From IMG/VR virus record IMGVR_UViG_3300017782_000041, positions 1 to 44,203 of that record: DNA of 44,203 nt. One strand, written 5' to 3'. Source of the DNA: a virus. The translations under genes and the position numbers were made by a program. Shown here piece after piece: positions 1 through 44,203 of the stretch. The stretch's first letter is position 1, and every line of letters begins with the position of its first letter. The notes under the pieces are model-generated. The model was not told the origin of the DNA and did not search any database. It was given only the letters and a program-made list of their open reading frames with translations.

Positions 1-98
1 CCTACTTCTCGTGTAGGAATATCAGGATTTTTACTAAACATATCAACTTTTGCTGATACTTGTGTAAATGCCGGTGCTTCTAATTCAAATAATAACAT
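1..98 (-). CDS. Unidentified late-block protein, N-terminus only (runs off left edge)
   Basis: An open frame reads leftward from an ATG at 98-96 to the window edge without a stop and gives 32 residues beginning MLFELEAPAF. A ribosome-binding sequence (AGGAT) overlaps the stop codon of the preceding subtilisin-like gene 13 bases away, so the two are probably co-transcribed and translationally linked. The peptide contains a segment VDMFSKNPDIPTREV but I do not recognise a family. Its position at the end of a run of structural genes suggests another virion protein, which is inference only. Confidence 0.6.
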   Translation of the reverse strand, partial: MLLFELEAPAFTQVSAKVDMFSKNPDIPTREV

Positions 99-111
99 GC
101 AATTATTTATC

Positions 112-2682
112 CTATCCACGCCTACGTGTTCTAACTCTAGGATACATTAATCCACTTGTAGGACGACTATTTACGTCTTTGTTGTATGTGTTGAACACCA
201 TATTACCTGATGTTTGCCTGTGATTCTTCCATAGTGTTATTCTATCAATGTTGCTACCGTCAAGTGTAACTCTTGTAGAAGTATCAGTGGTTAAAACATC
301 TGTTGCTGGCGCACTGCTTTTGTATGGATGATCTGAAGGCAAACTTCCTTCTTGTGCCCACTTGTGAGCAAGGTATCCTTCCATACGTTCTACATCACTC
401 ACGTCTGTGCCGCCAAGTCCTGGCATCGCAGCAAAACTTACAAACTCTGCCATTTGACCGCCCATTCTCACGTTGGCTCTGTTTCTAAAGAATCGCAAAT
501 CTAAGTTGGTGCTTAGACTATTGTCGTAGTCACTAACAGGAGTGAATGCGTTGGAACCATTTACCCTTACAGCAATCTGATTGCCTGTTTTGTTGAATAT
601 AGCACATATGATAACCCAAGTGTTTTGTGCTATGCCTGAATCAAAAGTCTCTGCGTTTCCTATGGTTGACGATATCCTGCTTGAACTCAATCCATCTAAA
701 TCCAACTCACCGTCAAATGCACTTGAGTTACTAGCACTTACACTATAGTCTCTTTTACTACTTGCCGATACAGTATTGTTTTCTACACTCCAAAACGAAT
801 CTCGAATGTTGTTGATGGAATTCCACTGGAACAGTCCAATGGCCCAGTGATTACCTAAACTGTCAACTTGAGCAAATTCGTCAGTTGTAAAATCTTCATC
901 TGGAACAAATGTAAAAACATTCTTACTATCAAGTGTGTTAGATACATTAGGTGTGCCGTTTACTGTGACTGTGGCATTGCCTTTTTTGTCTGTGACTGCA
1001 GTCACATTTGATCCACTCAGTGTATAACTACTGGTATCTGAAGCATCAAACCAAGCGGCTGTAGATCCACTTACTTCTGTTGGCGACCAGGCTGTGCTAG
1101 TGTCCCCTGTGTCCGCCATCAATCCTGTGACAGCATTGTTTTGTAAATATGTTCTTGCTTGTGCTTGTGTAAGTGTAGGATATACTTCTGCTAAACAAGC
1201 CAGCAAACCTGCTACGAAAGGTGAGGCATAACTTGTGCCGTTTTGCGATCCCATTGTATCATGTTTTGGTGTATTGCTTTCCTGTCCGTAATAGGGATTA
1301 CCGTAGGCAATTTCACTTTTCTCCATTGCACCCATTACACGCTCACCTGCGGCATATACATCTATGCCCGGTCCCCATTCACTGAAGTCTGCTTTACCTT
1401 GGTCTATGCGGTCACTCAATGCACCTACGTTTATTGCTCCGTTGAATGAGAAGTTGCTGCCACGCATATAATAATCTCTGAATGGATAGTAGCCACTAAA
1501 GAAATAGTTCCTGTTCGCATATGCAGCGCCAGCAACCATATAGTTGTCATAGTTGTCGCCACCTGACACATCAGTGTATCTGTTGTTGTTGCCAGCCGAA
1601 GTGACCACAATAACGCCTTCTGCTATGGCATCTACTAGATCACTATCAGGCGTCGGACTGTTTAATGAAAAGTTGGTGTTGCTGGTAAAATTAGTCCACG
1701 ATTTACCAGCGTTCTTGTACACCCCACGAGCTAACAGTTCAGCATCAGTAAGGAAGGTACTGCCGTTGCCTTTGTCTAATGTTACGCCTTGGAAGTGTGC
1801 TACACTGGCACCTGAATAAGTATTGACCGTGCCCAAACTCACATTCACAATGGTAGGATTTTTTCTACCTGTTGCTGGGTTGATAGATTTATTTGCGTGG
1901 AATTCTCTAATGTAAGCAAACGCTCTGCTAGTGCTGTTGCCACCTGATTTGCTTCTCTCGTAGGTTAGGTCTAACTGATATACATTGGCATCATTAGCAA
2001 GTCCAAATCTTTCACCTGCCGCATAGGCAGCCACTGCCGTCGGATGGGTATCTTCTGCACTAAAGTTATCACGGGCATCTGCGTGACTGTAGGTGTAGTT
2101 TGTACCACCTGCGATTGTGTTGTAGTGTTGTCCCCAATTGTAGTCTATTAATCTGCTTGAATATTCTGCGTGATCGCTTAATGTGTCGTTTTCTACAATG
2201 ACGATATCTACATTCTTGCCACTTGCTGAATATGTTACACTGGTATCAACACGCCTATCAGCCGAACTTCCGGCATCAGCACCCCAACCCGATCTGTTGT
2301 CAGTTTCGATGTGTCTCAGTATTCCCCAAGCGTGGTGATCATTACTGGTGAATGTCACTCTAGTAGCACCATCAGCGTTTGTATACACCGAGCCAGTTGG
2401 ACTCGTGGCTTTGGTAAATCTACCTGTGTATGTAGCATCTTTGACTACTGTCTGTCTGTCCAATACACTCTGTGGAACAACCACTTCTACTCTATCGTCA
2501 TAACTTACTTCTTTTGCTTCTTCTAAGGTAAGCATATAGCCTGTGGTTCTTGAAGTTGGGCGTCTATCGCCGCACTCTACTTTTCTATCTGGAATAGTTA
2601 TAGCACCGCCTGGTGTTTCCATATCCTCGTAGAAAGCGTCAATGTCTACACCACGTTTTAGTGTAACTTGGAATAATTCCAT
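112..2682 (-). CDS. Subtilisin-like (S8) serine peptidase domain fused to a lectin-like C-terminus; likely virion protein
   Basis: 856 residues. The catalytic features of subtilases are readable: Asp166 in IVENDT, His213 in DTHPTAVA, the oxyanion Asn365 in TSAGNNN, and Ser484 in GTSYASPFVAG. The whole triad is therefore kept, although the His motif reads HPTAVA rather than the usual HGTxVAG. There is a large insertion between the His and Ser blocks. From about residue 545 on, the sequence (WFDASDTSSYT near the start, HKWAQEGSLPSDHPY near residue 780) looks like a concanavalin/LamG-type fold seen in many marine phage structural proteins. The ATG sits 1 base past the stop of the fibre gene, with a strong GGAGG ribosome site inside that gene's end. 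I infer a tail- or capsid-surface protein that cuts proteins or binds glycans; the substrate is unknown. Confidence 0.75.
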   Translation of the reverse strand: MELFQVTLKRGVDIDAFYEDMETPGGAITIPDRKVECGDRRPTSRTTGYMLTLEEAKEVSYDDRVEVVVPQSVLDRQTVVKDATYTGRFTKATSPTGSVYTNADGATRVTFTSNDHHAWGILRHIETDNRSGWGADAGSSADRRVDTSVTYSASGKNVDIVIVENDTLSDHAEYSSRLIDYNWGQHYNTIAGGTNYTYSHADARDNFSAEDTHPTAVAAYAAGERFGLANDANVYQLDLTYERSKSGGNSTSRAFAYIREFHANKSINPATGRKNPTIVNVSLGTVNTYSGASVAHFQGVTLDKGNGSTFLTDAELLARGVYKNAGKSWTNFTSNTNFSLNSPTPDSDLVDAIAEGVIVVTSAGNNNRYTDVSGGDNYDNYMVAGAAYANRNYFFSGYYPFRDYYMRGSNFSFNGAINVGALSDRIDQGKADFSEWGPGIDVYAAGERVMGAMEKSEIAYGNPYYGQESNTPKHDTMGSQNGTSYASPFVAGLLACLAEVYPTLTQAQARTYLQNNAVTGLMADTGDTSTAWSPTEVSGSTAAWFDASDTSSYTLSGSNVTAVTDKKGNATVTVNGTPNVSNTLDSKNVFTFVPDEDFTTDEFAQVDSLGNHWAIGLFQWNSINNIRDSFWSVENNTVSASSKRDYSVSASNSSAFDGELDLDGLSSSRISSTIGNAETFDSGIAQNTWVIICAIFNKTGNQIAVRVNGSNAFTPVSDYDNSLSTNLDLRFFRNRANVRMGGQMAEFVSFAAMPGLGGTDVSDVERMEGYLAHKWAQEGSLPSDHPYKSSAPATDVLTTDTSTRVTLDGSNIDRITLWKNHRQTSGNMVFNTYNKDVNSRPTSGLMYPRVRTRRRG

Positions 2683-2683
2683 G

Positions 2684-4414
2684 TTATGCCTCCAGTTGAA
2701 GTACGTTTAGAGTTACCTGCACTGTGGAGGTGCTACCGCTTTTATTTGTAACTCTACAAGGAATAGTTGTTGTTGGACTACTTTCTAAGTTGAATCCATA
2801 AGCACCTGGGCTTATAATAACTGTTTGTGCACCTGTTGTGATAACTTCTGCAATAAGTCCTGCATCTGATGTTGGATCGGTACCTTCTGCTCTTGAAGCA
2901 TCTGCTGTTCTTGTTGCGGCACTAACATACAATCTTACACGAGCCGCTCTGTCTGTTGAGATAGTTAGTAGTGCGTATGCTTTGAATCCTGTGATGTCTA
3001 AGTCTGCTTGTGCGGCATCTGCTAAACTACCAGTTGTGCCTGCTTTTGTAGCTCTGCTTTGTAGACTACTGCCTCCGCCACCACTTTGTGAATCTACATA
3101 TGCTTTGATACTTTGCTGTGTAGCAAGATGATTTGCGCTATTACTAGACATATCATCTTCATCTAGCACACCTGTTCCTGTTACTGTACCGTTTATATTG
3201 ATACTGCCTGTGCCACTAGATGAAAGTATAAGATCATCATTTGATCTATTTGCTGATACGTTATTATCAGAAAGGGTCAGTCCATCTGTTGCAAGTGTGT
3301 TTACTGTTGTAGTAGTTTGCGTAAATCTCCCGTCAACATATGCTTTAATGCTTTGTTGTGTGGCAAGAGCAGTTGCACTATCACTAGCCAAGTTATCTTC
3401 ATCAAAAACACTAGACACTGCAGTAGTTGAGCCTAGCGTTAGATTACCAGTAACTTTTACACCAGTTGCTGTGGTTTCAAAGGTTTTGGCATTGTTGTAA
3501 TAAAGTTCAACTGCTCCATCATCACGAAAGAAAGCAAAGTCTTCATCAGTAGCCGAATTAAGAAGTCTAATTGTATTAGCACGAAGTTGTAGTTGACCTG
3601 CACCAGCATTCTGAATGATACCAGTTCCATTATTGTGGTGATAAATCTGTAAGTCATCATTGTCACCCATTTTTAACTTGTCATCATCATAAAACTTCAT
3701 ATTACCGTTAATAACAATATCACCAGTGCCACTTGCACTTAGTATAAGATCATCATTTGTTCTGTTTGCTGATACGTTATTATCAGTAATGGTCAGTCCG
3801 TCAGTTGTAATAGTGTCAACATCTGTAGTGCCTGATAGTGTAACACCGCCACTAGCCGTTACTGCACCAGTAATGTTAATATCACCAGTACCCGTAATAT
3901 CAAAATTGTTGAGATCTAAGTTGCCACCTAGTTGAGGTGTTGTATCATTTAGAATATCATTAGCAATTCCACTTACACCAAGTCCAGTTACAGTTGCACC
4001 TGTAAAGTCGATTGTAGTAGTAGCAGGAAAGTCAATGTTGTTTCCGCTGGTGCCTATTGTAATAAGTGTAGTATTTTCAGTACCAATGTTAATGTTACCA
4101 TCAGTGCTTCCGTTGCCACCATTAATGTTAACATTACCGCCTGTGGCAACACCTATACCACCAGTAATAACTGTATTACCGCCTGTACTGCCTGTTGCTG
4201 TGCTTTCGCCGCCTGTAATGCTTATATCTGTGCCATTACCAGTAGACACCTGAACCGCACTAGTAGCGCCTGCGATTACAACACCGCCTATAGTGCTTCC
4301 ATCTCCACGATATAACTGAAAATCATCTTCGTCGAGCGCAATATCACCTTCTTGCAACAAGTAATTGTCGCGAATGCCTTGTACTCTTTTGAAAAATAGT
4401 TTACGGAACGCCAT
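2684..4414 (-). CDS. Tail-fibre-like structural protein with internal repeats
   Basis: 576 residues, low complexity and rich in Gly, Thr, Asn and Asp. The N-terminus (MAFRKLFFKRVQGIRDNYLL) resembles attachment segments of marine T4-like fibres. A module reading DGLTITDNNVSANR, then DDLILSASGTGDI, occurs near residue 200 and again near 372. A second motif, ALATQQSIKAYVD or its variant, follows each copy. The C-terminal ~125 residues are a compact, non-repetitive domain. These traits fit a trimeric, beta-rich fibre or head/tail decoration protein. It lies directly downstream of the portal gene with its own late promoter at 4431-4438 and the ribosome site AGGAG. The same TDGLT-DNN module appears in the plus-strand fibre at 38152-40173. 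Receptor specificity cannot be read. Confidence 0.7.
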   Translation of the reverse strand: MAFRKLFFKRVQGIRDNYLLQEGDIALDEDDFQLYRGDGSTIGGVVIAGATSAVQVSTGNGTDISITGGESTATGSTGGNTVITGGIGVATGGNVNINGGNGSTDGNINIGTENTTLITIGTSGNNIDFPATTTIDFTGATVTGLGVSGIANDILNDTTPQLGGNLDLNNFDITGTGDINITGAVTASGGVTLSGTTDVDTITTDGLTITDNNVSANRTNDDLILSASGTGDIVINGNMKFYDDDKLKMGDNDDLQIYHHNNGTGIIQNAGAGQLQLRANTIRLLNSATDEDFAFFRDDGAVELYYNNAKTFETTATGVKVTGNLTLGSTTAVSSVFDEDNLASDSATALATQQSIKAYVDGRFTQTTTTVNTLATDGLTLSDNNVSANRSNDDLILSSSGTGSININGTVTGTGVLDEDDMSSNSANHLATQQSIKAYVDSQSGGGGSSLQSRATKAGTTGSLADAAQADLDITGFKAYALLTISTDRAARVRLYVSAATRTADASRAEGTDPTSDAGLIAEVITTGAQTVIISPGAYGFNLESSPTTTIPCRVTNKSGSTSTVQVTLNVLQLEA

Positions 4415-4430
4415 AGTATCTCCTACAGCG

Positions 4431-4438
4431 TATTTATT
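4431..4438 (-). promoter_or_regulatory. T4-like late promoter core for the fibre gene
   Basis: AATAAATA followed by CGC on the minus strand, 17 bases upstream of the fibre ATG. It overlaps the stop codon of the portal gene. T4 late promoters have the core TATAAATA. Confidence 0.55.
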
Positions 4439-6176
4439 AGGCTTCCGTTCCTGCTGGAGGTGTGGATCCTACTGGACTTGCGTCACCAGTTGCACCTGCT
4501 TCACCAGCGCCGCCTTCTTCACCGCCACCTGCGGCTGGATCTTCAGCCACAGCAGGTTCTGCGGCAGGTTCAAATGCATCTATGTCTGCTTGTATGCCGC
4601 CTGTAGTAACACCAACACTGCGCATGCTAGGTAGTTCACTTTCAACACTAATATCTGCATTTTCTTCACGCCATAGTTTGTTGTTTTCAGACATTTCTTC
4701 TTCTGTCATGCCTAAGTAACGCTGCATAAGGAAACGCTTGCTCATATATGGATATCCTTCCAGTGCTTGGAATGTATTGATTCTAGCAGCATCCATTTCA
4801 GTTTCGCGGTAACTAGCAAAGTTTTGTGGTTCGTTAAAACGCAGGCTAAATGTACTGTTATCAATTTCAACACCTCGCCACTTCAAAAACATTTTAAACT
4901 CTCTGTCAAAAGTTTGACAAACAAGACGCTGAAGTCTCATGCAATATTCATTAAAACGCTTTTCTTGGATCATTGCTGTACCAACACGACCATCATTATA
5001 TGCCGCTGGACTATCCTCAAATCCAGTTGGCAAGTAACTACTAGGTATACGCAATCCACGGAATAGTTTATTAGTAAAGAATTTTAGATCATCTATTTCG
5101 CCTAGATTAGTACCGCCTGGCAGTGTGTCAACTTTACTGCCTCTGCCTTCTGCTGTTTGTGGGAAGAAGTAATCTTCATTTGTACTAAGTGGATTATAGG
5201 TTGTATCCATTATGTTTACACCGCCGCCTGTTTTACTAGGTATACGTCTTTGGTGTATTTCATTTTTTACACGCTCAACAAAACTCATAGCCATATGACT
5301 AGGCATGTTACCTACATCAATGTAGAATACTCTGCGTTCCGGAGCACGTTGGATACGATAAATGATAATAGCATCTTCTAGCAGTTCTTTTTGCTTGTAT
5401 ACCTTAAACACTTGTTCTAAGATGCTGTTACCAAAGGGCCAATTAGGATCAAGTCCTTCTGTCAAACTAGCATGAACAATGTGTTGTGCTTCAATCGCTT
5501 TTTCATTTAGCGCACGATCAAAACGTCCCTGTGCAGTAGCACCGCCTGAACCATCATACAAACTACTAGGTTGTATATAACCTCTGTTTTTATATAAGTC
5601 GCCTTGATTTCCATGGTCACTGTATGTATTTGCTGTGGCTGTCAAGTTTTCAAAGTTAGGATTAATATCTTTGATAACATACTGTTCCGGCTTTTTGCCG
5701 TCACTTTCGTTAACAATAATTTTAGTAACTTTGTTCATTTCTGTCCAATACAACTCGAATGTTTCTGGGTCTCTAATGAATACTTGATCTCCGTACTTTA
5801 ATACGTTGCGGAACATTTTAAACAAACGCATATTTAAATCGTTAAGGTTGTTCCAGTTAGTCAACTGCTTTTTAATAATATCAATTTCACTTTCAGTTGG
5901 TGTTTCATGAAAGTGAATATCAAAGCCTGTGCCGTTTTCTACGTTAGTTTGTGTACAAAACTCAGCAAGGATATCCAGTGCTGCATTGATCTCACTGTCA
6001 ATATCCATGGTTTCATATTGTCCATAACGTTCTGTACGATTAGGATGTCCACTATATACTTCAGGCAAGTGACTCGAATAGTGACTGTATTTTGTACCGT
6101 CACTGCTGCTTTTGCCGCCTACGTTTGTAAGAGGACTGTCCGATTTTACTAGTGAGAAATGTTTTTTCCAGCTCAT
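4437..6176 (-). CDS. 20: Portal vertex protein gp20
   Basis: 579 residues, close to the usual length of T4-type portals. The protein forms the dodecameric ring at one capsid vertex through which DNA is packaged and to which the tail attaches. Recognisable stretches include the N-terminal block with YETMDIDSEINAALDILAEF, the central RAPERRVFYIDVGNMP, and the segment NTLPGG-type loop (VDTLPGGTNLGEIDDLKFF) followed by LFRGLRIPSSYLP. The last ~55 residues are rich in Ala, Gly, Pro and Glu and look disordered. Upstream is the tape-measure-like gene, downstream the fibre. In most T4-like genomes gp20 is followed by gp21-gp23 (protease, scaffold, capsid), which are not here. The ribosome site is weak (AAGG, well upstream). 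Confidence 0.95.
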   Translation of the reverse strand: MSWKKHFSLVKSDSPLTNVGGKSSSDGTKYSHYSSHLPEVYSGHPNRTERYGQYETMDIDSEINAALDILAEFCTQTNVENGTGFDIHFHETPTESEIDIIKKQLTNWNNLNDLNMRLFKMFRNVLKYGDQVFIRDPETFELYWTEMNKVTKIIVNESDGKKPEQYVIKDINPNFENLTATANTYSDHGNQGDLYKNRGYIQPSSLYDGSGGATAQGRFDRALNEKAIEAQHIVHASLTEGLDPNWPFGNSILEQVFKVYKQKELLEDAIIIYRIQRAPERRVFYIDVGNMPSHMAMSFVERVKNEIHQRRIPSKTGGGVNIMDTTYNPLSTNEDYFFPQTAEGRGSKVDTLPGGTNLGEIDDLKFFTNKLFRGLRIPSSYLPTGFEDSPAAYNDGRVGTAMIQEKRFNEYCMRLQRLVCQTFDREFKMFLKWRGVEIDNSTFSLRFNEPQNFASYRETEMDAARINTFQALEGYPYMSKRFLMQRYLGMTEEEMSENNKLWREENADISVESELPSMRSVGVTTGGIQADIDAFEPAAEPAVAEDPAAGGGEEGGAGEAGATGDASPVGSTPPAGTEA

Positions 6177-6200
6177 GATTTATTATAACACCTTATTGTG

Positions 6201-6207
6201 TATTTAC
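6201..6207 (-). promoter_or_regulatory. Weak late-promoter-like motif before the portal gene
   Basis: GTAAATA followed by CAC on the minus strand, about 25 bases upstream of the gp20 ATG. It departs from the T4 late core at the first bases. The match is partial, so the call is tentative. Confidence 0.35.
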
Positions 6208-6217
6208 CTAATAGTTT

Positions 6218-8125
6218 TTAGTTATTCTGCACCGAAGTGTTCAATTTATTGAGTGCTGCTACGTTGGCGGAACTTGCTTCTTTGATTGCAGCTGTGTTTT
6301 CATATTGCGACTCTACCATCGGTCCGAAATTTATTCCTGCTATGGCCTCTGCAATATCATTTTTTAAACTAGTAGCACCACCGCCTGTGAAATAATCTAA
6401 TACCCCACCGGCTTGTATTCTGTCTAAGCCTGCAAACGCAGCATCTGCATTTACTGGCGCATTTTGGTTACCTGTGAGTCCTAGTGCTGCAGAACCCGGT
6501 GTAGGCTCGAAACCAGCAATTCTAGCCGCGCCTTGAGCAGTATCAAGAGTGCCTCTTGCTACACCAATTGTTGTGTTTGCTAAAGTTTGTAATAATGCTG
6601 GTGCAATATCTGTGTTATACAATCCAATTAATGTGCTTGCAAAATCTGAACTAAGTGATCTAAATGCCAAATCCATGTTATTAAGTGTTTTAGTTGTATT
6701 GCCTGCTACTGTACCAAAGTTTGTGAGATCATCATTGAGTTCACCTAATACATTTTCAACTACATCTCCAAGCACTTTCATATTATATTCAAAGCCTTTT
6801 TCGATACTTTCAGTGGTAGCACCAATAAATCTACCTTGTCCACCAGCCAAAGCAAGTTGAGCAACCTGTGATTGCATATCGACATCAGCCGCAATTGCTG
6901 CGCGATTTTGATCTACTAGACGCTGTGCTTGTAATGTAGCATTACCTACATACTGCATGTTATCGCCTGCAAGTCCTAATGATCTCACTAGAGGTTCGAG
7001 TGTATTAGTCAAACCTTGATTGGCCATCATCTGCATAGCACCTGCTTCAGTGGTAACACTGCCAAACACAGCAATTTCTTTGATTGCTGTGGCAATTTGT
7101 GGATATGCAGCCACAAGATTATTGATTTCATCTTTGTTTTTAGCATTTAGTCCGTTAAGACTAGCCTGCAGAACCATGTCTTGTCTTGCAGCTCTCTGCT
7201 TATCACGTTCTTGTTCTAGTGTAGTACCATTGATTGCCGCAAGTGCTTTTTGCTGTACAACCTGTTGTCTAATTGCCATGCTCAAACTACCGGTATCGTA
7301 TCTAAATTTATCAATACCTTCTCCTGCTAGTGTGAGAGTACCTAAAAATTCTGCGGTACGACTGCCCATGTCTTCAAAATTTAAACCCAATCTAAGCAAA
7401 TCTGATCCTTGTGTGTTAATAAGATCAGCATTTTGTGCCATAAATTCTAAGGCTCCAACTCTTGTTTGTCCAGCAAATCTAGCAAAATCATTGCCTTGTC
7501 TTTTGAGTATACTGTTAAATTCGGTCATGCTTAGTCCTGCAGTAACCGCTGCAGTTCTAAATGCAACCATATCTCCGCCTAGCAATGCACCTGCTTGCTG
7601 TGATTCTCTGAACGCTTTTCCCATTTCATTTAAATCACCGAACAAACCACCGCCTATGAACGCTGCAGTATCTAAAAATCCTTTGACAACTGCACCCATA
7701 GCACTTGTAACGTTACCATCTAGTTGATCTAATAAACCGCCGCTGCCAGTTACATAATTTTTTAAACCGCCAAACATTGAATTAATGGTTTCTAAAGGCC
7801 CGGTTGCGGCTGCTCTAGTGATACCCTGTATATCATTCAATGATCTTGAATAGCGAATCTGTGCCTTTCTAATCTCATTACCACTTGATTTAATTGCACT
7901 ACTTGCATCAGACAATGAACCGCTTGCTTGCAGGCCAGAACTAGAAAGGCTTCTAAGCGAACTACCTGCTTTATTAGCACCTGCCGCTAGTGTGCCCATC
8001 CCTGCACCGCCGCCGGCGCCGCCGTCTTGACCTTGAATAGCCGCGAGAATACGCTGCATGGTCTGTTCTTCAGCAAAACCATTTGCGTCTATGTACCCGA
8101 TTCCAGGAACTTCAATGCTGGGCAA
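6218..8125 (-). CDS. Putative tail tape-measure protein (gp29 position)
   Basis: 635 residues from a TTG start at 8125-8123, chosen because GGAGA lies 7 bases upstream. An in-frame ATG at 8173 would overlap a late promoter and has no ribosome site. The protein begins as PSIEVPGIGYIDAN, then a Gly/Ala/Ser-rich stretch. It continues as a long, mostly helical, Ala/Gln/Leu-rich protein with few aromatic residues, including small hydrophobic Gly-rich stretches (AAFIGGGLFGDL) like those in tape-measure proteins. T4 gp29 is of similar length (about 590 residues). It sits next to the hub genes gp26 and gp51, as in T4. The role, setting tail length and passing DNA, is inferred from composition and position; I see no diagnostic motif. 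Confidence 0.6.
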   Translation of the reverse strand: MPSIEVPGIGYIDANGFAEEQTMQRILAAIQGQDGGAGGGAGMGTLAAGANKAGSSLRSLSSSGLQASGSLSDASSAIKSSGNEIRKAQIRYSRSLNDIQGITRAAATGPLETINSMFGGLKNYVTGSGGLLDQLDGNVTSAMGAVVKGFLDTAAFIGGGLFGDLNEMGKAFRESQQAGALLGGDMVAFRTAAVTAGLSMTEFNSILKRQGNDFARFAGQTRVGALEFMAQNADLINTQGSDLLRLGLNFEDMGSRTAEFLGTLTLAGEGIDKFRYDTGSLSMAIRQQVVQQKALAAINGTTLEQERDKQRAARQDMVLQASLNGLNAKNKDEINNLVAAYPQIATAIKEIAVFGSVTTEAGAMQMMANQGLTNTLEPLVRSLGLAGDNMQYVGNATLQAQRLVDQNRAAIAADVDMQSQVAQLALAGGQGRFIGATTESIEKGFEYNMKVLGDVVENVLGELNDDLTNFGTVAGNTTKTLNNMDLAFRSLSSDFASTLIGLYNTDIAPALLQTLANTTIGVARGTLDTAQGAARIAGFEPTPGSAALGLTGNQNAPVNADAAFAGLDRIQAGGVLDYFTGGGATSLKNDIAEAIAGINFGPMVESQYENTAAIKEASSANVAALNKLNTSVQNN

Positions 8126-8150
8126 GAAAAAATCTCCAATTATATGCGTA

Positions 8151-8158
8151 TATAAATA
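8151..8158 (+). promoter_or_regulatory. T4-like late promoter for gp26-gp51
   Basis: Exact TATAAATA, 44 bases before the gp26 ATG. It is embedded in the near-palindrome GTATAT-AA-ATATAC (8148-8161). Confidence 0.75.
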
Positions 8159-8172
8159 TACACATAGTATCA

Positions 8173-8180
8173 TATTTATA
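8173..8180 (-). promoter_or_regulatory. T4-like late promoter for the tape-measure-like gene
   Basis: Exact TATAAATA on the minus strand, 47 bases upstream of the TTG start at 8125. It is divergent from the plus-strand late core at 8151-8158. The two cores face inward and the transcripts would overlap for about 20 bases. Confidence 0.75.
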
Positions 8181-8202
8181 CTGTATTTACCTGGAGAAAA
8201 TC

Positions 8203-9102
8203 ATGGTCGATGTACCCGAAAGTTTTTCGATGAACACTGAACAACTTGCAAACATGCAACACAAAGAAAATCCACTTGCAAAATACATGCGCACACCCAG
8301 CATTTATTTAAAACTTCCTAGCGGAGGTGATTGGTATGCAGAGGGCAGTATTGCAATGCCTATCAACGGTGAACTAGGTGTAATGCCAATGAGCACCAAA
8401 GATGAAATTGCTGTCAATACACCAGATGCCCTTATGAACGGTCAAGCAGTGGTTGATATGATTGAAAGTTGTATTCCAAGTATAAAAAATGCTTGGAGTA
8501 TTCCTAGTGTAGACATAGACACAGTGTTTATAGGTATACGAATTGCTAGTTATGGCGAACAAATGGAATATACAAGCACTTGTCCTGAATGTGAAAACCA
8601 AGACAATTACGAAATTGACCTTAGACGTTTTTTAGAAATGTCAGTAGATATCTCAGGATACAAACAGCCGTTTGATTACAAAGGCATGCAAATATACCTG
8701 CAACCAAGTAACTATTATGCAATGAACTTAAACAATTTAGAAATGTTTGAACAACAGCGAATGATGGTTGTAATCAATGACATTGACATGAACGAAGAAG
8801 AAAAAAGACAGAGATTCAATGAAATTTTTAAGAGAATGACAAACTACACAGTACAAAATATTACCAGTAGTATCAATCATATTGTTACACCAGAAGGTGT
8901 ACAAGTCTCTGACAGAGATCAGATTAACGAATTCGTTAAACACAGTGAAAGAACTTTTTTCGAAGCACTAAGAAAAAGAGTCAAACAAGTCAACGAAGGC
9001 ATTCCAGAAAAAACTGTGCATACAAAGTGCGACAGTTGCGGGCATGAGTACACAACACCATTTACATTTGATCCAGCAAATTTTTTCGTATCCGCCTCTT
9101 GA
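8203..9102 (+). CDS. 26: Baseplate hub subunit gp26-like protein
   Basis: 299 residues starting at the ATG at 8203, which has GGAG 6 bases upstream. An open frame extends further 5' (to 8083) but would run through the divergent late promoters. The protein has two Cys pairs, C127-C130 (CPEC) and C276-C279 (CDSC), that could form a split zinc ribbon. This and the general layout match the gp26 family of T4-like baseplate hub proteins. Marine versions are longer than T4 gp26 (about 208 residues). It helps build the central hub on which wedges assemble. The next gene, gp51, starts inside its stop codon (TTGA overlap), as expected of a hub operon. The zinc site is inferred from Cys spacing only. 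Confidence 0.75.
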   Translation: MVDVPESFSMNTEQLANMQHKENPLAKYMRTPSIYLKLPSGGDWYAEGSIAMPINGELGVMPMSTKDEIAVNTPDALMNGQAVVDMIESCIPSIKNAWSIPSVDIDTVFIGIRIASYGEQMEYTSTCPECENQDNYEIDLRRFLEMSVDISGYKQPFDYKGMQIYLQPSNYYAMNLNNLEMFEQQRMMVVINDIDMNEEEKRQRFNEIFKRMTNYTVQNITSSINHIVTPEGVQVSDRDQINEFVKHSERTFFEALRKRVKQVNEGIPEKTVHTKCDSCGHEYTTPFTFDPANFFVSAS

Positions 9103-9317
9103 CACTGTCTAATCCTGAGATTGAGGGGCTACTAAAGGATTACGATAAGCGCATAGACGACATAAAAGGCTCAATGGCCAAGTTAGTTTGGTATATGCGT
9201 GGAGGTGTGAATATGAGTGAATTATTAGATACACCTATCAATGATTACAAATACTTCAACGCTGTTATCGAAGACAATGTCGAACTAAGCAAGAAACACA
9301 ATCAACTTATACTTTAG
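9099..9317 (+). CDS. 51: Baseplate hub assembly protein gp51-like
   Basis: 72 residues from a TTG start that overlaps the gp26 stop codon (TTGA), a classic translational coupling. The segment LVWYMRGGVNMSELL resembles the conserved core of the small gp51 proteins of marine T4-like phages, which are much shorter than T4 gp51 (about 249 residues). In T4, gp51 is needed for hub assembly but is not found in the finished particle. The coding region ends three bases before a hairpin terminator-like element. The assignment rests on this short motif and on its place next to gp26, so it is moderate. Confidence 0.6.
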   Translation: MTLSNPEIEGLLKDYDKRIDDIKGSMAKLVWYMRGGVNMSELLDTPINDYKYFNAVIEDNVELSKKHNQLIL

Positions 9318-9345
9318 GAATGAGCTAAAGCTCATTCGTTCTTTT
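9318..9345 (+). terminator. Hairpin terminator after gp51
   Basis: An 8-bp perfect stem, GAATGAGC (9318-9325) and GCTCATTC (9330-9337), with a TAAA loop, starts right after the gp51 stop and is followed by GTTCTTTT. The U-tract is imperfect. Confidence 0.55.
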
Positions 9346-9714
9346 CACTTCGTTCAATCACTTTTTTATTAAAAACTTAATGAGCAAAGCGAAGTGCTAT
9401 CATCTCGAAGTTGAACTCATACTTCACCCGTTGCCGGGCGAAGCCATGAAAAAAGACGCCATCATCTGCGTGTCTCGCTCATCTGTTATAAGAAGATTGC
9501 ATTGCTGCTCGGAGGCGGAAACCCGTTGACCCCCTACTTCAGCCTTCACTGATAGTCTCGGAACCTTACATATATCATAACAGCAATACATGTCCAGTCG
9601 CGGTTGCTTTTTCTCAGAGCCGCTATCTTTTGTGCCTAAAGTTGGTTTTACTTGTGTTAACGACGGTTTAATGCGTAGACCGTAAACGCCAAATTAATTC
9701 TATTGTAACACTAT
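9346..9714. other. Gene-free, hairpin-rich, comparatively GC-rich stretch; candidate structured RNA
   Basis: About 370 bases between convergent gp51 and the GIY-YIG gene, with no credible coding start. Local inverted repeats are dense. CACTTCG (9346-9352) pairs with CGAAGTG (9390-9396). GAAGT pairs with ACTTC around 9408-9425. At 9422-9443 the minus strand gives a 9-bp stem (one G-U) closed by a GCAA tetraloop. GCGGTT/AGCCGC lies near 9600-9624 and CGGTTT/AGACCG near 9664-9682; on the plus strand each is a 6-bp stem with a G-U pair. ATTGCTG (9501-9507) can pair with CAGCAAT (9581-9587). The wobble pairs point to different strands for different stems, so the transcribed strand is unclear. I do not find the marks of tRNA, tmRNA, RNase P or group I introns. 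Confidence 0.45.
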
Positions 9715-10140
9715 CTAGCCGTTTAATTGTTTTTTGTTGAGAATACCTTTACCATGCACTCTCACTCTAATGTGCCCGTTGTACCATTCGTCGGATTCTA
9801 ATACTTTGTGATTGAATTGTTCTCTCGCTTCAACGTAACTTAGTTCACTTTTGCTAGTGCAATAGAACAGTATTTCACGTTTGAAACTTTGTGGGCCTAG
9901 TTCAGCAACGTCTGCTGATAGTTCGTCGGATGAGCCATAATATTCGCGCCAGTCTGATTCTACTTTGGTGCGCCGTTTGTTTTTTCTGCCTTTGAGGGGT
10001 GGTTTAGTCTTTTTAAATTGTGCCAGTTTTTTGCCAATGTATTTTCTATTGTTAGTCAAATTTGTAATCAAATATACAAAGCCCACGGTACCTTCAGGTA
10101 GTTCTTCAACAATTTCGTTATTGTAATACCAAAGTTCCAT
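9715..10140 (-). CDS. GIY-YIG-family nuclease-like protein
   Basis: 141 residues. The two family signatures are visible: GFVYLITN (GIY variant FVY) near residue 20 and KYIGKK near residue 33. Further conserved-looking blocks are SDWREYYGSS, KREILFYC and YVEAREQF, the last offering the catalytic-type Glu. Between the YIG and SDW blocks is a very basic loop (KGRKNKRRTK) likely to contact DNA. Similar small freestanding proteins are common in marine T4-like phages. They could be homing-type endonucleases or DNA-repair nucleases, and I cannot tell which. The ATG has no clear ribosome site. It lies downstream of the H1-like gene on the same strand and ends at the unexplained stretch 9318-9714. Confidence 0.7.
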   Translation of the reverse strand: MELWYYNNEIVEELPEGTVGFVYLITNLTNNRKYIGKKLAQFKKTKPPLKGRKNKRRTKVESDWREYYGSSDELSADVAELGPQSFKREILFYCTSKSELSYVEAREQFNHKVLESDEWYNGHIRVRVHGKGILNKKQLNG

Positions 10141-10161
10141 GTGCTTTGTATATATGTATTT

Positions 10162-10335
10162 TTACATATTGTTCTTCTTTTCCTGAATCTCAGCGCGGCG
10201 TGCCTTGCTAAGTTTACCAATTTCGCCTAGTGCTTTACGAGCGCGAGTTGCTGCGGCTTTAACACCTTTTTCTTCGAATGCTGCATGCTCTTTCAAGTAT
10301 GCTTCGTATTGTTCTACAATTTGTTCATGTGACAT
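10162..10335 (-). CDS. Small basic histone-H1-like protein
   Basis: 57 residues starting MSHEQIVEQYEAYL, with an acidic/aromatic N-terminal half and a strongly basic C-terminal half (VKAAATRARKALGEIGKLSK followed by ARRAEIQEKK). The Lys/Arg/Ala-rich helical pattern resembles the short Hc1/H1-like proteins found in many marine myoviruses, which are thought to bind DNA. A near-ideal ribosome site, AGGAG, lies 7 bases upstream and sits in the gap after gp46, so it is probably made from the gp46 transcript. A 7-bp inverted repeat (10152-10169) with a four-base loop covers its stop codon. DNA binding is inferred from charge and family resemblance, not shown. Confidence 0.7.
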   Translation of the reverse strand: MSHEQIVEQYEAYLKEHAAFEEKGVKAAATRARKALGEIGKLSKARRAEIQEKKNNM

Positions 10336-10345
10336 TTTATGTCTC

Positions 10346-12109
10346 CTATACTAGTTCTACGTCCGTGTCGTAACTAGTAAACCCGTTTTCTTTGATAACT
10401 TTGAGGACATTGTTCACACGTCCAATAAGTTCATCTTTGTGGCTTACTAACCAAACACTTTTGTTTCTTTCTCTGCTCATGCGCTTTAGTACACCCATGG
10501 CGTTTTCTACACCTGCTGAATCCATTCCGCTGTCTACTAGTTCGTCGATAAACAACAGGTTAATAGGTTGATATAAACTTTCCCAAACATCGCGGAATGC
10601 CCAACTAAGACTTAGTATAAGTCTATTACGTTCACCCCTGCTTAGATTGTCAAAGTCCAAATCTCTTCCTAATTCTTGTATTTCTACTGTTAGATCATTC
10701 TGGAATACCACTGTATGTGGCAGTCCAACTGCACCTAAGTATCCTTCCAATCTTGTATTTAAGTATGCAAGGTTCTGATCAATAATACGTTTTCTTATGA
10801 AACTATCTTTGTTAGTTAGCAGTTTAAGTAAAAACTCTTGGTGATTCTGCACACGAGTAAGTTCGTTGATTGTATCCCAGGTAACTTCCTGCACTGCAGT
10901 AGTTTCCATGTCTGCTATTTGATCTGTGTAAGGGTCACTTTCATCTTGCTTACTTTGTAGTTGTGACTCCAATGTGGATAGGCTTGAACGATGGTTGTGT
11001 GCATCAGTGGCGCTATCATAGAAAGTTCGTGGTTTACTCGGGACTGTTTCTTGCTGAGTTTTGAGCTCTGCAATTGCTGTCTGTAGTTCTGTAAGGAAAT
11101 TATTTGCTTCGTCATGTTCCTTCTCCGCTTTTTCAATCTCTTGTTTGTGACTGTCCAAGTGTGTAATGCTTTGATTACAACTATGACACACACCATCTTG
11201 CCAGCCTACTAGAGCCTTGTTTGCTTTTTTAACATCGCGCTCTGCTCTGCCTTCTTGTGCCTGCAGTGCAGCAATGTCTTTTTGTAGTTGAACTTGTGCA
11301 TTGTTTAGTGTGTTCCAGTCTGCAAGTTCAGTGTGCGCTCTAAGTTCAGCATCAATGTTAACATGACTGAGATCATTGATTGCTGTTTTAAAATTAGCAA
11401 TGTCCTGATCTTTTTTATCTTGCCACATACGCTGTCTGCGCTTGAGTGCTTCAACTTGTTCTACAATCTTGCCATTAGCATCTTCAACTGCTTTGATACG
11501 AAACTCTTCTTCTTGAATCTTGTTCTTAGTTACACGCACCATCTCTTTGAGATTTTCTGCTTTCTCGCTGAGAATAGTAATACCTAGCAATTGTTCAATG
11601 ATAGCACGTTGATCATTAGTGCGCATGCTTAAAAACGGCTCGCTGTATGTGTTTAGTGCAAGCACATGTTTAAACATATCATGCGACATACCTAACAGTT
11701 CTTCAATGGCTTTTTGTGTTTCTCTGCTATCGCCTTGTGCATTGTCGTCTGTTTCTTGTTCGTTGTTGTTGATGTAGAACTTTAGTACATTAGGTTTGCG
11801 TCCACGTTCAATACGATATGCTAATCCATCCTTTTCAAATTCAACTGTGACCAACATGTTTTTACTATTGGTCTTGTTGATCAAGTTATCCTTGCGAATG
11901 TTTGTAAGTGCGTTACCATACAGTGCATAACTTAGCGCATTGATAATAGTTGTCTTGCCAGTGCCATTTCTACTACCAGCATCTCCTCCGCCTGTGTCTA
12001 AGTTTTCTCCTAGCACAAGTGTAAGATCATTGCGGTTAAAGTCAATGGCTTGTGTGGTATTGCCCACGCTCATAAAGTTTTTTACTGTAAGTGTATCTAA
12101 TTTGAACAT
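10346..12109 (-). CDS. 46: Recombination endonuclease subunit gp46 (Rad50/SbcC-like ATPase)
   Basis: 587 residues with all hallmarks of an SMC/Rad50 ATPase. Walker A is GSRNGTGKT (45-53). A long coiled-coil region is interrupted by a zinc-hook motif CHSC (C308, C311). The ABC signature is LSRGERNRL, Walker B is NLLFIDELVD, and the switch His is in VWLVSHKDE. With gp47 it forms the T4-type complex that resects broken DNA ends and supports recombination-dependent replication and host DNA breakdown. The gene lies 12 bases downstream of gp47, but a sigma-70-like promoter in the end of gp47 places the predicted transcript start at the ATG itself. No ribosome site is visible, consistent with leaderless translation. 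Confidence 0.95.
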   Translation of the reverse strand: MFKLDTLTVKNFMSVGNTTQAIDFNRNDLTLVLGENLDTGGGDAGSRNGTGKTTIINALSYALYGNALTNIRKDNLINKTNSKNMLVTVEFEKDGLAYRIERGRKPNVLKFYINNNEQETDDNAQGDSRETQKAIEELLGMSHDMFKHVLALNTYSEPFLSMRTNDQRAIIEQLLGITILSEKAENLKEMVRVTKNKIQEEEFRIKAVEDANGKIVEQVEALKRRQRMWQDKKDQDIANFKTAINDLSHVNIDAELRAHTELADWNTLNNAQVQLQKDIAALQAQEGRAERDVKKANKALVGWQDGVCHSCNQSITHLDSHKQEIEKAEKEHDEANNFLTELQTAIAELKTQQETVPSKPRTFYDSATDAHNHRSSLSTLESQLQSKQDESDPYTDQIADMETTAVQEVTWDTINELTRVQNHQEFLLKLLTNKDSFIRKRIIDQNLAYLNTRLEGYLGAVGLPHTVVFQNDLTVEIQELGRDLDFDNLSRGERNRLILSLSWAFRDVWESLYQPINLLFIDELVDSGMDSAGVENAMGVLKRMSRERNKSVWLVSHKDELIGRVNNVLKVIKENGFTSYDTDVELV

Positions 12110-12115
12110 GTTTTT

Positions 12116-12144
12116 ATTATACTATAAGTTTCTGTAAATGTCTA
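12116..12144 (-). promoter_or_regulatory. Sigma-70-type promoter for gp46
   Basis: On the minus strand: TAGACA (12144-12139), a 17-base spacer, TATAAT (12121-12116), then 6 bases (AAAAAC) to the gp46 ATG. The -35 differs from TTGACA at one base. The expected start point coincides with the start codon. Confidence 0.65.
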
Positions 12145-13132
12145 ACATTAGGTTAGTGTCGTATTGTTGGCTGTCGATCTGTTGCAGTTGACTGGTAACA
12201 ATAGTGTCCACACTCTCAAAGTTGATCTCACCTGAGATTTGCATGTCCATGTCTTCAACCTTTACTGGGATCAAACTCATTTCTCTGAGTTGATACTCAT
12301 CCATAAAAGTTTCTTTAATAAAGTTTGCTTCTTCGTAACTGATGTCTACATCTAAGTTTACGCGAGCATAAGTTTTAGGACCTAAATATTTTTCAGGACC
12401 TTCTAGCAATTGACTGATCTTTAGCATACGATACTTAGGTTGCTCTGGCCAGGCAATGTATTCTCTAGTGCCATCCCAATCCAGTAACATCATGCCTCTG
12501 TCATCATCCCAAGCATCACTGTAGTTGTGAGGAAAAGCGTTGCCTGTGTATACAACGTTTTCCTTTTCTTGTCGTTTGTGAAAATGTCCTGTAAACACAG
12601 TGCCGCAACGACCAAAGTCCCCGGCGTTTAATTCGCCGTGATCGGGCATTTGTACCATAGCATTCATGTAAAAGTGCGGAAGTTCAAAGTGTCCTATAAC
12701 ATAGTCAGCAGTAACTTTACGCATTTGTTTGTGTTCTTCACCAACTAGCCAAGGAATAAATGCAACACCATCTACAGTTGTGATGTCATTGTAGAACTGT
12801 ATATTTTCAAACTTTTTAATAAACGCAATGCTGTTATAGTCACGTTTGTCGCGATAGTATTCGTCATGATTGCCTGGTATAAAATGCACAGTATCGAATG
12901 TTGTGTTTAACAGTTCCAGTGCTTGTATGCTGTAATTTAGCGTAGCAACATTGATACTTGCACGTTGATGATGCCAATCGCCCATAAAGATGCAAGTCTC
13001 TGCGCCCTGTCTCTTTGCTTCGTTACAAAACCATGTTACAAAGTCAAGGCAGTCGCGATTAAACGTTTGGCTATTACTTTTGTTGCCAAAGTGAATATCC
13101 GTGAATACGGCGGCCCGTTTGAACAAACTCAT
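12122..13132 (-). CDS. 47: Recombination endonuclease subunit gp47 (Mre11/SbcD-like phosphoesterase)
   Basis: 336 residues from the ATG at 13132-13130. The metallophosphoesterase motifs occur in order: FTDIHFG (D12, H14), GDWHHQ, PGNHDEYY, IGHFE and TGHFHKRQ, which together bind two metal ions. It is the nuclease partner of gp46. An upstream in-frame TTG (13168) overlapping the gp55 stop was rejected because the 12 extra codons coincide with a consensus sigma-70 promoter and the conserved N-terminus begins at MSLFKRAAVFTD. There is no Shine-Dalgarno sequence before the chosen ATG. The gene follows gp55 and precedes gp46, forming an early/middle recombination block. Confidence 0.95.
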   Translation of the reverse strand: MSLFKRAAVFTDIHFGNKSNSQTFNRDCLDFVTWFCNEAKRQGAETCIFMGDWHHQRASINVATLNYSIQALELLNTTFDTVHFIPGNHDEYYRDKRDYNSIAFIKKFENIQFYNDITTVDGVAFIPWLVGEEHKQMRKVTADYVIGHFELPHFYMNAMVQMPDHGELNAGDFGRCGTVFTGHFHKRQEKENVVYTGNAFPHNYSDAWDDDRGMMLLDWDGTREYIAWPEQPKYRMLKISQLLEGPEKYLGPKTYARVNLDVDISYEEANFIKETFMDEYQLREMSLIPVKVEDMDMQISGEINFESVDTIVTSQLQQIDSQQYDTNLMLDIYRNL

Positions 13133-13138
13133 TATATA

Positions 13139-13168
13139 ATTATAGTGTATCCATGCAGTTGTTGTCAA
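13139..13168 (-). promoter_or_regulatory. Consensus sigma-70-type promoter for gp47
   Basis: On the minus strand: a perfect TTGACA (13168-13163), an 18-base spacer and a perfect TATAAT (13144-13139), then 6 bases (TATATA) to the ATG at 13132. The -35 box overlaps the gp55 stop codon. The predicted mRNA would be leaderless. Confidence 0.75.
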
Positions 13169-13995
13169 GAAGTAGTTTTAGTATCCGGCCATTCTTTTTG
13201 CATTTGAATTTCATTTTCGGTTTGCCTAGTATAACTTGGGTTCAATCCAGCATGTTCTAGTATATCGTCTCTGATTGATTGATTCTTCTTTTCCAAGTTA
13301 AGTACACGAGTAAAACTGTTTGTGATTGCCGCAGTGTAGTATGCAAATGGATTTTCACTTTTGCTTTCATCAAACTGTAGACCAATCTGTGTAAGTTGCA
13401 ACAGTGCTTGAGCTCTCATTTCGTCGTTGTATGTGTATCCGCGCCAATTACTGCGAGTACCGTAACGTTCGCACAATTTCATATACATGCGAGCAAGTTT
13501 GTTTGTAGTCTTTCCATGACTTTTACTAAAGTTTCCATTTTCTAGTCCACCGTCCCAATGACTCTTACCAACACAAATTAATTCATCTTGGTCGTTGTAT
13601 CTGTAATGCTGGAATGGCGGAAAGTTACACTGTACATGATGATCTGCTACAGTCTTTGGATTTTTTTTACGTCCTGGGTGCAGAGGAATATGATCATGTG
13701 TCATAACACGAAACACTATCTCTGTTTTATGAATTTTTTTCCAATCCATCGCAAAGTCTGCTTGTTTTACTTTTTCTCCGCGCTCTCTTGCTAGTTCGTA
13801 GTTTTGTTTTTGTATACGATCTGCTTGATTACGTTTTGCTTGTGCAATAGTTCTAATATTGATTTTATCTACGTTTGGTAAGATGATGTCATATCTATCA
13901 TCTCCGTCACTAACAAAACTACTGTATGTGTTTTTACTTAGATGTATTTCTTTCAACAAATCGCGATTGTTGAGATAGTTTCTCCGTTTAATCAT
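13165..13995 (-). CDS. 55: Late-transcription sigma factor gp55
   Basis: 276 residues. The N-terminal motif RRNYLNNRDLLKEIHLSK and the later sigma-region-2-like segment (NKLARMYMKLCERYGTRSNW followed by RGYTYNDEMRAQALLQL) match gp55 proteins of marine T4-like phages, which are longer than T4 gp55 (185 residues) through an insert between these parts. gp55 replaces the host sigma factor and directs RNA polymerase to late promoters with the core TATAAATA; such motifs precede the structural genes here. The ATG has AGGAA 8 bases upstream and a sigma-70-type promoter at 14023-14051. That promoter overlaps the late promoter of the divergent tail operon, so gp55 may repress itself. Confidence 0.9.
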   Translation of the reverse strand: MIKRRNYLNNRDLLKEIHLSKNTYSSFVSDGDDRYDIILPNVDKINIRTIAQAKRNQADRIQKQNYELARERGEKVKQADFAMDWKKIHKTEIVFRVMTHDHIPLHPGRKKNPKTVADHHVQCNFPPFQHYRYNDQDELICVGKSHWDGGLENGNFSKSHGKTTNKLARMYMKLCERYGTRSNWRGYTYNDEMRAQALLQLTQIGLQFDESKSENPFAYYTAAITNSFTRVLNLEKKNQSIRDDILEHAGLNPSYTRQTENEIQMQKEWPDTKTTS

Positions 13996-14022
13996 GTGTT
14001 GAGATTCCTTTTATATGCGTAT

Positions 14023-14051
14023 ATTATACAGCCTATAAATATACTTATCAA
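14023..14051 (-). promoter_or_regulatory. Sigma-70-type promoter for gp55
   Basis: On the minus strand: TTGATA (14051-14046), a 17-base spacer, TATAAT (14028-14023). It leaves a 27-base leader with a normal ribosome site. The spacer contains the opposite-strand late core at 14034-14041. Confidence 0.65.
14034..14041 (+). promoter_or_regulatory. T4-like late promoter for the gp48-gp53-hub operon
   Basis: Exact TATAAATA, 33 bases before the gp48-like ATG. Downstream, TTATCAA (14045-14051) and TTGATAA (14068-14074) form an inverted repeat that would present the ribosome site AAGGA (14062-14066) in its loop. Confidence 0.75.
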
Positions 14052-14074
14052 GTAAAAAAACAAGGATTTGATAA

Positions 14075-14926
14075 ATGGCTTTTGATTTAGGTAGCAAATT
14101 TAGCAAAAAGATCAGCGGAACTGTTACTGGCGGGCTGGATAAACTACTTCCGGGCAACGACATTGTTAGTAAAACTGCGAAGAGTGTGCTGGGTGCAAGT
14201 GGTAACAGACTTTTACAAGCAGGTTTAAAGTTTGCAGGAGTAAACATTCTAGGTGAAGAAGTTTTCAATAATATTTCAACTGCAACTTTTAGAGACAACG
14301 ACACAAGAGTGAGAATTGGATTAAGTCCTGGAAGCGGTAGTATTTTCTACAAAGACCCTAGCAATCAACTGCTATCTCCTTTATTAGATACAGATGGCAT
14401 AATGTTCCCTTATACTCCAAATGTAAACATTAACTATAGTGCAAGTTACAGTGCATTGCAACCAACACACAGCAATTATGCACAGCATGCTTATGCCCAA
14501 AGCAGTGTTGATTTTATAGGAATAAATGGCATGTTTACTGCTAATACTGCAGACGAAGCACGTTATGTATTAGCAGTGTTACATTTTATGCGCACTGCAA
14601 CTAAGATGTTTTATGGTACAGACGGTACAAGAGGCACACCGCCTCCGGTGTTAAGATTCAGTGGTTACGGTCCTTTTCAGTTTAATAGTGTGCCTGTGGT
14701 ATTAAGTAGTTTTGCACATGATTTTGAAAACAGCGTTGATTATATTGAAGTTCCACTAGCGAGTAGCCCAGATGCAAGCACTAAAACAATGGTACCAACA
14801 CAGATGATGATTAACATGAACCTATTACCGATCTATACAAGATCACAAGTAAGGAATTTCAGTCTAGAAGGATTTGCTAAAGGTGATTTTATTGGCAAAC
14901 CCGGCGGACCTGGAGGATTTGTTTAA
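14075..14926 (+). CDS. Baseplate tail-tube cap protein, gp48-like (gp54 possible)
   Basis: 283 residues. A Gly/Lys/Leu-rich N-terminal segment is followed by a conserved-looking core with MFPYTPNVNINYSASYS, PTHSNYAQHAYAQSSVDFIG, YVLAVLHFMRTATKMFYG and PPPVLRFSGYGPFQFNSVPV. I know this core from proteins annotated as the tail-tube cap (gp48) in marine T4-like phages. Its paralogous partner in T4 is gp54, the tube initiator, and the two families are hard to separate by eye. It would sit on top of the baseplate hub and prime tail-tube growth. It is first in the long plus-strand tail operon and overlaps gp53 by one base (TAATG). Ribosome site AAGGA is 8 bases upstream. Confidence 0.7.
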   Translation: MAFDLGSKFSKKISGTVTGGLDKLLPGNDIVSKTAKSVLGASGNRLLQAGLKFAGVNILGEEVFNNISTATFRDNDTRVRIGLSPGSGSIFYKDPSNQLLSPLLDTDGIMFPYTPNVNINYSASYSALQPTHSNYAQHAYAQSSVDFIGINGMFTANTADEARYVLAVLHFMRTATKMFYGTDGTRGTPPPVLRFSGYGPFQFNSVPVVLSSFAHDFENSVDYIEVPLASSPDASTKTMVPTQMMINMNLLPIYTRSQVRNFSLEGFAKGDFIGKPGGPGGFV

Positions 14927-15228
14927 TGTCAGTACAATATAGACCAGATAGTCCTTATGCAGATACAGAAATGTTTGAAAATTACTTGGATGTTCTAATA
15001 CCGAGATTTATTAGGCCTTATCAAGATGATGTGTTACATGAACTTACAAAAGTACACGAGTATCGTCCTGATTTGTTAGCATTCGACTTGTATAACAACA
15101 GTAACCTTTGGTGGGTTTTTCAAGCTCGTAACCCAAATGCAATCGAAGATCCAGTTTGGGATTTTAGACAAGGATTAAAATTTTATATTCCAAAAAAAGC
15201 AAACATTGAATCAATATTAGGAATCTAA
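14926..15228 (+). CDS. 53: Baseplate wedge subunit gp53
   Basis: 100 residues; the typical pattern of marine gp53 is clear: DLLAFDLYNNSNLWWVFQAR, then NPNAIEDPVWDF and a C-terminal GLKFYIPKK. The C-terminal part resembles a LysM-like fold. In T4, gp53 links wedges to one another and to the hub during baseplate assembly. T4 gp53 is about twice as long, so this is the compact version. The start codon overlaps the stop of the preceding gene by one base, and the following gene begins after a single intervening base, pointing to a tightly coupled operon. Confidence 0.85.
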   Translation: MSVQYRPDSPYADTEMFENYLDVLIPRFIRPYQDDVLHELTKVHEYRPDLLAFDLYNNSNLWWVFQARNPNAIEDPVWDFRQGLKFYIPKKANIESILGI

Positions 15229-15229
15229 C

Positions 15230-17950
15230 ATGCCAGAACCAACTTACAAAAAGTTGAATAATCCCGCACCGCAAGATCTTAGTCTGTATGATGATTCTCA
15301 AGCCGGACAAAAAACTGATGATCTTAGTGTGTACAATTACCAAGATGTTGATGGTATTACTTATTTTAATACAAAACAAGCAATGTCTGATGGTGTGATA
15401 GGTACGGGAAATACTCCTATAACCTATGACGAACAAGGCAGACCGAGAATTACAATTGCTCCAGTAAAAGTTGATCAAGGCACAACAGGGCAAAGTATCA
15501 ATCCTAATGCTCCAGAAGATCCACTAAAAGTCTATGACGATGCTATTATTCGCCAATTGAGAACAAACCCTAGTGGCAGCAAATATCTTGGTACCGACGG
15601 TTCTTTTAACTTTCTAGGACTTGGTCTTGGAAATGCGCCTACTAAAGTAACCAAAAGTAAAAATGTAACCAATACAACTCCTCCAGTCTTTGGAGCCGAT
15701 CTTGCTTCAGTGCGCATTGATGCAAGACGTAACGAATTACATAATTTTAGCAGTTATACATATAATATTGCATTGTATATGATGGATAGCAATCGCTACA
15801 TTGATTTAACAAAAAGTCCTAGAAATATTAGACAAGTGCTTGCAAGTAGTCAGTTATTAATGCGTAGTGGAGGGGTTGGATTTGAAGGAAGTGCTTTGTT
15901 CGGAGATCAATATTACATTGATGATCTAGAAGTTTTTACAGTTGGACTAGGCCCTAGTAAATTTAAACATAACACAAATAGCACAGGCGTTTCATTTAAG
16001 GTGTACGAACCGCGTGGTGTAACACTATTGGATAATCTGCGTAAACAAGCAAGCGAGTTTTTAAGGACTGGGGAACGTTATATACAAGCACCTTACTTGT
16101 TAGAAATAAGTTTTAAAGGATATGATGCAAACGGCACACCAAGTACAGATATAGTGACACCAAAGTACATTCCAATTAAAATTACAGACTTTGATTTTCA
16201 AGTGCAAGACAGTGGCTCTGTTTATAAAATTGAAGCAATACCTTATGCACATTTTGCTTATGGGCAAGTCACAAGCACAATTCCGGTAAATTTAGAAATA
16301 AAAGCCAGCACTATTGGTGAAATATTTTCTGCAAAAGCATTAACTAGTACAGAAGAGTTTGATCGTTATGAATACGGAGGTGCTGAAGATGATGATGGTG
16401 AACCAGTGACTAAAACAGTATATGGTACCACTCCTGCTACATTAGGCGAAGCACTTACCAATCATTACAAGAATCAAACTAAACGACCCGCTGATGAGTC
16501 AAGGGGAAGAGACAGTAATGGTGATCCTGTGGACATAGGAAATCTTAGTAAGTTTAGCGATGCGAAATTTCATGATGTTTATGATTTTACAATTGCAGAT
16601 AGAATTGCTAATGCTAAAATAAATCATACAGAATTGTTTGAAGCACTTAATAGTCCTATGCCCAAGGATAAAAGTTCAAATAAAAGTGAAGATGCTAGCC
16701 AATTTCAAGCATATGCTGCAGGTCTTGCAAAGCAAGTGCAAGTAGATAGAGAAAACTTTGTTTTTAAAATTAATGCAGGTACAGATTTAATTAAACTGAT
16801 TAATATTTTAGTAATGCACAGTGACTATATGGATTCAAATATTTTAGACAATCCAAGTGACGGTGTAACAACAGGAAAGCCAATTAATTGGTTTAAAGTA
16901 TCGCCGTTTCTAGAAGAGTTCAGAGGATATGACGATAAATCCGGTACAAGCAAATATAAAATTAATTATGCAGTGATTCCTCAAACTGTTTATGGTCATG
17001 ATTTTCCATGGGCACCAAAAAGTTTACCACCAGGAGATGGGGTACATAAAATCTACAATTACATATATACAGGATTAAACGAAGATGTTTTAAAATTTGA
17101 TCTGCGTTTTAACACAACCTATTTCCGTACAATGATTGCAAAAAACGGAATACCAGACAACGATAAACCTGCTGATGCTGATTTTGTGAGTCAGGTAAAA
17201 TATGTAACAAATAGTGTAGAAGGGGATACCACAAATAATAATCCTAGTCTAAAACGTGCCAGATCTAAAGATTTGTTTAGTAGTATGTTGGCTGATGGAA
17301 TGGACTTAATAAATTTAGATCTAGACATAGTAGGAGATCCATGTTATATTAGTACCAGTGAGTGGCTATGGCAAGATCTTTTATTTCAAGGCAATAATTA
17401 TGGAACAGCATACATGCCAGATAACACAATAAATTTTGAATTAGGAACTCCTTACATTCTAGTGAATTTTCAAACACCAACAGATTATGACGATGTGACC
17501 GGATTAGCAGATCCTAATCAATTACAAAACAGTAGATTTAGTGGCAAGTACAAAGTTACAGGTATAGAAAGTACATTTAGCGGTGGACTATTTCAACAAA
17601 ATTTACAAGGTGTTAGACTTGATCTTCAAGAATTAAGAAGAGGAACTACTGGTCGTACCGGCACTAGTACTAACAATACAGAAAGAGTAGCAAGCACTGA
17701 ACAAGAAAGTAGAACATTACAAAATAGTAGTGGATACGGAGAAGTAGGCAGAATTCCAAGTAATTCAGGTGCTGCAAAAGTGATAAACGCAGCTGCCAGT
17801 GAAGATGCTTACAATGAAATACCGCAAACATTTCCACTCACAAATACTCCATTAACAGCAGAAATAGCACAAGGTCCAGATCAATCAGTAAATTACATTG
17901 AAGATCCGGATGGCGTGAGTGCTACTGAACAATGGTTATCTAGGTTATAA
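15230..17950 (+). CDS. Large baseplate/tail structural protein, possible hub (gp27-type) component
   Basis: 906 residues. The first ~150 are polar and look extended or disordered. From about residue 165 the protein becomes well ordered, with segments such as NFSSYTYNIALYMMDSNRYI and YLLEISFKGYDANG that suggest beta-rich tail domains. The C-terminal ~100 residues are again polar. I do not recognise a defined family with confidence. It lies between gp53 and gp5. No other gene in the window is a candidate for gp27, the T4 hub protein that forms a ring around gp5, so this is the best positional candidate, although T4 gp27 has only about 391 residues. Ribosome site AGGAA precedes the ATG. Confidence 0.55.
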   Translation: MPEPTYKKLNNPAPQDLSLYDDSQAGQKTDDLSVYNYQDVDGITYFNTKQAMSDGVIGTGNTPITYDEQGRPRITIAPVKVDQGTTGQSINPNAPEDPLKVYDDAIIRQLRTNPSGSKYLGTDGSFNFLGLGLGNAPTKVTKSKNVTNTTPPVFGADLASVRIDARRNELHNFSSYTYNIALYMMDSNRYIDLTKSPRNIRQVLASSQLLMRSGGVGFEGSALFGDQYYIDDLEVFTVGLGPSKFKHNTNSTGVSFKVYEPRGVTLLDNLRKQASEFLRTGERYIQAPYLLEISFKGYDANGTPSTDIVTPKYIPIKITDFDFQVQDSGSVYKIEAIPYAHFAYGQVTSTIPVNLEIKASTIGEIFSAKALTSTEEFDRYEYGGAEDDDGEPVTKTVYGTTPATLGEALTNHYKNQTKRPADESRGRDSNGDPVDIGNLSKFSDAKFHDVYDFTIADRIANAKINHTELFEALNSPMPKDKSSNKSEDASQFQAYAAGLAKQVQVDRENFVFKINAGTDLIKLINILVMHSDYMDSNILDNPSDGVTTGKPINWFKVSPFLEEFRGYDDKSGTSKYKINYAVIPQTVYGHDFPWAPKSLPPGDGVHKIYNYIYTGLNEDVLKFDLRFNTTYFRTMIAKNGIPDNDKPADADFVSQVKYVTNSVEGDTTNNNPSLKRARSKDLFSSMLADGMDLINLDLDIVGDPCYISTSEWLWQDLLFQGNNYGTAYMPDNTINFELGTPYILVNFQTPTDYDDVTGLADPNQLQNSRFSGKYKVTGIESTFSGGLFQQNLQGVRLDLQELRRGTTGRTGTSTNNTERVASTEQESRTLQNSSGYGEVGRIPSNSGAAKVINAAASEDAYNEIPQTFPLTNTPLTAEIAQGPDQSVNYIEDPDGVSATEQWLSRL

Positions 17951-17962
17951 TAGGAAAAGTCG

Positions 17963-20713
17963 ATGGCAGTTGATACATCAAGAATGAGTCGTAGAGGCGG
18001 CGATCCTGATTACGATAGTGGCCAAATACGTGGCATAAGAGAAGAACGTGGTATTGTTGAAGGCATTGTAAAAGCAAATGTGCATCCTACTCATATGGGG
18101 GTGATCAGTGTTTTTATTCCAAGATTTGGAAATGATGAAAGTAACAAAGAACAATGGCGTCAAGTAAAATATTGTTCTCCGTTTTACAGTAGAACAAATG
18201 CTGCAGGGCCAGCAGAGAATTTCCTGGATGTAAAGACCACTGGAGGTATTATTACACCTCCGCCAGATCTTGGCACAAAGGTACTTTGTTTTTTCCCTGA
18301 CGGCAGAAATGCCGCAGGTTACTATTTTGCATGTGTGCCTGACACTTATATGATGCAAACTATCCCAGAAGCAAGTGTAAACAAAGATGGCGAAGCAGGC
18401 ACAGAATTCAACGACGATATAGACTCTAATAATATTAAGAAAATTAATAATTTTACTGATCCTATTAGACCCTTGGATGTGTACACACAAGGCCAACTTA
18501 TTGCTGCTGGACTAGAAACAGATACAGTAAGAGGCACTAGCACTAGCACAGTAATGCGTGAAAGCCCGAGCGAAGTTATAGGCATCGCAAGTAAAGGTAG
18601 ACGTATTACTAATCAAGGTTTGGATTTTTTACAAACTTATAAATCACAAGTGCAAAATCCAAACACCACAGATAAAAAAATACTGCAAGGATTACTTAAT
18701 CCTACATATCGTAAAAAAGGGCATAGTATTGCACTTGACGATGGCGACATAGATGGTGCTAGTAATCAAATAAGATTTCGCACAAGCACTGGTCATCAGA
18801 TACTGCTAAATGACAGCGAAGGTGTAATTTATATTAGTAATCGTGCAGGAACTGCATGGGTTGAACTTGGTAGTGCAGGCACGATGGATGTGTACGCCAA
18901 AGACAGTATTAACTTTAGAACAAAAGATTTTAATGTGCATGCTGATGGCAATATTAAAATGCACAGCAAAGGCTACAGCCAATTTGTAAGTGATCAGCAA
19001 TTACAGGTACAAAGTAAGAGTCAAACAGTAATTAGCAGTCAAGGCGAAACAGGTGTAAGCGGATCTTCAGGATTACATCTACAAAGTGGAAGTGATCTTC
19101 GTGCTAGTTCTAGCAGTGGAATGTATCTAAACACAGGCGGAATAATGAGCGTAAAAGGATCTCTTGTTTTATTACAAGGTCCTCCATTGCCTGCAAAAAG
19201 TGCAAAAAATATTCCAAACACAGGACAACAAGATACACAATTTGATCAAGCACAGGGCAAATGGGTCATCCAGGATCCTTTGCAAACTAGTGTAGATCGT
19301 GCCGTAACACATGAGCCTTATCCCCTACATAATCAGCCCAATCAACCTAGTCCATTCAGTGGAGGATTAGTAGGAGGAGGTGGTGGCCTATCTTCAGCAT
19401 TTAGTATTATTAGTGCCGCAGGAGCATTTTCAAGTTTCGCAGGTGCTATATCTACAGGCGCCGGTGGATTAGGACTTAGCCCAGGTGCATTAGGCGGCGC
19501 TATTAATGCCGGTGGATTAGGACTTAGCCCAGGTGCATTAGGCGGCGCTATTTCAACAAGCAGTTTTTCCAGTTTAGGACTAAGTCCAGGTGCATTAGGC
19601 GGCGCTATAAACACCAGCGGATTCTCAAGTAATTTTACCAGTGGATTCAGCAGTGCTCTTTCCCAAGTGCAAGCAGCAGGCGGCCCGTTAGGACCTCTCA
19701 CACAAAGTCTACAGTCTGGTCAATTAAGCAGTGTCTTAGGTGATGCCAACGGTGCATTTGCAGGTGCCTTTGATAGTTTGCCAGGAGCCCTTAGTCAAGT
19801 GCAAGATGCTTTGCCTGGAGTTGTAAATCAAATTAACAGTGCAGGTTTTCAAAATCAATTTGCAAGTGATCTTGCATCATTTACTTCAGAGTTTCCTGCT
19901 AAATTAGGCACGTTAGGAAACTATTTTCCGCCAGAAATTACAAGTATTGTTACAGACAATGTAGGAAATATTACAAATCTTGCATTAGAAAATGCCGGCA
20001 ATTTGCCAGATGTAGCATCAGGGTTATTACAGACAGCACCAGCACAGTTTGATAACTTGAGCAACGTTTTAAATTCACCTAATAGTTTTAAGATTCCGTT
20101 AACAGATATAGCCAAACAAGCAAATACAGGATTTAGTATAGGTGCAATGGATAGCAATGCCATTGCAGGTCTTAATGCTGCAATTACAAACAGCGTAGGC
20201 AGTCTTAATAATCCAGCATTTATTGATAGTGTAACAAAAAGTGTTGGCAAGTACGGGTTTAATGTACAACAATTGCAAAAAACTGGATATGTGCGTCCCG
20301 AAGCAGTTTTTAATGATCAAATGAATTTTTCTGAACTTTGGACGGGAAAAAATGGCATGAGCAGTGTCAGTAATTTACTTGCCAACGGACAGGTACAAGA
20401 TCAAATACAACAGCAATTGATTGCAACAGATTATCAAAGTTTAGTCAATCAAGGAGGAATAAAGTCCACAGATGGATTGAAAGAGACTATGAGTATGTTA
20501 GCTGCTAGTTTGAACAGTAGTCCTGAAATAGCGGCACTTGCTCGCACAGGTGAGAAACAATTAAGTGTGTTAAAAAATACAACTAATATTAATGATCCAG
20601 CCAATGCGTCAAGTATCATTGAACAGTTTATGAAGACCGGTGCTTCGGCCGCCGATGAAGTGCAACGACTTGTTGATCAAAATCAAAATGTACAAAACTA
20701 TGCGCCTCGGTAA
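17963..20713 (+). CDS. 5: Baseplate central spike protein gp5-like (OB-fold plus beta-helix), extended C-terminus
   Basis: 916 residues. Residues ~30-125 form an OB-fold-like domain (GIVEGIVKANVHPTHMGVIS; KVLCFFPDGRNAAGYYFACV). Residues ~250-400 have the repeating pattern of the gp5/VgrG beta-helix needle (NQIRFRTSTGHQILLNDSEG; VYAKDSINFRTKD). T4 gp5 carries a lysozyme domain between these parts; here I see no lysozyme motif, only a short polar linker. After the needle comes a ~500-residue extension beginning with three Gly-Leu-Ser-Pro repeats (about 500-550) and continuing as an Ala/Gly/Asn/Gln-rich, probably helical region. The protein would form the trimeric tip that pierces the outer membrane. 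Ribosome site AGGAA is upstream. Confidence 0.85.
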   Translation: MAVDTSRMSRRGGDPDYDSGQIRGIREERGIVEGIVKANVHPTHMGVISVFIPRFGNDESNKEQWRQVKYCSPFYSRTNAAGPAENFLDVKTTGGIITPPPDLGTKVLCFFPDGRNAAGYYFACVPDTYMMQTIPEASVNKDGEAGTEFNDDIDSNNIKKINNFTDPIRPLDVYTQGQLIAAGLETDTVRGTSTSTVMRESPSEVIGIASKGRRITNQGLDFLQTYKSQVQNPNTTDKKILQGLLNPTYRKKGHSIALDDGDIDGASNQIRFRTSTGHQILLNDSEGVIYISNRAGTAWVELGSAGTMDVYAKDSINFRTKDFNVHADGNIKMHSKGYSQFVSDQQLQVQSKSQTVISSQGETGVSGSSGLHLQSGSDLRASSSSGMYLNTGGIMSVKGSLVLLQGPPLPAKSAKNIPNTGQQDTQFDQAQGKWVIQDPLQTSVDRAVTHEPYPLHNQPNQPSPFSGGLVGGGGGLSSAFSIISAAGAFSSFAGAISTGAGGLGLSPGALGGAINAGGLGLSPGALGGAISTSSFSSLGLSPGALGGAINTSGFSSNFTSGFSSALSQVQAAGGPLGPLTQSLQSGQLSSVLGDANGAFAGAFDSLPGALSQVQDALPGVVNQINSAGFQNQFASDLASFTSEFPAKLGTLGNYFPPEITSIVTDNVGNITNLALENAGNLPDVASGLLQTAPAQFDNLSNVLNSPNSFKIPLTDIAKQANTGFSIGAMDSNAIAGLNAAITNSVGSLNNPAFIDSVTKSVGKYGFNVQQLQKTGYVRPEAVFNDQMNFSELWTGKNGMSSVSNLLANGQVQDQIQQQLIATDYQSLVNQGGIKSTDGLKETMSMLAASLNSSPEIAALARTGEKQLSVLKNTTNINDPANASSIIEQFMKTGASAADEVQRLVDQNQNVQNYAPR
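19463..19612 (+). repeat. In-frame tandem repeat in the gp5 gene
   Basis: Two identical 42-base units (19463-19504 and 19511-19552) spaced 48 bases apart encode GGLGLSPGALGGAI. A third, slightly diverged copy follows at about 19571-19612. The unit is 16 residues long in the first two copies. Confidence 0.9.
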
Positions 20714-20716
20714 ATA
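20710..20716 (+). promoter_or_regulatory. Weak late-promoter-like motif before gp25
   Basis: GTAAATA overlapping the gp5 stop codon, 17 bases before the gp25 ATG. Only the 3' part of the late core is matched. Confidence 0.3.
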
Positions 20717-20733
20717 GTTTATAAGGAACACAA

Positions 20734-21111
20734 ATGGCAGTAGCAACTTACAAAGGTTTCAGTACAGTTAACAATACTTTCGGTACTGTAAAACTTACAG
20801 ACACAGACTTAATTAAAAGAGATTTACTTAATCATTTTGCAATTCGCAAAGGCGAAAAACTAATGAATGGTAATTTTGGCACAAGCCTGCGAGATTTAAT
20901 CATGGATCCTTTAACAGAGCAAACAAAACAGGTTATAGTTCAAGAAGTAAATGATGTTATTGATAACGATCCTCGAGTAGTGCCAGAAAATGTACTGATA
21001 GATGAATTTGATAAAGGCATTCTCATTGAAATGACTCTGCGATATCAGATAACCAATCAAGTTGAAACACTGCAAATACGTTTTGACAGATCAGACGACA
21101 CTATATCATAA
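20734..21111 (+). CDS. 25: Baseplate wedge subunit gp25
   Basis: 125 residues, near the T4 length (132). The gp25 family, which includes the type VI secretion protein TssE, is recognisable from LIKRDLLNHFAIRKGEKLMN, then GTSLRDLIMDPLTE and a C-terminal strand region ending in VETLQIRFDR. gp25 lies at the inner end of the wedge and is required for sheath assembly to start. It is preceded by gp5 and followed by gp6, a partner in the wedge. The gene has a good ribosome site (AAGGA). The 63 bases to gp6 contain a strong hairpin with a late promoter. Confidence 0.92.
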   Translation: MAVATYKGFSTVNNTFGTVKLTDTDLIKRDLLNHFAIRKGEKLMNGNFGTSLRDLIMDPLTEQTKQVIVQEVNDVIDNDPRVVPENVLIDEFDKGILIEMTLRYQITNQVETLQIRFDRSDDTIS

Positions 21112-21122
21112 TTAATAATATA

Positions 21123-21163
21123 CCTATATTATACAGTGAATAAATACTGCAATATAATATAGG
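21123..21163 (+). promoter_or_regulatory. Hairpin hiding the gp6 ribosome site, with a late promoter in its loop
   Basis: Left arm CCTATATTATA (21123-21133) plus CAGT (21134-21137); right arm ACTG (21146-21149), a 3-base bulge CAA, then TATAATATAGG (21153-21163). This gives a 15-bp stem. The late core AATAAATA (21139-21146) spans the loop. The gp6 ribosome site AGGA begins at 21161, so its AGG is paired with CCT. Transcripts begun at the late promoter would lack the left arm. Confidence 0.7.
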
Positions 21164-21174
21164 AAACTATTAAT

Positions 21175-24100
21175 ATGGCTGCAAGTACAAGACAATCAAA
21201 CTTATTCGCTGCTGAAGACTGGAAAAAAGTCTACGAGACTTTCCGTGAAGCAGATTTTCAAAGTTACGATTATGAAACCATTCGTAAAAGCATGGTTGAG
21301 TATATTCGTAATTACTATCCTGAAGATTTTAACGACTTTATTGAATCAAGTGAATATGTTGCACTGATTGATTTAATTTCATTTCTGGGACAAAGTTTAA
21401 GTTTCCGCTCAGATCTTAATGCCAGAGAAAACTTCTTAGAAACAGCAGAACGCAGAGACAGCATACTACGCTTGGCTCGCATGCTAAACTATTATCCTAA
21501 GCGTCAACAAATTGCCAGAGGCTTGCTCAAGGTAATAAGTGTAAGAACCACAGAAAGTATCACTGACAGTAATCAAAACAGTCTGCGAGACCAAGATATA
21601 GAATGGGCAGATATTACTAACAGCGACTTCTTAGAACAATTTACTGCAATTATCAACAGTGCATTAGTTAGTACACAAAAATATGGCAATCCGGCTTTGA
21701 AAACCACAGTAGGCGGTGTAAGTATTGAAGAATATCAAATAAAATTACAAAACAATACAATTCCAATTTATGATTTTCAAAGCACAGTAGGAGCACAAAA
21801 TTTAGATTTTGAACTTGTAAAAGGTACATACAGCGGAACTGATTTTTTGTATGAAGTAGCACCAATTCCTGGCAGTACATTTAATATACAATATCGCAAT
21901 GACAATCGTGGGTTCAACAGCGCCGATAATGGATTTTTTGTATACTTTAAACAAGGCAGTTTGCAAAGCGCAGATTTTGACATCACTGAAAAACTACCTA
22001 ATAGAGTGGTTGATATTGATATCAATAATATCGACAACAATGATGTGTGGTTATACAAATTAAATGATCAAGGCAGAGAAGAAACACGCTGGGAAAAAGT
22101 ACCTGCAATCACAGGTAACAATGTTATCTATAACAGTCTTAGCAATCAAAACAAAGATTTATTCACTGTTCGCAGCAGAGCAAATGATCAAATTAGTCTA
22201 GTATTTGGTGACGACGTGTTTAGTAATATACCTGTTGGTAACTATCGTGTATACTTTAGAACAGGAGCAGGCACAACATATAAGATATCTCCTGCAGATA
22301 TGAAAAATATCACAGTTAGTATTCCTTATATCAGTCATGCAAACCAGTTAGAAAATTTAACTTTGACTCTGTCTCTACAGCGCACAGTTGCAAATGCCAG
22401 CGCGAGAGAAAGTTTGCGTGATGTAAAAATTAAAGCACAGCAACAATATTACACACAGGATCGTATGATTACTGGTGAAGACTATCAAATTTTACCGTAC
22501 ACAAAGTTTAACAATGTACTCAAAGCAAAAGCAATTAATCGTACTGCTAGTGGCATTAGTCGTTACTTGGATGTGCGTGATACCACAGGCAAATACAGCA
22601 GCACAAATATTGTTGCAGAAGATGGAATATTATATCGCACAGAAGATATACAACAGTTTCAGTTTACGTTCATAACCAAAAGTGATATCAACAATATTGT
22701 AAGCACACAAGTCGAGCGTAACATATTGAAGAACAGTAGTTTACATTTTTACTATAAAAATTACGGCGGCATAGATGTAACTAATCTCAATGCAAGTTGG
22801 AATCTAACAACAACAGTAAGCGGAAGTTGTACTGGTTATTTTAAAAATGATGTAGACAGTCCACTTAAAATAGGAGACTTTAGCAGTAGTAATTTAAAAT
22901 ATGCAAAAGTTGGTGCTCTTGCAAAATTTACTGCTCCTAGCGGAAAAGTATTTGATGTTAATAACAATTTAATTGATGGTACTAGTGGAACTATAAACAC
23001 CAGAGATTTTATTTGGACAAGTTTGAGTGCAGTTGTAACAGACGGCACAAATCAAGGTGTGGGAAATTTAGATACCGGATTTGGTCCTGTGACGCTAAGT
23101 GAAGTTATACCTCAAGATGCTGTGTTAAATCAAATCATAGCAAATTGGAATACAACTATAAGTCCTAGTGTTAGAACTGCTATGATTGATGCTATCAGTG
23201 AGTTCAAAACATTTGGCTTACGATTCGACAGAGACACGCAGGCTTGGACAATCATAAACAGTTTAGATTTAGATCAAAGCAATACATTCAGTTTAGTTTA
23301 TGCGGGAAACACAAGTAATACTGGTTTAGACAACAGTTGGTTCTTTAAATTTACAAATGATGGTAGCACTTATACTGTTAATTTTAGAGATACTAGTTAT
23401 ATATTTGAAAGTAAATTAGAAACACGCTTTTACTTTGACAATGATTTAAAAATATTTGATCCTAGAACTGGAAAAACAATTAGAGATAAAATTAACATTC
23501 TCAAAGTTAATAGTTTGCCAGATAGTAACAGTAGTCTAGCAGTTGATTATAGTATGCAAGTGGATGATGTAATCACAGAAACAGATGGTTATACTCTCAC
23601 AAATCGTATCAAAGTAACATTTCCTGATTCGGACAGTGATGGCATTGTTGATAATCCAGAAGTGTTTGATATTGTAGTTGCGCCGGAAGTAAACACTAGT
23701 ACAAAAGTTGTATTTTATCAAACCAGTACAAGCAGTGGCGGCTATTTAACATATACACCAGTTGATTCGATATCAGTTGAACAACGCTATACAACTCAAG
23801 CGGCAATTAATGAAGTTCTTGCACAGTTTGGAAGCGGGCAAGTATTTTACGCTAGTGCAGACGATAGGTTTTATATACTCACTATAAGTGGTGCTAATGT
23901 AAAAAGTATTGCACAGACTACTGACTATATAAAGAGAACAGGACGTAGCAACATCTTATTCCAATATACACATAATAGTCCTAATAACAGGCGTATTGAT
24001 CCTAGCCCAAGTAACATTATAGACATGTTTATATTAACTAGTCAGTATAATACAGACTATAGAAATTATATTACAGATATTACTGGAAGTGTACTTAAAC

Positions 24101-24792
24101 CTGTTAAGCCAAGTACAAATGAATTGCGAGATCAATATGGCAGTTTGGAACAATACAAAAGCGTGAGTGATACTATTATTTTTAACAGTGTGTCTTACAG
24201 ACCTTTGTTTGGTGATAAAGCCGAAGAAGAATTACAAGCCAGTTTTAAAGTTGTAAAAAATGATAGCACACTTGTAAGTGATAGTGAAATCAAAGAAAAA
24301 GTTATTGTGGCAATTAACAATTATTTTAATATAGAAAATTGGGATTTTGGAGATACATTTTACTTTAGTGAACTAAGTGCTTATCTCTATAACGCATTAA
24401 GTCCTAATGTTCTTAGCATTGTTATTGTTCCTAAACTAGAAACTAGTAACTTTGGAAGTTTATTCCAAATCCAAAGTCAAAGAGAAGAAATATTGATCAG
24501 CGCGGCAACAGTGAATGATGTAGAAGTTATTGATGTAATCACTGCAAATAGTTTACAAGCAAGTGGCAATGTTGTCAACACTACAACTACTAACTTGGCA
24601 ACAGAAAGTGCAAGTGCAAGTGGTGCAAGTACTACAGTAAATACTGCAGTCAATACAGGTTCATCTACTACTACAAGTTATAGTAGCAGTGGTAGCAGCA
24701 GTTCAGGCAGTTCTAGCAGTAGTAGTTCAAGCAGCTCTGGCGGTAGTAGTTCAAGCGGCTCTGGTAGCAGCGGTGGGGGGTACGGTTACTAA
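21175..24792 (+). CDS. 6: Baseplate wedge subunit gp6, long form with Ser-rich tail
   Basis: 1205 residues, almost twice T4 gp6 (660). The N-terminal block is diagnostic of marine gp6: EDWKKVYETFREADFQSYDY, then YVALIDLISFLGQSLSFRSD, then LNARENFLETAERRDSILRL. The core wedge region RENDQISLVFGDDVF-type (here NDQISLVFGDDVFSNIPVG) follows near residue 340. gp6 dimers form the inner ring of the baseplate. The last ~45 residues are almost only Ser and Gly (1163-1205), a flexible tail ending in GGGYGY. The stop codon overlaps the start of the giant gene (TAATG), next to a run of six G. The ATG has the ribosome site AGGA 10 bases upstream, inside the hairpin described above. Confidence 0.92.
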   Translation: MAASTRQSNLFAAEDWKKVYETFREADFQSYDYETIRKSMVEYIRNYYPEDFNDFIESSEYVALIDLISFLGQSLSFRSDLNARENFLETAERRDSILRLARMLNYYPKRQQIARGLLKVISVRTTESITDSNQNSLRDQDIEWADITNSDFLEQFTAIINSALVSTQKYGNPALKTTVGGVSIEEYQIKLQNNTIPIYDFQSTVGAQNLDFELVKGTYSGTDFLYEVAPIPGSTFNIQYRNDNRGFNSADNGFFVYFKQGSLQSADFDITEKLPNRVVDIDINNIDNNDVWLYKLNDQGREETRWEKVPAITGNNVIYNSLSNQNKDLFTVRSRANDQISLVFGDDVFSNIPVGNYRVYFRTGAGTTYKISPADMKNITVSIPYISHANQLENLTLTLSLQRTVANASARESLRDVKIKAQQQYYTQDRMITGEDYQILPYTKFNNVLKAKAINRTASGISRYLDVRDTTGKYSSTNIVAEDGILYRTEDIQQFQFTFITKSDINNIVSTQVERNILKNSSLHFYYKNYGGIDVTNLNASWNLTTTVSGSCTGYFKNDVDSPLKIGDFSSSNLKYAKVGALAKFTAPSGKVFDVNNNLIDGTSGTINTRDFIWTSLSAVVTDGTNQGVGNLDTGFGPVTLSEVIPQDAVLNQIIANWNTTISPSVRTAMIDAISEFKTFGLRFDRDTQAWTIINSLDLDQSNTFSLVYAGNTSNTGLDNSWFFKFTNDGSTYTVNFRDTSYIFESKLETRFYFDNDLKIFDPRTGKTIRDKINILKVNSLPDSNSSLAVDYSMQVDDVITETDGYTLTNRIKVTFPDSDSDGIVDNPEVFDIVVAPEVNTSTKVVFYQTSTSSGGYLTYTPVDSISVEQRYTTQAAINEVLAQFGSGQVFYASADDRFYILTISGANVKSIAQTTDYIKRTGRSNILFQYTHNSPNNRRIDPSPSNIIDMFILTSQYNTDYRNYITDITGSVLKPVKPSTNELRDQYGSLEQYKSVSDTIIFNSVSYRPLFGDKAEEELQASFKVVKNDSTLVSDSEIKEKVIVAINNYFNIENWDFGDTFYFSELSAYLYNALSPNVLSIVIVPKLETSNFGSLFQIQSQREEILISAATVNDVEVIDVITANSLQASGNVVNTTTTNLATESASASGASTTVNTAVNTGSSTTTSYSSSGSSSSGSSSSSSSSSSGGSSSSGSGSSGGGYGY

Positions 24793-27700
24793 TGGCACTT
24801 CGTAAAAGTAAAGTCTTACTACCGGATTTATTCCAAACTAATAAGAATTCAAAGTTTCTTAATGCAACTGTAGATCAATTAATTAGCGAACCTAATCTAC
24901 AAAGAATTAACGGTTATATTGGCAGACAATCTGCTAAAAACTTTACTGTAGGCGATAGTTATATCTCAGAAATAGACAATGATAGACAAAACTATCAACT
25001 AGAACCTGCTGTTGTGTATAGAGGACCAGATAAAAGTATTCAACATCTAACAGGGTATCAAGACTTTATTGCAAAACTTAGATACAATAATGTTGATGTG
25101 CTCAACCACAGTGATTTATTCAATCAAGAATATTACAATTACAGTGGATTTGTTGATCTAGATAAACTAATAAATTATGGTGAATACTTTTGGTTGCCTG
25201 CAGGCCCAGATAGTGTGCAAGTTTTCAATAACATTGTAGATAAGGAAAAAGACTACACAGTATTCAGAGACGGCACTACTTATAGACAGGTAGGTTTAGA
25301 TGAAGTAGCATATGACGCAGGCAAATATGACGAAACTACAAGTGATATTGCAACAGGAGATGCTATCTATAGATTTGATAGTGCAACAGCAGATCCAAAT
25401 CCTACACTAATATTAGCTCGTGGCGGCACTTACACTTTCAAAGTAGTACAGCCTGGAATTCCTTTTTGGATTCAAACTGAACCTGGTACTAGTGGTGTAA
25501 CTGGGTATAGCAAAAATACTAGCACCAGAGAAGTAGTAGGAGTCACAAACAATGGTGCCGATGATGGCACTGTTACATTTATTGTGCCAGAAGCAGATGC
25601 GCAAAATGATAAAATCAATGCTGTGCAAAGTGCAAATCCTGATTTTGCTACAACACTAACCTACAAACAAATTCACAATGTGCCATTGCAGAATATACTA
25701 GATGAATATGATGGCATAGATGGTCAGACAGAAATTGACGGCAAAAGCCTAGTGTTTATCAACACCACAAATGATGAAACAGCATGGGATCAAGGTGCAT
25801 TGTTTGATGCATACGGTTTCGACGATCCTGATCATCCTTTTGACCAACGCACAACTTTGCCCATGGATACTCGTTATGATGTTTATGCAATTGAAGTTAA
25901 AAATGTTGGAGGAACAAACATTGTACAATTAAGACGTGACAGTGATTGGCCCGTTGCTACTAAAGTAAAAATTAAACAAGGTAATAATTATGGCAACAGA
26001 GAATTTTACAAAGATGCTAATGGATTGCCTGAAATTATTAAACCTTATACTGCAGGCATAGACACATTATATTACCAAGATGGACAGGATGCAAATAGAT
26101 TTGGCAGAATTAAACTTGTTGAAATTGACACTGTTAGTCCAATTGATGTTATTGATGACATTATAGGCAAGCAATCTTACACTAGCAACAATGGTGTGAA
26201 GTTAACCAATGGTTTAAAGATTGAGTTTAACAGTGATGCAACACCTAGCACCTATGCAGATAAAGAATTTTATGTAGAAGGTGTAGGGCAACCAGCAGGT
26301 ATAGATTTGGTGCCAGTGCATGAAATGCTTACTCCTGAAACTTATACAGTGAGTACTAGTGATGGTTACGATACAGTGGCTTATGACAGCGGCGGTTTTG
26401 ATGGCACTCTTAATGCGCCAACCACACAAGACTATATTATTATTAATCGTAGTAGCCCAGATAGAAATGCATGGAGTAGAGGCAATCGTTGGTTCCACAG
26501 AGAAGTAATTGAAGCCACTGCAACTTACAATGGTTATACTGCAACTATAGATGATAATAGTAGAGCAAAGCGTCCTATTATTGAATTTAACAGAGGCTTA
26601 GACTTGTTTAACATGGGAATAAGCAGTGTGGCTCCTGTCACTGTGATAGATTCTACACAAACAGATGCTCTCAGTAACGTTAACGGCACAGCAGGTTACT
26701 TTGCCGACGGTATTGATATTCAACAGGATAACACTGTAATTTTTAGTTCAGACACCGATGCAGATGTTAGAACAAAAATTTATCGTGTTGACTTTATAGA
26801 TCAAGATAGTAGCATTAGTACAAATGAAATTATTAACCTTGTGGAGATTGGCACAGTAGTTGATGGCAACTGTGTGTTGAGTACACTAGGTGCAAATAAT
26901 CAAGGCAAGCAGTTTTGGTTAGATGATACCACGTGGAAAACTGCACAACAAAAAACAAAAATTAATCAAGATCCTTTATTTGATGTGTTTGATCCGGATC
27001 ATACAAGTTTCAGTAATCAAACAAAATATCCTAGTAGTAACTTTGTTGGAAACAAGTTGTTTAGTTACAAGAGAAACAACAATGTAAGTCCAGATACTAT
27101 ACTTAATTTTGGTTTAAGTTATCAAAACTTTAGCCAAATTGGTGATATTGTTTTTGAAAATAACTTCGACAAAGAAACATTCCAATACACAAGAGTAGAA
27201 GGTAACGTAGATGTTATCATTAGAAGTGGTCATGTGCATGGCTTTGACAGAGATGGCAATCGTACACTTGTAAATGGTTGGACTAAAATAATTGAACCTA
27301 GTGTACAATATCAAATTGTAAAGCACGATGTTGACAGCGAACTTTATAGTTTTGAAATTGGTGCACCAGTTGATACTACAAAAGTAAGACAACCTTTACA
27401 AGTTTTTGTAAACGGAGATTTTATAAGCCCAACTGAATATACTCATTTAATTCAATCATATCGTGAATATGTGGTTTTCAAACAACCAAGATCCCTTAAT
27501 GATACAATTACTATAAAATTTTTTAGTGCCACAAAGGCAGCAAATAGTTTTTATACAGTACCGGATAACTTAGAAAACAACGCAGGTAATGCTACGTTTG
27601 GAAGCCTTACACTAGGACAACTTAGAAATCATACTATTGAAATTACTAACCAAATCAGACCTTTCGTGGGAGAGGCTCCAGGTAAAAGTAACCTCAGAGA

Positions 27701-30700
27701 CTTGAATTATAGAGCATATAAAGGAAAAATACTTCAGCACAGTGCAGGTATGATTTTACCAAGTTATGTTATAAACAGTGAAATAGCAGATGTAGTTAGT
27801 AGTATTAACTATGTTAAAAATGAGTACACAAAATTTAAAAATAATTTTATTCAAACTTTAGAAACAACAGATTTAGATTTAACAAATCCTGCTAAATGTG
27901 TAGATGATATTTTAGAAAATATGAATAACAAAAAGACCAGTGTATTTCCTTTTTACTACAGTGATATGTTGCCATATGGAAATCAAAAAACACAACTGGT
28001 ATATACCATTGATGACATCACAGAAACAGAATTTGAATTTAGATCACAGTTTGATTTAACAAGTATTAGTAATAGAGCAGTATTGGTTTATCATAACAAC
28101 AATCTGTTGTTAGAAGGACGCGATTATACTTTTGATACCACAGAAGCAAAAGTAGTGCTTACAACCTCTGGTGGCGCTGGCCTTTCAAACATTGGTATAG
28201 CAATCAACGATACAATTACAATTGTAGAGTACAGTGACACAGATGGTAGTTTTGCTCCACCAACACCAACCAAGTTAGGACTTTACAACAAATTTATTCC
28301 GCGTAAGTACACAGATAATACTTATAAAACTCCTAAACAAGTAGTGCTTGGACATGATGGTAGTATTTGGGTCGGATACGGAGATATCCGCGATGATATA
28401 ATATTTGAATTAGAAAAAAGAATCTATAATAATATTAAAACTCAATACAACAGAGACTTGTTTGATTTCAGTAATGTAATCCCAGGATATTATCGTAGTA
28501 CCATAGAAAATTTTGCTGAAGCAAATAATATTACAAGAAGTTACTTTGGCGAATGGAGTTTGCGTAATAGAGTTAAAATACAAACTAATACACTAAGCAC
28601 AAGCGACGATTTGTTTAGTTGGAACTATAGAAATAGTGTAAACAAATTAGATGGAAGTAGAGTGCCTGGGTATTGGAGAGGCATGTACAAATGGGTTTAT
28701 GACACAGATACTCCGCACACAACACCGTGGGAAATGCTTGGAGTAACTGTAAAACCAACTTGGTGGGATGATCGTTACGGCGAAGCACCTTATACATTTG
28801 GTAATACAGTGCTTTGGGAAGATTTGCGTGATGGTAAACTATACAATGATGCAGTAGGCACAGACTTTACAACATTGGTTAGATATCAACGCCCAACGCT
28901 TATGGATATTATCCCTGTAACCGAACAAGGCGAACTTAAAGCACCGGCAGACTTTCTAGTAAGAGATGCTTTTAGCACTAACATAAATTCGCAGTGGGCA
29001 TATAGCGATCAAAGTCCAGGTGAAACTGCTTGGAGACGCAGTAGTGAGTTTCCTTTTGTTATGCAAATACTTGCGGCAAATATATTGCCTGCTCAGTACT
29101 GTACATTGATGTTTGATACCAATCTCTATGCAAATGACAGCGAATATGATCAAATATTACAAAAAGGAAAAAGTTATAGACCAGGTATAGCAGACTTTCA
29201 CATGCATGGTATGGTGCACACAGGTCAAACTGATATAATGAGAGTAGAAGGATATAATCAATTTATTTCAGAATATGTTAAACATAATGGCTTTACAGTA
29301 AATGCTATTATCAATGAAATAAACAACCTAGAACTTAATCTTTGCTATGGTATGGCAGGCTTTACCGATAAAAATTACATTAAAGTAGTTGCTGAAAGTG
29401 TAAGCCCAGGCAGTAGTAGTGAAAATATTTTTATTCCAGACGAAGACTTAACAATCTACACTAAGAAAAGCGCACCTTTAGAACGTGTTGTCTATAGTGG
29501 CGTGCAGATTATAAAACGCACAGACGGATACGAGATACAAGGGTATGACATTGAAAACCCATTTTTCAAAATTATTCCAAGTGTTCAAAACAATGAACTT
29601 AATCAGCGTACTCTTGCTGATTTAACATTTATAGAATACAAAGGCTTTGAAAGTAGAATAATTAACATACCATACGGTACCATTATTACAACTCCTCAAC
29701 AAGTGTTTGACTTTTTAGTAGGTTATCAAAGATATCTAGTAAGTAGAGGATTTGTGTTTAATCAAACTAACGAAGATGGACAGGCTTTCGATTTTGTAAA
29801 CGCAGGCATGGAATATGCATTTTGGTTGCAACAAGGTTGGAGCACAGACAGTGTGTTTGTTATAAGTCCTTGTTTTGATAAACTAACTATTAACAGACAG
29901 TATACCACAGTTGATAACATCCAGCGTGTGGGAAAAATAAAAGATGCAAACGCTGGTATTATAAAGACTGAATTTTATGATGTTAGTAGAATAGATAACC
30001 AAGTTGAAATCAGCGTAGATATAGAAAATACTCAGTTATACAGTGTGCAAGTAGATCCTGTACAACACGAGCATGTTCTTGTTTTCAACAATAAAACTAT
30101 TTTCAATGACGTAATTTATCAGCCTGAGCTAGGAAACAGACAGGAAAGACTTAAACTTATTGGATCGAGAAGTGGAGATTGGAATGGCACACTACATGCT
30201 CCTGGATTCTTCTTAAGTGATGATGCAATAAATGTTTGGCAGAGTTATGTTGATTATAGAAAAGGTGATATTGTAAGTTATCAAAACGTAGTATATGTAG
30301 CAAAAGTAAGCCACAGTGGCACACAAGTATTTGATTACAATCAATGGTTAGTTGCTGATAAAATTTCTACCGGGATGCTAAAAAATCTTACTACAAAAGC
30401 CAATCAGTTTAAAGACTTTTTCGATCTAGATAGTTTGAATCTCGAAGATGGAGTGGACAAACTAGGCAAAGGTATAATTGGATTCAACAACAAAGATTAT
30501 CTGCAGGGTCTTAATTTGGATGATGTCAGTCAAGTTAAATTTTATCAAGGACTGATTACACAAAAAGGCACAGGTAGCGCAATTAATAAATTAATTGATG
30601 CTGAACTCACAAACTTGGATCAAGAGATTGATTATTTTGAAGAGTGGGCTTTCCGTGTAGGCGAATATGGAAGTATAGATAGTAATCAAATTATAGAAAC

Positions 30701-33700
30701 AATCATTCCAGAACAAGATGCTGCAAACAATCCGTTCTTATTACATTTTCATGCAGACGGGGATAAGCCAGCAACAGATAATGGCATTTCAGGGCACTTG
30801 CATGTTCAAGGAAAAGATCTTTTCAAACGTCCAAATAACTATAACGGCAATGTATTTGGTGTTAGAAATGCAAACAGTCTGACGCTTAACGATTTGGATA
30901 GCGCAGGTTATGCAAGATTAGATGATGTTGATTTTACACTTTTTAATGGCGATCAACTTGAAACACTAAGCACAAGAATTAATGAACTTGGTAAAGGCAA
31001 AAAGATATGGTTTGCAACAGATGATACAAATACCTGGGGCATGCGTCGCATTGATGAAATGCTTAGTACAATTACTGATGTACAAAGCACAACAAACGGA
31101 TTTTTAATCTATACAACAGATCGCAATCACGGACTTGTTGAAAATGATTATGTTATTGTGCGCTCTGCAGCACCAATTGGAAGAGTTGCAAAAGTACACA
31201 GTGTAGAAAGTCCAAGTAAGTTTGCAATAAAACTTACAAGTGCGGCATTTGATATTGCGCTATCCGATGTAAGAATCCCAATGTACAAATTAAGCAGTGT
31301 ACGATTTAGTCAAGCAAGTGATATTTTTACATTTACTCCAGTAAGCGGCTGGGATAACCAGGAACTGGTATGGGTTGACAAAAACAAATCCGGAGATTGG
31401 GAAGTCCTGCAAAATACTAAGCCATGGTCTAGTACAGGCACGAAAACACAAAGTCCTATTAATGCGTTAGATAAATTTGGAACAGGTTTAGCAATTAACA
31501 GAGAAGGCACTCTCGCTGTTGCTGGTGCACCTGATTCAGGAACAGGTTTAATAATTCCTTATGTGCGCAGTGAATCTGGTCCACTTGCAGAAGGCAACAG
31601 TGTAAGCACTGCAACAATTGGTGATAGCGTAAATGGATTTGGCTTTAGCGTAGGAGTAGGAAACGACTATGTTGCAGTAGGTGCGCCCGAAACACAAAGT
31701 AGTGCTGGTGCAGTATTTGTATACTATGTGGATAGTGCTGGAACGTTCAACAAAAGACCTGCTATAAGACCTTCGGATGTTACTATTGGTGATCAATTTG
31801 GTTATAGTTTGACAATGAGCGGCAATGGAAGACATTTATTTGTAGGTGCGCCAGGCGGTAACAAAATATATGCATATGCACTTGTGGATATCGCATCAAC
31901 TAGTGAGCGTAGTTTCACAGTTACCACAGGTGGCGGTGCATCCTATACGTTAGATTTCACTCCCATTAATATACAAGCGTTAAATGTAACAGATGAAAAT
32001 GGCAAGGTATATCTGCCAAACAAAGACTTTACACTGAGTAGTGCCGATATCACATTTACAAGTACTCCTTCAAGTGGACTAGATATTGTTATAAGACAAC
32101 AAGATTATTTTGTACAAGTAGCGGCATTTGCAGGGCATGACACAATGCCAGGAGATAAGTTTGGTTTTGATGTAGATACTGATTACTACGGAAGATACAT
32201 TGTAGTAGGTGCACCGGATGCCGCAGTAGCAAATAGTGATAGTACTGTACTTTCTCAAGCAGGCGAAGCATATGTTTTTGCACAAACAGTTGAACGCTTT
32301 ATAGCAGACGGAACAAGCAAATCATTTACCACAGCAGATACACTACAAACAAAAATCTTTGTTGAAGTAGATGATGTGCTACAAATTGAAACAGATAATA
32401 CAGATGTACCTACAGATAATGAAGGTAGCACAGATGGATTTTATACACGCACTTCAAACACAATTACATTCAAAACTACTCCTATCGCAGGTAGTAAAAT
32501 TGTAGTATACACAGGTAGTTTCAGTGAAAAACAAAAGTTGGATCAAAACATTGTTGGAGAAACAATTGCAACTGAAGAACAATTTGGTAAAAGTGTTAGT
32601 ATAGATACTAATGGTACAATGGTTGCAATTGGCACACCAGGTGAAGATGAAACTAATCCTAACACAGGTAGTGTGTTTATATTCCAAGACAGCGGAAAGA
32701 ATTATGGAACAGTAACTTCAAATGCTACCCATAGTCAGACTGCCGGCGATGTGTTTTACATTAACGACTATAAGATTACTGTAGGAGAAACCGGTAGTAA
32801 CCCAACAGGCATTGCCTCTGATATTAACCTAGCAAATATTCCAGGAGTATCAGCAAGTGTCAACAGTAGCGGACAAATTGTAATTTCAACTACAGAAACG
32901 TTAGAAAATAACAGACTTACTGTTAATCCTGGATCAGGTCAATTGTTCCAAAGAGATAAAGTGTTCCAGCCTTTTGTAAACACACAAAAAATTAATCATC
33001 CAAATGCATTTGAAAACGAGAATTTTGGCAACAAGGTAATGTTTGACAAACATTTTGGAGTTGGGGTTGATGCTCAACCTGGAACACGCAATCTAGTAAT
33101 TGCAAGTGACAGAGCAAGCACACTGCTAGGTGTTGGATTTGATATTGACACTAATAGTAACAGCGAAAGTTATTTAGAAGCAATAACAAGTTTTGATCAA
33201 AAAGGTACAACGTTTACTGATAAGAGAACACAAAGTGGTGCTGCATATGTATACGAACTTTTAGATGCAAACTCTCCAACTATTTCAAATCCACATATGT
33301 TAGTGTTTGGTCAACAACTAAAGAGCACTAACATACAAGATTTAGATGAATTTGGTGGAGCGATAGCATTTAGCGACAACAGAATTATAGTTGGTGCGCC
33401 TGGAGATACAACTACCAGTGGATCAAACACTTACGAAAATAGTGGTAGTATCTATGAGTTTAACAACAATGACAGAACAAGTGCTTGGCGTGTATATCGT
33501 AATCAGGAAAACAGAGTTGATGTTAATTTAATCAATAGAGTAGCACTATACAACAAAAAGTCTGGTGAAATTAGTGTATTCTTAGATTACATTGATCCAG
33601 CAAAAGGTAAAATTGCAGGTATAGCGCAAAGCGAATTAACTTATGTTACTCATAATGATCCAGCAATGTACAACAATTGGAATCAAAAACAGGAATATAG

Positions 33701-36700
33701 ATTATGGTGGGATACAAGCACAGTACATTATTTAAATGCTGAACAAGGTGATTTAGATTTTAGAACAAACTATTGGGGTGTAACTTTCCCTGGAAGTAGT
33801 ATTGATGTATATGAATGGATAATGAGTGATGTGCCGCCGGAACAATACACAGGCGCAGGCACTGTCAAAGATATTACAAAGTTTGCTACTGTTGAAGTAT
33901 TTGATAGCACACTGCAAGATACTAAAGTGCGTTATTTCTTTTGGGTAAAAGGACGCATTAGTGTTCCTAGAGAAGCAGAATTTAGAAACATAAGTGCAGA
34001 TAGTGTAACAAAAATAATTGAAAATCCAAAAGCTCAAGGCATTCCTTATCTAGCATTTTTTGATACAGATGCGGTAGCACTATACAACTGCAAGTCCTAC
34101 TTTAAAGACAGCGATGTTGTATTAAGCATTAATTACGATGTGGTAAAAAATGAAGGTGTTTTACACAGTGAATTTGAATTGTTTGGTAAAGGAAATACAG
34201 ATCAAAATATTCCAACAAGAATGTATAACAAACTTGTTGACAGTCTAGCAGGAAGCGACAGTGTTGGAAATCTTGTTCCGGATCCTTATCTAAGTGACGT
34301 AGAAAAATATGGTGTATTAACTCAGCCAAGACAAGGACTTTTTGTAAATCGTGCAGCGGCTATAAAAGTAATGACACAGTATTGTAACAATGTGTTCGCT
34401 ACTGCGCCTTTTGCTAGATTTAGTAATTTATCTACACTGTTTGGTAGTGAGCCTTTACCTACAGTAGACAGTGGCGAATATGATACAAAAGTAAACACAG
34501 TACAAGAAAGAGATTTCTTGAACACTGCAATTTTAACCACCGGGTACAAGGTACTAGTTCTCGAAGATGAAAATAACAATGATTACTGGAGTGTTTATAC
34601 ACTACAGAGTGATAGTTCATGGTTACTTACAAATATTCAAGGATACAATACTGCAGATTATTGGAACTATACAACGTATTACGCATCTGGATATGATGAG
34701 ACAACAGTGCCTAAATACCAGGTCACTTTAGAAGCAGATCTGCTATCACTGTTAGATGCTGAACAAGGCGATATTGCTAAAGTTACAAGCAATGATGAGG
34801 GTAACTTTAGTATGTTTGTAAAAAATGCTGAAGTTGATTCGTGGACTGAAGTAATTATAGAAAGAGGCACAATTCAACTAAGTGACAATCTTTATGATTT
34901 TTCTAAATCGAATGTTAATTTTGAAAGCACAGGTTTTGATAACGGTGGTTTTGATTTTAGTGCATTTGATAAAGTCCCGTCAGATGAAATTAGACAAATT
35001 ATTACAGCAATTAAAAATGAAATTTTTGTTGATACATATAAAATTAACATGAATGAAATGTTCTTCCGTTTAGTAGAATACGCACTAAACGAAACAACAT
35101 TCACTGAAGATTGGGTATTTAAAACTTCATTTATTACTGTGGCACATAAAATCCGTAGCCTAGATCAATATAGCACATTTAAATTTGATAACACAACTTT
35201 CATTGAAAATTTCATTGAAGAAGTAAAGCCTTATAAAACAAAAATACGTGAATATGTCAGCAAGTACGATAAACTTGATACCTATGACAGTGATACCACA
35301 GATTTTGACATTCATGCATTTTATGACGAAACAAATCAATATTTCCGCAAACCTAGTGGAGAATATGTCGGAGATGAAATTTTAAGAACGCAAGGATTAA
35401 ATCAACCTTGGAGTGAAAATTACGGCTACAAACTAGACAATATTGTAATTGTTAATGCAGGAACTGGATATTTAGATGATCCTACAATAACAATAAGTGC
35501 GCCTCAACTAGTTGGTGGTGTGCAAGCAACTGCAACTGCAAAAACCAATGGTAGCTCTATTGTTAGTGTAAGTGTTACTAACAAAGGTAGTGGGTATACA
35601 AGTAATCCTACAATAACTATTGCAGGCAGTGGTAGTGATTTAAAACTAAGTCCTAGATTGCTCAACGAAACAATTAGAGGTTTTGATAGCACAATTAAAT
35701 TTGATCGTATTAGTTACTCTAGTAACATAAAAGATTGGACAGCAAACACTGCTTATTCAACAGGTGATGTAATTGCATATCAAAATACAGTTACAAAAAC
35801 ACAAGAAGTATACACTGCACAGAGTAATTTCACAAGCGGCGCTACTTTTAGTGTAGAGGATGCTAACGGATTTACAGTACTTGAAGTTGCTCTTGACGAA
35901 GACTTTACAAATAGCGCAGATAGAATTGCTGCTTACTATTATCCAACTAGTGGAATGATTGGAGATGATCTAGAACTATTGCAGAGAGGCACAGGATACT
36001 TAGGTAACAAAGTCAGTGGTGCAGGATTTGATCAAAATCCAGGATTTGATAGCAGTAACTTTGACACTATTGCATTTGATAATTTTGAAATAGACAGCGA
36101 TGGCCTTGCAGTTCTTGCTGGACTAGATACAAATATTAGCAGTCTGTTTACTGATATAGAATTAGGTACACGACCTGAGGACATTAATGTTGATGGCGCT
36201 GGATTTGTTGACACCTATAATAGCCATGCGCCTGAAGAGCTAATTCCAGGTAGAGTATATGATACACTAGATATGGAAGTGTATACACATGCAAGTAACG
36301 ATTATGAAAAAGATGGAAACTCACCTGACATTCGCTACACTAGTTATACGGACACAACAGCAAGTAAAGTAGATTTTCAATTTGGTGATCCTACAAAGAG
36401 TTCAGATGATTTTATATACTTGATTGTATATAAAAATTCTGAAAGAGTTTATAACTTTACAGTTGATTATGAAAGCAAAGAAGTTGTACTCAGTTCGCCA
36501 CTAACAGCAACAGACATTTTACACATATATGCATATGGCGTTACAGGTGAAAAACTTGTAGGTGAATACACCTATCAAGGTGATGGATCAACTACAGCGT
36601 TTGTATTAAGTAACGTTCAAACTCTTACACAACAAGCACTAGTATTTGTTGACGGTGTAGAAACTACTACTACAATTGGATCACAGGACAACAGAAGTTT

Positions 36701-38117
36701 AGTCACATTTACAACAGCACCGGACAATGGTGCACAAATTCATGTGTTTACATTTAATCAAGAAACTAGCAGAGATGCACCTAGTAGAATCGCATTACAA
36801 ACAGAGACTATGACTGCTGGCACATTTACATATAGTTTAGATAATACTGTTAACTATGCACAACCATTTGGTGCTAATACAGTAGTTGAGATTGACAACG
36901 TAAGATTGCGTCCTGTAAACAGCAAGTATCACACAGGTGATGGAAGCACTGTACAGTTTGCAATTGCGACAACAGCAAACGAAACTACTATTAGTAACAT
37001 AAGTGATATAGGTGTTGCAGTAATACAACAAAGTACAAATACAACACTTAATGCTGTTCGTAACATTGATTATACTGTAACGTCAGGAGATGCTTTTGTT
37101 ACTCTTACAACTGCACCTGCTGCAGGCGACACTGTGATTGTGTATAATCGTGCAGATGCAGAATATACAATAAGTGCAGATGGTGCAGAAATTACAATTG
37201 ATTCGGCATTTAGTTTCACAAGTTCAAGTGTGATGCGTATTAATACATTTGCTAATCATGATCCTTTGCGTATCCAAACAAAAGTTTATGTAGGTCAAGG
37301 CACAGGCAGTACTACAATTATTGATGAGTTTGATGAAGTAGGATTTGACAGTGCAGGATTCGATCGCACTACAGTAAGTGGCACAGTAGGAACCTATGCA
37401 GTAGACAGACCAGTTGCTAACGTAAACAACTTCTGGGTCACAGTAGATGGAATTAGACTGCACCCGGGCGATTACATTACTAACGGCAGTGAAATTATTA
37501 TGAGTTCTGCGGTACAAGCAACCATTAATGGAACAAGCGTTGTAATTATTACTCATATAAGCGAAAATACAATACAGCCTAGCATAGGATTCAGAATCTT
37601 TAAAGATATGAACGACAACGTTGAATATCTAAGATTAAGCAAAGATGCAACAACAGAAGTAGCACAACCAATCGATATCACAGATGACAAGATATTTGTT
37701 CAAGACGCAAGTGTGCTTCCATTTGTTACGGCAGATAGCGAATTTCCTGGAGTAGTGTTTATAGGAAATGAACGTATAACATATCGCGAAGTAAGTTTAG
37801 AGGACAATTATATCTCAGGATTGCGTAGAGGCACGGGCGGCACACAGATTTACTTGAGAATTGAACCTGGCTTTTTAGTAGTTGACGGTAGTAGAGAGCA
37901 ACGCTTGCCAGCAACAGACACAGACACTAAGACATGGTATGATTTGGGTAGCGGTGCGGCTTCAGATGGATTAGGATTGCAACAATCAACAACTGTTAAT
38001 GCTAACTTCCTTAAGGAAAGCGAAGCACAAGTGCCTAATTATAGACTAGAACTAAATGAAAAACTTTACATGGTTGCAGATTATGTTGAAGATGATTATG
38101 TAGAAGAGCTTCTATAA
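24792..38117 (+). CDS. Giant 4441-residue virion protein with an integrin-like (FG-GAP) propeller
   Basis: The largest gene here, about 30% of the window, uninterrupted. The N-terminus (LLPDLFQTNKNSKFLNATVD; NLQRINGYIGRQSAKNF) resembles large structural proteins of marine T4-like phages. Residues ~2220-2880 hold FG-GAP-type blades: FGTGLAINREGTLAVAGAP, FGFSVGVGNDYVAVGAP, FGYSLTMSGNGRHLFVGAP, FGFDVDTDYYGRYIVVGAP, FGKSVSIDTNGTMVAIGTP and FGGAIAFSDNRIIVGAP, as in integrin alpha propellers. The C-terminal third has repeated beta-sandwich-like units with GDGST-type starts. A motif of the form GFD..GFD recurs. It follows gp6, where T4 has gp7 to gp10, none of which I recognise here, so it may replace several wedge or pin proteins. 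The start overlaps the gp6 stop. Confidence 0.85.
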   Translation: MALRKSKVLLPDLFQTNKNSKFLNATVDQLISEPNLQRINGYIGRQSAKNFTVGDSYISEIDNDRQNYQLEPAVVYRGPDKSIQHLTGYQDFIAKLRYNNVDVLNHSDLFNQEYYNYSGFVDLDKLINYGEYFWLPAGPDSVQVFNNIVDKEKDYTVFRDGTTYRQVGLDEVAYDAGKYDETTSDIATGDAIYRFDSATADPNPTLILARGGTYTFKVVQPGIPFWIQTEPGTSGVTGYSKNTSTREVVGVTNNGADDGTVTFIVPEADAQNDKINAVQSANPDFATTLTYKQIHNVPLQNILDEYDGIDGQTEIDGKSLVFINTTNDETAWDQGALFDAYGFDDPDHPFDQRTTLPMDTRYDVYAIEVKNVGGTNIVQLRRDSDWPVATKVKIKQGNNYGNREFYKDANGLPEIIKPYTAGIDTLYYQDGQDANRFGRIKLVEIDTVSPIDVIDDIIGKQSYTSNNGVKLTNGLKIEFNSDATPSTYADKEFYVEGVGQPAGIDLVPVHEMLTPETYTVSTSDGYDTVAYDSGGFDGTLNAPTTQDYIIINRSSPDRNAWSRGNRWFHREVIEATATYNGYTATIDDNSRAKRPIIEFNRGLDLFNMGISSVAPVTVIDSTQTDALSNVNGTAGYFADGIDIQQDNTVIFSSDTDADVRTKIYRVDFIDQDSSISTNEIINLVEIGTVVDGNCVLSTLGANNQGKQFWLDDTTWKTAQQKTKINQDPLFDVFDPDHTSFSNQTKYPSSNFVGNKLFSYKRNNNVSPDTILNFGLSYQNFSQIGDIVFENNFDKETFQYTRVEGNVDVIIRSGHVHGFDRDGNRTLVNGWTKIIEPSVQYQIVKHDVDSELYSFEIGAPVDTTKVRQPLQVFVNGDFISPTEYTHLIQSYREYVVFKQPRSLNDTITIKFFSATKAANSFYTVPDNLENNAGNATFGSLTLGQLRNHTIEITNQIRPFVGEAPGKSNLRDLNYRAYKGKILQHSAGMILPSYVINSEIADVVSSINYVKNEYTKFKNNFIQTLETTDLDLTNPAKCVDDILENMNNKKTSVFPFYYSDMLPYGNQKTQLVYTIDDITETEFEFRSQFDLTSISNRAVLVYHNNNLLLEGRDYTFDTTEAKVVLTTSGGAGLSNIGIAINDTITIVEYSDTDGSFAPPTPTKLGLYNKFIPRKYTDNTYKTPKQVVLGHDGSIWVGYGDIRDDIIFELEKRIYNNIKTQYNRDLFDFSNVIPGYYRSTIENFAEANNITRSYFGEWSLRNRVKIQTNTLSTSDDLFSWNYRNSVNKLDGSRVPGYWRGMYKWVYDTDTPHTTPWEMLGVTVKPTWWDDRYGEAPYTFGNTVLWEDLRDGKLYNDAVGTDFTTLVRYQRPTLMDIIPVTEQGELKAPADFLVRDAFSTNINSQWAYSDQSPGETAWRRSSEFPFVMQILAANILPAQYCTLMFDTNLYANDSEYDQILQKGKSYRPGIADFHMHGMVHTGQTDIMRVEGYNQFISEYVKHNGFTVNAIINEINNLELNLCYGMAGFTDKNYIKVVAESVSPGSSSENIFIPDEDLTIYTKKSAPLERVVYSGVQIIKRTDGYEIQGYDIENPFFKIIPSVQNNELNQRTLADLTFIEYKGFESRIINIPYGTIITTPQQVFDFLVGYQRYLVSRGFVFNQTNEDGQAFDFVNAGMEYAFWLQQGWSTDSVFVISPCFDKLTINRQYTTVDNIQRVGKIKDANAGIIKTEFYDVSRIDNQVEISVDIENTQLYSVQVDPVQHEHVLVFNNKTIFNDVIYQPELGNRQERLKLIGSRSGDWNGTLHAPGFFLSDDAINVWQSYVDYRKGDIVSYQNVVYVAKVSHSGTQVFDYNQWLVADKISTGMLKNLTTKANQFKDFFDLDSLNLEDGVDKLGKGIIGFNNKDYLQGLNLDDVSQVKFYQGLITQKGTGSAINKLIDAELTNLDQEIDYFEEWAFRVGEYGSIDSNQIIETIIPEQDAANNPFLLHFHADGDKPATDNGISGHLHVQGKDLFKRPNNYNGNVFGVRNANSLTLNDLDSAGYARLDDVDFTLFNGDQLETLSTRINELGKGKKIWFATDDTNTWGMRRIDEMLSTITDVQSTTNGFLIYTTDRNHGLVENDYVIVRSAAPIGRVAKVHSVESPSKFAIKLTSAAFDIALSDVRIPMYKLSSVRFSQASDIFTFTPVSGWDNQELVWVDKNKSGDWEVLQNTKPWSSTGTKTQSPINALDKFGTGLAINREGTLAVAGAPDSGTGLIIPYVRSESGPLAEGNSVSTATIGDSVNGFGFSVGVGNDYVAVGAPETQSSAGAVFVYYVDSAGTFNKRPAIRPSDVTIGDQFGYSLTMSGNGRHLFVGAPGGNKIYAYALVDIASTSERSFTVTTGGGASYTLDFTPINIQALNVTDENGKVYLPNKDFTLSSADITFTSTPSSGLDIVIRQQDYFVQVAAFAGHDTMPGDKFGFDVDTDYYGRYIVVGAPDAAVANSDSTVLSQAGEAYVFAQTVERFIADGTSKSFTTADTLQTKIFVEVDDVLQIETDNTDVPTDNEGSTDGFYTRTSNTITFKTTPIAGSKIVVYTGSFSEKQKLDQNIVGETIATEEQFGKSVSIDTNGTMVAIGTPGEDETNPNTGSVFIFQDSGKNYGTVTSNATHSQTAGDVFYINDYKITVGETGSNPTGIASDINLANIPGVSASVNSSGQIVISTTETLENNRLTVNPGSGQLFQRDKVFQPFVNTQKINHPNAFENENFGNKVMFDKHFGVGVDAQPGTRNLVIASDRASTLLGVGFDIDTNSNSESYLEAITSFDQKGTTFTDKRTQSGAAYVYELLDANSPTISNPHMLVFGQQLKSTNIQDLDEFGGAIAFSDNRIIVGAPGDTTTSGSNTYENSGSIYEFNNNDRTSAWRVYRNQENRVDVNLINRVALYNKKSGEISVFLDYIDPAKGKIAGIAQSELTYVTHNDPAMYNNWNQKQEYRLWWDTSTVHYLNAEQGDLDFRTNYWGVTFPGSSIDVYEWIMSDVPPEQYTGAGTVKDITKFATVEVFDSTLQDTKVRYFFWVKGRISVPREAEFRNISADSVTKIIENPKAQGIPYLAFFDTDAVALYNCKSYFKDSDVVLSINYDVVKNEGVLHSEFELFGKGNTDQNIPTRMYNKLVDSLAGSDSVGNLVPDPYLSDVEKYGVLTQPRQGLFVNRAAAIKVMTQYCNNVFATAPFARFSNLSTLFGSEPLPTVDSGEYDTKVNTVQERDFLNTAILTTGYKVLVLEDENNNDYWSVYTLQSDSSWLLTNIQGYNTADYWNYTTYYASGYDETTVPKYQVTLEADLLSLLDAEQGDIAKVTSNDEGNFSMFVKNAEVDSWTEVIIERGTIQLSDNLYDFSKSNVNFESTGFDNGGFDFSAFDKVPSDEIRQIITAIKNEIFVDTYKINMNEMFFRLVEYALNETTFTEDWVFKTSFITVAHKIRSLDQYSTFKFDNTTFIENFIEEVKPYKTKIREYVSKYDKLDTYDSDTTDFDIHAFYDETNQYFRKPSGEYVGDEILRTQGLNQPWSENYGYKLDNIVIVNAGTGYLDDPTITISAPQLVGGVQATATAKTNGSSIVSVSVTNKGSGYTSNPTITIAGSGSDLKLSPRLLNETIRGFDSTIKFDRISYSSNIKDWTANTAYSTGDVIAYQNTVTKTQEVYTAQSNFTSGATFSVEDANGFTVLEVALDEDFTNSADRIAAYYYPTSGMIGDDLELLQRGTGYLGNKVSGAGFDQNPGFDSSNFDTIAFDNFEIDSDGLAVLAGLDTNISSLFTDIELGTRPEDINVDGAGFVDTYNSHAPEELIPGRVYDTLDMEVYTHASNDYEKDGNSPDIRYTSYTDTTASKVDFQFGDPTKSSDDFIYLIVYKNSERVYNFTVDYESKEVVLSSPLTATDILHIYAYGVTGEKLVGEYTYQGDGSTTAFVLSNVQTLTQQALVFVDGVETTTTIGSQDNRSLVTFTTAPDNGAQIHVFTFNQETSRDAPSRIALQTETMTAGTFTYSLDNTVNYAQPFGANTVVEIDNVRLRPVNSKYHTGDGSTVQFAIATTANETTISNISDIGVAVIQQSTNTTLNAVRNIDYTVTSGDAFVTLTTAPAAGDTVIVYNRADAEYTISADGAEITIDSAFSFTSSSVMRINTFANHDPLRIQTKVYVGQGTGSTTIIDEFDEVGFDSAGFDRTTVSGTVGTYAVDRPVANVNNFWVTVDGIRLHPGDYITNGSEIIMSSAVQATINGTSVVIITHISENTIQPSIGFRIFKDMNDNVEYLRLSKDATTEVAQPIDITDDKIFVQDASVLPFVTADSEFPGVVFIGNERITYREVSLEDNYISGLRRGTGGTQIYLRIEPGFLVVDGSREQRLPATDTDTKTWYDLGSGAASDGLGLQQSTTVNANFLKESEAQVPNYRLELNEKLYMVADYVEDDYVEELL

Positions 38118-38122
38118 TGGTT

Positions 38123-38130
38123 GATAAATA
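38123..38130 (+). promoter_or_regulatory. T4-like late promoter core for the fibre gene at 38152
   Basis: GATAAATA followed by C, 21 bases before the ATG; matches the ATAAATAC pattern seen at other late genes here. Confidence 0.5.
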
Positions 38131-38151
38131 CTTCATCGTGAGGAATAAAGA

Positions 38152-40173
38152 ATGGCAATAACACTTAGAGGCAACAAAAGCCAAGCACTAACACATGCGG
38201 AACTAGACGGTAACTTTACGGATCTAGACACTCGCATTATTACTAATGCATCTAACCATACAACTTTAGATGGTATTGCCGTCAAAACTGTAAATGGACA
38301 AAGTCCTAGTAGTGGTGCAGTGACAATAAACACTTCACACATTACAGAAAATACTAATCTTTATTTTACTAATGCTAGAGCAGATGCTCGTATTGCAGCG
38401 GCTAGTATTAGAGATGTCAACGATGTTGACTATGTAGGCACACCAACTACAAACCACGTTTTAACCTGGGATGGAGATAGTTGGATTAGTGCTGCACCTC
38501 CTGGACTAGGTGGCGGTGAATCTAATAATGGTAACAACCTAGGCGCAAGTGGTGCTAGTGTATTCAGTAGCAAAGTTGGTTCTGACTTACAGTTTAGAAA
38601 AATTATTGGCACTGCACCAATTACTGCTACACAAAATACAAATGATATTACAATTGCCTTTGCACCAAGTGCAGATGTGAGTATGGGTAGTAACAAATTG
38701 ACAAGCGTTACAGATCCAGGAAGCGCACAGGATGCCGCCACAAAGAACTATGTAGATACAACTACAACTGCAAATCCAATTTATGTTGCTGTGGCAGGTG
38801 ACGCTATGACAGGCGCACTAGCAATGGGCTCAAATAAGATTACAGGACTAGACACTCCTACCAACGGCACAGATGCGGCTACAAAAGCATATGCAGACAC
38901 AATGTTACCTCTGGCAGGTGGCACTATGAGTGGTCCTATAGCAATGGGCACAAACAAGATTACTGGCATGGGTGATCCTGGAGCAGCCCAAGATGCAGCC
39001 ACTAAAGCGTATGTAGATTCACAAATAAGTGGACTTAATGCAGATAAAATTATCGAAGGTAATTCACAAGTTGAAGTTATAGATACAGGCACAGGAAGTG
39101 TTGTTATTACAGTGGATGGCACAGTGGAACAAACAATTACTGCATCTAGTACAACGTTTGCTGGCACTGTAATCATTCCAGATAACGGAAATATTGGTAG
39201 TGCTAGTGATACAGATGCTATTGCAATTTCAGCAACAGGCGATGTAACACTTAGTCAAGACCTTGTTGTAACAGGAAACTTAACAATTAATGGTACCACT
39301 ACTACACTGAACACATCTACGCTCACGGTTGACGACGCACTTATAGGATTACAAAATGGATTAGGTTCCAGCGCAAACACAAATGACCTAGGATTTATCA
39401 TGGAGCGTGGTACTTCAGGTTCCAATGCTGCATTTATATTTGATGAAAGTACAGATAAGTTTGTAATAGGCACAACAACAAATACAGCGGCAGACACTGG
39501 CAACATTACAATGGACATTAGTGGTGCAGGTGCAAGTACATTACAGTTGCATACACTAGAAGCAACAAGTGTAGCAGGTACCTTAAGCACAGCGGCACAA
39601 ACAAACATTACTAGCGTTGGCACACTTACAAGTCTAACAAGCAGTGGTACTATAGACGCTGATACATTTACTACAGATGGGTTGACTATTGTTGATAATA
39701 ACATTACAACTACTGCAAGTAACGCTAACATTCTACTTAATCCTAACGGTACTGGTAAAGTACAAGTTTTAGGAAACATCAGTGCAACAGAGTTTCAAGG
39801 TATAGCAACAAGCGCACAATATGCTGACTTGGCAGAGATTTACAGTGCAGATAGAGAATATCCGCCTGGCACAGTAGTAACTGTAGGAGGTGATGCAGAA
39901 ATTACAAAGGCAGGACCTGATACAGATTATCTTGCTGGTGTTATAAGTACTGCGCCGGCATACTTAATGAATAGTGCGGCAGATGGCGAAGCAGTAGCAT
40001 TAGTTGGTCGTGTACCAGTCCGTGTTGTAGGTAATATTACAAAAGGCATGCCAGTGTTTGCTACCAATAATGGATGTGCAAGCAGTAACGGGCAAGGCCC
40101 TCTCGTTGGAATCGCATTAGAAACAAATAGCGATTTAACGGAAAAGAGTGTAGAATGTTTACTTAAGGTATAA
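38152..40173 (+). CDS. Tail-fibre-like protein with repeats and a shared C-terminal domain
   Basis: 673 residues. The N-terminus (MAITLRGNKSQALTHAELDG) is a common start in marine phage fibres. Residues ~175-290 carry three repeats of the type MGSNKIT...AQDAATKAYVD, the usual phage tail-fibre repeat. A TDGLTIVDNN module near residue 507 is shared with the minus-strand fibre at 2684-4414. From about residue 554, a domain beginning SAQYADLAEIYSADREYPPG and containing AYLMNSA and GRVPVRVVG closes the protein; a paralogous copy ends the protein at 40900-42354. I infer a trimeric long-tail or short-tail fibre, with the terminal domain acting in folding or receptor contact. Ribosome site GAGGA. Confidence 0.72.
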   Translation: MAITLRGNKSQALTHAELDGNFTDLDTRIITNASNHTTLDGIAVKTVNGQSPSSGAVTINTSHITENTNLYFTNARADARIAAASIRDVNDVDYVGTPTTNHVLTWDGDSWISAAPPGLGGGESNNGNNLGASGASVFSSKVGSDLQFRKIIGTAPITATQNTNDITIAFAPSADVSMGSNKLTSVTDPGSAQDAATKNYVDTTTTANPIYVAVAGDAMTGALAMGSNKITGLDTPTNGTDAATKAYADTMLPLAGGTMSGPIAMGTNKITGMGDPGAAQDAATKAYVDSQISGLNADKIIEGNSQVEVIDTGTGSVVITVDGTVEQTITASSTTFAGTVIIPDNGNIGSASDTDAIAISATGDVTLSQDLVVTGNLTINGTTTTLNTSTLTVDDALIGLQNGLGSSANTNDLGFIMERGTSGSNAAFIFDESTDKFVIGTTTNTAADTGNITMDISGAGASTLQLHTLEATSVAGTLSTAAQTNITSVGTLTSLTSSGTIDADTFTTDGLTIVDNNITTTASNANILLNPNGTGKVQVLGNISATEFQGIATSAQYADLAEIYSADREYPPGTVVTVGGDAEITKAGPDTDYLAGVISTAPAYLMNSAADGEAVALVGRVPVRVVGNITKGMPVFATNNGCASSNGQGPLVGIALETNSDLTEKSVECLLKV

Positions 40174-40177
40174 AACT

Positions 40178-40840
40178 ATGGAAAAGAAAGACATGAAAAA
40201 AGATATTGAACAACCACAACAACCAGAAAGTGCGCTCAAGGATACTAGTGGCGTAATGATGGAAGGTCATATTCGTATCTTTGATCCAGAGACAGGTGAA
40301 GATTATGTAAACAAACGTAATGCTATTCACTACGAAAACATGAGTGAGGCACTTGCTCTTAGCATATCAAACAAAACAAATGGTTTTATTCATGAAATGG
40401 CTTTCGGCAATGGCGGCACCAGTGTTGACCCAACAGGAGTGATTACATACCTGCCTGCTAATAGCAGTGGAGCAAATGCTAATTTATACAACCAGACATA
40501 CTACAAAGTTGTTGACGATAACAGTAGTTTGAATAACGATACTGCTAGAAATAAACTTACAGTTAGTCACACAAGCGGACAGATTTACACAGATATTATT
40601 GTAAGTTGTCTACTAGATTATGGTGAACCAAATGATCAAGCAGCATTTGATAACACTAGTAATTTTAATGATACTTATACTTTTGATGAACTTGGGTTAA
40701 GAAGTTGGGTAGGCACAGTCAACACAGGAAAGTTGCTAACACATGTTGTTTTCCACCCAGTGCAAAAAAGTCTTAATAGACTAATACAAATTGATTACAC
40801 AGTGAGAATTCAAACATTGACAAACTTGAGTAGTATATAA
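40178..40840 (+). CDS. Conserved structural protein of marine T4-like phages, function unknown
   Basis: 220 residues, starting 4 bases after the upstream fibre. The first ~20 residues are polar and charged. The core is well conserved in pattern with proteins I know from marine myoviruses: GHIRIFDPETGEDYVNKRNA, then GFIHEMAFGNGGTSVDPTGV, then LLDYGEPNDQAAFDN and FDELGLRSWVG. No enzymatic motif is visible. Lying between two fibre genes that share a C-terminal domain, it may be an adaptor or short collar-like piece that joins fibres to the baseplate; this is inferred from position. The ribosome site is weak (AAGG). The 59 bases after it hold an inverted repeat around a late promoter. Confidence 0.65.
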   Translation: MEKKDMKKDIEQPQQPESALKDTSGVMMEGHIRIFDPETGEDYVNKRNAIHYENMSEALALSISNKTNGFIHEMAFGNGGTSVDPTGVITYLPANSSGANANLYNQTYYKVVDDNSSLNNDTARNKLTVSHTSGQIYTDIIVSCLLDYGEPNDQAAFDNTSNFNDTYTFDELGLRSWVGTVNTGKLLTHVVFHPVQKSLNRLIQIDYTVRIQTLTNLSSI

Positions 40841-40849
40841 TATACATAG

Positions 40850-40868
40850 TTTATCAAATGGATAAATA
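40850..40868 (+). promoter_or_regulatory. Late promoter core within an inverted repeat, before the fibre at 40900
   Basis: GATAAATA (40861-40868). TTTATC (40850-40855) pairs with GATAAA (40861-40866), and TAGTAT (40831-40836) pairs with ATACTA (40869-40874) outside it. The ribosome site GGAG lies downstream and is not paired. Confidence 0.5.
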
Positions 40869-40899
40869 ATACTAACGAATATATGCGGAGCAAATAAAG

Positions 40900-42354
40900 A
40901 TGGCTTATACAGTTAATAAAACGGACGGTACTATTCTTGCAACAGTAGCAGACGGTACTATTGATACAACCACAGATCTTACACTTGTTGGTAAGAACTA
41001 TGCTGGTTATGGTGAATTTTTAAATGAGAATGCTATTAAACTTCTTGAAAATTTTGCAAATACTAGCGCACCGGCAAGTCCAATTGCAGGTCAAATGTGG
41101 TGGGACAAAACAAACAACCTACTTAAAGTTTACACAGGAACAGCATTTAAGACTGTTAGTAGTAGTACAGCAAGTGCAAGTACTCCAACAGGAAGTGTTA
41201 CTGGTGACCTTTGGTGGGATACCACAAATGGACAGTTGAAAGTATACAACGGTAGTTCATTTACTACAATTGGCCCATCATTTACAAGTGGCACAGGAAC
41301 ATCAGGTGCTATTGTTGAAACAGTAACAGACAGTGGTGCCTCAGACCATGTGGTAGTAAAACTTTTTACAAATAACGTATTAGTTGCAACAGTAAGTAAA
41401 GACTCAACATTCACTCCGCAAGTTGCTCTTTCAGGTTTTGCAACAATTAAGCCAGGCATTCAACTTAGTACTGCAGTTACAGGCAACAAGTTCCAAGGAA
41501 CAGCAACAGACAGTGACGCATTAGGTGGCATTGCTGCAGCAAATTATCTTCGCGCAGATGCTAGTGATTCAACAAGTGGTGTTCTTAGTGTTCTTAACGA
41601 TACTGGACTAGTTGTTGGTGTTGACAGTGATTTAACAGTTGGTGTAAGTGGAAGCGATGTAAGCATTGCAAATACAACATCAGATGGCGATATCCTAATC
41701 AAAGTGAATGACGGTGGCGTAACTAGTACAGCAATGACAATTGATGGTGCAACAAATAGAGTACTATTAGCAGGTGCGCCGTCAGATAACTTGGGCGCAG
41801 CAACTAAAGCATATGTTGATTCACAAGTGTCAGGTAGTGGCGCATTGCCAACTAGCGGCGGCACAATGACAGGTGATATCCTAATTAGTGGCACAGTTAA
41901 TATTGGTACTAGTGGCAACAGAGTTGCAACAGTGTTTGCAACAACATTTAATGGTACATCAACCGCTGCACAATATGCTGACTTGGCGGAAAACTTCCGT
42001 CCAGATGCTGATTACGCACCAGGCACAATTGTTGCACTAGGTGGTGCAGAAGAAATTACAGAAGTAAACGAAGAACTTTCAGACAGAGTGTTTGGTGTTG
42101 TTAGTAGTAAGCCAGCATACCTAATGAATTCAGCACAAGAAGGTGGAGCACCAGTAGCAGTTGCCGGAAGAGTTCCAGTAAGAGTTATTGGAATGGTAAA
42201 TAAAGGTGATAGACTTGTTAGTGCAGGCAACGGACTTGCAAGAGCAGCAGGTTCCGAAGAATCAATTAACGCATTTAATGTACTTGGCAGAGCTATCCAA
42301 TCCAAAACATCAATGGAAGAAGGCACTGTGGAAGCCTTTGTAACTATTAACTAA
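40900..42354 (+). CDS. Tail-fibre-like protein with WWD repeats and a shared C-terminal domain
   Basis: 484 residues. After an N-terminal segment (YGEFLNENAIKLLENFAN) come two repeats of GQMWWDKTNNLLKVYTG / GDLWWDTTNGQLKVYNG, a known fibre pattern of T4-like cyanophages. A central beta-rich region includes an AATKAYVDSQVSG segment. From about residue 355 the C-terminal domain (AAQYADLAENFRPDADYAPG, AYLMNSAQ, GRVPVRVIG) is homologous to that of the protein at 38152-40173. The two genes are identical over 20 bases in this region (41968-41987 and 39814-39833). This suggests gene duplication or exchange between fibres. The gene has a late promoter and GGAG ribosome site. The receptor is unknown. 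Confidence 0.72.
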   Translation: MAYTVNKTDGTILATVADGTIDTTTDLTLVGKNYAGYGEFLNENAIKLLENFANTSAPASPIAGQMWWDKTNNLLKVYTGTAFKTVSSSTASASTPTGSVTGDLWWDTTNGQLKVYNGSSFTTIGPSFTSGTGTSGAIVETVTDSGASDHVVVKLFTNNVLVATVSKDSTFTPQVALSGFATIKPGIQLSTAVTGNKFQGTATDSDALGGIAAANYLRADASDSTSGVLSVLNDTGLVVGVDSDLTVGVSGSDVSIANTTSDGDILIKVNDGGVTSTAMTIDGATNRVLLAGAPSDNLGAATKAYVDSQVSGSGALPTSGGTMTGDILISGTVNIGTSGNRVATVFATTFNGTSTAAQYADLAENFRPDADYAPGTIVALGGAEEITEVNEELSDRVFGVVSSKPAYLMNSAQEGGAPVAVAGRVPVRVIGMVNKGDRLVSAGNGLARAAGSEESINAFNVLGRAIQSKTSMEEGTVEAFVTIN

Positions 42355-42366
42355 TCGGAGATATAA

Positions 42367-43272
42367 ATGGCATACTCAACAGGCGATACAATCCTAGATA
42401 CCCACTACAATGATTTTGCTACATCAGTAAACGCACTATGGGGCACAGGAAGTTCCGACAGAGGATACGGTGAAAGTACCACTGTAAGCACCGTAAGTGA
42501 CGGCACAACAATTACAGCGGCACAATGGACTACTTTACTTGCAAGAATCACTAGTATGGCATCTCATCAAGGTTCTAGTATTACTAGTATTTCAAATCCA
42601 AGTGCAGGTGATGTAATTGAAGCATACACTGCACTAAGTACAAACATTGGTACGATTGATACAAATAGACTTACACCGGCAGCACGTCAGAGTGCATCTG
42701 CTACAAACAGAGACAACACTGCTACATTCACAGGCACACTTACATTTACTCACAAGTGGGCATGGGGCAGTGCAAACCAAGCACGTTACTTCTTTAACGC
42801 AGGCGGCCGTCTAAATATTAGTGGAACACAAAGTGGACATGGCAGTGATACTAAAGGTAACGAATGGGCAAACTTGCTTACTGCAGCAGGCACATATCAA
42901 GTAACTGCACAAGCATCGGGCAAGAGTGGTGGTTCTGGATCAGCAGACACAAACAACACAAACTATGGCTACTATGACCTAACAACAAGTTATGTCACAG
43001 TGTTTAAGCAGTTTGAAGATACAGGACCGTACACAGCAAACTTTGTACAGTGGCAACTTAAAAGCTCAGACAGTGGTGCAAGTGTAGAAACAAGTTGTAC
43101 TTGGGTTGACGCAGCGGCGGATAATACAGGTTATAACAAATCAATTTATAACGTGCAAGACCAAGTTGAAGGTACACATAGAATGACTTTTAGTTTTGAA
43201 AAGCATGACACTACACATGTTGCAGACAACGGTGGTACAATTACTCTAACAGGTACAGCAACAGGTTCATAA
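42367..43272 (+). CDS. Tail-fibre or baseplate-appendage protein, marine phage type
   Basis: 301 residues. The start MAYSTGDTILDTHYNDFATS followed by VNALWG is a pattern I know from marine T4-like structural proteins. The first ~125 residues look helical (LLARITSMASHQG; AYTALSTNIGTID). The rest is beta-rich and Gly/Asn/Thr-rich: RYFFNAGGRLNISG, then YVTVFKQF, and MTFSFEKHDTTHVADNGG near the end. This arrangement suits a fibre tip or baseplate attachment. It is the last gene of the long late operon. Ribosome site GGAG is 7 bases upstream. About 20 bases downstream a hairpin coincides with the promoter of the next gene. No specific family name can be given with confidence. Confidence 0.65.
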   Translation: MAYSTGDTILDTHYNDFATSVNALWGTGSSDRGYGESTTVSTVSDGTTITAAQWTTLLARITSMASHQGSSITSISNPSAGDVIEAYTALSTNIGTIDTNRLTPAARQSASATNRDNTATFTGTLTFTHKWAWGSANQARYFFNAGGRLNISGTQSGHGSDTKGNEWANLLTAAGTYQVTAQASGKSGGSGSADTNNTNYGYYDLTTSYVTVFKQFEDTGPYTANFVQWQLKSSDSGASVETSCTWVDAAADNTGYNKSIYNVQDQVEGTHRMTFSFEKHDTTHVADNGGTITLTGTATGS

Positions 43273-43293
43273 TAAAACTTTACATTTTAACTA

Positions 43294-43322
43294 TTGACAG
43301 GCGCTTAGGCGCCTGTTATAAT
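43294..43322 (+). promoter_or_regulatory. Consensus sigma-70-type promoter with a palindromic spacer
   Basis: TTGACA (43294-43299), a 17-base spacer, TATAAT (43317-43322), then 7 bases to the ATG at 43330. ACAGGCGC (43297-43304) and GCGCCTGT (43309-43316) form a perfect 8-bp inverted repeat with a TTAG loop that fills the spacer. This may be an operator, or a terminator for the late operon overlapping an early promoter. Confidence 0.75.
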
Positions 43323-43329
43323 ATCAAGT

Positions 43330-43674
43330 ATGGAAAATCTAGAATCATATGCTCGCGAAAGATTCGAGCTCAACCGACAAAAACAGACTCTAAAAGAGCA
43401 ACAACAGCAACGGCTCACTGTTACATATAATGGTGGGCTATTCCGTGTGAATATGACACTACTTAACTATTTGTATATGAAAAATGCAAATGCAGGCTTG
43501 TTTAGTCAAAGCACTAAATGTATCTTACCAGATAGTTATGATACACCTATTGAAATTGATTGTATTGAACTTTTAAAAATATGCGAACAGCGGTGGAACG
43601 AAGTATACAATGACTGGTACAACGAATATCAAGAACTAAAAACCAAACGTAAAGCAGGTGACGTTGAAGTCTAA
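43330..43674 (+). CDS. Small hypothetical protein, early-type promoter
   Basis: 114 residues, rich in Gln, Glu, Lys, Tyr and Asn. The first ~30 residues (ESYARERFELNRQKQTLKEQ) are likely a charged helix or short coiled coil. The rest includes VTYNGGLFRVNMTLLNYLYM and a helical C-terminus (WNEVYNDWYNEYQELK). I do not recognise a family. It is driven by a consensus sigma-70-type promoter whose predicted start point is at or next to the ATG; no ribosome site is seen, so translation may be leaderless. The next gene starts inside its last codons. The early-type promoter suggests a role before or apart from particle assembly, despite lying after the tail genes. Confidence 0.7.
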   Translation: MENLESYARERFELNRQKQTLKEQQQQRLTVTYNGGLFRVNMTLLNYLYMKNANAGLFSQSTKCILPDSYDTPIEIDCIELLKICEQRWNEVYNDWYNEYQELKTKRKAGDVEV

Positions 43675-44203
43675 AGGTATACTAATACTCTATAGTGAAA
43701 GCGCACAGTTAGACTATCTACGTCTAAGTGAACTATGCGCACGACTAGCAGAAAAACACCTAGGCTTTCCTAGTACTGTAATTAAACTAGATCCTGTACA
43801 AAAAAACTTCCGCACATTTCGTTACCCCAACGGTGAACTTGAAGGCACAGAATGGAATAACATAGGACGCTACAGTGCCTATGAACTTAGTCCATATAAT
43901 GAAACTTTACTGATTGACAGTGATTATATTGTGCAGTCAAACACACTTGCAAACTATTTAGGCAGTGACCATGATTTTATTTGCCATAATTCAAGTTGGG
44001 ATGTTACAGGTAATGATATATTTAGGCATGACAAGCACATGACACAGAATTGGTTTGAAATGCGTTGGGCAACAGTTGTTTATTTTAAAAAGTCACAACA
44101 CGCAAAGCGTATATTTGATGCATGGAAGATGGTGTATGAAAACTATGCTTACTATGCAGAACTGTTTGGATTTAGTAAGGCACCATTCCGCAACGACTTT
44201 GCA
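43664..44203 (+). CDS. Glycosyltransferase-like protein, partial (runs off right edge)
   Basis: 180 codons to the window edge with no stop. The only possible starts after the in-frame TAA at 43637 are GTG (43658) and TTG (43664); AGG at 43656-43658 favours the TTG. The frame overlaps the previous gene by 11 bases. The N-terminal strand ILILYSESAQLDYLRL, the later LLIDSDYIV with a DxD-like motif (DSD), and the following FICHNSSWDVTGNDIF suggest a nucleotide-sugar transferase-like fold. The segment WATVVYFKKSQHAKRIFDAW also recalls phage glycosyltransferase-like proteins. Substrate unknown. The call rests on the DSD motif and overall pattern, and the C-terminus is missing. Confidence 0.5.
   Translation, partial: MKSKGILILYSESAQLDYLRLSELCARLAEKHLGFPSTVIKLDPVQKNFRTFRYPNGELEGTEWNNIGRYSAYELSPYNETLLIDSDYIVQSNTLANYLGSDHDFICHNSSWDVTGNDIFRHDKHMTQNWFEMRWATVVYFKKSQHAKRIFDAWKMVYENYAYYAELFGFSKAPFRNDFA

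Follow-up and report, generated by a model that had tools for sequence, protein, structure and literature searches.

We propose that, in a large T4-like phage lineage, sigma-70-type promoters place the transcription start (+1) on the A of the ATG start codon at a selected class of genes, which would be expressed from leaderless mRNAs. We hold this reading with high confidence, and it rests on the sequence of the promoters, their spacing from the start codon, the conservation and enrichment of that spacing, the absence of Shine-Dalgarno (SD) motifs, and a signature of a pyrimidine at -1 and an A at +1. The DNA analyzed (hereafter the window) comprises a virus record of 44,203 bases, and its gene content, including T4-like genes for the portal protein gp20, baseplate proteins, a gp55-like late sigma factor, gp47, and gp46, identifies it as a fragment of a large T4-like phage. 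Throughout, d denotes the number of bases between a promoter box and the start codon.

Three genes of the window show this arrangement (Table 1). At gp47, on the minus strand, TTGACA (13168-13163), which overlaps the TGA stop of the gp55-like gene, is followed by an 18-base spacer, TATAAT (13144-13139), TATATA, and the ATG (13132-13130), so that the start codon lies 6 bases past the -10 box, at the predicted +1; with 12 of 12 matches, this promoter ranked first in its region in a promoter scan. At gp46, on the same strand, TAGACA (12144-12139), located within the gp47 coding sequence, is followed by a 17-base spacer, TATAAT (12121-12116), AAAAAC, and the ATG at 12109. The third case, a plus-strand gene starting at 43330, has TTGACA (43294-43299), a 17-base spacer, TATAAT (43317-43322), ATCAAGT, and the ATG. 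These layouts had been claimed in a first-pass annotation as TTGACA-18-TATAAT-6-ATG, TAGACA-17-TATAAT-6-ATG, and TTGACA-17-TATAAT-7-ATG, and on direct reading all of the spacings proved exact. So did its claim that the gp47 and gp46 start codons lack a ribosome site: no SD-like AGGA, GGAG, or GAGG lies upstream of either, nor is there an SD-like motif upstream of the 43330 gene. Such motifs precede 61% of the genes in the window. The gp55-like gene, the upstream neighbor of gp47, provides a contrast within the window, since it has a sigma-70-type promoter yet an ordinary leader, and its own start is preceded by the SD motif AAGGAA.

Table 1 Features of the window discussed in the text
Feature	Coordinates	Strand	Basis
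gp46, SbcC-like ATPase subunit, 587 aa, ATG 6 bases after -10	10346..12109	-	phrog_77 E=4e-105
gp46 promoter-like TAGACA-17-TATAAT	12116..12144	-	promoter scan, 11/12 matches
gp47, SbcD-like nuclease subunit, 336 aa	12122..13132	-	phrog_100 E=3e-64; Metallophos; start conserved
gp47 promoter TTGACA-18-TATAAT	13139..13168	-	sequence; promoter scan
gp55-like late sigma factor gene	13165..13995	-	phrog_12791 'sigma factor for late transcription' E=5e-82
gp55-like gene promoter, sigma-70-type TTGATA-17-TATAAT, leadered (contrast case)	14023..14051	-	promoter scan and sequence
gp25-like baseplate wedge gene, leadered here (late box at spacing 17 and SD)	20734..21111	+	late-box scan
43330 gene promoter TTGACA-17-TATAAT	43294..43322	+	sequence
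43330 gene, 114 aa, function unknown, ATG 7 bases after -10	43330..43674	+	relatives' alignment

The spacing is conserved among relatives of gp47, for which a scan of viral contigs yielded 80 loci, mostly 54-61% identical. In these relatives the ATG is preceded, at exactly 6 bases, by a TANNNT box, and a TTGAC-like box usually stands 16-18 bases above it; the spacing is conserved where the letters of the spacer vary freely. When the loci were grouped into 35 clusters (sequences below 90% identity), a -10-like box occurred at d = 6 in 20 of them, whereas each of the remaining distances between 0 and 39 had 0-7. Most of the clusters outside the d = 6 group carry an SD, and several of these SD-type relatives keep the promoter, with the -10 box ~14-16 bases upstream and AGGAG filling the gap. 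Leaderless-type and SD-type gp47 genes alternate repeatedly on a tree of the family: counting these two states alone gives 7 changes, and with a third, unclear group added, at least 8 changes of the leaderless label and at least 5 of the SD label are required by well-supported branches. In one relative, L011, the box directly adjoins the first of two ATGs and is separated by 6 bases from the second, a layout which suggests, on the sequence alone, that the spacing is what is kept.

The L011 layout also bears on whether the start codons were mis-called, with true starts lying downstream behind a leader and an SD, as remains possible for some automatically called members of the class. For the window genes this has almost nothing to recommend it: the N-termini of gp47, gp46, and the 43330 gene align with those of their homologues from residue 1-3, and starting at the next ATG would delete conserved N-terminal sequence from each. 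Because the starts agree with those of homologues, mis-called ATGs at gp47 and gp46 are very unlikely, and homology rules them out for all three genes. We regard gp47 as a firm case of promoter-ATG fusion.

The 43330 gene is an equally firm case. The arrangement TTGACA-17-TATAAT/TATACT-6/7-ATG is kept in 11 of 12 further loci in which the start is covered, and some of these relatives have a spacing of 6 from -10 box to ATG in place of the 7 found in the window, which would put +1 either on the A or one base upstream. An RNA hairpin at 43295-43318 (predicted fold -18 kcal/mol, z -5.9) spans the -35 box and spacer of this promoter. Its stem shows compensatory changes in relatives (GGCGC/GCGCC to GGACC/GGTCC), with UUCG or UACG loops in several, and we infer that it probably doubles as the terminator of the upstream structural genes. 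A -35 box within a terminator loop was rejected as a shared design, as TTGACA was not enriched in terminator-like hairpins (81 occurrences, against a mean of 86 for scrambled hexamers); single examples were seen in G017 and G009.

We then asked how general the spacing is, using a genome-wide set of 15 related contigs of 78-354 kb and the window (16 contigs, 2190 ATG genes). Genes were called by a codon-usage script blind to promoters; the first caller had set the gp47 start too late, and the rule for gene starts was loosened ahead of the counts, again with no regard to promoters. Exact TATAAT occurred at d = 5, 6, and 7 in 15, 20, and 6 genes, compared with 0-7 at each of d = 0-4 and 8-18, and no spacing peak after TATAAT was found at internal ATGs of the 16 contigs. 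Of the 46 near-consensus -10 boxes at d = 6, 37 had at least a 4/6 match to TTGACA 16-18 bp upstream and 27 had at least 5/6; among the boxes at d = 8-18 (5-33 per position) the corresponding numbers were 1-8 and 0-3. From about d = 19, a distance that leaves room for an SD in the leader, promoters were frequent once more. The genome-wide enrichment that the first-pass annotation had set as its test was also found without any gene calls: open ATGs after a good promoter numbered 39 at d = 6, where the positions d = 8-18 averaged 4.3 (Poisson P 3e-24). In the same 16 contigs, GTG, TTG, and CTG showed no peak at d = 6 after sigma-70-type promoters. In total, 49 sigma-70-class genes were observed where a Markov model predicted 8, so the suggestion, made from three genes, of a class of this design holds as a sharp class across the related contigs; these counts include orthologues, and several come from gp47 alone.

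Bacterial transcription usually starts with a pyrimidine at -1 and a purine at +1. Among 30 non-redundant class genes, 27 have a pyrimidine at -1, compared with about 11 at each of -2 and -3, and this signature is independent support for placing +1 on the A of the ATG.

Chance matches in AT-rich phage DNA would be an alternative explanation, and at first sight the window allows it: its G+C content is 38%, and at a loose cut-off promoter-like matches across the region are no more frequent than expected from shuffles (15 versus 17.3). The three fusions among 23 window genes have a P of ~8e-5 under a first-order Markov model, a post hoc value, the pattern having been picked after it was seen. It is the position-specific enrichment, the conservation, and the control phages, of lower G+C content and without the peak, that reduce this explanation to a formality and effectively rule it out. 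The same script found no sigma-70 peak at d = 6 in T4, 121Q (320 kb), PA5oct, or SCTP-2 (400 kb). A single case at d = 7 was seen in PA5oct, where an exonuclease gene at 158242 has the layout TTGACA-17-TATAAT-7-ATG; its start matches the deposited annotation, and its homologue in G008 has the box at d = 6. Selection on the promoter-to-start spacing remains our reading of the class. As a separate observation, neighboring short genes at L218:5915-6444 and L217 (G017 196719-206735) have near-identical upstream sequences, TTGTCC-17-TATAATAACAGC-ATG, as if they were duplicated promoter-start cassettes.

gp46 is less well supported. The SbcC-like ATPase and the SbcD-like phosphoesterase are encoded together, as expected of the gp46/gp47 recombination nuclease, and the first-pass annotation had remarked on separate promoters for the two subunits of one complex; both boxes are present in the window, but that of gp46 is poorly conserved in relatives. 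TATAAT-6-ATG is kept at gp46 in the window, G001/L112, and L102, with a weak -35 match in the relatives. In G001 the gene preceding gp46 is not gp47, and the box therefore travels with gp46. Across 55 gp46 clusters, only 5 have a near-consensus box at d = 6, and d = 5 and d = 8 are about as common, which does not support gp46 as an equally conserved leaderless gene. Some of the boxes lie among the codons for the gp47 C terminus, and the start of gp46 runs into the gp47 stop (ATGA or TAATG) in the majority of relatives. Because conservation is weak and stop overlap usual, a separate gp46 promoter is a trait of few relatives and not a rule. We count gp46 as a probable case of promoter-ATG fusion, less well supported than gp47 and the 43330 gene. 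Two further observations concern this locus. A 57-aa small protein encoded at 10162-10335, adjoining gp46, matches the histone H1-like family Hc1. In L020, L050, and L053, past the gp47 stop, the gp46 frame closes after ~11 codons at a common AACAGGTAA or AATAGGTAA site, as if interrupted by an intron or insertion.

The usual overlap of gp46 with the gp47 stop and the weak conservation of its own promoter are what one would expect if the promoters were real and the proteins were nevertheless made mainly from a longer gp55-gp47-gp46 RNA by translational coupling or re-initiation, the closeness of promoter and ATG reflecting mere compaction. The three genes are co-directional with tiny gaps, and the gp55-like gene has its own leadered promoter (14051-14023) and SD. 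Compaction does not, however, predict that the spacing should be exactly 6, that boxes with a supporting -35 should be scarce at d = 8-18, that ATG alone should be preferred, or that -1 should be a pyrimidine, and most members of the class elsewhere lie outside this operon. We consider this account unlikely and continue to favor transcription starting on the ATG itself.

We extended the spacing test to late promoters because TAAATA had been noticed upstream of structural genes in the window. Among the 2190 genes, TAAATA occurs at d = 4, 5, 6, and 7 in 24, 54, 12, and 10 cases, compared with 1-6 at each of d = 8-15, beyond which comes a broad peak of leadered boxes at d = 16-24. No other non-SD hexamer, whatever its position, is as enriched as TAAATA at d = 5. 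A pyrimidine occupies -1 in 52 of the 54 genes with TAAATA-5-ATG, none of the 90 late-class genes at d = 4-6 has an SD within an 11-base SD window, and the peak is found at ATG only among start codons. Examples are L233:11561-12688 (tail tube), L291:2029-3192, and L273:18621-19613, and the members scanned include tail tube, virion, and head proteins and homing endonucleases. This class outnumbers the sigma-70 class. These may be T4-type late promoters: the TAAATA core and a gp55 homologue are present, and the first two letters of the TATAAATA-like box are loose. In T4, the late box precedes the start site by about one helical turn (PMC2988020), a distance that for d = 5 would place +1 at the ATG or immediately beside it.

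The window itself contains no late leaderless gene at a spacing of 4-7, and G001, G002, and G010, which are closely related to it, have 0-2; since all four have almost none, the late class is a property of the wider lineage. The gp25-like family is leaderless-late in 9 of the 17 members found, and other members, including that of the window, are leadered with an SD. Among the control phages, TAAATA at d = 4-5 was absent from T4 and 121Q and present twice in PA5oct and 8 times in SCTP-2. In the latter, a Salicola phage, TAAATA-5-ATG occurs at the genes starting at 24140, 121682, 192035, 227258, 259184, 284198, 310042, and 380921. A late box, GGTAAATAC, on the minus strand upstream of 6218-8173 ends 10 bases before the ATG with no SD, and may represent a very short leader.

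Very short leaders might also be the general case, with transcription starting 1-3 bases upstream of the ATG or being shifted by a phage-modified polymerase, and a minority of genes do have spacings of 5-8 (7 at the 43330 gene, 8 at some gp46, and 5 at some relatives of gp47). The modal spacings of the two boxes (6 for TATAAT and 5 for TAAATA) both put +1 on the A with a pyrimidine at -1, and we regard such an offset as improbable. A start on the A of the ATG is thus the reading we carry forward for both promoter types.

The first-pass annotation had called the genes early. Ten of 30 sigma-70-class genes scanned had their best PHROG match in DNA, RNA, and nucleotide metabolism (among them thymidylate synthase twice, primase twice, DnaB helicase, exonucleases, an endonuclease, and a homing endonuclease), and none had a structural best match; among 30 random genes from the same contigs, two had a nucleic-acid-metabolism best match (both homing endonucleases) and three a virion or connector one. 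The samples are small (30 vs 30). Early timing of the sigma-70 class, as inferred from gene content, would fit these replication, nuclease, and nucleotide-metabolism functions, but as a description of the design "early" is too narrow, the larger late-promoter class of the relatives having it too.

We envisage that host RNA polymerase with sigma-70 would start on the A of the ATG at replication and nucleotide-metabolism genes, early in infection, and that polymerase carrying the phage gp55-like sigma would use TAAATA-5-ATG at the structural and homing-endonuclease genes of the relatives, dependence on gp55 being inferred. The resulting RNA would begin with AUG, without a leader, and would be translated by direct recognition of the 5'-terminal AUG and not by SD pairing; the capacity of the host for such initiation is unknown. 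Without mapped RNA ends, the actual 5' ends, the timing, initiation on the 5'-terminal AUG, and promoter activity in vivo all remain inferences. Because the geometry is the same at sigma-70-type and late promoters, leaderless mRNAs are predicted under both early and late promoters. We lean, by no more than a little, toward the broader proposal that fusing promoter to start codon is a general option under host-type and gp55-type sigma factors, keeping a subset of mRNAs leaderless throughout infection and bypassing SD-dependent initiation, which would possibly be an advantage when the normal initiation of the host is limiting. Relatives were present in only three metagenome-assembled bins (Pelagibacter, a betaproteobacterium, and Porticoccaceae); these may be binning artefacts, and we assign no host from them.

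Elements of this arrangement are known from cellular genomes. In TA-led genes (Zheng et al. 2011, PMC3160421), as here, a TANNNT box ~12 bases before the start codon replaces the SD, and the lineage fits that description, with TANNNT at a fixed short distance above random expectation; TA-led genes were described in cellular genomes, whereas here a phage lineage is involved, mostly with a -35 box and with an additional T4-type late class. The -10-adjacent ORFs of Deinococcus-Thermus (2025, PMC12340547) likewise have a -10 box a few bases before the ORF, and the spacing requirement was tested there, but in that phylum the -10 box works without a -35 box, which is only an enhancer, whereas 37 of the 46 boxes at d = 6 here have a recognizable one; the text of that paper does not mention phages. 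Caulobacter, with 375 leaderless mRNAs (PMC4117421), provides a further cellular counterpart.

Among phages, lambda cI is a model leaderless mRNA, with a 5' AUG translated without an SD, and a review describes direct recognition of the 5'-terminal AUG for such messages (PMC9031893). Kasugamycin is reported to spare leaderless mRNAs (PMC5230787). Lambda cI and other leaderless phage mRNAs are isolated genes, in contrast to the lineage-wide class described here, which includes replication and structural genes. The paper on phage AR9 states that phage transcripts "are often leaderless", but the AR9 leaders themselves are 26-491 nt (PMC5312081). The late class resembles the gp55/gp33-dependent late promoters of T4 (PMC2988020) in having a TATA box about one turn upstream and no -35 box, and the window has a gp55-like gene; T4, however, has no ATG peak at a spacing of 4-6 after TAAATA, where this lineage has a strong one. 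In the open-access literature searched, we came across no phage lineage described as having a class of start codons fused to early and to late promoters alike, nor, in a search mostly of that literature, a direct report of leaderless classes in jumbo phages or cyanophages. Leaderless mRNAs and -10-adjacent ORFs are thus already known; for a lineage-wide phage rule we found no report in the literature searched.

Leaderless phage mRNAs have so far been known mostly as single cases, such as lambda cI. This lineage appears to switch, gene by gene and relative by relative, between a promoter followed by a leader and SD and a promoter fused to the ATG, and orthologues such as gp47 and the gp25-like gene offer natural paired comparisons for why leaders are gained or lost. 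As promoters and start codons are mutually predictable in these genomes, the pattern would improve the annotation of gene starts. The cultured phages SCTP-2, with its late boxes, and PA5oct, with its one exonuclease gene, have a few such genes and would allow the idea to be examined first in culture. Finally, a single open frame of 4441 residues occupies positions 24792-38117 of the window; it has relatives in most of the contigs, reaching 5394 residues in G011.
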